From: Mesorhizobium onobrychidis
GTDB taxonomy: Bacteria; Pseudomonadota; Alphaproteobacteria; Rhizobiales; Rhizobiaceae
Direction: 5' to 3'
DNA: 64,000 bases
NCBI RefSeq assembly: GCF_024707545.1
Contig: NZ_CP062229.1
Span: forward strand, 558,001 to 622,000
The notes beneath the pieces were generated by a model that ran no database searches, was not told the origin of the DNA, and was given only the letters and a program-made list of their open reading frames with translations. The translations under genes were made by a program, and so were the position numbers. This document shows, in pieces, positions 1 to 64,000 of the stretch; positions within the stretch are counted from its first letter, which is position 1, and each line of letters opens with the position of its first letter.

Positions 1-37
1 CGGAGTCATGCGCCAGACATAACGAAGGCTGACGATC

Positions 38-223
38 ATGACCATTGTACAGGAAAAGCTATTTTCGACGCCCGGCCAAGGCTGGTTTTTGCGGCTGGCG
101 CGTGGGTTGGCTCGGCACGGAGCCAGGAAACGGGCCTATCTCGACATCAGGGAATTGCCACCGCATCTACAGCGCGACATGGGTTTTCTCGATGGCAACG
201 ATCCTTGTGGCCGGCACAAATAG
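38..223 (+). CDS. DUF1127 domain small protein
   Basis: A 61-residue basic protein whose second half (YLDIRELPPHLQRDMGFLDG, residues 35-54) is the signature of the DUF1127 family. In alphaproteobacteria these short arginine-rich proteins include regulators of phosphate and carbon metabolism that act with RNA. The ATG follows a purine-rich stretch (aaggctgacg). It stands alone: the next gene is on the opposite strand and convergent. The family is clear, but the specific role of this paralog cannot be read from the sequence. Confidence 0.85.
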   Translation: MTIVQEKLFSTPGQGWFLRLARGLARHGARKRAYLDIRELPPHLQRDMGFLDGNDPCGRHK

Positions 224-244
224 CCTTGCTGGACTTATCCCTGA

Positions 245-1201
245 TCAGCTGGCCGCCAGCAAAGCGGCGGCGGTCCGCTCGTCGGTGATGAGGCCGTTGA
301 CCAGCCGCCGATTGACAGCCGCAAGGATGCCCGGCAGCTTCCGCTCGCCCATGGCGAGCGCGATCACCAGCGATTTTTCACGCGACGGCAACGATGCCGA
401 CGACACCCTGTCATTGGTGATGCCCTCGATCATCCGGCCCTCGCGATCGAACACCCAGCCGACGATCTCGGCGACACCGCCGGCCTTTTGCAGCGCTTTC
501 AATTCACTCTCCGAAATGAAGCCATCCTCATAAAGCGGCGCCTTCGGGCCGAGATCGCCGATGCCGACGAAGGTGACGTCGGCTTCCGCGGCAAGCGCCA
601 ATGTCGGTTGGATCATCGGCTGGCTGAGCAGCATCTCGCGCTCCGCCGGCGAGGAGGCGATGACCGGCAGCGGCATTGGGAAGGACCGCGCCTTGACCCT
701 GTCGGCCATGGTGAAGATGACGTTGTAGAAGGCCGCCGAACCGTCGGGCGAGATGTTGCCGGTCAACGACACAATTTTGTGCTGCGGGCATTCCATCGGC
801 GGCAGCTGCTCGATCGCCGCCTTCAGCGTGCGGCCGGTGCCGATCGCCATGACGATCGGCGTCGGCGAGCGCAACCGTCTTTCGATCTCGGCAGCCGCCG
901 CCACGGCGACGCCGATGGTGGAGGAGGAAGCGGGATCGCTCGGCACCACCTCGACCAGATCGAGCGCGAAGCGCGATTTCAGCCGGGCCGCGAGGTCGAG
1001 GCAATTGGCGATCGGGTGGTCGACACGGACCTTGATAAGCCCTTCCGACACCGCCAGCGACACCAGCCGCTGCGCCGTCTGCCGTGAGACGCCGAGCGTC
1101 GAGGCAATCTGGTCCTGCGTGTTGCCGGCGACATAATAGAGCCAGCCGGCGCGCGCCGCGTCGTCCAGCCTGTTGCCGCCGCTATCCTGCCGGGAATTCA
1201 A
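245..1201 (-). CDS. SorC-family sugar-binding transcriptional regulator
   Basis: A 318-aa protein with an N-terminal helix-turn-helix (about residues 28-50, containing TQDQIASTLGVSRQTAQRL) and a long C-terminal sugar-isomerase-like effector domain (GTGRTLKAAIEQLP, then VGIGDLG), which is the SorC/DeoR sugar-binding layout. It probably binds a phosphorylated sugar or polyol and controls nearby sugar genes. The start is TTG, supported by a strong Shine-Dalgarno (GGGAGG) 8-9 nt upstream; no in-frame ATG precedes the HTH. It is divergent from the HAD phosphatase gene, with about 260 bp between them that hold operator-like repeats. Its true target operon may lie outside the window. Confidence 0.85.
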   Translation of the reverse strand: MNSRQDSGGNRLDDAARAGWLYYVAGNTQDQIASTLGVSRQTAQRLVSLAVSEGLIKVRVDHPIANCLDLAARLKSRFALDLVEVVPSDPASSSTIGVAVAAAAEIERRLRSPTPIVMAIGTGRTLKAAIEQLPPMECPQHKIVSLTGNISPDGSAAFYNVIFTMADRVKARSFPMPLPVIASSPAEREMLLSQPMIQPTLALAAEADVTFVGIGDLGPKAPLYEDGFISESELKALQKAGGVAEIVGWVFDREGRMIEGITNDRVSSASLPSREKSLVIALAMGERKLPGILAAVNRRLVNGLITDERTAAALLAAS

Positions 1202-1338
1202 CTTGCTGCCTCCCTGCCCCCGAGCATCGAGGCGGGAGCGCCTTACTTTTACGGCGAAATGCGCTTGTGCGCAATTGCCTACCGCCAGAGCAATTGCTTA
1301 GGTAAGCGCTCGATGTGCCTGTGGTGCTTCGAGTGGAT

Positions 1339-1378
1339 AATTGTAGCCAAACAATTTTTGAAGGCGGCAATTTTTGAA
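1339..1378. promoter_or_regulatory. Operator-like repeats between sorC-type regulator and HAD gene
   Basis: The divergent intergenic region contains an inverted repeat AATTGT-N6-ACAATT (1339-1356). It overlaps two perfect 11-bp direct repeats CAATTTTTGAA (1352-1362 and 1368-1378; period 16 bp). They lie about 85-120 bp upstream of the HAD start codon. A SorC-type or similar oligomeric repressor could bind here. The repeats are seen directly; the binding protein is inferred. Confidence 0.45.
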
Positions 1379-1461
1379 CTCCCGTAATGCCGGTGCAGGC
1401 AGGCGCGGCGGTTTATCTCCCGACGCAAACCCTTTAAGGGACTCGGACAAAGGAGCCTCGC

Positions 1462-2100
1462 ATGACGCCGAAAGCGGTTTTCTGGGACATGGACGGCACG
1501 CTGGTCGACAGCGAGCCATTGCACGAGGCGGCGCTGATAGCAGCGCTGCACAGCGTCGGCATCGCGGCGCCGCCCAACCTGCATGAGCGGGTGCTCGGCA
1601 TTGCCGCATGGCCGGTCTACGAAATGCTGCGCGACGAGTTCGGCCTCGACCTGCCCTTCGACGATTGGATCGTGCGTAAATACGACCACTATTTGCCGAT
1701 GGCCGAGACGCTGAAGCCGCGCCCCGGCGCGATCGAGATCTATAACGAGCTGCGCGCGCTTGGCGTGGCGCAAGCGGTGGTCTCCAATTCCGACCGGCTG
1801 GTCGTCGACGCCAATCTGCGCATGGTCGGTCTTTTCTATCCCGGCATGAAGACGGTCAGCCGCAACGACGTGCGCGAAGGCAAGCCGCATGCCGAACCGT
1901 TCCTGCGCGCCGCATGGCTGGCCGGTGTCGATCCGGCCGATGCCGTGGCCGTCGACGATAGCGTGACCGGCGCCACGGCGGGGCTGGCGGCGGGAATGAG
2001 GACGATTTTCTGGCCGGAAGTGCCCATGGAAGGGCCGCCCGGTGCGATCGTCATCAACAGCGCCGACGAATTGCGGGCTGAGCTGGGGCTTCCATTTTAA
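1462..2100 (+). CDS. HAD-superfamily phosphatase (hexitol/sugar phosphatase type)
   Basis: A 212-aa HAD hydrolase. Motif I is DMDGTLVDSE (nucleophile D9, acid/base D11), motif II is VVSNSDR, motif III lysine is in REGKPHAEPF and motif IV is VAVDDSVTG, so the catalytic set is complete. The helical cap between motifs I and II matches the beta-phosphoglucomutase/sugar-phosphatase subgroup. The ATG is preceded by AAAGGAG. It probably dephosphorylates a small sugar or polyol phosphate, which fits the divergent sugar regulator. Substrate is not determinable from sequence. Confidence 0.85.
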   Translation: MTPKAVFWDMDGTLVDSEPLHEAALIAALHSVGIAAPPNLHERVLGIAAWPVYEMLRDEFGLDLPFDDWIVRKYDHYLPMAETLKPRPGAIEIYNELRALGVAQAVVSNSDRLVVDANLRMVGLFYPGMKTVSRNDVREGKPHAEPFLRAAWLAGVDPADAVAVDDSVTGATAGLAAGMRTIFWPEVPMEGPPGAIVINSADELRAELGLPF

Positions 2101-2145
2101 GCATGATCCTACCCGAAAACCGGTTTCCACTTTTCGGGATCATGC
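2101..2145. repeat. Short rhizobial palindrome (GCATGATCC ... GGATCATGC)
   Basis: A 45-bp imperfect palindrome starts at the base after the HAD stop codon. Its arms are GCATGATCC and GGATCATGC, with an inner CCGAAAA/TTTTCGG stem. This is the form of a common rhizobial intergenic element. It lies between two convergent genes, where the hairpin could stop or stabilise transcripts from both sides. Confidence 0.6.
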
Positions 2146-2151
2146 TGGACA

Positions 2152-2919
2152 TCAGTGCCGGTAGACCGGCTCCTGCTCGTCGAGGATCGCCTTCAATTCG
2201 GAAAGGTGCCGCTCGGCCTGGCCGGGATAGTCCTCCTGCTCCGTTGCTGCCTTCTCCGCGATTTCATCCGACAGGACCCGCAGCGGGCGGCCGGTCCACA
2301 GCGCTTTGATGTAGGTCTCGGCGGCGCGTTCGAAATAGAACATGCGGTTGAAGGTGTCGGCGACGCTATCGCCGATGACCAGCACGCCATGGTTGCCCAT
2401 GACCATCACCTTGACCTTCGGATCGGTGAGCAGCTGCGAGCAGCGTTCGCCCTCTTCCTCGAAGGCGAGCCCGCCATAATGGCCGTCGACGACGTGACGG
2501 TTGAAGAAGATTGCCGAGTTCTGGTCGATCGGCGGCAGCGTCGAGTCGGCGAGCGAAGCGAGCACCGTGGCGTGGATCGAGTGGACATGCATGACGCAGC
2601 GCGCATGACGCACATTGCGATGGATGGCGCCATGCAGGCCCCATGCCGTCGGGTCGGGTGCATTCGGGCCGGAGAGCGTGCCGGGATCGTTGGCGTCGAT
2701 CAGCAGCAGGTCGCTCGCCTTGATGCGTGAGAAATGCATCTGGTTGGGATTCATCAGGAATTGCGAGCCGTCATCGTTGACGGCCAGCGAGAAATGATTG
2801 GCCACCGCCTCGTGCATGTCGAGCCGTGCCGTCCAGCGGAAGGCGCAAGCCAGATCGACGCGCTCCTCGTAGAAGGGCAGGTTGGTCAGCATTTCCTTCT
2901 GCAGGCGGGCGATGCTCAT
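2152..2919 (-). CDS. Class II aldolase/adducin-family protein
   Basis: A 255-aa protein of the class II (zinc) aldolase/adducin fold. The metal-binding histidines are visible as MHVHSIH (H111, H113) and GNHG (H177). The family includes L-fuculose- and L-rhamnulose-phosphate aldolases as well as members of unknown reaction. The ATG at 2919 is chosen because it has an ideal ACGGAGG site upstream; the reading frame stays open further up but lacks support there. It follows ureG on the same strand after 85 bp and may be read from the urease transcript, although its role there is unclear. Confidence 0.8.
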   Translation of the reverse strand: MSIARLQKEMLTNLPFYEERVDLACAFRWTARLDMHEAVANHFSLAVNDDGSQFLMNPNQMHFSRIKASDLLLIDANDPGTLSGPNAPDPTAWGLHGAIHRNVRHARCVMHVHSIHATVLASLADSTLPPIDQNSAIFFNRHVVDGHYGGLAFEEEGERCSQLLTDPKVKVMVMGNHGVLVIGDSVADTFNRMFYFERAAETYIKALWTGRPLRVLSDEIAEKAATEQEDYPGQAERHLSELKAILDEQEPVYRH

Positions 2920-3004
2920 CGAAAACCTCCGTGAAAGAAACAAGGATGCCGCGCGCCGCGGATGCGCGCAACCGGTTTCGGTTGGTGCAGACGAGCACTT
3001 TGCC

Positions 3005-3646
3005 TCACGCCGCAGTGCTTCTGGCGGCGTCGACCCTAAGCCCGCCATGCTCGACGATGAAATCGATCACCTCCTGCAGCCCCTTGCCGCGCGACAGATC
3101 GGTGAAGCCGAACGGCCGCTTGCCGCGCATGCGGGCGGCATCGCTCTCCATGACGTCGAGATTGACGTTCACATAAGGCGCGAGATCGCTCTTGTTGATG
3201 ACCAGGAAGTCGGATCGCGTGATCGCCGGTCCGCCCTTGCGCGGGATCTCCTCGCCCTGGCAGACCGAGATGACGTAGAGCGTCAGATCGGCGAGGTCGG
3301 GGGAAAACGTGGCGGCAAGATTGTCGCCGCCCGATTCGATGAAGACGATATCGAGATCCGGGAATTTTTTGGTCATCTCGGCGATCGCCTGCAGATTGAT
3401 CGAGGCGTCCTCGCGGATGGCGGTGTGCGGGCAGCCGCCGGTTTCGACGCCCATGATGCGATCCTCGGGCAGCGCCTGAAGCCGGGCCAGCATCATGGCA
3501 TCTTCCTTGGTATAGATATCGTTGGTGACCACGGCGATGGAGAACTCGTCGCGCAGCGCCTTGCAGAGCTTTTCGGTGAGCGTTGTCTTGCCGGAGCCGA
3601 CGGGGCCGCCGATGCCGATGCGAAGAGGACCGTTGGCTTGTGTCAT
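3005..3646 (-). CDS. ureG: Urease accessory GTPase UreG
   Basis: A 213-aa SIMIBI-class GTPase that powers nickel delivery to urease. Visible are the P-loop GPVGSGKTT (about residues 14-22), the nickel-binding [11 protein letters not shown] motif and the G-base motif NKSD. Length is typical for UreG. The ATG at 3646 has an ACGGAG ribosome site. The gene overlaps the upstream DUF3995 gene by 4 nt, which suggests translational coupling. It is the last urease gene in the transcription direction. Confidence 0.97.
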
Positions 3647-4083
3647 CTGGGGAACTCCGTGATGGCAAGAATGGCAAAGCCGAGCCCGATCAACAGGCAC
3701 AGCGGCGAATAATAGCTGACATCGAGCCGCGCGAAAGGCTGTTCGGGCGCCAGCCGACGCCACCAGGGCGTAAAACCGGCAATGCCGCGCGCCAGGAAGA
3801 CCAGCGCGATGAGCATCGCTGTGGCGGCGAGCCCAGCCTTGGGAAAGGGCGTGGCAAACACGCCTTCGAGTGCCATCGGCCACAGCGTCGCCAGGCCGAG
3901 ACAGGCAGCAACGGCAAAGCTGGCGAAGGGCGCCGGCATTTCGTCGACGCCACGGAAGCCGACCACCGCGCGGGCGCAGGAGGCAGCGTCCCTGCCTGGC
4001 CAGATCCCGCCAATACCCCAATAGACATGCAGCGTGGTGATCAGCAGCAGAACGAGCGAGAGCGCGAAGGCAAGGACGATCAT
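3643..4083 (-). CDS. DUF3995 family integral membrane protein
   Basis: A 146-aa protein with about four hydrophobic segments, at its N-terminus ([19 protein letters not shown]), around residues 55-75, 85-105 and at its C-terminus ([14 protein letters not shown]). The N-terminal [12 protein letters not shown] pattern matches DUF3995. It overlaps ureF (ATGA) and ureG by 4 nt each, so it is embedded in the urease accessory operon. A role in nickel or urea handling is only suggested by position. Confidence 0.8.
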
Positions 4084-4751
4084 GAGCGGAACAGCCGGGA
4101 ATACTGGGTTTCGTGCTTCATCGCCATGATGTCGGAGACGAAGGCGCAGCCGCCGAGGTCGTCAAGCTCCGAATTGGAGGCACGGGACGCCGTCGCCAAC
4201 GCCAGCGGCTCGAAGCCGGCGAGCAGCGCGGTGGCGCCGCTCTGGCCAACGACGCCAAGCCTGATCGCGGCCTGGACCAGATTGGAGAAGAGGGCCTGCA
4301 GGAAGGCGGAGAGCGCATCCTGCAGGGCAATGGCGTTGCCGCCAGAAACGGCGCCGACGGCGACGCAATAGGCGCACTCGGCCGGCAGACGGTCCAGCAC
4401 CTGACACGGCCAGGCCGATGCCGCCTTCAGGAAGGCGGCACCCTGCAGCATGGTCTCGGCATGGCGCTCGCGCGAGCCGGCCAGGGCCTCGGCAAGTGCG
4501 GCGATTTCGGCGAGATTGCCAGCCTCGCGGGCGCGCCGCCAGCTTTCGGCAAACAGCACGGCATCGTTCCAGCCCGAGCCCATCTCGACCAGCGTCTCCA
4601 GCCATGCGGCAAGGTCTTTGCTGTCGGCAACCAGCCCGGCATGCACGGCTTGTTCGAGACCATGGCTGTAGGAAAAGCCGCCAACCGGGAAGGCAGGCGA
4701 CAGCCACGCCATCAGCCGCAGCAAAGCGATGCTGGAAGGCTGGTCAGTCAT
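4080..4751 (-). CDS. ureF: Urease accessory protein UreF
   Basis: A 223-aa all-helical UreF, a part of the UreD-UreF-UreG activation complex. Recognisable are the N-terminal [18 protein letters not shown] segment and the C-terminal tyrosine-arginine tail. The frame stays open upstream through the coding region of the ureE histidine tail. The ATG at 4751, 8 nt inside ureE, gives the canonical N-terminus [13 protein letters not shown]. Overlaps on both sides indicate a coupled operon. Confidence 0.96.
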
Positions 4752-5322
4752 GGTCGTGGGAATGGCTATGGGAATGCGATTCGCTATGGGTATGGGAATG
4801 CGCTTCGGCGTGGCTGTGTGCATGCGCCTCGGCATGAGCATGGCCATGGCCGCCATGCCCGGAATAGGCGCCGCGCACCGGCTTGAACGGCTCGGAAACG
4901 TCGCTCACGGTCGCACCCAGCCCTTCCAGCATCGCCTTGATGACATGGTCGCGCAGGATGAGGATGCGGTTAGCCTCGATGGCGGCGGCAAGATGCCGGT
5001 TGCCGATATGCCAGGCAAGCTCGGCCAGATGGACAGGGCCGCTGGCACGGATATCGTAGAGCGGTTCCTCGGCCGCAATGATCTCGATATGGCGGCCATC
5101 CTCCAGCACCAGCCGGTCGCCATCGTTCAAGGCAACCGGCTCGGGCAGGTCGACCAGCACCTTGTCGCCGCCTGAAGTTTCTATGGCGCGGCGGCGCAGA
5201 TGCCGCTCGTCATGGGCAAGCACGGCACGATCATATGGCGTGACCGCTCCCGCTTGGCCGGCGGCGAGCACCGAGACGGCGCGCGGAAATTTGGTGAAGT
5301 CGGTGTGGATGTTGAGCTTCAT
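4744..5322 (-). CDS. ureE: Urease accessory nickel metallochaperone UreE
   Basis: A 192-aa UreE: an N-terminal peptide-binding domain, a central metal-binding domain and a histidine-rich tail. The tail (about residues 155-192) contains some 20 His among Ala, Glu, Ser and Gly, arranged as [14 protein letters not shown] tandem pairs, and probably stores several nickel ions. The ATG at 5322 gives the standard start MKLNIHTDF. It overlaps ureF by 8 nt. Confidence 0.96.
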
Positions 5323-5429
5323 GTAAAAACCTGCCTTTCCAAAAAGCCTAGACCATCCCGAACATCGGCCCAATGCCAGCGCATGCCCCGAATTCGATTT
5401 CGGAAAGGATCATGCGTCAAATCAAGTTT

Positions 5430-5473
5430 CTACAGCGTCCTTTACGCCTCCGAAAGGACGCGCGGCACTGTAG
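5430..5473. repeat. Palindromic rhizobial repeat at 3' end of membrane-protein gene
   Basis: A 44-bp inverted repeat with outer arms CTACAG/CTGTAG and inner arms GCGTCCTTT/AAAGGACGC. It lies directly next to the stop codon of the minus-strand membrane-protein gene, within the gap before ureE. A second short palindrome-like stretch (aattcgatttcggaaaggatcatgcg, 5390-5416) precedes it. It may act as a partial terminator or mRNA stabiliser. Confidence 0.55.
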
Positions 5474-6067
5474 TCAGACGATCGTGTCGAAGAGCCGCAG
5501 GATAAACGATATCTGGTAGATGAGGGCGGCGGCGACAAAGGCGATGTGGAAGCGGCGATCGCGGACAAGCATCGCAATGACGCAAAGCGCCACGAAAACC
5601 GGCGTACGGAACAAATATTCAACGCCGAAGCGGGCGAAATGCTCGGGCCCTTTCAGCAGCGTATCGATCACGTCGAGCAGATAGGTCGCCGCCAGCAGGC
5701 CGAAGAACCAGGCGCGGCGCGAATAGAAAAAATCCTCGTAGCTGGTGTAGTCCAGCATCGAGTCCGGAAACAGCAGCGCGCAGAGCATGAACAGCGTGAC
5801 CGCGTAGAAGATGATGAACAGGTACTTGCCGAAGGTCCAGGTCTCGATCTGGAACAGGCCGAACTCCCACCACCAGAAATGCACCAGCATCAAGAGCACC
5901 GACACAACCCAGGCCAGATGCACCGGATAGAGCCGGTATTGGCCCGGATGCTGGACGATGCGGGCCAGCCCCGACAGCAGCCGCGTGACGCCAAGGCCGA
6001 TCACCATGCCCATGACGATGCGGATGTGCGGGAAGATGTCGTGGGCGTAAGGGAGTTGCTGGTTCAT
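5474..6067 (-). CDS. Conserved integral membrane protein of unknown function
   Basis: A 197-aa protein with about six predicted membrane segments, including VMGMVIGLGVTRLLSGL near residue 20, WVVSVLLMLVHFWWW, FIIFYAVTLFMLCALLF and FVALCVIAML. A soluble acidic loop (DSMLDYTSYEDFF) divides the halves. I recognise no named family. It lies between ureE and the DUF29 gene on the urease strand, but a palindromic repeat separates it from ureE, so co-transcription is uncertain. Confidence 0.6.
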   Translation of the reverse strand: MNQQLPYAHDIFPHIRIVMGMVIGLGVTRLLSGLARIVQHPGQYRLYPVHLAWVVSVLLMLVHFWWWEFGLFQIETWTFGKYLFIIFYAVTLFMLCALLFPDSMLDYTSYEDFFYSRRAWFFGLLAATYLLDVIDTLLKGPEHFARFGVEYLFRTPVFVALCVIAMLVRDRRFHIAFVAAALIYQISFILRLFDTIV

Positions 6068-6108
6068 TAGCTACCCCTTGGCAAGGAACACGCTAAAGAA
6101 GAAGCCAG

Positions 6109-6597
6109 CTAATCCCGCAGGAAATCGCCCATCGAAAGTGGGTTGCCCGGCCAAAATCGTTCATCGAGCGCCTGCTTGGATGTGAATGGAGGTTCGCCTG
6201 GAAAGTGAGATTTCCTGAGACCCGTTTCCCTGACCGCGACAAGCACCGCATGCCCGTAAGCCTGGTCGAAAATCTGAGCCGGGTATCGGCGAAGACTCGG
6301 GCTGTCTTTGATGATGTTTCCGATCCAGATGCGCTGTTCGGAAATTGACGACTGCCAACTATGACTTCGATGGCCCGGTTGGAATTCCCATTTTAGGAGA
6401 TGTGCAAGCAGCACCTCCATCCGACTGCGAATTTCTCTTTTGTCACTTCTCCCCAAACTCTCGATCTCCTCGGCAAGATTCTCACGATCGAGGTCGGAGA
6501 AACGACCTTCGCGCAACAACGCGCCTTGCTCGGCGCACCACTGGACGTAGTCCGCTTCGTAGGGAGTGAGGGCCCTGAGACGATCAATCCTGTTCAT
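6109..6597 (-). CDS. DUF29 family protein
   Basis: A 162-aa soluble protein with the DUF29 hallmarks: an N-terminal YEADYVQWCAEQGALLREGRF-type helix, the DRENLAEEIESLGRSDKREI segment, and a central HLLKWEFQP. Function of the family is unknown; members are frequent in cyanobacteria and rhizobia and often occur as mobile cargo. The ATG at 6597 is preferred to an in-frame TTG 18 nt upstream. It sits about 100 bp downstream of ureC, interrupting an otherwise coherent urease cluster. Confidence 0.8.
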   Translation of the reverse strand: MNRIDRLRALTPYEADYVQWCAEQGALLREGRFSDLDRENLAEEIESLGRSDKREIRSRMEVLLAHLLKWEFQPGHRSHSWQSSISEQRIWIGNIIKDSPSLRRYPAQIFDQAYGHAVLVAVRETGLRKSHFPGEPPFTSKQALDERFWPGNPLSMGDFLRD

Positions 6598-6705
6598 GAG
6601 CCCATCATGCCCCAATTTCGAGACAATCGCAAAACGGCACGTGAGAGCCTAGGACAACTGAGGCATCGATATTTGACGCTCAGCCGCCAAGGCGATGGTA
6701 AGGGA

Positions 6706-8418
<1,713 letters not shown>

Positions 8419-8596
8419 CAGCGATTGCTCCCGAAATACGGCAAAAAACACAGCCGGTCGAAGCCCGGCCCCACATTGTCGCCATCCTATGGTCACGCAA
8501 TGACCCGCTGAGCGACACCTTCCGATCCCATTTAACGTTTGAGGTGGCCGGGTCACCCCAAAACGACCGTTCGCCAATCGATGGAAAGGAAGATCC

Positions 8597-8980
8597 ATGC
8601 GCAAAACGATAAGTCTCGCAGCCGCCGCCACCCTCCTGCTCGCGACCGCTGCCAGCGCCCAGCAACAGCCGGCGCCGCAACCCGGCGAGCCGCCGGCTTC
8701 GCCCGCTCCCGCGGCACCCGGCGCCCAGCCGGAAGCGCCGGCGATTCAGACCGTCAACGTCGTCGACATCGAAGAACTGCCGGAGGAAACGAAGACGAAG
8801 GTCAACGAAGTGATCGCCAAGCGCGGCGAGGACGGGCTGCAGAAATTGCGCAGCTCGATTGACGCGACGCCCCAGGTCAAGTCCGCGCTGGAAGCCAAGG
8901 GACTCACCTCGGCGCAAGTGATCGCCGCCAGCATGGATGCCAACGGCTCGCTGACCTTGATCACCAAGAAAGCGAGCTGA
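8597..8980 (+). CDS. Small exported protein, unknown function
   Basis: A 127-aa protein with a clear Sec signal peptide ([22 protein letters not shown], cleavage near residue 22), a Pro/Ala/Gln-rich linker (residues 23-50) and a charged C-terminal region of about 75 residues. An AAGGAAG site precedes the ATG. It is divergent from ureC, with about 180 bp between the starts. It probably resides in the periplasm. No family recognised. Confidence 0.7.
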
Positions 8981-9106
8981 CGATACGCTGTGGCGGGCCG
9001 GCACAAGGCCGGCCTGCCGCATCGGGGAGGGAACCTTCGCAGGGCAGAATACGTTTCGACTTTTTGGCGTAGTAACGAGTCTCGAAAGAGTCTCTGAAAG
9101 CGAGCG

Positions 9107-9601
9107 ATGGCGATCACCACCTTCCCCGACACCAGATGGCTGCATATGATTGCCGCCACTGCGTTTCTCGCGGCGAGCGTTCCCCAGGCCGCTCTGAATG
9201 CACAGGGTCTGGAAGGCCCGGATACGGTCAACAAGATCATCGGCTCGGAGGTCGGCCAGGAAGAGACCAACACGGCTGTGGAAGCCGGCAAAGTCGCCAC
9301 GGCGATCGACCGGACGCGTGAAAACATCGGTACGGTGCGCAAGACATCCAAGCTCGACAAAGTCGATATCGTGTTCCTCACCGACGCCGCGCGCACGGAA
9401 GGCGGTCTGCCGCCGGCGATAGCAAGCAAGGTCGAGCAGCATCAGGACGACATTGCGGAACTGCGCGAGGAGATCGAGGCGAACGCATTGCTGTTCAACG
9501 CCATCGACTCTCGACGCGTGCTGACCGAAGACGTTCTCGCCGTGGAATTCGATGATCCTGGCAAGGTCGTCATCTACGCCGCGGCCAAGCCGCCCAGCTG
9601 A
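9107..9601 (+). CDS. Exported protein of unknown function
   Basis: A 164-aa protein with a hydrophobic N-terminal segment (about residues 13-32, ending AALNAQG) that looks like a signal peptide, followed by a mostly helical charged domain (KVEQHQDDIAELREEIEAN may form a short coiled coil). It lies 126 bp downstream of the other exported-protein gene on the same strand. Together they form an island on the opposite strand between ureB and ureC. An internal ATG at 9146 would shorten it by 13 residues. No family recognised. Confidence 0.6.
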   Translation: MAITTFPDTRWLHMIAATAFLAASVPQAALNAQGLEGPDTVNKIIGSEVGQEETNTAVEAGKVATAIDRTRENIGTVRKTSKLDKVDIVFLTDAARTEGGLPPAIASKVEQHQDDIAELREEIEANALLFNAIDSRRVLTEDVLAVEFDDPGKVVIYAAAKPPS

Positions 9602-9627
9602 GCGGAAACTGCTCGACGCGCTGGATC

Positions 9628-9933
9628 TCACAGCGCGCCCATGATCTTCTGCTGGAACCCGTAGACCTCCCGCTTGCCGCCGAGCGGCACCAAAGTGACG
9701 TCGCGCTCCTGGCCGGGCTCGAAGCGCGTCGCCGTGCCGGCGGCGATGTCGAGGCGCATGCCCCGCGCCTTGTCGCGATCGAATTTCAGCCCCTCATTGG
9801 TCTCGAAGAAGTGGTAGTGGCTGCCGACCTGGACCGGCCGGTCGCCGCTGTTGGCCACTTTCATGGTGACGGTCGGCTGGCCCTTGTTGAGTTCGATCTC
9901 GCCGCCTGCCGTGATGATTTCGCCCGGGATCAT
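9628..9933 (-). CDS. ureB: Urease beta subunit UreB
   Basis: A 101-aa small structural subunit, with the standard N-terminus MIPGEI, the [10 protein letters not shown] motif and the RFEPG turn. The ATG at 9933 is favoured over an in-frame GTG 12 nt upstream because it matches the family start and has GAGG at good spacing. That GAGG lies just 3' of the stop codon of the micro-ORF upstream. Confidence 0.97.
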
Positions 9934-9941
9934 CGCCAGCC

Positions 9942-10022
9942 TCACAGCACGCCGAAGGCGAGACCGGCGGCGAGAAGCAGGATCGCCGAGAGCGACGTGC
10001 GTTTGATCGTTGCGGGGACCAT
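9942..10022 (-). CDS. 26-residue putative membrane micropeptide upstream of ureB
   Basis: A 27-codon frame (ATG at 10022, TGA at 9942-9944) encodes [11 protein letters not shown] followed by a hydrophobic stretch [15 protein letters not shown], a single membrane helix. A good GGAAGG site lies 8 nt before the ATG. Its stop codon ends 8 nt before the ureB ATG, so it is positioned for translational coupling. It is too short for most gene callers. Coding is inferred from the site, the length and the hydrophobic pattern; it could also act simply as a leader that tunes ureB expression. Confidence 0.45.
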
Positions 10023-10053
10023 CGATATGCCTTCCGTTGTCAGGATCGTGCCG

Positions 10054-10311
10054 TCACGCGGCCTTGCGGGCCGGGCCGCAGCCTTCGGCCTTGAGGACGC
10101 GCTTTGTCGAGGCGGGATGTTTCGTCAGCATCGCTGCCGGGCGGATCGGGCGCGCTGAAAAATTGCCGCCGCAATTCGGGCAGACGCCGCCCAGCACGTT
10201 TGCCGCGCAGTCGGCGCAGAAGGTACACTCAAAGGTGCAGATCAGCGCATCCGTCGCCTCAGGCGGCAGGTCCTTGTCGCAGCATTCGCAGTTGGGGCGC
10301 AGTTCAAGCAT
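10054..10311 (-). CDS. DUF1272 zinc-ribbon-like protein
   Basis: An 85-aa cysteine-rich protein of the DUF1272 family. It has NCECCDKDLPPEA near the N-terminus, then CTFECTFCADCA and GVCPNCGG, forming two probable zinc-binding knuckles. Start MLELRPNCECC at 10311, with a strong GAGGAGAGG site. It lies between ureA and ureB with short gaps, consistent with membership of the urease operon. Function is unknown; metal or redox sensing is a guess. Confidence 0.85.
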   Translation of the reverse strand: MLELRPNCECCDKDLPPEATDALICTFECTFCADCAANVLGGVCPNCGGNFSARPIRPAAMLTKHPASTKRVLKAEGCGPARKAA

Positions 10312-10322
10312 CTTTCCTCTCC

Positions 10323-10625
10323 TCACCTTATCGGTTCGTGCACGGTCACCAGCTTGGTGCCGTCGGGAAACGTCGCCTCGACCTGGACGTCGTGGATCAT
10401 CTCGGCGATGCCCTCCATCACCTGCGCGCGGGTGACGACATGGGCGCCGGCCTCCATTAGCTCGGCGACCTGGCGGCCGTCGCGGGCGCCCTCGACGACG
10501 AAGTCGGTGATCAGGGCGATCGCCTCCGGGTGATTGAGTTTGACGCCGCGTTCGAGCCGCTTGCGCGCCACAATCGCCGCCATGGCGATGAGCAGCTTGT
10601 CCTTTTCCCTTGGCGTCAGGTTCAT
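10323..10625 (-). CDS. ureA: Urease gamma subunit UreA
   Basis: A 100-aa gamma subunit: N-terminus [12 protein letters not shown], the [11 protein letters not shown] segment, the EGARDG motif and C-terminal [14 protein letters not shown]. Length is exact for bacterial UreA. It follows ureD by 28 bp on the same strand and precedes the DUF1272 gene by 11 bp. Confidence 0.98.
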
Positions 10626-10653
10626 GCGTATCCCAGGAATGACATAATCGGAA

Positions 10654-11502
10654 TCAGAGTGACCATAATTTGGGCAGACCCGCCCGTCCGTTGAGCAATT
10701 CGACGAGCGGAACCAGCCGCTTGCGGAGCTGGTAGCCGTCCTCGGCAAACAGCCTCGCAAGAAGCTTGCCAGATTTCTTCACGCTCCAGACGCTGGCGTC
10801 GCCCTGGCCGCCGATAATGTCCCGGGCCGGATCGAGAAAAGCCTCCACCCGCGGCGAGATCATCAGCACCGTCGCCATGGCGATGGCGCCGCCGGCCACG
10901 GCGGAACGGCCCAGAATGGCGGCAATGCCGGGCCCGATGCGGAAATCCTCGGCATGAACAAGGGCTCCGTCCTGGCTGACCCGCCAGCGGTCGTGGAAGC
11001 TGCCATGCGCCGCGCGTTCGCCCATGGCGAGGCGGCCGAAGACGGTCGCCTCGAGCACCAGCGCCTCGGCACCGGCGGCAAGCTCCAGGTCGAGCCTGCG
11101 GGCAAAGGCCGATCGATCAAAGACGATGGTTTCCTGCGGCAGCCAGGCGATGCGGCCGCCGGCGCCGACGGTCAGCTTCACCCGCACCTCGGCGCGATCG
11201 GATGCGGCGCGGTAAACCTTCTCGCAGGCCTGGGTGGTTATGGTGGCGGAGGCGCCGGCGCCGACTTCGACCTCCCAGCCGAGGCGGTCGCCGCCGGTCA
11301 GCCCGCCGGCGGTGTTGATCAGGACGGCTTCGAGCGGATCGGCCGAGACGGCAGGCATGCGGATCTTGGCGGAACCATCCTGATAAAGCCGCCGAAGACG
11401 CGTGCGGCCGCCATCCTTGTCACAAGCAAGCCGCGCCGTTCCGGCGACGCGCTGGGCCGACGGCACAAAGGTCAGGCCACGTTCGATCATATCCATGTCC
11501 AT
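10654..11502 (-). CDS. ureD: Urease accessory protein UreD
   Basis: A UreD/UreH protein of about 282 aa, the scaffold that binds apo-urease and recruits UreF and UreG. The family motif [12 protein letters not shown] is present, followed by [10 protein letters not shown] and WLPQETIVF. Three closely spaced ATGs (11502, 11496, 11490) compete as the start and none has a convincing ribosome site, so the N-terminus is uncertain by a few residues. It is the first urease gene, divergent from the acyl carrier protein gene. Confidence 0.95.
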
Positions 11503-11704
11503 GGCGCCAACGTTAAGCACTCCGCCGGCTTTGTCGACATATAGCTTGTTGCTTGACAACGTTTCGGTTTCTATAGAGGAGCCGTCTTGGTACGGTCACA
11601 CAGCGCCCAGCGGGATAAAAGGCGATGATGACGATTTGAGCCTGGGGAAAAACAGGCGCCGATCAGTTGGCGCCGAGAAACGACAAGGTTGGGGAAGGAA
11701 CCGA

Positions 11705-11959
11705 ATGGCTGACCAGCTGGCAACGGACATCATCGCGAAGATCAAGGCGCATGCCGAGCCCGGTGGCGAAGAAATCACCACCAGCACCGAACTGACCTCA
11801 CTTGGCATTCATTCGCTGGAACTGACGGAGATCATCTTCGACCTCGAGGAACAGTATGGCATCGAGATCGAGATGAACACGGTCGATGCCTGGAGCAACC
11901 TGAAGAACGTTGGCGACATGGTCGAGGCGGTTCGCGCGCTGATCGCGAAAAAAGCCTGA
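11705..11959 (+). CDS. Acyl carrier protein, NodF-like
   Basis: An 84-aa ACP. The predicted phosphopantetheine serine is S37 in LGIHSLELTE, where His replaces the usual Asp of DSL. The C-terminal half (EMNTVDAWSNLKNVGDMVEAVRAL) resembles NodF, the carrier for the unsaturated fatty acyl chain of some Nod factors. The adjacent ketosynthase is NodE-like, so the pair probably makes a specialised acyl chain. No nod box or other nod genes are visible nearby, so a symbiotic role is not established. Confidence 0.85.
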   Translation: MADQLATDIIAKIKAHAEPGGEEITTSTELTSLGIHSLELTEIIFDLEEQYGIEIEMNTVDAWSNLKNVGDMVEAVRALIAKKA

Positions 11960-11963
11960 CTGA

Positions 11964-13172
11964 ATGCACAAGCGCGTCGTCATTACCGGCATCGGCGGCA
12001 TTTGCGGGCTCGGCACCAATGTGCCCGCGATCTGGGGCGAGATGCGCGCCGGCCGCTCGGCCATCGGCCCGATCGTCAATTCGGAGCTGCATGACCTGAA
12101 AATCAGGGTCGGCTGCGAAATCAGGACGCTTCCCGATCACGGTATCGACCGCAAGCAGGTCGTGTCGATGGACCGCTTCAGCCTTTTGGCGACGATCGCC
12201 GCGCGGGAGGCCGCGCAACAAGCCGGGCTGAACCCGCACGCAGCCAACACTTACCGGATGGGCGCCATCGTCGGCGTCGGCGTCTGCGGCTGGGAGGCGA
12301 TCGAAGAGAGCTATCGCGCCATCCTGCTCGAAGGCAAGAACCGCACCGGCATCTTCACCGTGCCGAAAGTGATGCCGGGCGCGGCGGCCGGCCATGTCAG
12401 CATGAATCTCGGCCTGCGCGGGCCGGTCTTCGGCATCACCTCGGCCTGCTCCTCGTCCAACCACGCCATTGCCTCGGCGGTCGACCAGATCAGGCTCGGC
12501 CGCGCCGATGTCATGCTCGCCGGCGGCACCGATGCGCCGCTGGTCTGGGGCATCCTGAAAGGCTGGGAGGCGCTGCGGGTGCTGGCGCCCGACACCTGCC
12601 GGCCGTTTTCGGCCGATCGCCAGGGCCTGGTGCTCGGTGAAGGCGCCGGCATGGTTGTGCTGGAAACCTACGAGCATGCCATGGCGCGCGGCGCCACGAT
12701 TCTCGCCGAAATTGCCGGCGCCGGCCTTTCCGGCGATGCCTCCGACATCGTCGCGCCGACCATCGAAGGGCCGGAGGCGGCGATGCGCTTCTGCCTCGTC
12801 GATGCCAGGCTCAACCCGGAAGACATCGATTATATCAATGCGCATGGCACCGGCACCAAGGCCAACGACCAGATCGAGACGGCGGCGATCAAGCGCGTCT
12901 TCGGCGATCATGCCCACAGGCTTTCGATCTCCTCGACCAAATCGATGCATGCCCACTGCCTCGGCGCGTCGGGCGCGCTGGAGCTGATCGCCTGCGTGAT
13001 GGCGATCCGCGAAGGCATCGTGCCGCCGACAGCCAATTTTCGCGAAACCGACGCCGATTGCGATCTCGACATCACGCCGAATATGGCGCGCGAGCGCAAG
13101 GTGCGCGCGGCGATCAGCAACGGCTTCGCCTTCGGTGGCACCAATGCGGTGCTGGCGTTCAAGGCGGTCTGA
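11964..13172 (+). CDS. Beta-ketoacyl-ACP synthase, NodE-like
   Basis: A 402-aa KAS-II-type condensing enzyme with a complete Cys-His-His triad: C162 in [11 protein letters not shown]294 in [11 protein letters not shown] and H331 in [10 protein letters not shown]. The N-terminal half ([38 protein letters not shown]) resembles NodE. It starts 4 nt after the ACP stop, so the two are coupled and are likely partners in acyl-chain extension. Specificity (ordinary or polyunsaturated acyl chain) cannot be told from sequence alone. Confidence 0.88.
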
Positions 13173-13261
13173 CCGCAACCGGATCATCCGATAGGGCGAA
13201 GCTCTTGCCACTCGCCGCGACCGCGCGCTGCCGCGCGAAAAATCCCCGCCCAGGAGTTTCG

Positions 13262-13966
13262 ATGACCGACCTGTCCGCCTTTCCGATCGCCACGCGCTGG
13301 CCGGCCAGCCATCCCGACCGCATCCAGCTCTATTCGTTCCCGACGCCGAACGGGGTGAAGGTGTCGATCGCGCTGGAGGAACTCGGCCTGCCATACGAGG
13401 CGCATGCGGTGAACATCGGCAAGAACGAAAGCTGGACGCCGGAATTCCTGTCGCTGAACCCCAACGGCAAGATCCCGGCGATGATCGATCCGGACGGCCC
13501 GGGCGGCAAGCCGATCGGGCTGTTCGAATCCGGCGCCATCCTGCTCTACCTCTCCGACAAGACCGGCAAGCTGGTCCCGGCCGACCCGGTGCGGCGTTAC
13601 GAAACGATCCAGTGGGTGTTCTTCCAGATGGCCTCGATCGGGCCGATCTTCGGCCAGGTCGGCTTCTTCCACAAATTCGCCGGGCGCGAGATCGCCGACA
13701 AGCGGCCGCTGGCGCGCTATCGCGACGAATCGCGGCGGCTGATCGGTGTGCTCGAGGCGAGGCTGAAGGGCCGCAGCTGGATCATGGACGACGATTACAC
13801 CATCGCCGATATCTCGATGCTGGGCTGGGTGCGCAATTTGATCGGTTTTTACGAGGCAAGGGAGCTTGTCGGCTTCGACGACTTTCGCAATGTCGCGGCA
13901 TGGCTGGAACGCGGCCTTGCCCGGCCGGCGGTGCAAAAGGGTCTTAGTATCCCCGCCCGGGGCTAG
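13262..13966 (+). CDS. Glutathione S-transferase family protein (YfcG/YghU-like)
   Basis: A 234-aa GST. The N-terminal thioredoxin-like domain (IQLYSFPTPNGVKVSIALEELGLPYE) and its FESGAILLYL glutathione-binding motif match the nu class, whose members have disulfide reductase activity. The all-helical C-terminal domain carries DDDYTIADI. An AGGAG site precedes the ATG. It follows the NodE-like gene by 89 bp and could share its transcript; a functional link is not evident. Confidence 0.88.
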   Translation: MTDLSAFPIATRWPASHPDRIQLYSFPTPNGVKVSIALEELGLPYEAHAVNIGKNESWTPEFLSLNPNGKIPAMIDPDGPGGKPIGLFESGAILLYLSDKTGKLVPADPVRRYETIQWVFFQMASIGPIFGQVGFFHKFAGREIADKRPLARYRDESRRLIGVLEARLKGRSWIMDDDYTIADISMLGWVRNLIGFYEARELVGFDDFRNVAAWLERGLARPAVQKGLSIPARG

Positions 13967-14001
13967 GTCAACAGGCCGCAGGCGCCGAGAAGAGGCTGTG
14001 C

Positions 14002-14379
14002 CTACTTTGTCTTGGCTTTGGATTTTGAGCCGCCCTTGCCCATGACGGAAGCGGCAAGAGATGCAGCGCTCCTGGCGGTGGCGACAACCGCACCCGCTGC
14101 GACATTGGCCGTCGTTTTGACCGTGCGCATTGCACTGTCTGCCATGGAGCTGCCACCGCTTGCCGATTTCCTCGGCTTGGCGGGTTTTGCCGTGGCCTTA
14201 GCTGCGGTCGGTGTCACTTTCTTCGGTGCTGCCTTGCCAAAGGTGGGCTTTGCCGCATCCTTGGAGCGGGCGGCGACCGCCGGGCCAGCGCCTGTCTTGG
14301 ATTCAGTTGCCTTTGATCGAGTTGCCCTGCCCTTGCGGGGCGCAGGCTTTCTTGCGTTGGTTGCCATCGGAGTTGCCAT
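14002..14379 (-). CDS. Lys/Ala-rich basic protein, histone H1-like
   Basis: A 125-aa strongly basic protein. Residues 8-75 are dominated by Ala, Lys, Pro, Thr and Arg with repeated KPA/AAKA motifs, as in bacterial histone-H1-like DNA-binding proteins. Residues 76-115 form a less charged alanine-valine segment, and the tail is SKSKAKTK. GAGGAA lies before the ATG at 14379. A DNA- or RNA-binding role is inferred from composition only. Confidence 0.6.
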   Translation of the reverse strand: MATPMATNARKPAPRKGRATRSKATESKTGAGPAVAARSKDAAKPTFGKAAPKKVTPTAAKATAKPAKPRKSASGGSSMADSAMRTVKTTANVAAGAVVATARSAASLAASVMGKGGSKSKAKTK

Positions 14380-14466
14380 TGGACAGTTTCCTCATGTCAG
14401 CATCATTGCCGTATCTGACATAACGGCCGGAAAGTCCTAAGGTTCCGGCGCGGGCTGTCCCGCAAA

Positions 14467-15087
14467 TCAGGCGTGATCGCCGATCACCAGATCGGCGGGG
14501 CGGCGGCGGGCAAGCACGCGGTCGATGTTGGGCATGTCGTTGTAGGCGATCCAGGCGCGGGCGTCCTCGTCGGAGCGGCCATGCTCATGCCATCGCTCCA
14601 ACAGCCGGCGCTCGAGCTCGGCGCGCGGCACATCGACGAAGATCGAGAAATCGAACAGCGGCGCCAGCCGCGACCAGGGTTCCTCGTCAAGCAAGAGATA
14701 ATTGCCTTCGACCAGGATGAACTTGGTGTCGGCGGCGATGATCGAAGCGGCCGCGCGAGAGAACTCCATGCTGCGGTCGAACACCGGAATGGCGATATCG
14801 GGCTCGGCCGCGCGGATGCGCTTCAGCAAGGTTTCGAAACCGGCAAAGTCAAAGGTCTCCGGAGCGCCCTTTCGCGCGCGCAGGCCGCGCTGCTCGAGCA
14901 CGGCATCGTCGTAATGGAAGCCATCCATGGGGACGATTTCGGCCGCACCTTCCGGCAGCAGTTCATGCAGGCGGGCTGACAGCGTCGACTTGCCGGCGCC
15001 CGGAGGACCGGCGATGGCAACGACAAAGCGCGGCGCCTTGCCGGCGCGCTTGAAGATGGTGGCGGCGAGATGAGCGGTCTCGGACAT
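14467..15087 (-). CDS. P-loop nucleoside/carbohydrate kinase (uridine kinase / FrcK-like)
   Basis: A 206-aa P-loop kinase with Walker A GPPGAGKST (about residues 27-35), the acidic MDGFHYDD motif typical of the uridine kinase/pantothenate kinase group, FILVEGNYLLL (Walker B region) and an arginine-rich lid. Similar proteins accompany sugar ABC transporters in rhizobia as putative sugar kinases. Here it is isolated, so the substrate is open. The ATG at 15087 fits the family N-terminus. Confidence 0.75.
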   Translation of the reverse strand: MSETAHLAATIFKRAGKAPRFVVAIAGPPGAGKSTLSARLHELLPEGAAEIVPMDGFHYDDAVLEQRGLRARKGAPETFDFAGFETLLKRIRAAEPDIAIPVFDRSMEFSRAAASIIAADTKFILVEGNYLLLDEEPWSRLAPLFDFSIFVDVPRAELERRLLERWHEHGRSDEDARAWIAYNDMPNIDRVLARRRPADLVIGDHA

Positions 15088-15167
15088 CGGAGCCTTTCTG
15101 GCTGGGTGTTTTGGATCGCATCTTGGCGATAGTTCGCGGGAAATTCAAACGCGGGATTGAAGATCGA

Positions 15168-15363
15168 CCAATTGTCGAGGTCGCCGCCGCCCCTCATTGC
15201 CCTGCCGGGCATTTCTCCCCGTATAGTGACGGGGAGAAAGAGCTGGCCGCGACGTTGGCGCCCTTCCTGCAACGCTGGTGATTGGCGAAACCGTCGATGA
15301 GAGCGCCCCTCTCCCCGTCACTATACGGGGAGAGGATGCCGGCAGGCAGGTGAGGGGCGGCGC
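15168..15363. repeat. RIME-like mosaic intergenic repeat, copy 1
   Basis: About 196 bp with two self-complementary arms (TTTCTCCCCGTatagtgACGGGGAGAAA at 15212-15239 and its counterpart with loop cactat at 15308-15335) flanking a core containing GATTGGCGAAACCGTCGATGA. The outer ends are GCCCCTCAT and its complement ATGAGGGGC-like. This is the layout of rhizobial RIME-type elements. Two related copies are at 16.6 and 58.6 kb. Confidence 0.8.
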
Positions 15364-15402
15364 AAACGCTCGCTATGAGCAATTGCCCTGCGCACAGCCC
15401 AA

Positions 15403-16512
15403 TTAGGCAGGCAGGGATTGTCCTATCCTCAGGAAATCGCCGTCGAAAGGTACTTCCCGCATTGTACCGTCGGCAGCCGCAATGCGCATATGCCCCTGCG
15501 CGGTGGCGATGTCGCGCGGCGGCTCGCCGCCGGCTTCTTGAGGCAGGGCGCCGATGACGTGGCGGAACGAGACATTGCGGCCTTCGCCAAGGGCAAAGGC
15601 GGTCGCCACCCCTTCCCGCTTCAGCCAGTTGTCACCCAGCGAGGCGGCATGGCCGAGCGCCGTGCGACCGTCCTCGATGCCGAGCACGCCGCGATGGCGG
15701 CCGCTCCACGGCGCGTAGTCGCGCCCGCCATTGCTGATCCACAGCATGGTGACCGGCAGTTCGGCCGGGTTCTTCAACACCAGCACCAAATCGGCTTCCG
15801 CTTTCCGCGCCAGCGCGGTCCAGCCCGGCCCGCCATGGTCGGCCTCGACCAGCGTGACGAAATCCTCTCGGCTCTGGTCGATGCGATAGTCGGTCAGGTC
15901 GAGCGTGCCGCCATCGGCGGCGGGAAAACGCGTCAGGTCGGTGGAACGCGCGGGATAGGCGAAGCGGAAACGGCCGCGGGCCGGATCGGGCTCGAGCGGG
16001 TCGTCCGGCGTTGCCGCAAATCGCTTCGGCGAGAAGGCCAGCCTGCCGCCGTCCTTCATCGCCGTCATCGGATGATGGGCGACGGAAATCGCGCCCGAAC
16101 CGCCGGAAAAGACATGTTCCTGATAGAGAAAGGGATGGTCGTCGCGCAGGGTGAGGATCTTGTCGACCGTCGCGCCCATGACCTTGTGCTGCAGCCTGAA
16201 AACGGCCCGCCAGCCCTCGGCAGTCGCCTCGGAGGCGACGACATCCCAGGGGCTGTTGGCCGGCCAGCCATGCAGGGGTGCTTCCTCGACATCGCTGCGT
16301 GAAAACGGCGCGCAGAGAAAATCGCCGGACAGGCGAACGGTGCCGGCGGGCAGGTCCTGCGGCAGCGTCTCGCGCGGCTCGTCGATCCAAGGCGCGCGAT
16401 GCAGCGGTTTTAGCCGCCGCCCGTCGATATCGACCGCCATGTCGGCGAGATGGCCGACGGCAAGATCGACCGTTACCGAAATGCCTTTTGCCGTGATCGT
16501 GAGCGTATCCAT
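15403..16512 (-). CDS. Aldose 1-epimerase-like (galactose mutarotase fold) protein
   Basis: A 369-aa protein. A central HHPMTAMKDGGRLAFSPKRF segment and a late GGRDYAPWSGRHRGVLGIEDGRTA segment suggest the mutarotase-like sugar-binding fold. The start MDTLTITAKG at 16512 has AGGTG upstream; the open frame extends 72 nt further without support. It lies between two RIME-like repeats and is alone on this strand. The fold assignment is moderate and no catalytic residues can be assigned with certainty. Confidence 0.55.
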   Translation of the reverse strand: MDTLTITAKGISVTVDLAVGHLADMAVDIDGRRLKPLHRAPWIDEPRETLPQDLPAGTVRLSGDFLCAPFSRSDVEEAPLHGWPANSPWDVVASEATAEGWRAVFRLQHKVMGATVDKILTLRDDHPFLYQEHVFSGGSGAISVAHHPMTAMKDGGRLAFSPKRFAATPDDPLEPDPARGRFRFAYPARSTDLTRFPAADGGTLDLTDYRIDQSREDFVTLVEADHGGPGWTALARKAEADLVLVLKNPAELPVTMLWISNGGRDYAPWSGRHRGVLGIEDGRTALGHAASLGDNWLKREGVATAFALGEGRNVSFRHVIGALPQEAGGEPPRDIATAQGHMRIAAADGTMREVPFDGDFLRIGQSLPA

Positions 16513-16636
16513 GGCGCACCTGCTGATTCTGCCGGCGCCAGCAAACCCGCTCGGTGCCGGTTGCGCAAGCTGGGTGATGGGCATTTCACGTCAGAGACAG
16601 CGGAGCACCCTGTGGGAGCGATCATTGCCGGCTGGC

Positions 16637-16853
16637 GGCGCTGCCCCTCATTGCCCTGCCCGTCCTCCGCAGCAGCTGCGCTGCAGCTGCGGAGGGTGGA
16701 CCGGGCATTTCTCCCCGTAAACGGGAGAAAGAGGCTGGCCGCAATGCCGGCACCCCTCTTGCGAAGGCTGGTGATTGGCGAAACCGTCGATGACAGCGCC
16801 CCTCTCCCCGTTCTACGGGGAGAGGGTGCCGGCAGGCAGGTGAGGGGCGGCGC
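16637..16853. repeat. RIME-like mosaic intergenic repeat, copy 2 with internal hairpin insertion
   Basis: Same outer sequence, core and orientation as copy 1, but the arms lack the atagtg loop. The left arm is interrupted by about 42 bp between CCCTGC and CGGGCATTTC. The insertion is itself a hairpin: CCTCCGCAG...CTGCGGAGG, at about 16664-16695. Confidence 0.75.
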
Positions 16854-16956
16854 CAACGCCAGGAGCGTGGTGAATGACCGGTGTTAACGAAATAGACGGC
16901 GCCATTGGGTTACGCTAGTTTCCCATTCGTTTCAGCAACGGCTTACCTTCAAAACA

Positions 16957-17841
16957 GTGTCCCACCCGCGCCTCTTTCCGCTCCTCCAAAGATTTGTCGC
17001 AGCGCTGGCGCTGCTGGTGCTCGTCGCCGGCTGCGCGACGACGCCGACGGAGACCATGCTGGCGGTGCCGGCGCCGGCGCAGAAATATGCGGCTGTCGTC
17101 ATCGATGCCAGCAGCGGCAAGACGCTGTTCGAGGCCAATTCGACGGCGCCGCGCTATCCGGCGTCGCTGACCAAGATGATGACGCTCTACCTTCTGTTCG
17201 AGGCGCTGGAGCAGGGCCGCATCAGCAAGACGACGCTGATCCCGGTCTCGGACAACGCCGCCAGGCAGCCGCCGACCAAGCTGCGCTTCAGGCGCGGCGA
17301 GGCGATCGATGTCGAATCGGCGATCCGGGCGATCACCGTCAAATCGGCCAATGACGTGGCGGTCGCCGTCGCCGAGTATCTCGGCGGCAGCGAACAGGCG
17401 TTCGCCGCGATGATGACCGCCAAAGCGCGCCAGATCGGCATGCGCAGCACCGTCTTCCGCAACGCGTCGGGCCTGCCGGACGCCGGCCAGTTGACGACGG
17501 CGCGCGACATGGCGGTGCTCGGCGTGGCGCTGCGCGCCCGCTTCCCGCAGCATTTCCACTATTTCTCCGAAAGCGACTTCATGTTCCGGGGCAGGCTGGT
17601 GCGCGGCCACAACGACATGCTCGGCCGCGTCCGCGGCGTCAACGGCATCAAGACAGGCTATATCAGGGCCTCAGGCTTCAACATCGTCACCTCCTACGAT
17701 GCCGACGGCCGCCGGCTCATCCTCGTGGTGATGGGCGCCGACAGCGCGCGCCAGCGCAACGACCATGTCGAGGCGCTGATCCAGCGCAACCTGTCGCCGG
17801 CATCGAACACGACGACACGGTTGCTGTATGCCGAGCAGTGA
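16957..17841 (+). CDS. D-alanyl-D-alanine carboxypeptidase, lipoprotein form (S11 family)
   Basis: A 294-aa penicillin-binding protein with all three active-site motifs: SLTK (SxxK), SAND (SxN) and KTG (GIKTGY). The N-terminus is a lipoprotein signal with lipobox LVAGC, so it should be attached to a membrane by lipid. It trims the terminal D-Ala of peptidoglycan stem peptides in the periplasm. It starts with GTG, and no internal ATG would keep the signal. The usual C-terminal PBP5 beta domain is absent; the protein is essentially the catalytic domain. Confidence 0.9.
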   Translation: MSHPRLFPLLQRFVAALALLVLVAGCATTPTETMLAVPAPAQKYAAVVIDASSGKTLFEANSTAPRYPASLTKMMTLYLLFEALEQGRISKTTLIPVSDNAARQPPTKLRFRRGEAIDVESAIRAITVKSANDVAVAVAEYLGGSEQAFAAMMTAKARQIGMRSTVFRNASGLPDAGQLTTARDMAVLGVALRARFPQHFHYFSESDFMFRGRLVRGHNDMLGRVRGVNGIKTGYIRASGFNIVTSYDADGRRLILVVMGADSARQRNDHVEALIQRNLSPASNTTTRLLYAEQ

Positions 17842-17849
17842 GGGCTGAC

Positions 17850-17867
17850 GAAATGCCAGGGCATTTC
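17850..17867 (+). terminator. Short hairpin after the carboxypeptidase gene
   Basis: A perfect 7-bp stem with a 4-nt loop (GAAATGC-CAGG-GCATTTC) begins 8 nt after the stop codon. There is no T-run, so it may be a weak terminator or a 3' stabilising hairpin. The 190 bp from here to the tRNA hold no other clear feature. Confidence 0.4.
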
Positions 17868-18060
17868 AAATGACGGACGTCCTGACCCTTGCGAGGCCGC
17901 GCAGCGACCGGATGCGGCGCGAACCTCATATGCGACAGCCTAGCGGGACAACTTTACGACGTCTGCCACTTGCCCGTTGAAGCCTGCGCCTGCTTCCGCT
18001 AAGAAGCCGTGGCTGGCCGGTTCACCGGCTGGTTCGTTTTCCGGATCGTCGATCCCGAAA

Positions 18061-18137
<77 letters not shown>

Positions 18138-18205
18138 TAGATTTGCCTCAGCCTCGCTCGATGGCCGAAGCTTTCTTCCAGCCTACTGGAACCATAGTAC
18201 AGACG

Positions 18206-18634
18206 ATGGTCGACAGCATTTCCTCAGAAGTTCGCTCGCGAATAATGGGCCTGATTCGAGGCAGGAACACGCGTCCCGAGATTTATGTTCGGCGGATCCT
18301 CCACGCTGCCGGCTATCGATTCCGCGTTCATCGTAAAGATTTGCCGGGCCGACCAGATATAGTGCTGCCGAAATACTGGACTGCAGTGTTCATAAACGGC
18401 TGCTTCTGGCACGGTCACGATTGCAGGCGAGGTAAGCGCCCGTCTTCGAACACGGAATTCTGGGCAGAGAAGATCGACAGAACCATGGGCCGCGACCGAC
18501 GCAACTCGGAAGCCCTGACGGCGGCAGGCTGGCGCGTAGTGACCATCTGGGAATGCCGCCTCGAAGCCGACACCGATGCCCTGCTGGCAGACTTGGCAGA
18601 CGTCAGCGGACGCGCGACGGTTCTATCGAGTTGA
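18206..18634 (+). CDS. vsr: Very-short-patch-repair endonuclease Vsr
   Basis: A 142-aa Vsr-family nuclease that nicks next to T:G mismatches arising from 5-methylcytosine deamination. D51 (in PGRPDIVLP) and H69 (in NGCFWHGHDC) align with the catalytic Asp and His of E. coli Vsr, and C66/H71/C73/C117 provide probable zinc ligands. The ATG at 18206 matches the usual MVDSxSxEVRSxxM N-terminus; an upstream in-frame TTG is unlikely. It is the first gene after the tRNA, and its end overlaps the convergent methyltransferase gene by 32 nt. Confidence 0.93.
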   Translation: MVDSISSEVRSRIMGLIRGRNTRPEIYVRRILHAAGYRFRVHRKDLPGRPDIVLPKYWTAVFINGCFWHGHDCRRGKRPSSNTEFWAEKIDRTMGRDRRNSEALTAAGWRVVTIWECRLEADTDALLADLADVSGRATVLSS

Positions 18635-19850
18635 CAAGGTACCCGGCAAAATAGCGAGCCAGCTTGGGAGGGACGGCATTTCCGATCATGCGAGCAACAG
18701 GCTCGATCTGCTCCGTCGGATAGAAAACGTATTCATCTGGAAAAGATTGCAGGATGGCTGCCTCTCGAAGGGAAATCCCGCGAACTTGCTTAGTGTCGAA
18801 ATGCCCAAATCGCCCATTTGAAATGCTATGGCATTTCGTCGTGATCGTCGGCGACGGCCGATCTGGATGCATTCGGGTGTAGACATCGCTGAAGCAGCGG
18901 TCGTTGAGACGCTCGTTGACTTTGCGGTGGCAGTCGAGCGTTAGGTCGCCGTATTGGGTGTTTGCCATATAGGCGTTCGACTCTCCGGGCTTGGCGGAAG
19001 ACAGACGCATGAGGTTCAGCTCGCTCAGCGAACGTGCCTTGTGGTTGGGGATTTCCGGATGGACTTCGCCCGCGGCCACAGGGGGCAAGTGTCCGATCGC
19101 ACGGGACACCGAAACCAGAGTTTCGTTCGGATCGGAATCCGGCACCAACAGCTCGGTTTCCATGAGATCGGCGAAACGCTCTTCGCGGACAAGGTCGCGT
19201 CGAACTGCGATTAGAATCGACCGTTTGCGGAATTGAGGGATGCCGAAGTTCGAGGTGCACACCACCTTCGAGCCGGTCACGTAGCCCAGCTGATTGAGGC
19301 GCGCTCTGAAATCTTCCCAGATGCCTCCGTACTTGGCATCCTTGATACCTGCAACATTCTCGGACAACACCATTTCAGGCTTGTAGCGGTCGACATATTC
19401 GGCAGCTTCCGTCAGCAGGCTACGATCCTTCTCCCTTCCCAATCGGCGCTTTTCGCTCAGTTTCTTCCGGGAAAGGCGGGTGAACGGCTGGCAGGGCGCA
19501 CAAATGGCAAAAAGTACCGGAGTGGCTGGAGCTTTCGACCGATAGTAGCCCAGCAGCGAATCAAGCTCCGCACACAGTTCTGCCTGTTGCCCGCCTGGGT
19601 AGTCCTCGGTTGCGGGGAAAACGTCGTAGTGGAGGAACCGTGAGTTTGAATGGTCGACCGATTCGTTGAAATTGTTCTCTGCGTAGGTAAGGCGGCAGCG
19701 ATTATCTTTGTCGATCCCGGCAATCACGTAACCGCCGGCATCGATCAGACCCCGCGTCGTTCCGCCGGCACCGCAAAAAAAATCGACTGCGAGAAAATTC
19801 GGCATCTTTGCCGCCTTTTGCTCGTCTCTCTTGCCGACCGAAACACCCAT
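18603..19850 (-). CDS. DNA (cytosine-5-)-methyltransferase
   Basis: A 415-aa C5 methyltransferase with motif I DFFCGAGGTTRG (residues 23-34), motif IV CAPCQPF (catalytic C120), motif VI SENVAG, motif VIII QFRKRSILIA and motif X GNAVPP. The target sequence cannot be predicted from the variable region by eye. The ATG at 19850 has AGGAAGG upstream and overlaps by one base the stop of the small HTH gene. Its deamination products are the substrates of the neighbouring Vsr. It is presumably the modification arm of a restriction-like module. Confidence 0.95.
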   Translation of the reverse strand: MGVSVGKRDEQKAAKMPNFLAVDFFCGAGGTTRGLIDAGGYVIAGIDKDNRCRLTYAENNFNESVDHSNSRFLHYDVFPATEDYPGGQQAELCAELDSLLGYYRSKAPATPVLFAICAPCQPFTRLSRKKLSEKRRLGREKDRSLLTEAAEYVDRYKPEMVLSENVAGIKDAKYGGIWEDFRARLNQLGYVTGSKVVCTSNFGIPQFRKRSILIAVRRDLVREERFADLMETELLVPDSDPNETLVSVSRAIGHLPPVAAGEVHPEIPNHKARSLSELNLMRLSSAKPGESNAYMANTQYGDLTLDCHRKVNERLNDRCFSDVYTRMHPDRPSPTITTKCHSISNGRFGHFDTKQVRGISLREAAILQSFPDEYVFYPTEQIEPVARMIGNAVPPKLARYFAGYLVNSIEPSRVR

Positions 19851-20023
19851 CACAGTACCTTCCTGATGCGCTTGATATCGGCAGACGTGAACACACGCCA
19901 ACCATTTCTGTCGCGCTTCACATCTTCGATCCTCTTTTCCCGGAACCAGCGCAGGAGGGTGCTTTTCGAGATTCCCAACTCCTTAGCGGCCCCGTCCGTG
20001 GAGTAGGTCTTCTCGCGCGACAC
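19850..20023 (-). CDS. Small MerR/excisionase-type HTH protein
   Basis: A 57-aa protein starting at GTG (20023) with ACGGAG 6 nt upstream. It carries a winged-helix motif: YSTDGAAKELGISKSTLLRWF (helix-turn-helix), then NGWRVFTSADIKRI, which is the pattern of MerR/Xis-like DNA-binding domains. Its TGA overlaps the methyltransferase ATG (TGATG), so the two are translationally coupled. It probably controls this module in the manner of a controller protein; an excisionase role is the alternative. Confidence 0.75.
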   Translation of the reverse strand: MSREKTYSTDGAAKELGISKSTLLRWFREKRIEDVKRDRNGWRVFTSADIKRIRKVL

Positions 20024-20237
20024 ACGTATCTCCGTGAATATATTTAATCATACTCATGATCGGAATGCAGTCAATGGTTGCAAAAGAAATTTCGTTGGAG
20101 TCACAATCGTTTAACGGGTGAGCGGTCGTCCAAAAGACGTCGCACGCGCTGGCCCATCTTACCTAGCACTGCAACATATCGCTTTGCATGGTCGTACATT
20201 TGTCATATGTACGATCGTTACTTGCCTGGAGGCGAAT

Positions 20238-20471
20238 ATGGTACGCGAAGAAGATAGAGCAAAATTTGTAAGATTGGCATCCACCCGAGTCTCCAAGGCG
20301 CTCAAGGATATCCAGCTTATCGGAAATCTCGCGAATCGATCGAACTATGACTACACGGATGAGGATATTACGAAAATTTTTAGGGCTCTGAACGACGAGA
20401 TCAGCGTTTGTCGGAAACGGTTTGAACTCTCCGGAAAGAGAGATGGGGCGACCAAGTTTACGTTGGAATAG
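20238..20471 (+). CDS. Small helical protein upstream of GHKL ATPase
   Basis: A 77-aa soluble, mostly helical, charged protein (REEDRAKFVRLASTRVSKALKDIQLIGNLANRS, then DEDITKIFRALNDEISVCRKRF). A strong GGAGG precedes the ATG at 20238, and the gene ends 12 nt before the ATPase start, so they form an operon. I recognise no named family. It is likely an accessory or partner of the ATPase. Confidence 0.75.
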   Translation: MVREEDRAKFVRLASTRVSKALKDIQLIGNLANRSNYDYTDEDITKIFRALNDEISVCRKRFELSGKRDGATKFTLE

Positions 20472-20483
20472 GGGAACAAATTC

Positions 20484-22967
20484 ATGGATTCTAAAAAAGT
20501 TTGTCTGTCACTGCTGGCTGCCGAGTCCGAACTCGAGGTCGAAAAGATTCTTGCTTCAGTCCCGGAGATGCAGGATTCAAACAATTGGAAGCCTCTCGAC
20601 GGTCGGGAGACCAACTTCAACGTTACTTCTAACCAGGCATCGGACGGCGGCAAGGCATTGACCGAACTGATGACCAACATGGTCGATGCCGTGCTCCTGA
20701 AACACGCCTACCTCAAGGGAATCGATCCGAAGGGCAAAAAGGCCCCCACCACCATGTACCAAGCGGTCGACCACCTCGTTCATAAGATGCACGGCGGAAA
20801 GCTGGTGAATCTCGGGCCCAACGATCCATGGCTCAAGAAGTTCGCCCAGAGCAATCTCGCGATCGGTATCACAGGTGCGAAGTCGAAGGCGGAAGGCTTG
20901 CCCTGTTATTCATTCGCCGACAACGGTGAAGGCCAGCACCCGGACGATTTTGAGACCACTTTCCTGTCGCTGAGCGCCGGCAACAAGAAATCTATCAACT
21001 TCGTCCAGGGCAAGTTCAACATGGGCTCGTCCGGCGTGCTTCGCTATTGCGGCCGTCGCTGGTTCAAGCTCATCGTGTCCCGTCGTTACGACAAGTCGGG
21101 TCCGTGGGGATGGACCATCATGCGTCGCCGCCCGACCGACGGCGATCGCATGCCTGTGGCGGAGTATTTCGTCATGCCGGGCGGCAAGATCGCAAGGTTC
21201 GATGCCGAGGAGCTGTTTCCCTACCACACGATCGAGAAGAAGCGTTACGACCGCATGCATTTGAATGCGGGCACGATCGTGAAGCTCTACGACTACCAGG
21301 TCGGGTCCCGGTTTCTCAGCTTCCGCGGTTCGCGCGATGCACTTAACGAGAACTTGGTCGAGACCATCCTGCCATTCCGCATCCTTGATCTCAGGCAGAA
21401 GCCGGATCCGAAGCGCGGTCCGGACCGCGCATTGGGGGTCGACCCACGCCCTTTTTACGGGATGGAATTCCTGCTCCTTAATTCCCACAAGGAAGAAGGA
21501 CTGGAAGGCGAAGACGAAGCCTCGGGCGAAGACAGGGTTTTTGTCGGCAAGTTTTCGCACCCGAATCTCGGCGAAGTGAGCATCAGCGCGATCCCGTTGA
21601 AGCGCGACATCCCAGGGTGGCTCAAGCCGAACAACTCCAACAATCGTGTCTTCCATGCCGTCAACGGGCAGGTCCAATTCAAGCAGACACGCGGCTATCT
21701 TTCCACCACATGCGGATTTCCTGCCTTAAAGGACCGCATCGTTGTTATCGTTGATGCCAGCAATCTGACATTCGCGGCACATAACGAGGTGTGGAAGGGC
21801 GACCGGGAGCACCTTAGCAACACGCTCGATGGCGAGCGCTACGTCGAAGAGGTCACCAAGACAATAAAAGAGTCACAGGCACTGAAGGATCTACAAGACA
21901 AGATCGCCGCCGAGGAGCTGGAGCGCGCCGCGAAGACAGAGGGCAATTCGCTGTTCCAGAAGCTTGTCGACAGAGATCCCAGTCTCGCCGGCTTGCTGTC
22001 GAGCCGCGATCCTTCGATCAAGCTGCCTGCCTCCGGAGGGTCCAAGGCTGGCGGAAAAGAGAGCGGAACAGCCGAGGAGTTCGAAGGATCCTACAGCCCG
22101 ACCTTTATTCGGTTGGAGGAACGCGTTGCGAAGAACGCTGTCGAAATTCCGCTGGGCCGCAGCCGACCGCTGGGAGCCAGAACGGACGCGGAGAACGATT
22201 ATCTGCAGAGACCAGACAATCCCGGCCGAGTGATCCTTCACGAAGAGATTCGGAAGAAGTTCGGCGTACGCGAGCATCTGAAGGACGGTCGACTGACCCT
22301 CTACCTTTCTCCGGACAAGGAAGATGTTGATGTCGACGACACATTCACATTTCGGATCGCATTACAGGACGAAGCAATGCCGCAGGCCGTTGTATCGGAA
22401 GAGGTGACCGTGCGGGTCGCTGCCGCGGTCGATGAAGACGATGAGAAAAAAGTAAAGCCGAAGCCGAAGCCGAAGCCCGATGTCAGTGCCGGGGATAAGA
22501 AAGCAGGCGATGGGGAAGATGCCCCGACCCACGGATTGCCGGCCGTCATTCTCTTGACCAAGGACGGGCGAGAAGTGTCCGGCTATCAGACCGAAGAATG
22601 GCCGGATGACTTCTCCGAGACCGACGGTGGCCTGATTCAGGATCTCGGGCAGGAGAGCGTTTACAAGATCAACTATGACAACGTCTATCATATCAAATAC
22701 CGAAAAGCGGCGAAGGACGGCGTTGCCCGCGACGTCATTACCGAGAAGTACATCCTCGGAATGCGCATTCTTTTGTTAGGCTGCGAGCACGCGCTTCGCA
22801 GCATGCATCCGACCAACAGCTCCGGAAATAGTGGCATAGGGGAGTTCATGGACGACTTTCGTCGTATGGCGGCTAGAGGCGCCGCATCCACTGTGCTGGC
22901 CTTAGCTGAAAATCTGCCGAAGATCGTCGACGCATCTTCAATTCAGCAGGCAGAGCAGGTGGAGTGA
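20484..22967 (+). CDS. Large GHKL-fold (MORC/MutL/Hsp90-like) ATPase, putative defence protein
   Basis: An 827-aa protein with a GHKL ATPase domain at its N-terminus: motif N ELMTNMVDAV (E61, N65, D68), motif G1 ADNGEG (residues 145-150) and the G2-like GKFNMGSSG lid (176-184). Residues 430-500 are helical and charged. Residues 665-690 form a Lys/Pro-rich linker with KPKPKPKP. A C-terminal domain of about 130 residues follows. Comparable MORC/MutL-like ATPases are known in restriction-modification loci with Vsr and C5 methylases, which is exactly this neighbourhood. It probably acts as a DNA-sensing or clamp ATPase. No nuclease motif is evident in it. Confidence 0.8.
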   Translation: MDSKKVCLSLLAAESELEVEKILASVPEMQDSNNWKPLDGRETNFNVTSNQASDGGKALTELMTNMVDAVLLKHAYLKGIDPKGKKAPTTMYQAVDHLVHKMHGGKLVNLGPNDPWLKKFAQSNLAIGITGAKSKAEGLPCYSFADNGEGQHPDDFETTFLSLSAGNKKSINFVQGKFNMGSSGVLRYCGRRWFKLIVSRRYDKSGPWGWTIMRRRPTDGDRMPVAEYFVMPGGKIARFDAEELFPYHTIEKKRYDRMHLNAGTIVKLYDYQVGSRFLSFRGSRDALNENLVETILPFRILDLRQKPDPKRGPDRALGVDPRPFYGMEFLLLNSHKEEGLEGEDEASGEDRVFVGKFSHPNLGEVSISAIPLKRDIPGWLKPNNSNNRVFHAVNGQVQFKQTRGYLSTTCGFPALKDRIVVIVDASNLTFAAHNEVWKGDREHLSNTLDGERYVEEVTKTIKESQALKDLQDKIAAEELERAAKTEGNSLFQKLVDRDPSLAGLLSSRDPSIKLPASGGSKAGGKESGTAEEFEGSYSPTFIRLEERVAKNAVEIPLGRSRPLGARTDAENDYLQRPDNPGRVILHEEIRKKFGVREHLKDGRLTLYLSPDKEDVDVDDTFTFRIALQDEAMPQAVVSEEVTVRVAAAVDEDDEKKVKPKPKPKPDVSAGDKKAGDGEDAPTHGLPAVILLTKDGREVSGYQTEEWPDDFSETDGGLIQDLGQESVYKINYDNVYHIKYRKAAKDGVARDVITEKYILGMRILLLGCEHALRSMHPTNSSGNSGIGEFMDDFRRMAARGAASTVLALAENLPKIVDASSIQQAEQVE

Positions 22968-23223
22968 TAAGGCACCGATAGATGACAAACTCAAGCTGAA
23001 TTGAGGTGCAGGAAGGTGGATCGCCGCAGGGTGCGGCGATCCGGCCTTCGCGACCGCTCTGCCGGAGAGATGGGGAGCAATTTTGGCCGAACGGACCCGC
23101 CGAGCTTAAGCACCGGGGTTCCTAGACGATCCCGACCACGCCCGCCTTCGATCTCACCGATGCTCTGGAACCCAATCCGCCTCAAATGACTTGTTCTCAG
23201 ATAGATCTCGAAGGGAGAAACCA

Positions 23224-23428
23224 TTGTCCGCACCGAAGGCAATGGATGTCGTCCTCGAAAAGCTGCCTTTGAAGGATCGGCGCCTACGTGCCCGACGACT
23301 TGCTGGAAGACTGGTTCGCGCCGGGAGCGGGCATGAACCCGGTCAGTAAGAAAGCGCTGGCGGCTGCCAAGACTTACGGATGGCGCTTCGCATGCAAGTT
23401 CAAGCACTACCCCAAACCGATGGCGGCC
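23224..23428 (+). pseudogene. Degenerate copy 1 of a 77-codon repeated gene
   Basis: Clearly homologous to the intact genes at 32075 and 40007, including the TTG start, the AAGGGAG site and about 90 bp of upstream sequence. It has an extra A in CTTTGAAGGATC (others read CTTTGAGGATC), which shifts the frame near codon 17. The 3' end diverges after CACTACCCCAAACCGATGG. Confidence 0.7.
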
Positions 23429-23446
23429 ACTATGGCCATGAAAACG

Positions 23447-23782
23447 TCAGTGACCGGATGAGGAACCCGAGCCACTGGACGGCTCATCGCGGCCGGACGT
23501 CTCCGAGCTGCCGACCTTGGCTTCTGGCATATTCTTCAGGGTTCTGATCACCCTGTACCGCGGTTCCATGCGCTCGTGGAGCACTCGAACGACAATGACG
23601 CCGATCGTATCGTCCGAAAGGCGACCCTTCATGTAATAGAGGCAATGCGCGGCACCTCCGCGCCTTCTCGCGGCGATCTCCAGGTGCAGCAGTCGAACAC
23701 CAGGTGCGAGTTCGGCGCTCGATGGAACCTGGTCGATCCGGATCTTCCGAGATTAGCTCGATACCAAATTCGATGATGCGGG
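23447..23782 (-). pseudogene. 5'-truncated ParE/RelE-like toxin remnant
   Basis: An open frame without a start codon encodes ELAPGVRLLHLEIAARR, then AHCLYYMKG and IGVIVVRVLHERMEPRYRV. This matches the C-terminal half of ParE/RelE-fold toxins (a hydrophobic strand, then RVLHERMD). A Ser/Gly-rich tail of about 25 residues follows. The N-terminal half is missing where the sequence abuts repeat copy 2, and no antitoxin is visible. Family assignment is by pattern only. Confidence 0.45.
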
Positions 23783-23786
23783 CGTA

Positions 23787-23954
23787 CCCGACGACTTGCT
23801 GGAAGACTGGTTCGCGCCGGGAACGGGCATGAACCCGGTCAGCAAGGAAGCGCTGGCGGCGGCCAAGACTTACGGATGGCGCTTCGAATGCGAGTTCAAG
23901 CACTACCCCGAACGGATGGAGGGCGTGTTCTGGAAATGGGTGCCGGCGATCTGA
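23787..23954 (+). pseudogene. 5'-truncated copy 2 of the 77-codon repeated gene
   Basis: Nearly identical to the last 55 codons of the intact copies (PDDLLEDWFAPGTGMNPVS through KWVPAI and the same TGA), but the first 22 codons and the ribosome site are missing. Homology continues downstream through the CxxCxGxG gene to about 24430. Confidence 0.75.
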
Positions 23955-24040
23955 TCCGCACAATTGCCATCGGCCCCTTGGCGCTTCAATGATCGAGATG
24001 ATTGAGATGGTCGCGAGGCGTGATCGCTCTCCTGATCGCC

Positions 24041-24346
24041 TCAGCCTATCGGCGTCGTCACCTTCCCGGTTCCGCCGCATTCGGGGCAGGTGCGGCCGTC
24101 GATCATGCCTGTCCCGGCGCAGCGGTGACACATATGCTCGCCGGCGCCAGCAATGCCTGCCGCGTCGGCATTGGCTTGATCTTCCGCAAGTTGCGCAGGT
24201 TTGCCTTGCAGCTTGCCTCGCAACCGGGCGGCGGTCTCGTCGACTTCGAGCGGCTTGCTGCCCGGCAGGCCTTCGCCGGATTGGCCGATGGTTTCGTTGC
24301 GCGGCCGGTCGCTGGTGCCTGTCGTTATCTTTGCTTTCTGAGCCAT
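24041..24346 (-). CDS. Small CxxCxGxG zinc-finger protein, copy A
   Basis: A 101-aa protein. The C-terminus has two DnaJ-type knuckles (CHRCAGTG and CPECGGTGKV), which should bind one zinc. The N-terminal half is polar, with RPRNETIGQSGE and a helical segment LEVDETAARLRGKLQGKPAQLAEDQA. The start MAQKAKITTG at 24346 is shared with the near-identical copy at 40314-40625. Both copies are adjacent to a copy of the 77-codon gene. Function unknown. Confidence 0.65.
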   Translation of the reverse strand: MAQKAKITTGTSDRPRNETIGQSGEGLPGSKPLEVDETAARLRGKLQGKPAQLAEDQANADAAGIAGAGEHMCHRCAGTGMIDGRTCPECGGTGKVTTPIG

Positions 24347-24844
24347 TGCAGTACTCTTTTGCGGTGGCACAGCTCTCAGTTTCTGCGGTTCGAACGCCTC
24401 AGCTCCGCAGAGGTTCCGGTTGGCAATCGCCGCGGCAGCCTTTGCGTCAGCACTGCCTCCAGCGCCGCAAAAAAGTCAACCGCAAAAAATCGTGGGCCTT
24501 CCCTTGATCGGCCTGAAGATTCGGCATCGAATTAGCCTTGCCGACACCCAATTCCTCCGAATCCCCAATGCCGAGTCAGCAACGACCGATGTGGGCACTG
24601 CTGAAAGCAATCGCCTATATACCGGATTCTGGCAAGGAGGTTGTGTGTGCGGCGCCAGGCTAGCGCCCGTTATCGTGTTAGGCCCGTGCTGGATCGTTGG
24701 CTGTTGATAAATGCAATCCAACAAGTCCTGCTCACCAAAACAAGCCTACAGGAAGCGAAGGCAGAAGCGAATTGCTCGTTAGGCAATTGTGGAAACCTCG
24801 GAGCGAGATTGAGCGCAACCGGGAAAAAACTGTACGCTCATAAA
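24347..24844. other. Intergenic region upstream of the PLD gene
   Basis: About 500 bp with no convincing gene. The first 85 bp are still homologous to 40626-40711, the duplicated segment. The remainder has lower G+C and leads into the PLD gene, so it presumably holds that operon's promoter; no clear -35/-10 pair was identified. Confidence 0.4.
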
Positions 24845-25345
24845 ATGAGCAGCATCACCCTTCTGAGTCGTAACGCGTTGTCGCGATTTGCCGATCTCGT
24901 ATATGTTAAGAGGGACGATCTATATCGGTTATGGTTGATTTCGCCTTGGATCAGCGTAAGTGCGGAAGGTGCGTACCCGGCGGAACGAATTCGCGATTCT
25001 ATCGGCCGGCGGAGGGTTTCTGTGTGTATAGTAACCCGCCCTCCGGTATATGTTTGGCATAGCGATGCAGTACGAGTGCTGAGTTCAATCCCAGGGTCTC
25101 AGGTGTTTCATTGTCGGGAGCTCCATTCGAAATTGTATATTGCGGAATGCAATGGCTTTCGAGGAGCAGTCTTCGGTTCCCCCAATCTCACTCCGGGGGG
25201 AGAATCTCGCAATGAGGAGCTAGCAGTCGAGTTTCGTACGACGGTTTCAACGCGGGAGAACGAGGTAGCGGCACTGATCAATGACTTGGTCCGCTACGCC
25301 TCGCAACTCCGCGATCAAGACAATGTAACACTAGCGACAGGTTAG
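24845..25345 (+). CDS. Phospholipase D-like (HKD) nuclease-type protein
   Basis: A 166-aa single-domain PLD protein. The HxK motif is in ELHSKLYIAE (H94, K96), followed by the conserved GSPNLTPGG turn. Single HKD proteins of this size dimerise to make one active site and act as nucleases; comparable ones occur in DISARM (DrmC) and Dpd (DpdK) defence loci. The ATG at 24845 is chosen for the length and lack of support upstream. It ends 5 nt before the AAA ATPase gene and is expressed with it. Confidence 0.8.
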   Translation: MSSITLLSRNALSRFADLVYVKRDDLYRLWLISPWISVSAEGAYPAERIRDSIGRRRVSVCIVTRPPVYVWHSDAVRVLSSIPGSQVFHCRELHSKLYIAECNGFRGAVFGSPNLTPGGESRNEELAVEFRTTVSTRENEVAALINDLVRYASQLRDQDNVTLATG

Positions 25346-25350
25346 ACGAG

Positions 25351-26491
25351 ATGGCGACTCTTAAGGAATGGTTCTGCCTAGGCGGGGATCGCAAGAGCTT
25401 CAAGCCTCAGGTCCTCCAGGATCGCCAACAGGTCTTCTGCCATGAACAAGAGATTGATGGCGGTATCCTTAGCACTATCGAGCGCCAATTCGCTGCTGGC
25501 GAGCCTATTAAGATGATGCTGTGGGGAGGCTGGGGGGTCGGGAAAACTCATGCGGTCAACCACATGGCGTGGTGGCTGGAGCAGCACCTAAACGAGTACC
25601 CAGCCGAGGCGATCATTGTCGAGCTCAGTGACGTAACCAAGAAATCTCGCTTTGACATTCTAACTCGCTCTTTCCTGGACAAACTCACCCTGCCGCGGCT
25701 TATTGAACTGGTCCACGACTATTCCAGTAAAGCTGGTGGGACACATATCTCAGACGGTTTGGCGCGCATTGGAGTAGTTTCCCATGTAGCGGATGCCATC
25801 GCAAAGCTTCTGCTCGCGAGGCGCGGAGACACACCACCGCCTGACGTTCTGACTGCTTTTGAATACTTGAAGGGTGGAAAGGGTGGCTCGAACATAGGAC
25901 TCGGCCAGCCGCTGAATACAAGTGAGGAATTCTACAGTGTCCTTTTGGCAGTTGGGCATATCTATCAAATAACGACTGGGAGACTTCTTGTCTACGTATG
26001 CGACGAGGCTGCCAAACTTGAGGATGTCGACAAGGACGATGCCTCTCGGCAGCACTGGATGTCTGTAAATCGTCTTATATTCGACGACAAGAATGATGTG
26101 TTCGGATTTGTCTATACGATGAGCGGTGTCAGTGAGCGACATCTGGCAAAGGTCCTTCAAGATAATCAGGTCCTGAACAGGCTGGGTCGAGCAAATCTCA
26201 TCGAATTGCGAACGTGATAGGTTCCTTAGGAATCTTGTCACCACCTTTGTTGATAAATCATGTGTCGAAAAGAAATTGGCTGACGAACAACTACCTTCCG
26301 AATATGATTGGCCAGCGTACCCTTTCACTCCCAGCGCTCGATCCGAGTTCGTTGCCTATTGGAGTCAAGATGCAGAAAATGCGAAGCCGCGCGATATCTG
26401 CGACAAGTTGAATGACGTGGCGTTTCAAGCCTTAAAGCAAGGCAAGGGGCTCATTGACGAGGACTGCCTGCGCCAGGTGGGGCTGCTCTAA
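25351..26491 (+). pseudogene. AAA+/P-loop ATPase gene interrupted by one frameshift
   Basis: The first frame (288 codons, to TGA at 26215-26217) has Walker A GGWGVGKTH (residues 59-67) and Walker B LLVYVCDEA (about 213-220). After residues NLIEL the +1 frame carries on with a fitting continuation: RFLRNLVTTFVDKS, then DICDKLNDVAFQALKQGKG, to TAA at 26489-26491. Together they would give about 379 residues. The break near 26205-26215 has no long homopolymer, so a real mutation, a sequencing error or programmed shift are all possible. The end overlaps the convergent gene by 4 nt. Confidence 0.7.
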
Positions 26492-27198
26492 TGAGACGCT
26501 CTGACCAGGAAACCGTCCACAACAGGGCTCCACGAAGCGTCCCCCCAAGCCATACGAACCATCGGTAGATCAAAGGCAGAATGAAATGCACAGGCTCCGC
26601 GCAAATCGCGTGGGTGGGATGTCGCGTTGAGTATGACGCCCACAGAGGCAGTATGTTGTATGCTGTCGTATGCCAGCGAATACGAGACGCCGAGCTCGAC
26701 CAATGCCGACAGATACCAGATAAGTAACGGATGCTCTCCACGTTCGAAGACGGCATCCGCTCCATCCTTCCGGCGCCTCTCCAAGGAAGTAGTGACGTCG
26801 GCCCAGAAATCGGTTCCAACCCGGATTTCAGTCTTCGCCACTTTGATCAGCTTTCCGTCCACATTTTGCTTTGAAAGCAGTACAACTTGCCCATCTGAGG
26901 CAAGGGCGACCTCGCAGAGGCTTAGCCAAAAGCCCTGGTTCAAGAGCTCGCAATCCATTTCGCTCAGTCGCAACATTGCCTCGAATGAATGGTCGGTTAC
27001 CGTCAGCTCACTGGCAAGCGACGCTGCTTTGACTGAGCGGCCAGCGGCGGTGATGATGGAAGTGTTGGAGCCAAACACTCCCACCGTAGCCTTGGTGCCT
27101 ACGTATATTGCAGGTGCTTTCGGCTCAGAAAAGAATTCCACTTCCCCAAGCGCGACCTGACCGAAACGGTCAACTCCATAAACCTTCGCACTAGGCAT
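26488..27198 (-). CDS. Uncharacterised protein, last gene of HerA operon
   Basis: A 236-aa soluble protein from ATG 27198, overlapping the upstream gene by 8 nt. The N-terminus (SAKVYGVDRFGQVALGEVEFF) and the IYVGTKATVGVFGSNTSIITAAGRS stretch read as beta-rich. A central segment (RLSEMDCELLNQGFWLSLCEVALAS) is amphipathic. I recognise no domain or catalytic motif. Its position as the distal gene in an overlapping operon implies a stoichiometric or regulatory partner of the ATPases. Confidence 0.65.
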   Translation of the reverse strand: MPSAKVYGVDRFGQVALGEVEFFSEPKAPAIYVGTKATVGVFGSNTSIITAAGRSVKAASLASELTVTDHSFEAMLRLSEMDCELLNQGFWLSLCEVALASDGQVVLLSKQNVDGKLIKVAKTEIRVGTDFWADVTTSLERRRKDGADAVFERGEHPLLIWYLSALVELGVSYSLAYDSIQHTASVGVILNATSHPRDLRGACAFHSAFDLPMVRMAWGDASWSPVVDGFLVRASH

Positions 27199-27829
27199 TA
27201 GCGCTCCTGTAGCGCACCAACCCCCCCGCGATTGGAGTTGAGAGCACCCAGGAATTATTGTGAATGGCATAATCTAGCTCAGGGTTCAGTTGATATGCGT
27301 CCTCTTGGTCGATCTGGCATGCAAACCCTAGGTAGGCCAGGCGAGCGCAAACTGCGCTTGTATAGCTCCATGTGCCCCATTCCTTCTTCGGAAACATTTG
27401 CAGTCTGAGGCCTGAAATTGTCATACGTCTCTCACTCTTCAGCCGAGCAAAGGCGGTTGCAATACATCGATCGAATTGTGACAGATTGGTCCTATGGACA
27501 ATCACCCTAAATGGCCCCCCCGCCGAGGACAGACAGGGAAGTGCGTCTGCATGCCCCAATTTCAGGGCGTAGCCGAGCATGGCTGAAAAAACCCTTGCCT
27601 CCCAAGATCCTCCAGCCTTCTCGATGCGTCCACGAAGTAGCTTAGGAGTGAGTGCGAGATAGAGCTTTGCCTGTTTGCAAACCTCAAGGAGACCCTCAGC
27701 AGCAAACGCCTCAAGCTGGTGCAAATCATCAGAGTAGAACGATATTCCGCCGAATCGCAGCTCTGCTACCGCGACCACACTAGCCGGAATATCTGCCCTG
27801 CGTAGCCATAGTCTGTCAGGCTTCAGCAA
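27191..27829 (-). CDS. Uncharacterised protein in HerA operon
   Basis: A 212-aa protein starting at TTG (27829), 14 nt inside the upstream ATPase gene. It begins MLKPDRLWLRRADIPASVVAVAELRF and later contains CKQAKLYLALTPKLLRGRIEKAGGSW and PFRVIVHRTNLSQFDRCIATAFARLK. Four-gene overlaps make coupling likely. No family recognised. The start lacks a good ribosome site, consistent with coupled re-initiation. Confidence 0.6.
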   Translation of the reverse strand: MLKPDRLWLRRADIPASVVAVAELRFGGISFYSDDLHQLEAFAAEGLLEVCKQAKLYLALTPKLLRGRIEKAGGSWEARVFSAMLGYALKLGHADALPCLSSAGGPFRVIVHRTNLSQFDRCIATAFARLKSERRMTISGLRLQMFPKKEWGTWSYTSAVCARLAYLGFACQIDQEDAYQLNPELDYAIHNNSWVLSTPIAGGLVRYRSANA

Positions 27830-28865
27830 GGTCGTTCACAAATGCGCGAATCTCCTCGACACTGAGTATTCGCCCCTCAAACTGCATCTCGTCATAAACC
27901 CAGGCAAGCGCCTGCAATAGGACCCGAGGTGATGCTGCGCCTCCAGTTTTCGCGTGCAAGGCGTTCACAAGTGCAGCCAAACCGTCTGCGCCGAAAGGGG
28001 CAGCGGGGTCCCCCGAATAACCGGTCGGCCGGAATGATGCCATTCGCTCGACTGCAAATGAGACTGCTTCCGCCTCGTCGAGAGCTGGCAGCGCAATACC
28101 GGGTCGAATGCCGACAAGAGTCTTCAATTCAGAAGGTAAAATCTCCAGCGCGGTCGACTCGGCGCGGCTAGCGACGCCCAAAACGACGGATAGCCAATTG
28201 CTATTTGCACTGAGTAGACTTCTAATGCTCTGCATTATTCGCTGGCCTTGCTTTGGGTTCCCAAAGGCCAAACGTTGGAATTCATCCAAACACAACATTA
28301 CGCGCTGAGATCTTGCCGCGAAGGCAGATATTATCTGACTCAATATCTCAGCCGCCCGGATGTCATCGTCAATTCTTGTTGAGATGCCGCTGGCGTTCCG
28401 CAAATCCTTCAACGAAGGTCGCCCTCCGCCAATCCAGTCGTGGATCAATGATCGTTCCGCTGCCCCCCCATGAATATAGGTTTGGGCCGCTCTGGCAAGA
28501 TCTGATTCAGCAGAGCCAAATTCCTGAATAGCATTCGCGACATTCTCTAGCGGCCATGATGCAAGTACGCGGCGATAGACATCTAAGAACTGGCGCGTCT
28601 GCTCTGGCACCTCAACGTAGCTGGGTAGAAAGCGATGTGACCCGGCTTCTTTCTTTGCCATCTCAATCAAATGAAGAAGGAAGTGGGTCTTTCCGGCTCC
28701 AAAATTCGCCCAAACAATATCGAGAGACGACTCCGACCTGTTGAACATCTGGTGTACCAGCCGCTGCGCGCGACGTTTTCCGTCGGGTCGTCCCGCCCAG
28801 GTACTTGCTGTTTCAGGACTCGCAGTGAACGCGAACACCCCGGGATTAAATAGCCCGTCCCTCAC
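27816..28865 (-). CDS. AAA/P-loop ATPase in HerA operon
   Basis: A 349-aa ATPase with Walker A NFGAGKTH (residues 54-61) and Walker B VMLCLDEFQRL (189-199). The FxAGKTHFL form and the LDEFQ form resemble STAND/ORC-like and BREX-type ATP-binding proteins. The C-terminal helical part (PRVLLQALAWVYDEMQ) resembles an AAA lid. The start is GTG, overlapping the previous stop (GTGA). It is a distinct protein from the frameshifted ATPase on the other strand, so the locus encodes three different P-loop ATPases. Confidence 0.75.
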   Translation of the reverse strand: MRDGLFNPGVFAFTASPETASTWAGRPDGKRRAQRLVHQMFNRSESSLDIVWANFGAGKTHFLLHLIEMAKKEAGSHRFLPSYVEVPEQTRQFLDVYRRVLASWPLENVANAIQEFGSAESDLARAAQTYIHGGAAERSLIHDWIGGGRPSLKDLRNASGISTRIDDDIRAAEILSQIISAFAARSQRVMLCLDEFQRLAFGNPKQGQRIMQSIRSLLSANSNWLSVVLGVASRAESTALEILPSELKTLVGIRPGIALPALDEAEAVSFAVERMASFRPTGYSGDPAAPFGADGLAALVNALHAKTGGAASPRVLLQALAWVYDEMQFEGRILSVEEIRAFVNDLAEA

Positions 28866-30151
28866 CTCAAAGCTCCCCTGCGCCTGACTGACACGAATTC
28901 TGCGTCGCGGCTATATCTGCCAGCAGAGGGCCGGACAACATCTGGATGCTGTCTAGCAAACGCTAAAATCGAGGTCCGAACTTCGTTCAAATTCAGCTTA
29001 GTCCCGCCCTCGGCCGCTAGTATAGCCAAGCTAAGACTTAGACGGTCAATGGAGACTAAGGGCGTGCCGGACGTGATAAGCGTCATTGCGTCATTTAGTA
29101 ACTCTATCGTGAGTTCTGGCGTACCCGATATGAGATTCTCTGGCCCAAATAGCGCTATAAGATTTTCATTCACCCATGCATTATAAGTCGTTTGCGAGCC
29201 AATCGTTCGGGCTGCGTCTGATAGACGTGCAGTGGGCATATAGAAATACTCGTAGGAACGGGACTGTGAGCCCTTTTCCAAAAGCCCTAGGTCAACAAGC
29301 GTCTCCATCCGAGACGAGGTGCGATGCCATGCGGTGGATGTTGAGCCTGGCGATTCGCCGTGACGTGCAGCCCGCTCAATGTCGGCCAGTGCATCGAACA
29401 ACGGTTGTTTCTGTGAACTGGACATGGATCGAGATTTTTCGGACTCCTCAGCTAATCCCGAGATAATTTCGGCATAAATAAAGGCAGCGTCCTTTTTCTT
29501 AATTGGTTTCCCGACTTCGGCTAGTGCCAGCACCAGACCTTTAAAAACGTCGAAATCCGCTCGCACAAACGACCACGCGTACACGACCCGCTCAAGTCCG
29601 ATGAGATAAGGATTTGTGTCGCCTGACCTTGCACGAATTTTGGCAACTAAACGTCCCTCTGGGGTTAAGTCCGCACTTCTGGATACGAAATCCAACAGAA
29701 CCGCCCAGTCAAAGATGTGCGAAAGGCCGGTTTTTGACCCGCTCTTTCCGCCGACTGTCACTGCACCAACCCGGGAGGGAACATCGGGAAAGCTAAGCAT
29801 ATAGTCCTGCCACCATACCTGCGGAGGACCAGCATCCGTTGCCCACAACGCTGTGTGATCAGATATTGTCTGAACTCTTAGCTGAGGATATCGATCTTTT
29901 CCGCGCCGGACAATCGAACCAGACTCGTCGACTACATCACATAGCGACTTCGACAAAAGGTATTCGGCCACATGCGAAGCGTCTTCATCTGATACCTGCA
30001 CGAATCTGGTGAGCCGCTGCGACAACTCCTCGATAACTCGGTACTCGTTTCCACCCAGATCAAGCGCTACTTCCAGTAGCACAGAAATGTGCCCCAACCT
30101 GAGCATGAACTCGTCTAGATTGAGAAGAACTCTTCCTTCTGGCGGCGACAT
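28862..30151 (-). CDS. Uncharacterised 429-aa partner of HerA-type ATPase
   Basis: A 429-aa soluble, mainly helical protein coupled to the HerA gene by a one-base overlap (TAATG). Noticeable segments are LLNLDEFMLRLGHISVLLEVALDLG near the N-terminus, a central IFDWAVLLDFVSRSADLTPEGR, and winged-helix-like stretches (METLVDLGLLEKGSQSRSYEYFYM), suggesting wHTH domains. No catalytic motif is seen. HerA proteins usually act with a nuclease or adaptor encoded next door; this protein holds that position. Confidence 0.65.
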   Translation of the reverse strand: MSPPEGRVLLNLDEFMLRLGHISVLLEVALDLGGNEYRVIEELSQRLTRFVQVSDEDASHVAEYLLSKSLCDVVDESGSIVRRGKDRYPQLRVQTISDHTALWATDAGPPQVWWQDYMLSFPDVPSRVGAVTVGGKSGSKTGLSHIFDWAVLLDFVSRSADLTPEGRLVAKIRARSGDTNPYLIGLERVVYAWSFVRADFDVFKGLVLALAEVGKPIKKKDAAFIYAEIISGLAEESEKSRSMSSSQKQPLFDALADIERAARHGESPGSTSTAWHRTSSRMETLVDLGLLEKGSQSRSYEYFYMPTARLSDAARTIGSQTTYNAWVNENLIALFGPENLISGTPELTIELLNDAMTLITSGTPLVSIDRLSLSLAILAAEGGTKLNLNEVRTSILAFARQHPDVVRPSAGRYSRDAEFVSVRRRGALR

Positions 30152-31665
30152 TAGGCCTCATAGCCCCCGTGTGCCGTGGTGCGTGGCCGCATCGAGACAA
30201 CACAGAGCCGGTTTAGAGCCGGCGCGTTTGCGCATGAAAACGTGGTAGTGCCCTGGTCTAGTCGACGTAGCAAATCGTCTACCGACACAGGTTGGCTGTC
30301 CACATTTGTCGCGCTTGGTAACGGCGACCTGATGTTTTCTCTCGCGACCGCCGCGTCTTTAGGGCTCGTGAGTTGGTGAACAATCAACGTCTCGATCTGG
30401 GATGTAAGCCTTGGATCAAGTGCGCTAGGTTGTTGTGTGGCTACAGCAAGGGACAGTCCGTAGTTTCTTCCCTCTTTCGCGTATTTGACAAATGTGTCAC
30501 GCGCCATTCCGTTAGGTCCGGTACCTGCAAGGTTGTGTGCCTCATCCATCATCACCCAAGTGCGTGGAACTGACGTCGAAATGATTTCGGCTAGGCGTGT
30601 TGATTCTTCTTTGGTGAGATCACCAGCCAGGTCTAGCCGTTTCTGAGCGAAAGATGCATCCCTCCGCTCGCGCATGAGCCTGCGAAGCAAAGTTGATACA
30701 ACCACGTTCTTCAGTGGGTCTGGCAAGCGAGCAAGCATTAGTATGGATACCCGGAAACTCCCTATGACATCGGTAAGCGGGGTGTTAGTCCCGGAGAACA
30801 AAGCTTGGGCGCCGTACGTGCCAACCCTCTGTCGTATGCTTCGAACGGTTGTGTCTTGGTATACTCCTTGTATTTCAGAACAGTTCTCCAGAAAAGCACT
30901 CAGATCGGCGAACGTAAACTGTTGGTCTGGGGCTATCCTATTCCCATTTCTGACATCGGTATACCCGTCTCTGCTGACATAGTTCAGCATGTCGGCTATC
31001 AGCATGCCCCTAGGTTCCGCGAATACATCAACCTCAAACAAAGAAGCCCAATCGTCGAGCTCCAGTTCGTGCGCCGCTATATAAAGCTGTCTCACGCCAG
31101 GCGGATCAATCGCTGGGTTCTGAAATCCCGCAGGTATCCAAAGGTCTACAGAAAGAGCACGAGACTGGAACCCAGCTTTATCCATAATGGCGAACTGCTT
31201 GCGAACTTCTGCGCTTCCGTCATTAATAAGTGGAATTGTTGAGGTCCAAAAAATGTCCATGATATCCAGGACCAACGCGCCGCGCGGGGTTGCCAATTCT
31301 GCCAGCCGCGTTGATCCTGCTCCTGAGGCTAAGCCCTCCAAAAGCAACCCGAGCGAGTACGATTTGCCGGTTCCTCGCTTGCCGAAGATACCAACAACCT
31401 GCTCACCAGTTATATCGAGCCATAGCCGCCGCCGAGCCCCTGCCTCTGCTAGTGTGCCAAGGAGCAGCTTATCTCGCCCGCGCTGCCCAGCATCGCCCAC
31501 TACCAAGTCGCCCGGCTGGCGGGTCACTTCAGGTTCGAGCCGATAGTTCGTCATCTCAGATTGCTCATCCAGCAGTTTGATGCTGACCAACATATCTATG
31601 CATTGGCGGATTCGCGCAACTCGCGCCTCAGGAATGACGAAATTTTCCGTGCGGGTTTCTAACAT
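30151..31665 (-). CDS. HerA-type hexameric DNA-translocase ATPase
   Basis: A 504-aa HerA/FtsK-superfamily ATPase. The N-terminal beta region (about residues 40-90) precedes Walker A GKRGTGKSY (95-103). Walker B is RTWVMMDEAHNL (368-379), and an arginine-bearing LAVATQQPSALDPRL segment follows, as in HerA. It probably forms a hexamer that pumps or unwinds DNA for a partner nuclease. It is the promoter-proximal gene of a five-gene overlapping operon. The nearest nuclease candidate is the PLD protein of the convergent unit. Confidence 0.85.
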   Translation of the reverse strand: MLETRTENFVIPEARVARIRQCIDMLVSIKLLDEQSEMTNYRLEPEVTRQPGDLVVGDAGQRGRDKLLLGTLAEAGARRRLWLDITGEQVVGIFGKRGTGKSYSLGLLLEGLASGAGSTRLAELATPRGALVLDIMDIFWTSTIPLINDGSAEVRKQFAIMDKAGFQSRALSVDLWIPAGFQNPAIDPPGVRQLYIAAHELELDDWASLFEVDVFAEPRGMLIADMLNYVSRDGYTDVRNGNRIAPDQQFTFADLSAFLENCSEIQGVYQDTTVRSIRQRVGTYGAQALFSGTNTPLTDVIGSFRVSILMLARLPDPLKNVVVSTLLRRLMRERRDASFAQKRLDLAGDLTKEESTRLAEIISTSVPRTWVMMDEAHNLAGTGPNGMARDTFVKYAKEGRNYGLSLAVATQQPSALDPRLTSQIETLIVHQLTSPKDAAVARENIRSPLPSATNVDSQPVSVDDLLRRLDQGTTTFSCANAPALNRLCVVSMRPRTTAHGGYEA

Positions 31666-31869
31666 ACTGCGGGCGCGAGTTTCCCCCCATAGGCTACATT
31701 CTGATAGCTAACCCGGTCACAATCTCGTCACAGAGGTTGCAAATTTGGGACTGCAACCAGCTTGACTATGGCAAAGCCGGAGGGTTACCCTCTAACGTCA
31801 ACCGGCTGTAGCCATTGAGTTATTTCCGGGGTGTGAACGATTTCGATCTTGATTGCGACCGCTGGCTGG

Positions 31870-31919
31870 CTGCCCTCCGAATGCAGAGATCATAGGTTAG
31901 AATCCTATCGGGTGCGCCA
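31870..31919 (+). other. Partial tRNA-Arg 3' end: attachment-site copy at right end of island
   Basis: 50 nt matching tRNA-Arg positions 18088-18137 (anticodon loop to CCA) at 45 of 50 bases. There is no 5' half, so it is not a functional tRNA. Two of the five differences keep the T-stem paired (C:G to T:A), while the TTCGAA loop is changed to TTAGAA. It is best explained as the att site left by integration at tRNA-Arg. The rest of 31666-31869 shows only the probable promoter region of the HerA operon. Confidence 0.75.
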
Positions 31920-32074
31920 ACTTGCGATCTGCCAAACTCTCATTTCAGCCACATCTCATAAAGCTGAATGTCGAATCCTGTCCTACCCGCATGCCGCCTC
32001 GCTCTCACCGATGGGTCTGGAACCCAATCGGCTTCGAACGACTTGTTGTCGGTAGCTCTTGAAGGGAGAGACCA

Positions 32075-32308
32075 TTGTCCGCACCAAAGGAAATGGATGT
32101 CGTCCTCGAAAAGCTGCCTTTGAGGATCGGCGCCTACATACCCGACGACTTGCTGGAGGACTGGTTCGCGCCGGGAACGGGCATGAACCCGGTCAGCAAG
32201 GAAGCGCTGGCGGCCGCCAAGACTTACGGATGGCGCTTCGAATGCGAGTTCAAGCACTACCCCGAACGGATGGAGGGCGTGTTCTGGAAGTGGGTGCCGG
32301 CGATCTGA
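32075..32308 (+). CDS. Repeated small gene, intact copy 3 (77 aa, unknown function)
   Basis: A 77-aa protein starting at TTG with AAGGGAG 8 nt upstream; an ATG six codons in is the alternative start. The sequence runs MDVVLEKLPLRIGAYIPDDL, then LEDWFAPGTGMNPVS, YGWRFECEF, KHYPERMEGVFWKWVPAI. It is rich in aromatic residues near the C-terminus and has no signal peptide. Four copies are present in the window, two intact. Conservation with the upstream 90 bp suggests the unit is duplicated with its own regulatory region. No family recognised. Confidence 0.65.
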   Translation: MSAPKEMDVVLEKLPLRIGAYIPDDLLEDWFAPGTGMNPVSKEALAAAKTYGWRFECEFKHYPERMEGVFWKWVPAI

Positions 32309-32434
32309 TCCGCACAATTGCCATCGGCCCCTTGGCGCTTCAGTGATAGAGATTGCCGCGGATCTGTCAAACCGAGTGGACTTGAAGGCCATGCGTACCT
32401 ATCTGCTAATACGTTCTCAGCGAATGTTAGGCAT

Positions 32435-34189
32435 ATGAGTAACGAACGCATTCAACGTCGGCTTGCCGCCATTCTGGCGGCTGACGTCGTCGGCTACAGT
32501 CGGCTCATGGAGTGGGATGAAGCAAGCACGCTGACGGAGCTGAAGCTCCGGTGGAGCGATATGGTGGAGCCGCTCGTCGCCCGCCATCAGGGCCGTATCT
32601 TTAAGACGATCGGCGATGCGATACTGGCCGAGTTCGGCAGTGCCATTGGCGCCGTCGAATGTGCGATCGAAGTGCAGCAGGCCATGGCCGCGGCGAATGC
32701 CGACGTTCCCGCGGAACGGCGCATCGTGCTGCGCATTGGTGTCCATCTCGGCGATGTAATGGTCGAGGGCAGCGATCTTTATGGCGACGGCGTCAACGTG
32801 GCCACCCGCATCGAGGGGCTCGCCGATCCGGGGGGCGTGGTGATTTCAGATGGTATCCACGAGCATATGCGCGGCCGCCTGGGCATCGATTTCGTCGACG
32901 GCGGCAATCGCGAGGTCAAGAACATCGAGCGCGCGCTGCACATCTGGACCTGGTCGCCGAAGACAGCCGCGCCCGCCGATGCAGTCGGTGGATTGCAGCC
33001 GCCGCTCGGCAAGCCGTCGATTGCGGTGCTGCCGTTCGACAACATGTCGGGCGATCCCGAGCAGGGCTATTTTGCCGACGGGATCGCCGAGGACATCATC
33101 ACCGACCTTTCGAGGGTCTCGGGCCTGTTCGTCATCGCCAGGAATTCCTCCTTCGCCTACAAGGGCCAGGCACCGGATGTGCGCAAGGTGAGCCGCGAGC
33201 TCGGCGTCCGCTACGTGCTGGAGGGAAGCGTGCGCCGGGCCGCCAACCGTATCCGCATCAACGCCCAGATGATCGACGGGACGACGGGCGGCCATCTCTG
33301 GGCGGAGCGCTATGATCGCGATCTCGAAGACATCTTCGCGGTTCAGGACGAGGTGACCCGCACCATCGTCAGCGCACTCGAGGTGAAGCTGACCGCCGGC
33401 GAGGAGGCGCGGCGCGGCAAGCACGGCAAGGTCGATCCGGAGGTCTACGATCTGATTGTCCGCGCCCGTCAGACCGCCTTGCAATTTCGTCCCGAGGCAT
33501 CGGTTGAAGCGCGCAAGATGCTAGAGCGCGCACTGGCGATAGATCCGGGGCTGGCTCTCGGCTATTCGGGGCTCGCCATGGTCACCTTCGCCGACTACGC
33601 CAACCAGTGGAACGGCGCGACCGAGGACAATCTGACCAAGGCGCGGGAACTGGCGCACAAGGCGATCGAAACCGACGACACCGAGCCGCAAGGCCATATC
33701 GCGCTTGCGATCTGCCTTTCCTGGATGCGGCGCCTGGACGAGGCGGAGCATGAAGCGGAGCGCGCCATCGCTCTCGACCCCAATTCCGCACAGGCCTTCA
33801 GCGTACTTGGCAGCGTGAGGGATTTCCAGGGGCAGCATGAAGATGCGGTTGCGCTTTTTACCCGGGCCCATCGGCTCGATCCCCAGTTCGACATGTCCCT
33901 GCACCTAATGGGAAGGGCCCTCCTGGCGCTTGGCCGCTTCGACGAAGCCGAGATCGCGTTCAAGCGGCGGCTGGCGCTGGCGCCGCGGACGGACATGACG
34001 CGCTTCTATCTCGCCTGCCTCTATGGCCTCACCGGACGCCATGACGAAGCGCGCCGCTACTGGCAGGAGACGCAGCAGGTCAATCCGAACTTTTCCGTTG
34101 AACGCCTCGGTCAGATACTCCCCTATCGGAATCCCAGTCAGCTCGGTCGGCTGGTGGAGGGGCTGCGCAACGCCGGCATCGCGATCTGA
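32435..34189 (+). CDS. Class III adenylate/guanylate cyclase with TolB-like and TPR region
   Basis: A 584-aa protein. The cyclase domain (residues 1-170) retains metal-binding D17 (ADVVGYSRL) and D61 (TIGDAILAEF) and the transition-state pair N121/R125 (NVATRIEGL), so it should be active on ATP or GTP. Residues 195-330 resemble the TolB-like/CadC-type domain (IAVLPFDNMSGDPEQGYFADGI). The C-terminal 230 residues hold TPRs (ALAIDPGLALGYSG, AIALDPNSAQAFSVLG). There is no membrane segment. Such multi-copy cyclases are typical of rhizobia. Confidence 0.9.
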   Translation: MSNERIQRRLAAILAADVVGYSRLMEWDEASTLTELKLRWSDMVEPLVARHQGRIFKTIGDAILAEFGSAIGAVECAIEVQQAMAAANADVPAERRIVLRIGVHLGDVMVEGSDLYGDGVNVATRIEGLADPGGVVISDGIHEHMRGRLGIDFVDGGNREVKNIERALHIWTWSPKTAAPADAVGGLQPPLGKPSIAVLPFDNMSGDPEQGYFADGIAEDIITDLSRVSGLFVIARNSSFAYKGQAPDVRKVSRELGVRYVLEGSVRRAANRIRINAQMIDGTTGGHLWAERYDRDLEDIFAVQDEVTRTIVSALEVKLTAGEEARRGKHGKVDPEVYDLIVRARQTALQFRPEASVEARKMLERALAIDPGLALGYSGLAMVTFADYANQWNGATEDNLTKARELAHKAIETDDTEPQGHIALAICLSWMRRLDEAEHEAERAIALDPNSAQAFSVLGSVRDFQGQHEDAVALFTRAHRLDPQFDMSLHLMGRALLALGRFDEAEIAFKRRLALAPRTDMTRFYLACLYGLTGRHDEARRYWQETQQVNPNFSVERLGQILPYRNPSQLGRLVEGLRNAGIAI

Positions 34190-34361
34190 TCAGATATTCC
34201 GGTCCACCAGGCAGATGTGGCAGCAGCCGGAACCATGGCCCGGAGTCCAGGTGACGTTCTCGAAACGCACACCTGTCGCCTCGAACAGGCCGCGATCGAA
34301 TGCGCCGGCAATGCGGCACAGAACCGCGAGCTCTCGTCGCCAACGCCGGCATCCAGTCAGC

Positions 34362-34523
34362 CGTCTTTCAATTCGACCGATGCTCGGCTTCAAGCCGACC
34401 GTCACCGCCGGCATCATCCTGTCCGGTATCGAGATGGTTCACATGATGCGCAAGCACCAGGCGAGGTACACCTACAATCCCAATCCATCCCTGGCCGAGC
34501 AGTTCGCCATTCTCGCCGCCTGA
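34362..34523 (+). pseudogene. IS6-family transposase 3' remnant
   Basis: A fragment of about 53 codons encoding SIRPMLGFKPTVTAGII, LSGIEMVHMMRKHQARY and LAEQFAILAA, the C-terminus of IS6-family transposases (RPMLGFK...GIEMMHMIRKGQ pattern). The DDE catalytic core is missing. It marks an old insertion or deletion in the mosaic region. The 170 bp between the cyclase stop and this fragment contain nothing else recognisable. Confidence 0.6.
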
Positions 34524-34563
34524 CCAACAGCGCACCACTTCTCCCTGCGTCCCAAGTCAGCCG

Positions 34564-34785
34564 TTGCAACAAAACCAGTCCCGGATCGTGGCGGAGACGC
34601 TGGTGCCTGGCACATCGGTGGCCGAAGCGGCGCGCCGGCGCAACATGAACGCCAACATGCTGTTCATTTGGCGTCCCGAGGTCGGGCAGGGCCGCCTGCC
34701 AGCTGTCGCGCCCCAGCCGAAAGGGGCCGACAAATCCGCTGCGATGGAGTTCATCCCGATAGGCATCATCGGTCGCGATGACGGG
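34564..34785 (+). pseudogene. IS66-family TnpA (accessory orf) remnant
   Basis: Encodes SRIVAETLVPGTSVAEAARRRNMNANMLFIWR, the HTH of the IS66 TnpA/IS3 OrfA-like protein, followed by FIPIGIIGRDD, typical of the end of IS66 TnpA. The start of the frame and the TnpB/TnpC genes are missing. It is a remnant adjacent to the IS6 fragment. Nothing else is seen up to 34994. Confidence 0.55.
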
Positions 34786-34994
34786 CCCAGGCCTATAAGC
34801 GCGGCGCCGCGATGCAAGCCTCGCTCGCGATTATTTCGGGGCCCACTGAGCCGGAGCCGCGCGATACCTTGAGGAGACCCTGGAGCGGAGGGATAAGCGG
34901 AATCCAGACACCTGATCATTGCGGATGTGCCGAGGCGGCGGTAGCTTACCTCCGGGCCATCGAACACGGGCCTTCGGGCTAAGGACGGGGTCAA

Positions 34995-36815
34995 ATGAAC
35001 AGAAGACGTCTATTGCGGACAACCGCAGCAGCCCTCCCCTTCCTGCACAGCCTGTGGTCGTGGGTGCTTAGCCCGATCCAGGCGGCGGCAGCAGACCGTT
35101 CTATGTCGCGCGTCCGTCCGACTCACCCGGAATGGCCGTCCCAGGCAAGTTGGGACCGGCTTAACCAGGAGGTCGGGGGTCAACTCGAAAAGGTTCGCTC
35201 ACCGCTCGCCGCGTGCATGGAAGCGCCGTCGAGCCCCCGCTGCACCGATGTCTTCAAGGAACTGAAGAATCCCTATTACCTCGGCGACGAGGTTGGGCTA
35301 ACGCAGACCCTCGGCTGGGTCGATGGCTGGACGTCACAGCCGAGCGCCTATGCGGTGGCCGCGCGAACGACCGGCGATGTCGTGGCGGCGGTAAATTTCG
35401 CCCGCGAGAACAATTTGCGGCTCGTCGTGAAGGGCGGCGGGCACAGCTATCAGGGCACCTCCTGTGCCCCGGATTCCCTGGTGATCTGGACACGCAAAAT
35501 GAACGCCGTCACCTTGCATGATGCGTTCGTCGCCACGGGATGTGCCGGGCAACAGCCGCCGCAGCCGGCCGTCACCGTCGAGGCAGGCGCGATCTGGGGT
35601 CACGTCTACGACGCGGTCACGACGAAGGCGGGCCGCTACGTCCAGGGTGGCGGCTGCCTGACGGTGGGCGTTGCGGGCCTGATCCAGAGCGGCGGCTTCG
35701 GCAGTTTCTCGAAGGCCTACGGGATGGCCGCGGCGAGCCTGCTGGGGGCCGAGATCGTTACCGCCGATGGCGAAGTGAGGATCGCCAACGCCTGCACGAA
35801 CCCTGACCTATTCTGGGGGATCAAGGGCGGCGGTGGCGGCAGCCTCGGCGTCGTAACGCGGCTTACGCTGCGCACACACGAACTGCCGCAGTTCTTCGGC
35901 GCGGTGTTCGCGACGATCAAGGCGGCATCGGACGCCGCCTTCCGCCGGCTAATCGGCCAGATCCTGGAATTCTACAGCGCGGCGCTGTTCAATCCGCATT
36001 GGGGCGAGCAGATCCGCCTCCGGCCGGGCAACGTTCTCGATATCGCAATGGTGTTCCAAGGGCTCGACCAGCAGAAGACGGAGACGGTCTGGCGGCCGTT
36101 CTTGGACTGGCTGGAAGGCGCTCCGCAGGATTTCAGCCTCGACTCGGAGCCGATGATCATGGCGGTGCCGGCTCGAAATTTCTGGGACCCCGCAATTCTC
36201 ACAAAACTTCCCGGATTGGTGATCGCCGACGATCGCCCCGGCGCGCCAAAAGCCAACCTATTCTGGGCAGGCAACGTGGGGGAAGCGGGACAGGTCCTGC
36301 ACGGTTATCAGTCCGCCTGGCTTCCGTCCTTCCTCCTGCAACCGGGCCAGCAGGGCCGTCTTGCCGATGCCCTGTTCGCGGCGACCCGGCATTGGGGCAT
36401 CTCCTTGCACTTCAACAAGGGCCTGGCAGGCGCCTCTGCGGAGGCAATTGAGGCGGCCCGCGACACGGCGACGAACCCGGCGGTGCTCGACGCCTTCGCG
36501 CTGGCCATCAGCGGCGCCGAAGGGCCGCCGGCCTATCCCGGCATTCCCGGTCACGAGCCCGACGTGCCGACCGCCCGCCGGCATGCAGCCGCGATCGACA
36601 ACGCAATGACCGAGGCGCGCAAACTGCCGGCCGTCGGCTCCTATGTGTCGGAAAGCGATTTCTTCGACGAGGCGTGGCGGGAGTCTTTTTGGGGCTCGAA
36701 CTACGCAAGGCTCCTCGCCGTGAAGGACAAATACGACCCTGACGGCCTCTTCTTCGTGCATCACGGTGTGGGCAGTGAACGCTGGAGCGCCGACGGCTTC
36801 ACGAGAGTGACCTGA
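34995..36815 (+). CDS. Exported FAD-binding oxidoreductase with BBE domain
   Basis: A 606-aa flavoprotein of the berberine-bridge-enzyme type. The N-terminus MNRRRLLRTTAAALPFL is a Tat-like signal, so it is likely a folded periplasmic enzyme. The FAD-binding motif KGGGHSYQG (H150) and C157 are candidates for bicovalent FAD attachment. The PCMH fold follows (QGGGCLTVGVAGLIQSGGFG), and the C-terminal BBE motif is NYARLLAVKDKYDPDGLFFVHHGVG. It would oxidise an alcohol or sugar; the substrate is unknown. It stands alone between IS remnants and an empty stretch. Confidence 0.9.
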   Translation: MNRRRLLRTTAAALPFLHSLWSWVLSPIQAAAADRSMSRVRPTHPEWPSQASWDRLNQEVGGQLEKVRSPLAACMEAPSSPRCTDVFKELKNPYYLGDEVGLTQTLGWVDGWTSQPSAYAVAARTTGDVVAAVNFARENNLRLVVKGGGHSYQGTSCAPDSLVIWTRKMNAVTLHDAFVATGCAGQQPPQPAVTVEAGAIWGHVYDAVTTKAGRYVQGGGCLTVGVAGLIQSGGFGSFSKAYGMAAASLLGAEIVTADGEVRIANACTNPDLFWGIKGGGGGSLGVVTRLTLRTHELPQFFGAVFATIKAASDAAFRRLIGQILEFYSAALFNPHWGEQIRLRPGNVLDIAMVFQGLDQQKTETVWRPFLDWLEGAPQDFSLDSEPMIMAVPARNFWDPAILTKLPGLVIADDRPGAPKANLFWAGNVGEAGQVLHGYQSAWLPSFLLQPGQQGRLADALFAATRHWGISLHFNKGLAGASAEAIEAARDTATNPAVLDAFALAISGAEGPPAYPGIPGHEPDVPTARRHAAAIDNAMTEARKLPAVGSYVSESDFFDEAWRESFWGSNYARLLAVKDKYDPDGLFFVHHGVGSERWSADGFTRVT

Positions 36816-37159
36816 CATTGGCGATCGGGGCAAGGAACCTCTGCGGACACCTCAACCATTCAATGTGCGACGTTTGTTAAAGGCGAAGGTTCGCCACGGT
36901 CAGCAGAATGATTTGGCGTCATGGGCAAAATGACGGCCGAACGGATGAGCCGGGTCGTGGAATATACTCTGCTCAGCCACCATCATCGTGGTCGCCGTTC
37001 CGAGCGGCTCCCCCGTTCCCAGATTTCGCGCAAATCGCGGAAACGCGCCGCTGTGGCAGAAGAAGTCGTACCAGCCGCCCGGAACTGTGGATCGGCGCGG
37101 TCGCGTCGGCCGTTTGCCTGCGCCAACGGTCGGCGCGATCTTTATTGTCGCTTCTTTTT
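36816..37159. other. Intergenic region without recognised genes
   Basis: 344 bp between the FAD oxidoreductase and the convergent GYD gene. Open frames here have no ribosome site or family similarity. No clear terminator or repeat was seen. Confidence 0.4.
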
Positions 37160-37453
37160 TCAGCCCATCTTGGCAATGACCTTTGCCATATCGTTGGCGT
37201 CTAACGCCCTTAGGGTCTGCGTTCGGACGTTGCCGAGCGAAGCTATTGATAAGCTGAGCGCGGTCGCGGCTATATCATCGTCGGCTTCGGCAATCGCGAC
37301 CACGTCGTGCTGACCGAGCGTCCAGTAAAGCGAATGCACTTTGACCCCGCTTTTGGCCGCCATCTCCTTGAATGCTTCAGCACGCTTTACGGTGTCCTTG
37401 ACTGTCTTTGCCCCCTGATCCGTGAAGTTGGTGAGCAGCACATAGTAAGCCAT
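37160..37453 (-). CDS. GYD domain protein
   Basis: A 97-aa protein of the GYD family: N-terminal YYVLLTNFTDQGAKTVKDT, central KVHSLYWTLGQHDVVAIAEADDD and C-terminal RTQTLRAL. It is predicted to have a ferredoxin-like dimeric alpha-beta fold and is cytoplasmic. Members of the family are small stress-associated proteins without a known reaction. The gene is isolated in a region rich in remnants. Confidence 0.88.
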   Translation of the reverse strand: MAYYVLLTNFTDQGAKTVKDTVKRAEAFKEMAAKSGVKVHSLYWTLGQHDVVAIAEADDDIAATALSLSIASLGNVRTQTLRALDANDMAKVIAKMG

Positions 37454-37929
37454 ATTATCCTCCCATAGACAGGGAGGCGTGCGGGCGCTTCGGCGACCGC
37501 CGTATCTCCCGCCTCAAAGCATAGCACGTCACGCGAACTGCGTCCCATTGCTAAGGCCGATTGCAAGAATGGCTCCCTTATGACGCCTTGGCTCGGGAAC
37601 AGTGGGCGGAAGGCCCTAGCAGGCCGTTGAAGAAGGATCACGTTTGGCCTGGAGGATGGCCTCGTCGCCATTGTGATGCGAATGTGATCTCGATCGAGCC
37701 GTGGTCCAGCAGTTCGGCGAAGCCATCCCTGCGACGTCGTCCAACTCCTCGCAGCCGGCCCAAGTGTAGGAAGACCGTCGAGGGACTGTAGCTGAGATCG
37801 ACGGCCACTTGGAGGACAAGACTTACAGCACGCTTTCGCCACCAGCCAGAACGATTGTCATAGCGGTGTCTGTCGCTGTCCTGAGTCCAGAAGCTCGAGT
37901 CTCGATTTTCGGGCAACAATCTTCGCCCG
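37454..37929. other. Region with no supported gene
   Basis: About 475 bp between the GYD gene and the SRAP pseudogene. Several open frames exist but none has a recognisable family, start site or codon pattern like its neighbours. It probably consists of decayed sequence in the mosaic region. Confidence 0.35.
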
Positions 37930-38210
37930 ATGTGTGGACGGGTTCATGTAAAGCGCTCTATCGCAGAGATGGTGGCGAAGTTTTCCTTCGCTGATCCGGA
38001 CAAGGTCGACCGGCTGTCGAACCAGTTTCCGGTCTAGAACGGCGCACCCCGGCTGACATATCCGATGATCGTTGTCGATGAGTTGGTGCGCGGTACGACC
38101 ATGTTTGTGTCGGCGCGGTGGGGTCTGATCCCGTATTGGGCGAAGGACCCGAAAGGTGGCGCACAGCCGAATCAACGCCAAGAGCGAGACTTTGAAGACC
38201 GACGGCCGAG
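37930..38210 (+). pseudogene. SRAP (YedK/HMCES) domain pseudogene
   Basis: Begins MCGRVHV, with the catalytic Cys2 typical of SOS-response-associated peptidases, which crosslink to abasic sites in single-stranded DNA. An in-frame TAG follows NQFPV, the frame resumes with NGAPRLTYPM and ARWGLIPYWAKDPK, then shifts to a second frame reading SRINAKSETLKTDGR. The remaining C-terminal half (with the catalytic Glu/His region) is absent. It is clearly non-functional. Confidence 0.75.
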
Positions 38211-38420
38211 TGGTGCCGCGCGAAGGCGGCGACTGGCAGGTGTCAAACGTGCGGTGCCGTGCCAATCGGCAGCTTTGCCCATTCCAAGATTGCGGGTCCC
38301 TGATATATTACTCTGACCATCTCGTTCGCAGGATCCGTTTTGCGCATATGCAGCCGGCAACTCGAGCGAGAGCGTAAGCAAGCCTTCCTTCCCGCCGACG
38401 CGCCGAACCTCGGAGGTGTT

Positions 38421-38987
38421 ATGCTAGTACTGGTTTTCGGCCTCGTGATCTTCTTCGGAATCCATTCTGTTCGGATCGCCGCCGGCAGCTTTCGTGATGA
38501 GCAAATCGCCACAAACGAGCGGCGCTGGAAGGGACTTTATTCGCTCCTATCGATCATCGGCTTCGTGCTGATCGTCTGGGGCTGGAGTCTTTATCGGCCC
38601 AATGCGCCTGAGATCTACGAGCCGCCCTCTTGGGGCCGCCATGTCGCGTCGGTGTTGGTGCTCGCCGCATTCGTCTTTCTGGCAGCCGCTTACTTGCCCA
38701 CGGGTTCAATCAAGCATCGGCTGAAGCACCCGATGCTGGTGGGCATCATCCTTTGGGCCATCGGCCACCTCCTGGCCAATGGCGACCTTGCCTCGCTCCT
38801 AGTCTTCGGAGCATTTCTGGTTTACGCGATTGTCGATCTCATTGCCGTCATTCCACGCGGCGATCCGGCACCCGCGGTCGTGCGACCGCGTAGCAACCTG
38901 ATTGCTGTGGGCATCGGCTTGGTGGCTTTCGCATTGTTCGGGCTCTGGCTGCACGGCTGGCTGTTCGGAGTCTCGCCCTTCGCTTGA
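38421..38987 (+). CDS. NnrU family membrane protein
   Basis: A 188-aa integral membrane protein with about six helices. The features of the NnrU family are visible: FFGIHSVRI near the N-terminus, RRWKGLYSLLSIIGFVLIVWG, and HPMLVGIILWAIGHLLANGDLASLLVF. The ATG at 38421 has CGGAGG 5-6 nt upstream; an upstream extension is unlikely. The family is linked to denitrification and to carotenoid isomerase-like proteins; no such genes are next to it here. Confidence 0.88.
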   Translation: MLVLVFGLVIFFGIHSVRIAAGSFRDEQIATNERRWKGLYSLLSIIGFVLIVWGWSLYRPNAPEIYEPPSWGRHVASVLVLAAFVFLAAAYLPTGSIKHRLKHPMLVGIILWAIGHLLANGDLASLLVFGAFLVYAIVDLIAVIPRGDPAPAVVRPRSNLIAVGIGLVAFALFGLWLHGWLFGVSPFA

Positions 38988-38999
38988 ACGTCCGCAGCG

Positions 39000-39467
39000 A
39001 CGGCGCGCCTTCGACTAGTGGCATCCCCCGAGTATCTCGCTGCGCATGGCACACCGGGATCGTTGGCGGAGATCGAGAGCCATTGTGGAATCCTCTATGC
39101 CAACCGCAATGCCGACTGGCGCTTCGGCAGTCCGGGGAACTGGACCGTGATCCGCCCTCGCGCGGCGCTTCGTGTCAATAACGGCGTGGTCATGCGCGAC
39201 ACCGCTGTCGCCGGCCTCGGCATTTCGCTGCTGCCTACCTTCTTCGTCCACTACCAGCTTGTAGACGGGGCCCTCACCCGAATCGACATTGGTGTAGAGG
39301 CCGAAGGCGCGGAGCTGTTCATCGCTTATCCGCGTGAGCGCAGTGCGTCAGCCAAGGTGCTCGCGCTCATCGAAAGTCTGCGGCGAAGCTTCGGCGATCC
39401 GCCTTATTGGGACCGAGCGTCCGACCAATCGCCGAGTCGCAACACGCGTCCGCCTTTTGAAGCTTAG
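39000..39467 (+). pseudogene. LysR-type regulator, 5'-truncated
   Basis: Encodes the second half of a LysR effector-binding domain: RLVASPEYLAAHGTPGSLAEIESH, VMRDTAVAGLGISLLPTFFV, and the final helix KVLALIESLRRSFGDPPYW. The whole N-terminal HTH and first subdomain are missing, replaced by the NnrU gene. A GTG could start a shortened protein, but it would lack DNA binding. Confidence 0.7.
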
Positions 39468-40006
39468 AAGAACCGTCACCGTCGCGCCGGAATGTGCCGC
39501 CGGCAATCTTGAATTGATGAGCCGCGTGTGCATTCCATATCACCAACAAGCGTTTGCGGCGGAAGAGCTATGGTCGCGAAACTAGTACAGCCAGTCCTTC
39601 GAAGCTCATATCGGGCGTTCTGCGGCTCAGGTGTTTGAACCAGCGGAACGCACCATTTCGTGACGTTCACGACAATAAGCGACAAGGTCGCCGTTCGCAC
39701 GCATCGCGGCCGTCCGAATGTCCGCTATCGTTTTTCGGACACCAGAAGTTGCCGGTCTGCTTCCGGCCCCGGTCCTGCCGGACGGCAAGGCGCCCACAAG
39801 CGGTCGTCAAGTATGCCCCATAGCTCTATCTGCAACCTTGTGAGAACACGCTAGCCGGCGTTCGACCAACCGGCGGCGGCGGGCGGCCTGAAATGTGCAG
39901 ATCGAGAGACAGTCGCCCATCACGTTTCCCTTCCACTCTGCCATTGTCTGGAACCCAATCGGTTTCAGATGACTTGTTCGTTGATAGCTCTTGAAGGGAG
40001 AAACCA
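39468..40006. other. Region without supported gene; ends in repeat leader
   Basis: About 540 bp. No family similarity is seen in the first 430 bp. The last 90-100 bp (from about 39,930, with CTGGAACCCAATCGG) are homologous to the leader of the repeated 77-codon gene, as at 23.15 and 32.0 kb. Confidence 0.4.
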
Positions 40007-40240
40007 TTGTCCGCACCTGAGGAAATGGATGTCGTCCTCGAAAAGCTGCCTTTGAGGATCGGCGCCTACATACCAGACGACTTGCTGGAAGACTGGTTCG
40101 CGCCGGGAACGGGCATGAACCCGGTCAGCCCGGCAGCGCTGGCGGCCGCCAAGACTTACGGATGGCGCTTCGAATGCGAGTTCAAGCACTACCCCGAACG
40201 GATGGAGGGCGTGTTCTGGAAGTGGGTGCCGGCGATCTGA
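40007..40240 (+). CDS. Repeated small gene, intact copy 4 (77 aa, unknown function)
   Basis: A 77-aa protein that differs from the copy at 32075 in only three residues near the start and middle (PEE for PKE, PAA for KEA). It has the same TTG start and AAGGGAG site. It is followed after 73 bp by the convergent CxxCxGxG gene, as at copy 2. Intact reading frames in two copies argue that the protein is used. Confidence 0.65.
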   Translation: MSAPEEMDVVLEKLPLRIGAYIPDDLLEDWFAPGTGMNPVSPAALAAAKTYGWRFECEFKHYPERMEGVFWKWVPAI

Positions 40241-40313
40241 TCCGCACCATTGCCATGGGCCCCTTGGCGCTTCGGTGATCAAGGTTGCCGCGAGATCGCT
40301 CCCCCTGATCGCC

Positions 40314-40625
40314 TTAGCCGCCGCCGATCGGCGTCGTCACCTTTCCGGTTCCGCCGCATTCGGGGCAGGCGCGGCCGTCGATCATGCCTGTCCCGGCGCA
40401 GCGGTGGCACATATGCTCGCCGGCGCCAGGAATGCCAGCCGCGTCGGCATTGGCTTGATCTTCCGCAAGTTGCGCAGGTTTGCCTTGCAGCTTGCCTCGC
40501 AACCGGGCGGCGGTCTCGTCGACTTCAAGCGACGTGCTGCTGTCGTCGGGTTCGCCGGATTGGCCTATGGTTTCGTTGCGCGGCCGGTCGTTGGTGCCTG
40601 TCGTTATCTTTGCTTTCTGAGCCAT
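40314..40625 (-). CDS. Small CxxCxGxG zinc-finger protein, copy B
   Basis: A 103-aa near-identical paralog of the protein at 24041-24346. Differences cluster in the middle (EPDDSSTSLEVDE instead of EGLPGSKPLEVDE) and at the C-terminal GGG. Both DnaJ-type CxxCxGxG knuckles are intact. The start MAQKAK at 40625 is conserved between copies, and the sequence upstream stays similar for about 85 bp. Confidence 0.65.
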   Translation of the reverse strand: MAQKAKITTGTNDRPRNETIGQSGEPDDSSTSLEVDETAARLRGKLQGKPAQLAEDQANADAAGIPGAGEHMCHRCAGTGMIDGRACPECGGTGKVTTPIGGG

Positions 40626-40839
40626 TGCAGTACTCTTTTGCGGTGGCGCAGCTCTCAGCTTCTGCGGTTCGAACGCCTCAGCTCCGCAGAGGTTCCGGGT
40701 TGGCAATCATTCGCCGGCGGGCCGGACGGACGTGGCAAACAGCCAAGCGCATCCAGGGTGAAACGGCACGCGATCAGGGAGACACTCAAGCAGGGCAGGA
40801 AATTCCCTTCAATGGCGCCGCGCCGCTTTTGGGCCAGCG

Positions 40840-41343
40840 CTACGACAGCCGCTCCGACCGCACTTTCACATCGTCGCTCAGCTGCCGCACGATCCCGGCG
40901 GTCTTGCGGATGTCGGCTTCGTCGAGAGCGACGCCCATGGTCGAGGCGATCGCCATGAGCTGGGCGTTCAGCTCGCCGTAGCGCGCGGCGCCTTTGCGCG
41001 TCAGCTGCACAAGCTTCGAGCGCCGGTGTTTTGGATTGTCGATGAATTCGACGAGCCCCTCGGCCGCAAGCTCATCCGCCAGCCGCTGCATGCGCTGACG
41101 GCTGGTGGGTCGCATCTGGGCGATCTGCGGCACGGTGAGCGGACCAAGCAGCGCCACGCTTCGCATGAAGCCGAACGCACCACCGCCCCAACTGGTGATG
41201 AGCCCGGTCTTCTGGCCGAGAGCCCGTATCCTGAAGAAGCACTGGGCCACTTCGAGCATCAGCTCGGTGATCGCCTCGGCCTTGCCGTCATTGTTGGGGT
41301 CCGCCCCCTTCGTTCGGTCAGTCCCGTGTCGTGCCGACGCCAT
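40840..41343 (-). CDS. MarR-family transcriptional regulator
   Basis: A 167-aa winged-helix regulator with GPLTVPQIAQMRPTSRQRMQRLADELAAEGLVEFIDNPKHRRSKLVQLTRKGAARY, which covers the recognition helix and wing of MarR proteins (dimerisation helices at both ends). The ATG at 41343 has GGAAAGAAAG upstream. It is divergent from the methyltransferase gene, and two matching palindromes in the intergenic region are probable operators for both genes. Confidence 0.9.
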   Translation of the reverse strand: MASARHGTDRTKGADPNNDGKAEAITELMLEVAQCFFRIRALGQKTGLITSWGGGAFGFMRSVALLGPLTVPQIAQMRPTSRQRMQRLADELAAEGLVEFIDNPKHRRSKLVQLTRKGAARYGELNAQLMAIASTMGVALDEADIRKTAGIVRQLSDDVKVRSERLS

Positions 41344-41394
41344 CGCTTTCTTTCCATCTATCCAGGCCAATTCTGTCGGGGCCAACTTCTGCGA

Positions 41395-41440
41395 TTGACA
41401 CCACAGTTGTCAACTTTTAGGATGACACCTTGATTGTCAT
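41395..41440. promoter_or_regulatory. Twin palindromic operators (TGACA-N7-TGTCA), probable MarR sites
   Basis: Two 17-bp palindromes with identical arms and spacing: TGACA-CCACAGT-TGTCA (41396-41412) and TGACA-CCTTGAT-TGTCA (41423-41439), centres 27 bp apart. They lie 50-95 bp from both divergent start codons. Such pairs are typical of MarR autoregulation. The sequence match is exact; binding is inferred. Confidence 0.65.
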
Positions 41441-41489
41441 TTCTAAGCGGCTATGAGCTTCGTAGCCCTAGGCATCTGCGGGAGCAGAC

Positions 41490-41990
41490 ATGGAAACGGA
41501 ACCGGCTGGGGAAGAGGTAACCGACAGCGGAACCGCAGGTGTCATCGCGAGACCGCCCCTGCTCTTTCTCGCTGCTTTTCTGATTGGCTTCGTGCTGGAT
41601 CGCCTGCTGCGTTTGCCGTTCCCGATTCCCAGGAATGACCTGGTCACCTGGATCATCGGCGGCGCGCTGATCGTGATCGGTTTTGCGCTTTTCGCCGCGG
41701 GCATTCGCAACTTCATGCGCGCGGAGACGCCGGTGCCGACGAATGAGCCGACGCGCGTGCTGGTGACGACCGGCATCCACGGCTGGACGCGCAATCCGAT
41801 CTACCTCGGCATGTTCCTCATCTATGGCGGCATCGGCGTAGCCGCGCAGAATATCTGGATCCTTGTCCTGACGCTGCCGCTGGCGATCCTGATCCGCTAC
41901 GGCGTCGTCGCCCGCGAGGAGGCCTATCTCGAGCGGCGTTTCGGCGATGCCTATCGCGACTACAAGCAAAGCGTGCGGCGCTGGCTCTGA
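41490..41990 (+). CDS. Isoprenylcysteine carboxyl methyltransferase-like membrane protein
   Basis: A 166-aa protein with three to four membrane helices and the ICMT/PEMT-type C-terminal motif: GIHGWTRNPIYLGMFLIYGG, then AREEAYLERRFGDAYRDYKQSVRRWL. The HGWTRNPIYLG and EE/YR residues bind S-adenosylmethionine in this superfamily. Substrate is unknown. Expression is probably repressed by the divergent MarR protein. Confidence 0.88.
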   Translation: METEPAGEEVTDSGTAGVIARPPLLFLAAFLIGFVLDRLLRLPFPIPRNDLVTWIIGGALIVIGFALFAAGIRNFMRAETPVPTNEPTRVLVTTGIHGWTRNPIYLGMFLIYGGIGVAAQNIWILVLTLPLAILIRYGVVAREEAYLERRFGDAYRDYKQSVRRWL

Positions 41991-42094
41991 GCGCCGCAGG
42001 AATGCCGACAGCGTGCTCTGATCCCAAAGTCTCGCCGAGCTGGTACTATTTTGTCGGCTGACGACGATCCAGAACCAACACTTAGGGATTTCAA

Positions 42095-42892
42095 ATGAAA
42101 CTCGGCTTCATCGGCACAGGCGCGCTCACGTCAGCGATTGTCACCGGACTTAAATCCGCCGCGGACAATTCCGTACCGGTTGTCCTGTCGCCTCGTAATG
42201 AAGAAATCGCTGCCGGCCTGGCGCTTCGCTACCCGGATGTACGCGTTGCACCCGATAATCAGGCCGTCCTCGACAGTTGCGATACGATCATGCTGGCGGT
42301 TCGGCCGCAGATTGCGCATGAGGTGCTTGCAGAACTGCGGTTTCGTCGTGACCATCACGTCGTCAGCTTGATCGCCACCCTGTCGCGCGAGGAGATAGCC
42401 ACGTTGATCGCTCCTGTGGAGCAGGTGACGAAAGCACTTCCCATGCCGATGATCGCTCACAGGCAGGGAGCGACAATCATCTGTCCGCCCGATCGGCGCA
42501 TGTCGGCGTTTTTCGGCCGGCTGGGAAAGGTGATCGAGGTCGAGGATCCGAGCGAGTTCGACGCGCTGAGCGTCGTTACCGCGACATTTGCCAGCTATTT
42601 CAAATATCTCGATACAATCCGTGGCTGGCTGACAGAACATGGCGTCGCGGATGCGCGGGCGCACGACTATATCGTCACCATTTTCAAAGCGCTGGCCAAC
42701 GCACCGGAAACAGCACCGGATACGGGCTTCATGGATCTGGCGCAACACTATGCAACACGCGGCGGGCTCAACGAACAGATTTTGCGCGAGCTCACGGCAC
42801 GGAATGTCTTCGATGCCTTCGCAGAAAGCCTGGATGGCGTGCATCGGCGTATCGCGGCAGGAGCAGCGCCGCGCATTGGCCCTCCATCGTGA
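42095..42892 (+). CDS. Pyrroline-5-carboxylate reductase-like protein (ProC family)
   Basis: A 265-aa oxidoreductase with an N-terminal Rossmann motif GFIGTGALTSAI and the ProC-type arrangement (LAVRPQIAHEVL; KALPMPMIAHRQGATIICP). The C-terminal helical domain is shortened and divergent from true ProC. It starts a tightly spaced five-gene operon for D-amino acid or imine metabolism, so it may reduce a related cyclic imine rather than make proline. Confidence 0.8.
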   Translation: MKLGFIGTGALTSAIVTGLKSAADNSVPVVLSPRNEEIAAGLALRYPDVRVAPDNQAVLDSCDTIMLAVRPQIAHEVLAELRFRRDHHVVSLIATLSREEIATLIAPVEQVTKALPMPMIAHRQGATIICPPDRRMSAFFGRLGKVIEVEDPSEFDALSVVTATFASYFKYLDTIRGWLTEHGVADARAHDYIVTIFKALANAPETAPDTGFMDLAQHYATRGGLNEQILRELTARNVFDAFAESLDGVHRRIAAGAAPRIGPPS

Positions 42893-43863
42893 CGATGACA
42901 GTCGGCCCTGCCATAATCCTCCACACCAGCTCGCCGGCGGTGGCGATGAAGCTGTTGCGGGACAAGCATCTTGGGCTGTCGGTTTACCCTTGTGACAGCT
43001 ACGCCGGTCTGGCCGCCCTGATAGAAGAGACAAAGGCCGAGATCGTCTACTCGGTGCGCTTCGACGGCACAGCGCGCTTTCCGCGTTCCGCTCTCCTGGA
43101 AAGCCCGACGGTGAAATGGGTGTCGGTCGGCGGGTCGGGGACGGATCATCTGGGTCGCTGGAACCCCGAAAAGGTGACGGTGACGAACGCCGCCGGTGTC
43201 GCGGCCGATATGATGGCCGAGTACGCGCTGGGGGCGATGCTGTCCTTCTCGCTGGGTCTACGAAATTTCGCCAGGCATCAGCGCGCCCGGACATGGATCA
43301 CCGGTACGGTCGAGCCGATCCAGGGCAAGACCTTGCTGCTGCTCGGCCTCGGCAGGACCGGGCAGGCATTGGCCCGGCGCGCCAAGGCCTTGGGGCTGAC
43401 GACGCTGGGCGTGCGTGCGCATCCGAGGCCAACCGTCGATGTCGACGAGGTTCACGGTATCGAGGCATTGCCGGGGCTTTGGGGCCGGGCCGACTTCATC
43501 ACCTGTTGCGTGCCGCTGCTGGAGACGACGCGCGGGCTGATCGGCGCTGCGGCGTTTGCCGCGATGAACCCGTCGGCGGTGCTCATCGACGTTTCGCGTG
43601 GCGGCGTCGTCGACGAGGCAGCACTGCTGTCGGCGCTCGACGGCGGCCGTATCAAAGGCGCCGCGCTCGATGTTTTTTCGACCGAGCCGCTGCCAAAGGA
43701 TCATCCACTTTGGCAGTATGAGAACGTGATCGTCACCCCGCATTGCTCGTCGGTCTATGAAGGCTGGGAGGAGAAAGCCCTCGATATGTTCGCAGACAAT
43801 CTCAGCCGCTATCGGCGCGGCGAAAAGCTGCTCGGCGTTGTCGATCCAATGCGCGGCTACTAG
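42889..43863 (+). CDS. D-2-hydroxyacid dehydrogenase family protein
   Basis: A 324-aa NAD(P)-dependent enzyme: GLGRTGQALARRAKALG (dinucleotide fold, about residues 147-163), then DVSRGGVVDEAALL with the catalytic Arg, and VTPHCSSVYEGWEEK with the catalytic His. This subgroup resembles glyoxylate/hydroxypyruvate reductase GhrA. It starts at GTG overlapping the previous stop (GTGA) or at ATG six bases later. It probably reduces the 2-oxoacid formed by the following oxidase. Confidence 0.88.
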   Translation: MTMTVGPAIILHTSSPAVAMKLLRDKHLGLSVYPCDSYAGLAALIEETKAEIVYSVRFDGTARFPRSALLESPTVKWVSVGGSGTDHLGRWNPEKVTVTNAAGVAADMMAEYALGAMLSFSLGLRNFARHQRARTWITGTVEPIQGKTLLLLGLGRTGQALARRAKALGLTTLGVRAHPRPTVDVDEVHGIEALPGLWGRADFITCCVPLLETTRGLIGAAAFAAMNPSAVLIDVSRGGVVDEAALLSALDGGRIKGAALDVFSTEPLPKDHPLWQYENVIVTPHCSSVYEGWEEKALDMFADNLSRYRRGEKLLGVVDPMRGY

Positions 43864-43865
43864 CG

Positions 43866-45044
43866 ATGAAGTCTCCCGACAGCGCCTCGATACAGGAAGC
43901 CGATATCGCGATCATCGGCGGCGGCATTGCCGGAGCGAGTGCGGCCTACGAACTGGCGGCCATCTCGTCGGTCATCCTGCTCGAGCGCGAAAGCCATTGC
44001 GGCTACCATTCCACCGGCCGGTCGGCCGCGAGCTTTACGGAGAATTACGGCAACGCCGTCATCCGACGGCTGGCGATCGCCAGCCGGTCTTTTCTCGAAG
44101 CGCCGCCCGAGGGCTTTTGCGATCATCCCTTGATGCTTCCGCGTGGCATGCTGACCATCGCGCGCCAGGATCAGCTGGGCCGGCTTGAAGAGGAACTCGA
44201 AAGGGCCCGCCAACTGGTCCCGTCGATCCATCGGGTCAGCCCCGAACAGGCGTTTGCGCGCGTGCCGGTGCTGCGATCCGACTATGTCGCCGGTGCGATC
44301 GTCGAACCGGACTGTCGCGAGATCGACGTCAACGAGCTTCATCAGGGTTTCCTGCGCAACGCGCGCAAGCGTGGCGGCCGGATCGTCACCAATGCAGGCG
44401 TCGAGGCGATCGAGCGGCACAAGGATCGCTGGATGCTGCAGACGAGCCAGGGACTGTTCGCCGCGCCGATCCTCGTCAATGCGGCCGGCGCCTGGGCGGA
44501 CAGGATCGCCGCTTTGGCCAAAATTGCGCCGATCGGTCTCGTGCCGAAGCGACGTACCGCATTCCATGTCGCGGCACCGGATGACGTCTCCATTGCCGGC
44601 TGGCCGCTGGTCAACGATGTCGGCGAGGAATTCTACTTCAAGCCGGACGCCGGCCGGATTTTCGTCTCGCCGGCGGATGCGACCCCGAGCGAGCCGATGG
44701 ACGCCTTTCCCGACGATTTCGACGTCGCCGTAGGGGTCGATCGCCTGCAGCGGGCGACGACGATCGACGTGCGCCGGATAGAACACCAATGGGCGGGCCT
44801 GCGCAGTTTCGTGAGCGACGCCTCGCCGGTGGTGGGCTTCGATGCCGAGGCCGAGGGCTTCTTCTGGCTGGCGGGCCAGGGCGGCTACGGCATCAAGACA
44901 TCGCCGGCCTTGGCCAGGGCATGTCGCGATCTGATCGGCACCGGACGCTTGCCGGATGATCTGTTGCGTCAAGGCATCGAGCCGGGCGATCTTGCGCCTG
45001 GCCGGATCGGGGCGACATCTGCGCCGGAGGAAAAAGCATCGTGA
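43866..45044 (+). CDS. FAD-dependent D-amino acid oxidase/dehydrogenase (DadA-like)
   Basis: A 392-aa DAO-family flavoprotein. The FAD motif IIGGGIAGASAAYEL (about residues 16-30) is intact and the HSTGRSAASFTENYGN segment is characteristic. The C-terminal GQGGYGIKTSPALARACRDLI is the FAD-phosphate-contacting region. It would oxidise a D- or secondary amine to the imino acid. It starts 2 nt after the previous stop and is followed by a RidA protein that would hydrolyse the imine. A coherent pathway step. Confidence 0.9.
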   Translation: MKSPDSASIQEADIAIIGGGIAGASAAYELAAISSVILLERESHCGYHSTGRSAASFTENYGNAVIRRLAIASRSFLEAPPEGFCDHPLMLPRGMLTIARQDQLGRLEEELERARQLVPSIHRVSPEQAFARVPVLRSDYVAGAIVEPDCREIDVNELHQGFLRNARKRGGRIVTNAGVEAIERHKDRWMLQTSQGLFAAPILVNAAGAWADRIAALAKIAPIGLVPKRRTAFHVAAPDDVSIAGWPLVNDVGEEFYFKPDAGRIFVSPADATPSEPMDAFPDDFDVAVGVDRLQRATTIDVRRIEHQWAGLRSFVSDASPVVGFDAEAEGFFWLAGQGGYGIKTSPALARACRDLIGTGRLPDDLLRQGIEPGDLAPGRIGATSAPEEKAS

Positions 45045-45058
45045 GGAAGGATGACCGC

Positions 45059-45406
45059 ATGACAATCGAACGTTTCGAGAATGGCCCACGCTTCTGCCGC
45101 GTGCTCAGCCACAATGGCATTGTCTATCTGGCCGGCATGACGGCCGACGATCTGTCGGGCGACACCACGCAGCAGACGCGCGACGTGCTCGCCAAGATCG
45201 ACACCTATCTGGCGAAGGCCGGCAGCGACAAATCCAGGATCCTGAGCGCCACGGTATGGCTGCGCGACATTGCCGACTTCGACAAGATGAACGCCGCCTG
45301 GGATGCCTGGATCGACAAAAGCGCCATGCCGGTGCGGGCAACGGTCGAGGCCCGGCTCGCCGGCGACGGCTATCGCGTCGAGATCATGGTGACCGCGGCA
45401 GCCTGA
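45059..45406 (+). CDS. RidA/YjgF family enamine/imine deaminase
   Basis: A 115-aa protein with VVYLAGMTADDLSGDTTQQTRDVLAKID-type N-terminal and MNAAWDAWIDKSAMPVRATVEARLAG, which contains the conserved arginine of RidA. It probably accelerates hydrolysis of the imine made by the upstream oxidase. The ATG at 45059 has GAGGAAGG upstream; a GTG at 45041 is the alternative. It nearly touches both neighbours. Confidence 0.9.
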   Translation: MTIERFENGPRFCRVLSHNGIVYLAGMTADDLSGDTTQQTRDVLAKIDTYLAKAGSDKSRILSATVWLRDIADFDKMNAAWDAWIDKSAMPVRATVEARLAGDGYRVEIMVTAAA

Positions 45407-45433
45407 ACTGCGATCTATTGGGGAGACGACGCC

Positions 45434-46348
45434 ATGGCTCGAGACCTGACCATCGCGGTCTGCCAGACCGGCCCTGTACAAAAAAGCGCGCAACGATCCG
45501 AAACGGTGGACCGGCTGGTCGCGCTTCTGGAAAAGGCGGCGGCCGCCGGCGCGGAAATCGCGGTGTTTCCCGAACTGGCGCTGACAACCTTCTTTCCGCG
45601 CTGGCGGATCGACGACCAGGCCGAGATCGAGGCGTTCTTCGAGCCGGCCATGCCGGGCCCGCAGACGCAGCGCCTTTACGACACCGCGGCGCGGCTCAAG
45701 ATAGGCTTCGCGCTCGGATATGCCGAGCTGACGCGCGTCGACGGGGTCACGCGCCGCTTCAACACGATGGATCTGGTCGGGCAGGACGGCAAGCTTGTCG
45801 GGCGCTATCGCAAAATCCATGTGCCGGGATCGAGTGAGCCGGAACCGGGCACGACCGTCCATCTCGAGCGGCGTTATTTCGAGCCCGGCAATCTCGGCTT
45901 TCCGGTCTTCGTCTATCGCGGCGTGCGCGTCGGCATGGCCATCTGCAACGACCGGCGCTGGCCGGAGACTTACCGCATGCTCTGTCTCAACGGCGCTGAA
46001 ATTGTCGTGATCGGCTACAACACGCCGCTGCTGCTCGATGAGGCGCCGGCGCTGGCGCATCTGCGCATGTTCCACAACCATCTGCCGATGCAGGCCGGCG
46101 CCTATCAGAACACTGTCTGGGTCGCGGCAGCGGCCAAGGCCGGCGTCGAGGACGGCCAGGCCTTGATCGGCGGCTCCTGCATCATCGCCCCGACCGGCGA
46201 AATCGCGGCGCAGGCGATGTCGCTCGACGACGAGGTGATCGTCCATCGCGCCGATCTCGACCTGATCGCCGTCTGCCGCAAGGTGAATTTCGACTTCGCC
46301 AGATATCGTCGGCCCGACCAATATCGGCTGATCGCGGATCAGGTTTGA
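45434..46348 (+). CDS. N-carbamoyl-D-amino acid hydrolase (nitrilase superfamily)
   Basis: A 304-aa amidohydrolase with the Glu-Lys-Cys triad of the nitrilase superfamily: E47 (VFPELALTTFFPRW), K127 (YRKIHVPG) and C171 (AICNDRRWPE). The RRWPETYR segment after the cysteine and overall length match Agrobacterium N-carbamoyl-D-amino acid hydrolase. It would release D-amino acid, ammonia and carbon dioxide, feeding the D-amino acid oxidase encoded just before it. Confidence 0.92.
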   Translation: MARDLTIAVCQTGPVQKSAQRSETVDRLVALLEKAAAAGAEIAVFPELALTTFFPRWRIDDQAEIEAFFEPAMPGPQTQRLYDTAARLKIGFALGYAELTRVDGVTRRFNTMDLVGQDGKLVGRYRKIHVPGSSEPEPGTTVHLERRYFEPGNLGFPVFVYRGVRVGMAICNDRRWPETYRMLCLNGAEIVVIGYNTPLLLDEAPALAHLRMFHNHLPMQAGAYQNTVWVAAAAKAGVEDGQALIGGSCIIAPTGEIAAQAMSLDDEVIVHRADLDLIAVCRKVNFDFARYRRPDQYRLIADQV

Positions 46349-46370
46349 GGTGACGGTCCTCGCTGGCGTC

Positions 46371-46470
46371 AGAGCGCTTTGCGTTTTGGTGGAACCAAAA
46401 CGGCGCCCTAACTCTTTGTTTTAACGCATTTTGTCGGACGCCAAACGAAGACGTTTGGCTGCAAAATGCT

Positions 46471-46473
<3 letters not shown>
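46371..46473. repeat. Rhizobial palindromic repeat with two hairpins
   Basis: About 100 bp with outer AGAGC/GCTCT ends, a first hairpin CGTTTTGGT-GGA-ACCAAAACG (46382-46402) and a second nested one with GCATTTTG/CAAAATGC outside and GCCAAACG/CGTTTGGC inside. Its last three bases are the stop codon of the minus-strand ABC ATPase gene, so it sits between two convergent genes and is well placed to end both transcripts. Confidence 0.65.
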
Positions 46474-48284
<1,811 letters not shown>

Positions 48285-48288
<4 letters not shown>

Positions 48289-49229
48289 TCGAAGACGCAG
48301 CGCGGGAAGTAGAACGACACCACCCAGTTCGGCATGTCGACGATCTCGCTGATCCGGAGATCGCCGCAGACCGAAACCAGCATGTAGGCCTCGACCGGCT
48401 CCATTGCGTAGCGGCCGGCAAGCAGGTCGACCATCTGGGAGACCGCTTCTCTGGCGCCCGTCATCAGGTCCGGTCCGATGCCGGTCGTCACCTCATAGCC
48501 CTTGGCATCGAGATGGCGCGTCACCGGGCCAGGCGTGGTGAAGCGCGGTGTCTTCAGCCGCGCATCCTTGACCAGGTCGAGCTTGAGCACGACATCCATC
48601 GGGCTTTCGATCGCCGTGCCGCACACTTCGCCGTCGCCTTGCGCGGCATGCGTGTCGCCGACCGAAAACAGCGCACCGGCCACCTCCACCGGCAGATAGA
48701 GCGTGGTGCCGGCCGCGAGATCGCGGATGTCGAGATTGCCGCCGACGCGCCTTGGCGGCACCACCGAGTGGAGGCCCATTTCAGCCGGCGCGTTGCCGAT
48801 GGTGCCGGCAAACGGTTTCAGCGGCACGCGGGCTTGCCTGCCGAACAGCGCCGGCTCGAGCGAGACGGCGTCGTATGTCCAGATGTTCAGCGCCGGTTCC
48901 GGGAAGTCGTCGGCGAGCAGGCCGAACCCCGGAATGTTCCCCGTCCAGCCGAAGCCGGACGGCTTGAACATCTCGATCGTCACCTTCAGTGCATCGCCAG
49001 GCTCGGCGCCGTCGACGAAGATCGGCCCGGTCACCGGGTTGATCCTATCAAAATCGAGCTTGGCGACGTCGGCAACGGTGCTGTCGGCCTGAAGCTGGCC
49101 ACCCGACGAATCAAGGCACTGGAATTCGATCGTCGAACCGGGCGCCACCCGTTCAGCCGGGACAAAGGAATTGTCCCAGCCGAAATGGTGATGGCGCCCA
49201 TGGATGGTGTAGTCGCAGTTATTGCACAT
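48285..49229 (-). CDS. Acetamidase/formamidase family amidohydrolase
   Basis: A 314-aa FmdA-type enzyme: VGDTHAAQGDGEVCGTAIES is the family signature, and the IHGRHHHFGWDNSFVP N-terminus and GDLRISEIVDMP C-terminus also match. It hydrolyses formamide or acetamide to ammonia and the acid. It overlaps the ABC binding-protein gene by 11 nt and the ATPase gene by 4 nt, so transport and hydrolysis are coupled. Confidence 0.93.
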
Positions 49230-50862
49230 CGGTCACATACACATTGTCATAGTTGATCGGGATATGGACGGGGTCGACATAGAGATTGTCGGCGCCGCCC
49301 ATCCGTGCCGATTTCATGGTGAAGCGCTGCTCGTTGAAGACCGGTGCCCAGGGCGCGTCTTCCATGATCTTGCCGTAGATCGCGCTCCACATCTTGGCAC
49401 GTTCGCCTGATTTGGCCGGATCGACGATCGAGTCGGCCTCCGCCGCCTTGGCGTCGAGATCCTTGTTGCAGTACCACGACCAGTTCCAGCCGCCCGGAAC
49501 CGCGCCGGCGCAGCCGAGGATCGGCCCGTAGAAGTTCGACGGATCGGGGAAATCGGCGATCCAGGCCATGCCGCCGGACCAGATCATCGGCGCGCCGGCC
49601 TTGTCGCCGCCGGCTGCGATGACGTTGGCCTGCGCGAGCGACTGAATGCTGGCCTTGATGCCGACGGCCGCCAGATCCTGCTGGATCGCCTGGGCGATGC
49701 GCGGGTTGGGATCGGTGTTCATCGCGAACAGCTGCGTGTCGAAACCATCGGGATGACCGGCCTCGGCAAGCAAAGCCTTGGCCTTGGCCACGTCATAGGG
49801 ATAGCCCTTGAATTCCTTGTCATAGCCGGGCATCGATGGCGGCAGCGGCTGGTTGGCCGGCACCGCACGGTTGTTGATCAGCTGGACGACACGGTCCTTG
49901 TTGATCGCCATGTTGACCGCTTGCCGCACCTTCACATTATCGAAGGGCGCCATGGTGGTGTTCATGGTGACGTAGCCGGTGTGCAACTGGCCGCCCTCGA
50001 CGACGCGGGCCTTCTGCTCGGGATCGGCCATCACCTCCTGGAACTTGGCCGGCGGAATGCCGTCGCCGGGAATGTCGATCTCGCCCTTCTGCAGCCGCAG
50101 CAGTGCCACGATCGGCTCCTGCCCGATCTCGAAGCTGACCTTGTCGAGATGCGGCAGGCCCTTGTGCCAATAATCCGGGTTGCGCTCGAAGACGACGCGC
50201 TGGCCGAGCGTCCATTCGGCGAACTTGAACGCCCCGGTGCCGACCGGATGCTTGCCAAAATCCGCGCCGTATTTCTCGACTTCCTCCTTCGGCACGACAT
50301 GCGAGAAGTTGATGGCCATGACATGCAGGAAGGTGGCGTCGGGCCGGGTCAGCTCGAACTTGATCGTGTAGGGGTCGACGACGGTGACGCCCGACAAGCT
50401 TTCCGCCTTGCCGGCAGCGACATCGTCAAACCCCTTGATCGAGCCAAAGAAGCCGGCGCCCGGGCTCTGCGTCTTCGGATTGGTGACGCGATCGAGCGAA
50501 TATTTCACGTCGTCGGCAGTCATCTCGCGGCCATTGTGGAACTTCACCCCTTGGCGCAGCTTGAAGGTGAAGGTCTTGCCGTCGGGCGCAATCTCGTAGC
50601 TCTCGGCGAGGTCGGGCCGCAGGTTGGTGGTGCCCGGCTCGTAGTCCATCAGCCCGTCGAACAGGCTCTTGATCATCGACCAGTTCTGCCAGTCATAGCC
50701 GATGGCCGGATCGAGCGTGGCGACGTCGTCCTTGTAGGTGATGGTGATCGCGCCGCCCTGCTTGGCGTTCGGATCGACGGCGTCTTCGGCGCGTACGCTT
50801 GCCGTGCCGAGCATCAGCGCGAGCGCCGATACCGTAACAGTGGAGGTCAAGAATTTCTTCAT
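49219..50862 (-). CDS. ABC transporter substrate-binding protein, SBP family 5
   Basis: A 547-aa family-5 solute-binding protein. A Sec signal peptide (MKKFLTSTVTVSALALMLGTASVRA) precedes TLDPAIGYDWQNWSMIKSLFDGL and FKLRQGVKFHNGREMTADDVKYSL, diagnostic of peptide/nickel/opine-binding proteins. The ATG at 50862 is supported by AAAGGGAA. The frame is open far upstream through the permease in another frame, which is not coding. The ligand is likely an amide or small peptide, given the formamidase. Confidence 0.93.
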   Translation of the reverse strand: MKKFLTSTVTVSALALMLGTASVRAEDAVDPNAKQGGAITITYKDDVATLDPAIGYDWQNWSMIKSLFDGLMDYEPGTTNLRPDLAESYEIAPDGKTFTFKLRQGVKFHNGREMTADDVKYSLDRVTNPKTQSPGAGFFGSIKGFDDVAAGKAESLSGVTVVDPYTIKFELTRPDATFLHVMAINFSHVVPKEEVEKYGADFGKHPVGTGAFKFAEWTLGQRVVFERNPDYWHKGLPHLDKVSFEIGQEPIVALLRLQKGEIDIPGDGIPPAKFQEVMADPEQKARVVEGGQLHTGYVTMNTTMAPFDNVKVRQAVNMAINKDRVVQLINNRAVPANQPLPPSMPGYDKEFKGYPYDVAKAKALLAEAGHPDGFDTQLFAMNTDPNPRIAQAIQQDLAAVGIKASIQSLAQANVIAAGGDKAGAPMIWSGGMAWIADFPDPSNFYGPILGCAGAVPGGWNWSWYCNKDLDAKAAEADSIVDPAKSGERAKMWSAIYGKIMEDAPWAPVFNEQRFTMKSARMGGADNLYVDPVHIPINYDNVYVTDVQ

Positions 50863-50906
50863 CTCATGTTCCCTTTCTCTGGTTTTTATCGGTCTCTTTT
50901 TGGTTT

Positions 50907-51827
50907 TCATCTGAGCTTGATGCGCGGGTCGATGAACGGTGCGACGGTGTCGGCCAGGAGATTGCCAAGTACGATGGCGAAGGCCGAAACCAGGGTGACA
51001 CCCATGATGATCGGAATGTCGACGCGCTGGATGGCCTGCCAGGCAAGCTGGCCGATGCCGGGCCAGCCGAACACGCTTTCGACCACCACGATGCCGCCCA
51101 TGAAGATGCCGATGTCGATGCCGATCATGGCGATGACCGGCAGGATGGCGTTGGGAAGTGCGTGGCGGAAGATGATGGCGCCGCGCGCAAGGCCCTTGGC
51201 GCGGGCGGTCCGCATATAGTCCTGGCGCAGCACGTCGATCATCGACGAGCGCATCATGCGGGCATACCAGCCGGCGCCGAGGATCCCCATGGTCAGCGAG
51301 GGCAGCACCAAATGGCGCCAGGTGCCGTAGCCGCCGATCGGAAACCAGCCGAGCCGCACGGCGAATACATAGAGGAGCAGCAGGCCGACGACGAACTGCG
51401 GCGCCGAGACGCCGACAAAGGACGCGACCATCAGCGTCTGGTCGGTGGCGGTGCCGCGCCTGACGGCGGCAAGCAGGCCCATCGTCAGGCCGATCGCCAG
51501 CTCGCAAAGGATGGCGCCGATCATCAGCAGCAGGCTTGCCGGCAGCCGCGAGACGATGAGCACCGTGACCTCGGAACGCTGGATGTAGGAGCGTCCGAGA
51601 TCGCCGCTGAGCAGGCTGGTCAGATAGTGCCAGTACTGGATGATGAAGGGCTGATCGAGGCCGAGCTGCCGGCGGATGTTCTCGACCGTCTCGGGCGTGG
51701 CGCTGCGGCCGGCGATCTGGCGGACGGGGTCGGCAGGCAGCAGGTAGAGCAGCGCAAAGGTGATCAGCGAGACGCCCAGCAGGATGAGCAGCGATTGAAT
51801 GACGCGGCGGCCGAGATAGGCGATCAT
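50907..51827 (-). CDS. ABC permease, DppB type
   Basis: A 306-aa inner-membrane permease with six helices, the N-terminal MIAYLGRRVIQSLLILLGVSLITF and the EAA-like loop RTARAKGLARGAIIFRHALPNAILPV. The start at 51827 overlaps the partner permease gene by 4 nt. It pairs with the DppC-type permease. Confidence 0.93.
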   Translation of the reverse strand: MIAYLGRRVIQSLLILLGVSLITFALLYLLPADPVRQIAGRSATPETVENIRRQLGLDQPFIIQYWHYLTSLLSGDLGRSYIQRSEVTVLIVSRLPASLLLMIGAILCELAIGLTMGLLAAVRRGTATDQTLMVASFVGVSAPQFVVGLLLLYVFAVRLGWFPIGGYGTWRHLVLPSLTMGILGAGWYARMMRSSMIDVLRQDYMRTARAKGLARGAIIFRHALPNAILPVIAMIGIDIGIFMGGIVVVESVFGWPGIGQLAWQAIQRVDIPIIMGVTLVSAFAIVLGNLLADTVAPFIDPRIKLR

Positions 51828-52732
51828 GCCCGGCCCCTTTGCGTCGGATCGAGGATGTCGCGCAGCGCATCGCCGATGAGGTTGAAGGCCAGCGCCAGCG
51901 CCAGGATCGCCGCACCCGGAAAGAAGACCAGCCAGGGTGCTGCCTGGAAATAGGTCTGGTTCTCGAAAATGATGTTGCCCCAGGATGCGGTCGGCGGCTG
52001 CACGCCGATGCCGAGATAACTGAGCGTTGCTTCGAGCAGCACCGTGGTCGAGATGCCGAGCGTGCCCCAGACGATGATCGTCGGCAGCAGATGCGGCAGG
52101 ATATGGCGAAACAGGATGCGTGGTGCGCTGGCACCGATCGTACGCTCGGCGTCGATGAACTCGCGCTCGGCGAGCGAGCTGGTCTCGGTGTAGATGACCC
52201 GCGCGGTCTGCACCCAGTTCACCAGTGCGATCACCATGGCAACGATCCACAGGCTCGGCTGGAGTACCGCCGCCAGGCAGATGGCGAGCAGCAGCGCCGG
52301 GAAGGCCATCATCAGATCGGTGAAGCGCATCAGCGCGCCGCCGATCCAGCCGCGGAAATAGCCCGCGGTGACGCCGACCAGCGTGCCGATCAAAAGCGCC
52401 ACGCCGTTGGCGACAATGCCGATGATCAGCGAGGTGCGTGCGCCGAAAAGGATGCGGGTCAGCAGATCGCGGCCGAGCAGATCCGTGCCCAGCCAGAAGC
52501 TGGCATTCGGCGGCAAGGGCGCGCCTTCAAGCGTCAGCCCGTCGAACATCTGCTCGTTCGGATCGTAGCCCGTCAGCCACGGCGCCAGGATGGCGCCGGC
52601 CACAACGACGGCAACGATCACCAGGCCGATCAATGCCAGGGGACGCTTGACCAGGCGCCGCCAGACGCCGGCGCGCGGCCTGGCCGGCATGCGCCCGGTT
52701 GCCGGAAGGTCAGGCGCGATGGGACTGGTCAT
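51824..52732 (-). CDS. ABC permease, DppC type
   Basis: A 302-aa permease with the characteristic N-terminal domain FWLGTDLLGRDLLTRILFGARTSL and EAA-like loop DAERTIGASAPRILFRHILPHLLPTI. Its start overlaps the end of the amiR-like gene by 23 nt, which ties the importer to the amide-sensing regulators. Confidence 0.93.
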   Translation of the reverse strand: MTSPIAPDLPATGRMPARPRAGVWRRLVKRPLALIGLVIVAVVVAGAILAPWLTGYDPNEQMFDGLTLEGAPLPPNASFWLGTDLLGRDLLTRILFGARTSLIIGIVANGVALLIGTLVGVTAGYFRGWIGGALMRFTDLMMAFPALLLAICLAAVLQPSLWIVAMVIALVNWVQTARVIYTETSSLAEREFIDAERTIGASAPRILFRHILPHLLPTIIVWGTLGISTTVLLEATLSYLGIGVQPPTASWGNIIFENQTYFQAAPWLVFFPGAAILALALAFNLIGDALRDILDPTQRGRA

Positions 52733-53309
52733 CGCCGCCTTCTTCCGTCATCGCCACGATCCTGCGCGCGGCCTCCTCGACACTGATCTGCCAGCTCATC
52801 GCCAGCGACCGGAGCTGCGCATAGGCGCGGCCGTCCTCGGCGCCTTTCGACAAGGCCTCCACTGCGCGCACGATGGTCTGGCGCTCCGCGACGCGCAGGC
52901 GAAGCGACGATATCTCGCTTGCCAAAAGCTTGCGCGCCTCGAAACTCTGCCGTGCGATCAAAAGGGCGCTGTAGACGCCGGCATTGCCGACCGGCTTCAG
53001 CAACTGGGCGTCGGCCTTGTGCGACAGCGCCCACTCGATGCGGCCCGGCGCTTCGGAGCCGATCAGCGCGACCAGCGGCATCGGCGCCTCGCCCGGCGCC
53101 CATGGGAATTGTTCGTCGAAGCCGAGATCGGCATCGAAGAAGACGAAGTCCGCCACGAGCGCCTCGGCCGGCAGTTCCGGCCAGCAGCCGACCGTATCGA
53201 GGCCGATGGCCGACAATTGCCGCGTTATCGCCTGCACCGTCGAATGCGGACGATGCAAGACAAAGGCCCTGGCGCCGCCGAGATTCGGGATGCGCGGGAC
53301 CTTGCTCAC
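52710..53309 (-). CDS. AmiR-like ANTAR-domain antiterminator
   Basis: A 199-aa protein with an N-terminal pseudo-receiver domain (lacking the phosphorylation site pattern) and a C-terminal ANTAR domain (about residues 135-190, containing LRLRVAERQTIVRAVEAL and AYAQLRSLAMSWQISVEEAARRIV). ANTAR proteins bind two-hairpin RNA leaders and prevent termination. In Pseudomonas, AmiC holds AmiR silent until an amide binds. The start is GTG, overlapping the amiC-like stop by 4 nt, the same order as in the ami operon. Confidence 0.88.
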   Translation of the reverse strand: MSKVPRIPNLGGARAFVLHRPHSTVQAITRQLSAIGLDTVGCWPELPAEALVADFVFFDADLGFDEQFPWAPGEAPMPLVALIGSEAPGRIEWALSHKADAQLLKPVGNAGVYSALLIARQSFEARKLLASEISSLRLRVAERQTIVRAVEALSKGAEDGRAYAQLRSLAMSWQISVEEAARRIVAMTEEGGDDQSHRA

Positions 53310-54433
53310 GAGACCACCCTCAGGCGTGGGCGGCCGAACGTCTCGGTCCGGTCATAGCGGGACAGATAGGGATCGGGCGCGACACCCTTGGTCAGCGTGA
53401 CGGTCCTGAACGCGGTCCCCTCGATGCGCCCGATCTGCACCGGCAAGGTGGCGTGCTGGGTTTGCGGATCGATGGAGATGTCGCCGAGCGGGGTTCGAAA
53501 CGAGGTTCCGGCAAAGGCCTGGGGAAGGTCCGGCCATTGTGCGCCGGGATTGCGGGCGAGGATCTCGGCAAGCGTCCGCACCGAGGCATAGGCCGCCGCC
53601 TCGAAGGACGAGGCCGGCATGATGGAGGGCGCCGAATCACCCTGGCGATCCGCTACCGAGATATCGTGAAAGTACGGCCCGACGGAAAGGTGGCCATTGC
53701 CCGCCTCGTTGAGCGCCGGCAACTCGCATTCGGTGAGATTGCAGGACAGGATCGGGCAGCGCTCCGGCCTGAAATGCGGGTCGCGTTCGGCAAGTTCGGC
53801 ATAGGCCGCGATGAAGGCATAGGACGAGGAGCCGATCAGGTTGTTCAGGATGAACTCCGGCCGGGTGGCCTGGATCTCGGCGATCAGCCTGGAGACATCG
53901 ACCTCGCCGAGCGGCAGATAGCGCTCGCCCAAAACCTTGCCGCCGGCGTCGGCGATCAGGTCGCGGGCGACACGGTTGGTCTCCCAGCCCCAGATATAGT
54001 TCGAGCCGAGCAGGAAGCCGTTGGCACCGAAGCGCGGCACTACATGGGCCAGCAGCGGGACGAGGTGCTGGTTCGGGCAAGCGTGCATGTAGACGACATG
54101 CTCGTTCGCTTCGAAGCCCTCATAGGGGCAGGCGTACCAGAGCGTGCCGCCGGCGCGCTCGAGGATCGGAATGACCTCCTTGCGGCTCCATGACGTGATG
54201 CAGCCAATGATGTGGCGCGCACTGCTGTTGGCGAGAATGTCGGCGCAGCCCGTCGCGTAGCCATCGATGTTGCCCTGCGGGTCGCGCTCCACCGGAACGA
54301 ATTCGATCGGGATGGCGGGATCGGCATTGATGTCGGCGATGGCCGTCATCGCACCCGAACGGCAGGATTCGGACAGCAGGCGGTAGTTGCCCGACCGCGA
54401 GTAAAGGATGCCGATTTCGATACGCCGTCCCAA
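53306..54433 (-). CDS. AmiC-like amide-sensing periplasmic-binding-fold regulator
   Basis: A 375-aa cytoplasmic ligand sensor: IEIGILYSRSGNYRLLSESCRSGAM and IIGCITSWSRKEVIPILERAGGTLWY resemble AmiC and urea/short-chain amide-binding proteins. No signal peptide is seen. The start is uncertain: TTG at 54433 gives the AmiC-type N-terminus (M)GRRIEIGIL with GGGGAT upstream; an ATG at 54535 would add 34 residues with no family similarity. It would bind an amide and release AmiR. Confidence 0.85.
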   Translation of the reverse strand: MGRRIEIGILYSRSGNYRLLSESCRSGAMTAIADINADPAIPIEFVPVERDPQGNIDGYATGCADILANSSARHIIGCITSWSRKEVIPILERAGGTLWYACPYEGFEANEHVVYMHACPNQHLVPLLAHVVPRFGANGFLLGSNYIWGWETNRVARDLIADAGGKVLGERYLPLGEVDVSRLIAEIQATRPEFILNNLIGSSSYAFIAAYAELAERDPHFRPERCPILSCNLTECELPALNEAGNGHLSVGPYFHDISVADRQGDSAPSIMPASSFEAAAYASVRTLAEILARNPGAQWPDLPQAFAGTSFRTPLGDISIDPQTQHATLPVQIGRIEGTAFRTVTLTKGVAPDPYLSRYDRTETFGRPRLRVVS

Positions 54434-54830
54434 GCAAATCCCCAAAAATAACAATGCCCCGCAGCCGCCGCCGCGGAAGGCGAGGCATACGAGGCATTTT
54501 TGCCGCCCGGCGGTCGGAGCCGGTATTTTCCCCATTAGCGTATTCGGTACGGCGGGTCAGTCAAGCGGGAAAAGCGAGGGCCGGGAAAGTGACCGCGTTG
54601 CATCTGGTTGCGCGAAGGGGTCCCGCGGAAAAATGGCGTGCCCCGCCTAAACGATGCACGCGGTAAGCCCCCCTGTGCTCGCAATGGCAGAATCTTTGAG
54701 AGAATATTCCCGGCTTCGCATTTGGCGAGAAACGCGGTTCTTTGATCCGGCGGCCAGCATCCCCGATGCTGTGAAACAAGGCTTCGCACTTTGCTTGGCC
54801 ACCATGATCTAACAACGGACGGGATTCATC
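54434..54830. promoter_or_regulatory. Divergent leader region between amiC-like and metQ genes
   Basis: About 400 bp. On the amiC-like strand the leader contains a stable hairpin CAGCATC-GGG-GATGCTG (54759-54775). Two near-identical stretches GGCTTCGCATTTGGC and GGCTTCGCACTTTGC (about 54713 and 54781) are also present. An ANTAR-controlled transcript would be expected to carry two small hairpins; the second cannot be assigned with confidence. No SAM riboswitch consensus was recognised before metQ. Confidence 0.35.
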
Positions 54831-55685
54831 ATGATAGGGAATACCAACACTTTGCTGTCGTCCTTTTCGGCAACTATAACTCGGCGCACAGGTCTCGCAT
54901 TACTTTTCGCTTCGGCCGTCGCAATTGCCGGCTTGGCTGCACCCAGTTCGGCCTTCGCCGAGGACAAGAAGGCGGTCAAGGTCGGCATCATCAGCGGCGA
55001 GGATGAAGACGTATGGCGCGTCGTCACCGCGCAGGCGGCCGAGAAGGGACTGACGATCGAGACCGTGGTGTTCAACGATTACACCCAGCCCAACGAGGCG
55101 CTTGAGCGTGGCGAAATCGACGCCAACGCTTTCCAGCACAAGCCCTATCTCGACAATCAGATCAAGACGCAGGGCTATCACATCGTCCCCGTCGGCTATA
55201 CCGGCGTCTGGCCGATCGGCCTCTATTCCAAGAAACACACTGATGTCGCCGACCTGCCCGAGGGCGCCGTCATCGGCGTGCCGAACGACCCGTCCAATGA
55301 AGGCCGGGCGCTGCGCGTCCTGCAGAACGAGGGCCTCATCAAGCTGAAGGACGGCACCGGTATCCTGGCGACAACGGCCGACATCGCCGACAACCCGAAG
55401 AAACTGGTCATCAAGGAGCTCGACGCCGGCATCGTCGGGCGTTCGGTGGAAGACCTCGACGCGGCCGTGGTCAACACGGATTGGGCGCTGAAAAGCGGCC
55501 TGACCCCCGAAAACCGTGTCGCTCAGGAGCCGATCGCCGACAATCCGTACCGCAATTTCATCGCAGTCAAGGCCGGCAATGAGAACGAACCCTGGGTGAA
55601 GACGCTGGTGGCTTCCTTTCAGAACGAGGCGGTAAAGGCCGAGTTCGACAAGGTCTACAAGGGCACCGGCACCAGCGCCTATTGA
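54831..55685 (+). CDS. metQ: MetQ/NlpA family substrate-binding protein
   Basis: A 284-aa solute-binding protein. The N-terminus has a long signal peptide (to about residue 43, SSAFAEDKK). The core VGIISGEDEDVWRVV, FNDYTQPNEALERGEIDANAFQHKPYL, VGYTGVWPIGLYSKKH and GVPNDPSNEGRALRVL is typical of MetQ. There is no lipobox, so it is likely a soluble periplasmic protein. It is followed by the matching ATPase and permease, forming a methionine-type importer. Confidence 0.93.
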   Translation: MIGNTNTLLSSFSATITRRTGLALLFASAVAIAGLAAPSSAFAEDKKAVKVGIISGEDEDVWRVVTAQAAEKGLTIETVVFNDYTQPNEALERGEIDANAFQHKPYLDNQIKTQGYHIVPVGYTGVWPIGLYSKKHTDVADLPEGAVIGVPNDPSNEGRALRVLQNEGLIKLKDGTGILATTADIADNPKKLVIKELDAGIVGRSVEDLDAAVVNTDWALKSGLTPENRVAQEPIADNPYRNFIAVKAGNENEPWVKTLVASFQNEAVKAEFDKVYKGTGTSAY

Positions 55686-55695
55686 TGAGACATGG

Positions 55696-55713
55696 ATCCG
55701 GGGCGTCCCGGAT
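55696..55713 (+). terminator. Intercistronic hairpin between metQ and metN
   Basis: A perfect ATCCGGG-GCGT-CCCGGAT stem-loop begins 11 nt after the metQ stop, without a T-run. In binding-protein operons such hairpins often protect the upstream message or end most transcripts, raising the binding protein above the transporter. Confidence 0.45.
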
Positions 55714-55783
55714 ATGAAAAAGCGGTCCGCGCCCAACGCGCGGGCCGCAATCCTATTTACGGACCGCCGAAACAGGAACGGCC

Positions 55784-56872
55784 ATGAACCAGCATTTCCC
55801 CGCAACTGCCGAGATACCAGCCGGCACCCCGGAGCGGCCGGAGCATGTCGTGCGGCTCACCGAGCTGAAGCGCCGCTTCGGCGCAACGCCGGCGCTCGAT
55901 GGCGTGTCGCTCACCGTCCGCAAGGGTGAGATTCTCGGCATCATCGGCCGCAGCGGCGCCGGCAAGTCGACGCTGATCCGCTGCCTCAACGGTCTGGAGC
56001 GGCCGGATTCCGGCCAGGTCTTCATCGAAGGCCGCGAGATCAGCCGGCTTGGCGAGCGCGAATTGCAGCCGCTCCGGCGGCGCATCGGCATGATCTTCCA
56101 GCACTTCAACCTGCTTTCGGCCAAGACCGTCGAAGACAATGTCGCGCTGCCGCTCAAGATCGAAGGCCGTCCCGAGGCCGAACGCCTGGCGCGCGCGGCC
56201 GAGCTGCTCGAGTTCGTCGGCCTGTCGGAGAAGGCGAAAGCCTATCCGGCATCGCTGTCGGGCGGCCAGAAGCAGCGCGTCGGCATCGCCAGGGCGCTTG
56301 CCGCCCGTCCCGCGCTGCTGCTCTCGGACGAAGCCACCTCGGCGCTGGACCCGGAGACGACCCGCTCCATCCTTGCCTTGCTGAAAGACATCAACCGGAA
56401 GCTCGGCCTGACCATTCTGCTGATCACCCACGAGATGGAGGTGATCCGCTCGATCGCCGACCGCGTCGCGGTGATCGATGCTGGACGCATCGTCGAGGAA
56501 GGCCCGGTCTGGACGGTCTTTGCCGATCCGAAGTCGGCAATCACCCAGAGCCTGCTTAGCGGCATCCGGCCGCAATTGCCGGCGGAGATCGCAAGCCGGC
56601 TGACGCAGGGCGCCGGCACGGAGGCGATCCTGAGGATCGACGTCGCGGGCGAGGCGGCGCGTGGGCCACTGCTGTCCGACCTTGCTGCCGCCCTACCAGG
56701 CGGGTTTCGCCTCGTGCATGGCGGCATCGACCATGTCCAGCAGCAGCCTGTCGGCACGCTGTTCCTGGCGGTGACGGGGGCCGACGCAAATCACCTTGAA
56801 CAAGTGACCGCGTTATTGAGAGCCCGCGAGGCGCGGGTGGAGGTGCTTGGCCATGTCGCCAAATCTGTTTGA
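55784..56872 (+). CDS. metN: Methionine ABC transporter ATPase MetN
   Basis: A 362-aa ATPase with Walker A GRSGAGKST, signature LSGGQKQRVGIARALA and Walker B LLLSDEATSALD. The C-terminal 90 residues form the NIL-type regulatory domain (HLEQVTALLRAREARVEVL), which binds methionine and inhibits transport in MetN. The start gives a short N-terminal extension before RLTELKRRFG. It overlaps metI by 20 nt. Confidence 0.95.
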   Translation: MNQHFPATAEIPAGTPERPEHVVRLTELKRRFGATPALDGVSLTVRKGEILGIIGRSGAGKSTLIRCLNGLERPDSGQVFIEGREISRLGERELQPLRRRIGMIFQHFNLLSAKTVEDNVALPLKIEGRPEAERLARAAELLEFVGLSEKAKAYPASLSGGQKQRVGIARALAARPALLLSDEATSALDPETTRSILALLKDINRKLGLTILLITHEMEVIRSIADRVAVIDAGRIVEEGPVWTVFADPKSAITQSLLSGIRPQLPAEIASRLTQGAGTEAILRIDVAGEAARGPLLSDLAAALPGGFRLVHGGIDHVQQQPVGTLFLAVTGADANHLEQVTALLRAREARVEVLGHVAKSV

Positions 56873-57509
56873 GCTCCTGCTTCGTTCGATCTGGGAGACG
56901 ATCCTGATGACGGCCGCGTCCGGATTCATTTCGCTCCTCTTCGGCCTGCCGCTCGGCCTGGCGCTGGTCGCCACCGACCGCGGCGGCATCGCCGAAAACC
57001 TGTGGGTGAATCGCTTCCTCGGCGCTGTCATCAACGGCTTCCGCTCGGTGCCTTTCATCATCCTGCTCGTCGCGCTGATCCCGGTGACGCGGCTGATCGT
57101 CGGCACCTCGATCGGCACATGGGCAGCGATCGTGCCGCTGTCGATCGCGGCCACGCCTTACTACGCCCGCATCGCCGAAGTGTCGCTGCGCGAGGTCGAC
57201 CACGGGCTGATCGAGGCGGCGCGTGCCATGGGCGGCAACCGCTGGACGATCATCCGCGAGGTGCTGGTGCCGGAAGCCCTGCCGGGCATCGTCGCCGGCT
57301 TCACGCTGACGCTGGTGACGCTGATCGGCGCCTCGGCAATGGCCGGGGCCATCGGCGCGGGCGGGCTTGGCGACCTCGCCATCCGCTATGGCTACCAGCG
57401 CTTCGAGACGTCAGTCATGGTCGCCGTGGTCATCGTGCTGATCGTCCTGGTCTGCGGTATCCAGTGGGCCGGCGACCAGCTGGTGGCCAGGCTGGATCAC
57501 AGGGGGTAG
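56853..57509 (+). CDS. metI: Methionine ABC transporter permease MetI
   Basis: A 218-aa permease with five membrane helices and the EAA loop LIEAARAMGGNRWTIIREVLVPEALPGIVAGF. The ATG at 56853 gives MSPNLFELLLRSIWETILMT, the usual MetI N-terminus. The overlap with metN implies coupling. Confidence 0.95.
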   Translation: MSPNLFELLLRSIWETILMTAASGFISLLFGLPLGLALVATDRGGIAENLWVNRFLGAVINGFRSVPFIILLVALIPVTRLIVGTSIGTWAAIVPLSIAATPYYARIAEVSLREVDHGLIEAARAMGGNRWTIIREVLVPEALPGIVAGFTLTLVTLIGASAMAGAIGAGGLGDLAIRYGYQRFETSVMVAVVIVLIVLVCGIQWAGDQLVARLDHRG

Positions 57510-57511
57510 GA

Positions 57512-58627
57512 TCAGACTCTCAGCCTCGCCCCGTCAGGATCGAAGAACGGCATCGCCGACACCACCGCGCGTGTCGGCATGCCATCGATGTCGATGCTGA
57601 GTTCCGTGCCGATCCGCGTGAACGGCAGCCGCAGATGCGCGGTCGCCAGCACCGTCCCCAGCGAATAGCCGTGGTCGCTGTAGGTGACGACGCCGGCATC
57701 CTCGCCATCGGCCAGAACCCGCGCATTCGCCGCAGCCGGCGTGCCGCCTTCGACGATCAGCCCGGTCCAGCGCTCGTCGACGCCTTTGTCGCGGATCTTG
57801 AGCAGCGCCTCGCGGCCGACGAAATCGCCCTTGTCGAATTTGATCCAGCGGTCGAGGCCGACATGGAACGGCGTGCGGGTCTCGTCCATGTCGATGCCGT
57901 GCGCCGGATAGGCCTTCTCCAGGCCAAGCGTGAACATCGCCAGCACGCCATAGGGTTTCAGGCCAAAATCGCGGCCGGCCCGCATCAACGCGTCCCAGAC
58001 GGTGGCGGCCTCGTCGGCCGGCACGAACAGCTCGAAGCCGAGCTCGCCGGTGACGCCGGTGCGCGAGATCAGCAGCTTCGTCTCGCCGATGCGCCCTGAT
58101 GCGAACGACCAGCGCTTCAGCCCGTCGAGATCGGCGTCCTGCACCAGCACCTTCAAAAACTCGCGCGAGCGCGGCCCCTTTATCGTCGGGAAGGCGATGG
58201 CCGCGGTGATGTCGGTGACATAGGCCTTTCGCCCTTCGGCGTGATGCAGCAGCCAGGGCAGCATTTTCTGGCGGTTGACCGAGCCGGTCACCAGCATGAA
58301 ATGCTCAGGCCCGAGCCTGAACACGGTGAGGTCGTCCATGATGCCGCCATCCTCGCGGCAGATGGTGGAATAGCGCACCTGGCCCGGCCGCATGGCGGCG
58401 GCGTCGTTGACGATGACATGGTTGACCAGGGCCTCGGCATCCGGACCCTTGATGTCCATCTTGCCCATGGTGCTGAGATCCTGGACACCGACATTCTTGC
58501 GGGTGTTCAGATGCTCGTCGGCGACGCCGGAATAATATCTGGCCGAGGTGAAATCGCCGCCGACCCGGCCCATTGTCGCGCCGAGCCCGACGATATTACT
58601 GTAGAAAGGGGATCGCCGCTCAGGCAT
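57512..58627 (-). CDS. Aminomethyltransferase (GcvT)-family protein
   Basis: A 371-aa folate-binding protein of the GcvT/dimethylglycine-oxidase C-terminal type. Family features are the conserved Asp region DLSTMGKMDIKGPDAEAL, GELGFELFVPADEA and the C-terminal SLGTVLATAHLRLPFTRIGTEL. It may transfer a one-carbon unit to tetrahydrofolate from an N-methylated compound. No glycine-cleavage P or H protein is nearby. It ends 2 nt from the convergent metI stop. Confidence 0.88.
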   Translation of the reverse strand: MPERRSPFYSNIVGLGATMGRVGGDFTSARYYSGVADEHLNTRKNVGVQDLSTMGKMDIKGPDAEALVNHVIVNDAAAMRPGQVRYSTICREDGGIMDDLTVFRLGPEHFMLVTGSVNRQKMLPWLLHHAEGRKAYVTDITAAIAFPTIKGPRSREFLKVLVQDADLDGLKRWSFASGRIGETKLLISRTGVTGELGFELFVPADEAATVWDALMRAGRDFGLKPYGVLAMFTLGLEKAYPAHGIDMDETRTPFHVGLDRWIKFDKGDFVGREALLKIRDKGVDERWTGLIVEGGTPAAANARVLADGEDAGVVTYSDHGYSLGTVLATAHLRLPFTRIGTELSIDIDGMPTRAVVSAMPFFDPDGARLRV

Positions 58628-58639
58628 GATACTTCTTCA

Positions 58640-58835
58640 CCAATTGTCGATGTCGGCGCTGCCCCTCATCTGCCTGCCGGCATCTTCTCCCCGTATAGTG
58701 ACGGGGAGAAGGGGCTGGCCGCAACCTGGCGCCGATCCTCCACCGTCGCTGATTGGCGAAACCGTCGATGAGAGCGCCCTTCTCCCCGTCACTATACGGG
58801 GAGAAGTGCCCGGCAGGGCGATATGAGGCAGCACA
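58640..58835. repeat. RIME-like mosaic intergenic repeat, copy 3 (core inverted relative to outer arms)
   Basis: About 196 bp homologous to copies at 15.2 and 16.6 kb. The core (GATTGGCGAAACCGTCGATGA) has the same direction, but the outer flanks are exchanged: the left flank TCATCTGCCTGCCGGCATC is the complement of the right flank of copy 1, and the right flank TGCCCGGCAGGGCGATATGA is the complement of its left flank. Confidence 0.78.
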
Positions 58836-58889
58836 ACCCGAAGCGATTGCCCTGGCGTTTAAACAAGGCACTCCGTTCGAAGCGCCTCG

Positions 58890-59666
58890 CTACTCGCCGT
58901 AGACGTCGAAGGCAAAATACTTGTCGTTGATTTCCTGGTATTTGCCGTTGGCGCGCAGCGCGTCGATCGCCGCGTCGAGTTTTGCGGCCAGCTCCTTGTT
59001 GCCCTTCTGCAGCGCGATGCCGACGCCTGGGCCATGGATGGCCGGGTCGGGGGCCAGGGTGCCGAGCAGCTTGCAGCAGGCGCCCTCGGGCTTCTTCAGC
59101 CATTCGGTCAGCAGGATAGAGCCGTCCATCACCGCGTCGAGGCGACCGTTGACCATGTCGGTGCGGGCGTCGTCGCCGGTCGGATAGGGCTTGATGGTCG
59201 AGCCGCCGTATTTCTGCTCGGCGAAATTCTGGTGGATCGTCGCGCTCTGCACGCCAAGCGCCTTGCCTTTCAGATCGTCGGGCGAGGTGCCTGATACAGT
59301 CGAATCCTTCGGCACCGCGATGGCCGGCGGCGTCTGGTAGTATTTGTGGGTGAAGTCGACCTTCTCGGCCCGCTCCGGCGTGATGGTGATGTTGATGATG
59401 GCATCGAACTTGCCGGCCTGCAGCGCCGGGATCGAGCCGTCGAAATCCTGCACGACGAATTCGCATTCGGTCTTCATCTCGGCGCACAGCGCCTTGCCGA
59501 GATCGATGTCGAAGCCGCCCAGCGTGCCGTCGGCATTGGCATAGTTGAAGGGCGGATAGGCGCCCTCGGTGCCGAGCCTGAGTTTCTTGTCCTGGGCGGA
59601 GGCGGCGCCGGTTGCGACAGCCATGGCGACGGACGCGGCAAGCACGAAACGACCGAAAAGACGCAT
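58890..59666 (-). CDS. ABC amino-acid-type substrate-binding protein (SBP family 3)
   Basis: A 258-aa family-3 binding protein. A signal peptide (MRLFGRFVLAASVAMAVATGAASAQ) is followed by LGTEGAYPPFNYANADGTLGGFDIDLGKALC and the ITPERAEKVDFT motif, as in lysine/arginine/ornithine-binding proteins. The ATG at 59666 has CGGAGA upstream. No permease is next to it, so it may use components encoded elsewhere. The hydantoinase genes lie just upstream on the same strand. Confidence 0.92.
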   Translation of the reverse strand: MRLFGRFVLAASVAMAVATGAASAQDKKLRLGTEGAYPPFNYANADGTLGGFDIDLGKALCAEMKTECEFVVQDFDGSIPALQAGKFDAIINITITPERAEKVDFTHKYYQTPPAIAVPKDSTVSGTSPDDLKGKALGVQSATIHQNFAEQKYGGSTIKPYPTGDDARTDMVNGRLDAVMDGSILLTEWLKKPEGACCKLLGTLAPDPAIHGPGVGIALQKGNKELAAKLDAAIDALRANGKYQEINDKYFAFDVYGE

Positions 59667-59782
59667 GATCCAGATCTCCGTTGATCCGGCAAGTCTACGG
59701 GCTTTTGTGTGCGCGGCGGAGACGGAAACGACATGCCCTGCGGCGATCACGGCGCGGCCGGGCCGATTGGAAGCTTCGTCGG

Positions 59783-61534
59783 TCAGCGGTATCCGGCTGC
59801 TCGTGCCCGCTCGGTGGCGGCTCGGTCGATTGCCGACCCGTCCGCCGACAGGGCGACGCCAAATTTCTCGCTGGCCTGTTCGGGCCTATAGTATCCCAAG
59901 GCCACATCCCTCTGCACCAGTTCCGGATCGCGCGCCAGGGGATCGCCATAGCCGCCGCCGCCCGGTGTGCCGACGCGCACGCGGTCGCCGGCCTTCAGGG
60001 CGATGTCCTGCTCCTTGGAGAGGTGCGGCGGCACATGTTCCTTGCCGTCGCGGAACACGGTCACCGTGTTGACCGCGCCGTCCTTGCCGCCGAGTGCGCC
60101 CTGCGGGCCGAAGCGGCCGTGGTCCATGACGAAGGAGGCGCGGGCGTCGCCGCGCAGGATCTCGACCTCATAGGCGAGCCCAAAACCGCCGCGATGCTTG
60201 CCGGCGCCGCCCGAGCCTTCGCGCAGGGCATAGTGTCGGTAGAGCACCGGAAACGCCTGCTCCATGATCTCGACCGGCGGCGATTTGGAAATGCCGATGG
60301 TCGAGCAGCCATTGGTCAAGCCGTCATGATCGGCATTGCCGCCATAGCCGCCGCCGGAGATCTGATACATGACATAGTCGCGGCCGCGTGCCGGGTCGTT
60401 GCCGCCAAGCGCGAAATTGCCGCTGGAGCCGGCGGGAGCCGCCGTCACCTTGTCAGGCAGTGCCTGCACCATCGCCGCAAACACCGCCTCGGCGATGCGC
60501 TGCGAGACCTCGGCCGCACAGCCCGATACCGGGCGCGGATATTTGGCATCGAGGAAAGTGCCTTCCGGCCGCTTGACGATCAGCGGCTCGAAGGCGCCGG
60601 CGCTGATCGGCACGTCGGGGAAAATATGGCGCATGGCGAGATAGACCGAGGACAACGTCGTCGCCAGAACGCTGTTCATCGGCCCGGCGCAAGGTTTTGA
60701 CGAGCCTGAGAAATCGAAGCTGAGCGTATCGCCCTGTTTCTCGACGGCCAGCGCGATGGTCAGCGGCTCGTTCACCACCCCGTCGGAATCGACGAAGGCC
60801 TGCGAGCGGTAAATGCCATCGGGAATGGCTGATATGTTGGCGCGCATCTGCTCGGCGGCGCGGCGGCGCAATTCAGCGATCGCCTCGACAACTGTTTCGT
60901 CCCCGTAACGATCCAGGATTCCAAAGAGCCGGTCCTGGCCGATCAGCAGTGCGGCCGCCTGCGCGCGGATGTCGCCGATGCGCTGGTCGGCAACCCTGAT
61001 GTTCGAGCAGATGATGGCGTAGATCTCGCGGTCGAGCACGCCCTTCTTGAACAGTTTGACCGGCGGCAGCCGCAAGCCTTCCTGCTCGACCGCCGTTGCC
61101 GAAGCAGAAAAACCGCCCGGCACCGAGCCGCCGATATCGGGCCAGTGGCCGGTGTTCGACAGCCAGCAGAAGATCCTGCCGTCCCTGTAGACCGGCATGG
61201 CGAAGCGCACGTCCATCAGATGGGTGCCGCCGAGATAGGGGTCGTTGACGATGTAGATATCGCCTGGCTCGGGCGGCAGGCAGCGGCCGTCGGCGATCAT
61301 TTCGATCACCGTTTTGGTCGAATACTGCATCACGCCGACGAATACCGGCAGGCCCTGGCTGCCCTGTGCGATCAGCGAACCATCGACCGCCGAATAGATG
61401 CCGTCGGAGCGGTCATTGGCCTCGGCGATGACCGGCGAAAAGGCGGCGCGCGAGAAAGTCAGGTCCATCTCGTCGCAGACCTGCTGCAGCGCCGCCTGGA
61501 TGACCGAAAGCGTGATGGCGTCGAGCTTTGCCAT
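59783..61534 (-). CDS. Hydantoinase B/oxoprolinase-family subunit
   Basis: A 583-aa HyuB-type subunit. It begins MAKLDAITLSVIQAALQQVCDEMDLTF and contains DPYLGGTHLMDV, TGHWPDIGGSVPGG and the C-terminal GGGGYGDPLARD. With HyuA it forms an ATP-dependent amidohydrolase of the oxoprolinase/N-methylhydantoinase/caprolactamase group. The start ATG lies 1 nt after the hyuA-type stop. The ring substrate cannot be deduced. Confidence 0.93.
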   Translation of the reverse strand: MAKLDAITLSVIQAALQQVCDEMDLTFSRAAFSPVIAEANDRSDGIYSAVDGSLIAQGSQGLPVFVGVMQYSTKTVIEMIADGRCLPPEPGDIYIVNDPYLGGTHLMDVRFAMPVYRDGRIFCWLSNTGHWPDIGGSVPGGFSASATAVEQEGLRLPPVKLFKKGVLDREIYAIICSNIRVADQRIGDIRAQAAALLIGQDRLFGILDRYGDETVVEAIAELRRRAAEQMRANISAIPDGIYRSQAFVDSDGVVNEPLTIALAVEKQGDTLSFDFSGSSKPCAGPMNSVLATTLSSVYLAMRHIFPDVPISAGAFEPLIVKRPEGTFLDAKYPRPVSGCAAEVSQRIAEAVFAAMVQALPDKVTAAPAGSSGNFALGGNDPARGRDYVMYQISGGGYGGNADHDGLTNGCSTIGISKSPPVEIMEQAFPVLYRHYALREGSGGAGKHRGGFGLAYEVEILRGDARASFVMDHGRFGPQGALGGKDGAVNTVTVFRDGKEHVPPHLSKEQDIALKAGDRVRVGTPGGGGYGDPLARDPELVQRDVALGYYRPEQASEKFGVALSADGSAIDRAATERARAAGYR

Positions 61535-61535
61535 C

Positions 61536-63620
61536 TCAGGCCTCACCGATGTCGATGATGATGTTGCCGTCGCCGTCCGAGCGCGCCCGGTCGCCGGGCT
61601 CGAGCACGGTGGTGGCGTCCATCTGTTCGAGGATCGCCGGCCCCTCGACGACCGCGTCGAGCGGCAGCTTTTCCCTAATATAGACCGGCGTGTCGTGCCA
61701 GCGCCCGCCATACCAGACCGGCCGGATTTCGCGGCGGGCCTCATCAAGCGTTTTGGCGCGCCCTGCCGGGTCGATCAGCCTTGAAAGATCGATCGCCGGC
61801 CGCATGCCTGTCACCGAGGTGTTGAGGTTGACCAGATTGGCGCGGATTTCCGGGAGCTCGACCTTGAAGCGGGCGAAATAGGCCTTTTCGAACAGTTGCT
61901 GCAGCACCTCCCGCGTCACTGCGGACGAGGGTAGTGGCACGTTGATGATGTGGGTCTGGCCGACGAACTGCATGTCGGCGGAATGCGTGACGCGGATCGT
62001 CTCCGGCTTTACCGCTTCCTTGGCGATCAGCTCTTCGCCTTCGTTTCGGTGCCGTTCCAATATCGCGTGAAGCTGGGTTTCATCGAACCCGGCTACCGGC
62101 TGGTTTACGGTGTTAACGAAATCGTGCCTGAGATCAGCGACGACGCAACCGAGCGCATTGGTGATGCCCGGCCGCGCCGGCACCAGCACTTTTGGCAGGC
62201 CGAGCTCGCGCGCCAGCGCTGTCGCATGCAGCGGCCCGGCGCCGCCGAAGGCGAACAGTGCGAAATCGCGCGGGTCGTGGCCGCGCGACACCGAGACCAT
62301 ACGGATGGCGCCGGCCATCTTGATGTTGCCGAGCCGCAGCACGGCGCCCGCCGCCTCGACGCCGGACAGGCCGGTGGCACGCCCGATCCTGTCCTCGAAT
62401 ATGCCGGTGACGTGTTCGACAGTGACCGGATTTTCGACCGCAAGCAGCTTTTTCGGCGCCAGCCGGCCGAGCACCAGATTGGCATCGGTGATGGTCGGCT
62501 CGCTGCCGCCGCGCCCGTAGCAGATCGGGCCGGGATTGGCGCCGGCGCTTTCCGGGCCGATCTGGATCAGGCCCGCCGCATCGACGCGGGCGATCGAGCC
62601 GCCGCCGGCGCCGACCGTATGCACCGCCACCATCGGCACATGGATCGGCATCGCATATTCGATCTCGATCTCGTTCGATACCGCCGGTTCGGCATTGCGG
62701 ATCAGCGCCACGTCGGTCGAGGTGCCGCCCATGTCGTAGGTGACCAGGTTTTCGAAGCCGGCGCGCTTGCCGGTATAGGCCGCGGCGATGACGCCGGAGG
62801 CCGGGCCGGACATCACGGTCTTGGCCGATTCACGTGTGACAAAGCGGGCCGAGATCATGCCGCCATTGCCGTTCATGATCAGGAAGTCGCGGGCATAGCC
62901 TTTTGACCCCAATTCCTTGCGCAGCCGTTCGACATAGCGCTCGAGGATCGGCTGCACCGAGGCGTTGACCGAAGCGGTGACGCCGCGCTCGAATTCGCGC
63001 GCTTCCGACAGCAGCTCATGGCCTGTCGTGATGTAGCTATTCGGCCAAAGCTCGGCGGCGATCTCGGCGGCGCGCCGCTCGTGCGCCGGATTGGCGTAGG
63101 AATGCAGGAAATGGATGACGAGGGATTCGCAGCCGGCCTCGATCAATTCTGAAACCGCCGCGCGCATCTCGGCTTCGTCGAGACGGATGCGCACCGCGCC
63201 CGAGGCTTCGACGCGCTCCGACACTTCAAGCCGCAGATTGCGCGGAATGATCGGGACGAAGCTGCCTGTCATGCCATAGGCCTGCGGCCGCGTTCGCCGG
63301 CCCAGCTCGATGACGTCGCGAAAGCCGCGCGTGGTGATCATGCCGGTCTTGGCCAGCCGGCGTTCGAGCACCGCGTTGGTGGTGGTGGTCGTGCCGTGCA
63401 CGATGAGGTCGATGCCGCGGATGGGAAAGCCGGTGGCACCGAGCGCCGAAACGACGCCGAAGGCCTGGTTGTCGATGGTGGTCGGGGTCTTGGCGATATG
63501 CACCCGGCCGCCGTCACGGCCATCGATCAGAAGCAGGTCGGTAAAGGTTCCGCCGACGTCGATGCCGGCGACGACGCTGCCCGAGGAATCCAGCGTCTGC
63601 GCCGAAAAATTCTCTTCCAT
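61536..63620 (-). CDS. Hydantoinase A/oxoprolinase-family ATPase subunit
   Basis: A 694-aa HyuA-type subunit of the ASKHA ATPase fold: VAGIDVGGTFTDLLLIDG (phosphate 1), VHGTTTTTNAVLER, MSGPASGVIAAAYTG and the second motif VTYDMGGTSTDVALI. The C-terminal domain carries the FAFGGAGPLHATALARELG stretch. It hydrolyses ATP to open a cyclic amide with HyuB. It is divergent from the ferredoxin-NADP reductase gene. Confidence 0.94.
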   Translation of the reverse strand: MEENFSAQTLDSSGSVVAGIDVGGTFTDLLLIDGRDGGRVHIAKTPTTIDNQAFGVVSALGATGFPIRGIDLIVHGTTTTTNAVLERRLAKTGMITTRGFRDVIELGRRTRPQAYGMTGSFVPIIPRNLRLEVSERVEASGAVRIRLDEAEMRAAVSELIEAGCESLVIHFLHSYANPAHERRAAEIAAELWPNSYITTGHELLSEAREFERGVTASVNASVQPILERYVERLRKELGSKGYARDFLIMNGNGGMISARFVTRESAKTVMSGPASGVIAAAYTGKRAGFENLVTYDMGGTSTDVALIRNAEPAVSNEIEIEYAMPIHVPMVAVHTVGAGGGSIARVDAAGLIQIGPESAGANPGPICYGRGGSEPTITDANLVLGRLAPKKLLAVENPVTVEHVTGIFEDRIGRATGLSGVEAAGAVLRLGNIKMAGAIRMVSVSRGHDPRDFALFAFGGAGPLHATALARELGLPKVLVPARPGITNALGCVVADLRHDFVNTVNQPVAGFDETQLHAILERHRNEGEELIAKEAVKPETIRVTHSADMQFVGQTHIINVPLPSSAVTREVLQQLFEKAYFARFKVELPEIRANLVNLNTSVTGMRPAIDLSRLIDPAGRAKTLDEARREIRPVWYGGRWHDTPVYIREKLPLDAVVEGPAILEQMDATTVLEPGDRARSDGDGNIIIDIGEA

Positions 63621-63840
63621 TGTCGAAACCCGAAATGTCAGGACTACAGATATGTCTCAGTTTGGAAAGGTGTTTCACGCTGGCGTCTTGACGCAAATAT
63701 CATTTGTATACTAATAAATTCCGGACACAAGAGCTTACCGCTTCGCAGTGTGCAAACGGCACGCCGGAACCTGATCGGTTCGGGCGCGCAGGAGAAGGTT
63801 TGGCGTCAGCGCCCTCGGGTTGGCCAGAAGGTTAGGTTTG

Positions 63841-64000
63841 ATGAACACCACATCCGCGCTCAACACCGCCGGCGCCCTGCCGCTGCAGTTCCCAATTCCG
63901 GCCAATGTCTATGCCGAAACCGTCGTCTCGGTGAAGCACTATACCGACCGGCTGTTTTCGTTCCGCATCACCCGGCCGCAATCGCTGCGCTTCCGCTCCG
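63841..64000 (+). CDS. fpr: Ferredoxin-NADP reductase, N-terminal part (cut by window end)
   Basis: Only the first 53 codons are in the window. The sequence ANVYAETVVSVKHYTDRLFSFRITRPQSLRF is the start of the FAD-binding beta-barrel of bacterial ferredoxin-NADP reductase (Fpr). The N-terminal stretch of about 18 residues before it is variable. AGAAGG lies upstream of the ATG. The 220-bp divergent gap upstream holds an A+T-rich TTTGTATACTAATAAA stretch near 63702, a probable promoter. Confidence 0.85.
   Translation, partial: MNTTSALNTAGALPLQFPIPANVYAETVVSVKHYTDRLFSFRITRPQSLRFRS

Follow-up and report, generated by a model that had tools for sequence, protein, structure and literature searches.

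A probable PLD-nuclease variant of the HerA/FtsK capture systems beside varied DNA-modification genes, on a tRNA-Arg island of Mesorhizobium onobrychidis

The HerA/FtsK capture systems combine a HerA/FtsK translocase, Orc/Cdc6-like ATPases, a nuclease and a multi-winged-helix (multi-wHTH) protein, in the passages of the source that define them (PMC10853773). Its account of the Orc/Cdc6 class describes a fast-evolving protein of 2-4 wHTH domains, like DndG, SspB and FokI, in a subset of members, an active REase together with an inactive one that is inserted ahead of the C-terminal wHTH, and mobile neighbourhoods; the seven passages of that source on HKD nucleases do not join them to HerA (PMC10853773). 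In the parts of their description drawn on here, the BREX-related capture (BRC) systems have HerA as their anchor (PMC12839542). In DndFGH/SspFGH an ATPase, a wHTH protein (DndG) and HerA/FtsK also work next to a modification module, and the SspFGH paper names no PLD in the portion consulted.

The window, the whole stretch of 64,000 nucleotides analysed here, contains a seven-gene set that had been held not to be nameable. It is close to these published systems, and our best reading is that it represents a PLD variant of HerA/FtsK capture. A HerA/FtsK ATPase, a predicted multi-wHTH protein, a nuclease and a mobile neighbourhood are common to both, and the AAA ATPases may be of the Orc/Cdc6 kind as well, whereas the present set has a PLD protein and no REase that we could see, two AAA genes, the additional proteins U212 and U260 (the latter with a predicted Hint fold) and adjoining modification genes. 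The Pfam scan found no PD-(D/E)XK-type family; the PLD is present in its place. The features are as follows.

18061-18137, plus strand: tRNA-Arg(ccg), probable integration site
18087-18137: left repeat of the island, the 3' 51 nt of tRNA-Arg
18143-18634, plus strand: Vsr-family endonuclease (Pfam Vsr, 8e-29)
18603-19901, minus strand: C5 cytosine DNA methyltransferase, which may be the self-marking enzyme (Pfam DNA_methylase, 1.9e-39)
20484-22967, plus strand: 827-aa protein, GHKL/MORC-like by eye, an accessory or a separate R-M-associated gene
24845-25345, plus strand: single-HKD PLD-family nuclease
25351-26217, plus strand: AAA1, putatively Orc/Cdc6-like AAA+ ATPase, N-terminal part
26218-26491, plus strand: AAA1, C-terminal part in another reading frame (disrupted gene)
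26488-27270, minus strand: U260, predicted Hint (intein-like) fold, splicing residues not conserved
27191-27829, minus strand: U212, in locus L010 a C-terminal fusion to AAA2
27816-28865, minus strand: AAA2, AAA_22 ATPase, weakly BrxD-like (Pfam AAA_22, 4e-8)
28862-30151, minus strand: U429, predicted FokI/SspB-like multi-wHTH DNA-binding protein
30151-31665, minus strand: HerA/FtsK-type translocase (DUF87 and HerA matches)
31869-31919, no strand assigned: right repeat of the island, a copy of the tRNA-Arg 3' end (90% over 51 nt)

The proposal of a tRNA-bounded island is borne out by the tRNA-Arg(ccg) gene, the copy of its 3' end and a dip in G+C (0.50-0.60 in the kilobase bins of 18001-32000, against 0.575-0.671, mostly above 0.61, in the other bins). 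No clean empty site turned up, as in the relatives the tRNA is kept and other DNA follows it. The C5 methyltransferase and Vsr genes lie at the opposite end of the island from the seven-gene set, 4.9 and 6.2 kb from the PLD gene, with the GHKL-like gene in between. This likely modification part fell outside the interval 24845-31665 covered by the preliminary description.

Searching by HerA alone identified three close relatives (57-62% identical to the HerA of the window), each of which has the other six genes too, so the conserved co-occurrence anticipated for the set holds in all four close loci, window included. In these three genomes, one of Verrucomicrobiota and two of Acidobacteriota, the order is PLD–AAA1–HerA–U429–AAA2–U212–U260 in one direction. 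What had been taken for a convergent pair is thus a local inversion of the five minus-strand genes, the relatives having one single-direction operon. The head-to-tail frames with short overlaps stand for PLD, U260, U212, AAA2, U429 and HerA, all six of which are open; the plus-strand AAA gene is frame-disrupted. The frame given as 236 aa extends to 260 aa and overlaps U212 by 80 nt, and relatives of HerA start where the window's frame reaches residue 38, which places the probable HerA start at ~31554.

Four remoter loci, one of them on a viral contig and found blind, keep PLD–AAA1–HerA–U429 next to other modification genes: SspBCD phosphorothioation genes (adjoining the L018 core), an N6/N4 methyltransferase and, in two cases, an Eco57I-type N6 methyltransferase. 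What the computation shows is the conservation of the genes, their families and predicted folds, and the alternative modification partners; a modification gene is encoded in 8/8 family loci. Six further loci (L005, L006, L007, L059, L061 and L062), in which HerA is no more than a remote relative, have none of these partners and served as an outgroup: the HerA there shows 21-27% identity or aligns only over a short stretch. The stretches L001-L004 and L011-L017, which are short or duplicates, were left out of the count. Since this rare gene cluster is kept across phyla beside different DNA-marking enzymes, it may be a restriction unit pluggable into several self-marking chemistries, and the logic of self and non-self could then be compared with the nuclease side held constant.

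These data bear on whether the island instead carries two unrelated systems, a paraMORC-like R-M system of methyltransferase, Vsr and GHKL genes at 18-23 kb and a separate seven-gene module that does a different job or recognises self in a different way. The spacing of the two parts in the window, with repeats between them, speaks for this, as does the description, in the relevant section of PMC2292703, of R-M operons in which cytosine methylases and Vsr accompany GHKL families. The 827-aa protein has no PADLOC or NCBIfam family (Pfam gave just SGT1 at 0.13), and its gene is absent from the other seven family loci. Its relatives occur on plasmid regions, near PAPS-reductase genes, where annotation and profile searches found no seven-gene module, and L057 and L058 contain such relatives and not HerA. 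The C5 methyltransferase and Vsr, however, adjoin one end of the module in 3/3 close relatives (the L010 methyltransferase assigned by eye), the 18-21 kb examined of each contain no relative of the GHKL protein, and the remoter loci bear other modification genes next to the core. We regard two independent systems as unlikely. The methyltransferases of the window, L008 and L009 share only 25-31% identity, and their partnership with the core may consequently be mere co-location.

We consider it fairly probable that the locus is an ATP-driven, R-M-like defence module with exchangeable modification partners on an integrated island. The methyltransferase (here C5, with Vsr) would mark host DNA, U429 would read DNA through its FokI/SspB-like winged helices, and AAA1 and AAA2, both putatively Orc/Cdc6-like, would load the complex onto DNA without the mark or license it there. 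The HerA translocase would then pump unmarked DNA, to be cut by the single-HKD, BfiI/SauUSI-like PLD subunit, which is probably a dimer; U212 would extend AAA2, and U260 probably serves, in the C5/Vsr version alone, as an adaptor or a structural subunit. The role in defence, the choice of target, the PLD dimer and the order of events are what we infer.

The PLD profile has two PDB matches, 7clg (4e-4) and 2c1l (4e-3), which we take to be SauUSI, presumably a type IV enzyme, and BfiI. Residues H94, K96, S112, N114 and E125 are invariant in 7/7 sequences. That 7clg is the nearest PDB sequence would suit a type IV-like module that cuts marked DNA, the adjoining modification genes being competitors or decoys, but with a modification gene in every family locus, cutting its own mark would be suicide, and we think this quite improbable. 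A module serving a mobile element in the transfer, partition or integration of its DNA, and not in defence, would in turn account for the TnsC/ORC/DnaI-like AAA protein, the HerA/FtsK motor, the recombinases near four loci and the copy on a viral contig. Such a role is nevertheless very improbable in our estimation, as the conserved set has no recombinase, the PLD profile is closest to restriction nucleases and modification genes are always present.

Returning to the favoured R-M-like module, the copy in the window is probably impaired, as AAA1 is split. The frame stops at 26217 (288 aa) and the C-terminal part runs on in another frame to 26491; a family profile built without this C-terminal part scores 408 bits on frame 25285-26214 and 82 bits on frame 26177-26488. 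The 4-nt overlap reported earlier corresponds to the 3' end of AAA1 displaced by this split. In six relatives AAA1 is unbroken, a single frame of 349-392 aa. An AAA1 profile hits DnaI, TnsC and ORC1, all of them weakly, with E 0.002-0.004 for the last two and a better value for DnaI. A decaying remnant without function in this host, which is compatible with the other readings, would also explain the five-gene inversion and the degenerate repeats at 23.1-24.4 kb; against it, the other six frames are intact and the split could conceivably be an assembly error. We hold such decay to be a genuine possibility, if somewhat doubtful.

Modelling points, with modest scores, to U429 as a FokI/SspB-like winged-helix protein, in keeping with the DndG-SspB-FokI-like multi-wHTH component of capture systems. 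Its fold Z is little over the usual background, Cdt1, TubR and ORC being likewise high; Foldseek gave no match for the model at 0.001, the top one being irrelevant, and the HMM comparison supports the L018 homologue only weakly (E 0.47). The Walker A and Walker B motifs of AAA2 are invariant in 6/6, and U212 had no match in Pfam, PADLOC, NCBIfam or PHROGs, or for fold.

The predicted structure of U260 is a Hint (intein) fold with unconserved splicing residues; confidence in the middle of the model is low (mean pLDDT 57). None of the four U260 sequences matched a Hint family in Pfam even with the threshold at E 10, Foldseek gave no match at E 0.001 and a PDB sequence search returned nothing meaningful, so the Hint assignment derives solely from fold comparison. 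When aligned, the four share neither an N-terminal Cys/Ser nor a C-terminal His-Asn, the C termini being SH, SN, GR and AN. An active intein was rejected, as U260 is a standalone ORF in 4/4 loci, does not conserve the splicing residues and interrupts no host protein; the Pfam intein family was not found in 21 related genomes either. U260 differs in these respects from intein and Hedgehog Hint domains, and a Hint fold as a non-splicing subunit of an R-M-like operon would be unexpected. More speculatively, a universal PLD-AAA1-HerA-multi-wHTH engine might be combined with chemically unrelated self-marks (C5, N6/N4 methyl, phosphorothioate) through exchange of the modification module and of a few adaptor subunits, U260 being the C5/Vsr adaptor, a former intein that has lost splicing and turned into part of a DNA-defence complex; we put this forward as tentative. 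Such an adaptor would possibly sense the methyl mark in the C5/Vsr version.

No PADLOC system explains the set, and Dpd, DISARM, BREX, DndFGH and MADS were all ruled out by PADLOC, Pfam and NCBIfam scans, partial matches notwithstanding. These scans found no DISARM helicases or Dpd genes, as the preliminary description had stated; its HerA and PLD labels hold, with weak matches to named families. Like DISARM, the set comes with a C5 methyltransferase (MTase_II 3.1e-65, DrmMII 1.4e-63 in PADLOC, so that the DrmMII match almost equals that of the best general model) and a PLD protein (against DrmC 0.014 in the window, 5e-7 in L020), but it has HerA and AAA genes in place of DrmA helicase and DrmB, neither of which matched among the proteins scanned with PADLOC, ten from the window included. 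For Dpd, DpdA (TGT) and its partners are absent, leaving just PLD against DpdK at 7e-4, far under the NCBIfam cut-off. The HerA anchor is shared with BRC, but the seven genes include no PglZ, BrxC-size ATPase, DUF4007, GNAT or TGT. The core proteins scanned had no DndF, DndG, SspF, SspG or SspH match in PADLOC, whose models include at least SspG, and only the HerA part touches DndH (3e-4). HerA matches mad8 (3.5e-15) and the L020 methyltransferase mad2 (6e-24); no other mad model matched, AAA2 and the AAA1 of L020 touch mad8 weakly, and of mad1-mad8 the window has mad8 alone.

Titles and abstract openings in the literature searched mentioned no PLD and HerA set and no Hint subunit in such an operon. 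Plasmid searches with U429, AAA1, AAA2 and U260 returned no record. HerA of the window retrieved 53 plasmid records, none covering 80%; that of L020 retrieved 122, five of which cover 80% at 21-25% identity (two being outgroup loci L006 and L007), and that of L018 eight, one of which does so (Haloplanus). For the HerA of the window, too, the best plasmid match is in Haloplanus (27%), where a BREX-type ATPase and 7-deazaguanine genes lie next to it; U429 and AAA2 were compared with its 380-aa and BrxC-like proteins and no relation was found. Phage records gave one match, over 24%. Scans of viral contigs confirmed 0/10, 1/2, 0/36, 3/68, 0/43 and 0/6 of the pattern-matched stretches, and PHROGs returned generic HerA, terminase and DnaC-like matches together with a few families of unknown function.

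A scan of contigs from 84,980 species with the HerA protein alone yielded 15 pattern matches. Confirmation succeeded for three of these, whose HerA proteins are 57-60% identical to that of the window: L008 (Verrucomicrobiota), L009 (Bryobacteraceae) and L010 (Acidobacteria gp4). All three loci hold the remaining six genes, in a single direction and in the order PLD (a single-HKD nuclease), AAA1, HerA, U429, AAA2, U212, U260, with intergenic gaps of 17 nt or less or with overlapping genes; in L010, AAA2 and U212 are merged as one 545-aa protein. The conserved co-occurrence that the preliminary description had proposed as a check is thus seen in three genomes found through HerA only. At one end of each of these operons lie a cytosine methyltransferase gene and a gene for a Vsr-family endonuclease (Pfam; the methyltransferase of L010 is partly masked and was assigned by eye).

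The seven genes of the window were previously described as a convergent arrangement. The genes do occupy two strands, but since the operons of L008-L010 run in one direction with the methyltransferase and Vsr genes at one end, the window contains an inverted five-gene block, and its own methyltransferase and Vsr genes lie on the opposite side of the island. The positions given for the seven genes were right and six frames are intact, the HerA start probably lying near 31554, but the plus-strand AAA1 frame is broken. This frame, from 25351, stops at 26217, and the remainder of the family profile falls in another frame ending at 26491; the two parts score 408 and 82 bits, respectively, with a profile that included the first part and excluded the second. 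AAA1 is a single frame of 349-392 aa in six relatives, and the window has either a genuine frame disruption or an assembly error.

Distant relatives were sought with a HerA alignment at E 1e-30, mostly scoring the first four or five candidates per genome, so that the counts are lower bounds: at least 1/398 genomes in the phylum of the window and at least 1/61 in the genus (its own genome in both), at least 3/396 in the phylum of L010 and at least 2/367 in that of L008 (own genomes counted). U429 alone gave at least 1/385 genomes in the class, and the HerA sequence at 1e-15 at least 1/297 in the family, again the genome of the window itself. The new loci L018, L019 and L020 keep PLD, AAA1, HerA and a gene at the U429 position, and AAA2 is present as well in L018 and L019. 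No profile match to U212 or U260 was obtained in any of the three. When only the four close members were used to make the profiles, these recovered HerA (5e-72 to 3e-101), AAA1 (9e-15 to 2e-43), PLD (8e-11 to 6e-20) and AAA2 (3e-45 and 2e-41) in these distant loci. The U429 profile gave 1e-8 in L020, 0.0016 in L019 and 0.47 in L018. Comparing the close and distant U429 groups profile against profile gave 98.3% (2e-14).

A later scan of viral contigs with a seven-member HerA alignment confirmed three loci. L060 has a full-length HerA (34%) in the order PLD, AAA1, HerA, U429, each matched by a held-out profile; next come genes for a methyltransferase of the Eco57I/N6 type and for a PC4-like protein, both of which L020 has too. 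The PC4-like protein is encoded downstream of the methyltransferase, at 15318-16274 in L020 and 15707-16684 in L060. L061 and L062 have a short HerA match and none of the partner genes. With at least about 30% identity over the full length of HerA required for family membership, and the four loci outside the close set tested with profiles containing none of them, the PLD-AAA1-HerA-U429 core is present in 8/8 family loci versus 0/6 remote-HerA controls (L005, L006, L007, L059, L061 and L062), where a profile search found no PLD, AAA1 or U429.

The modification genes beside the core differ between loci. The window, L008 and L009 have a C5 methyltransferase and Vsr, and L010 has Vsr with the partly masked methyltransferase; outside these four loci neither U212 nor U260 was found. 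The methyltransferases of the first three are 25-31% identical among themselves, and the four Vsr proteins 47-52%. L019 has an N6/N4 methyltransferase, and L020 and L060 an N6-type enzyme. L018 encodes the phosphorothioation proteins SspD (1e-134), SspC (0) and SspB (2e-106), adjoined by a class-V aminotransferase that is probably a cysteine desulfurase. The five-gene core directly adjoins SspBCD (L018 7067-19150) and is a candidate restriction partner for Ssp. Two protein families without a Pfam match, similar by eye, lie near the module in both L009 (686-2798) and L020 (16289-17461 and 18207-19547); a 446-aa member in L020 has a weak PADLOC match to SspG (0.019). Beside the C5 methyltransferase and Vsr genes of the window, 20484-22967 encodes an 827-aa protein that by eye resembles a GHKL (MORC/paraMORC-like) ATPase, with no relative found in the compared stretches around the operons of L008, L009 and L010. 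Its plasmid relatives sit near PAPS-reductase genes (Hymenobacter, Ensifer pC), and PMC2292703 ties GHKL MORC/paraMORC-type families to R-M systems.

Gene set, order, partners, families and two modelled folds (U429, FokI/SspB-like with modest scores; U260, Hint) are computed results, from which we infer that the module is a defence system. The neighbouring modification would protect the host, U429 would recognise DNA, HerA would move it and PLD would cut it. This logic is close to that of DndFGH and SspFGH (PMC8092258) and of the HerA/FtsK capture systems (PMC10853773); the comparison also drew on PMC12839542, which concerns BREX-related capture. The preliminary description could not name the set, and the defining set was found for none of the named systems tested; whereas the Orc/Cdc6 capture class has an REase, none is visible here and a PLD nuclease is present instead. 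Taken together, these points argue for a variant of an already known kind, which may already be drawn in supplementary tables of published work.

The host genome is complete (two contigs, 7.55 Mb combined), and the island lies between a tRNA gene and a partial copy of it:

18061-18137, tRNA-Arg(ccg)
31869-31919, copy of the last 51 nt of tRNA-Arg(ccg), 90% identity

G+C between these is lower than in most of the flanks. Plasmid records, chiefly from Rhizobium, Sinorhizobium and Agrobacterium, align with 24.9 kb of the window at no more than about 78% among the matches listed, which suggests that the host is a rhizobial alphaproteobacterium. No integrase was seen among the ORFs of the island. 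Six relatives were fetched for comparison of the tRNA site, five of which had sufficient sequence; in these five no island DNA was detected at E 1e-5, barring the repeats at 23.1-24.4 kb, and two of them lacked matches even to those. The DNA after the right repeat (31999-34214) is found in the related genome L052 at 96.6% identity, with 8.5 kb of different DNA between it and the tRNA. This pattern is compatible with an integration hotspot. A stretch with a short ORF recurs in copies 90-98% identical at 23148-23999 and 31999-32360, flanking the seven-gene block on both sides, and at 39946-40292; copies also lie near the same tRNA in 3/5 relatives. At this site L052 carries other genes (9600-18300), including by eye one multiubiquitin-domain-like and one JAB/ThiF-like ORF, because of which the tRNA-Arg site may be a defence hotspot.
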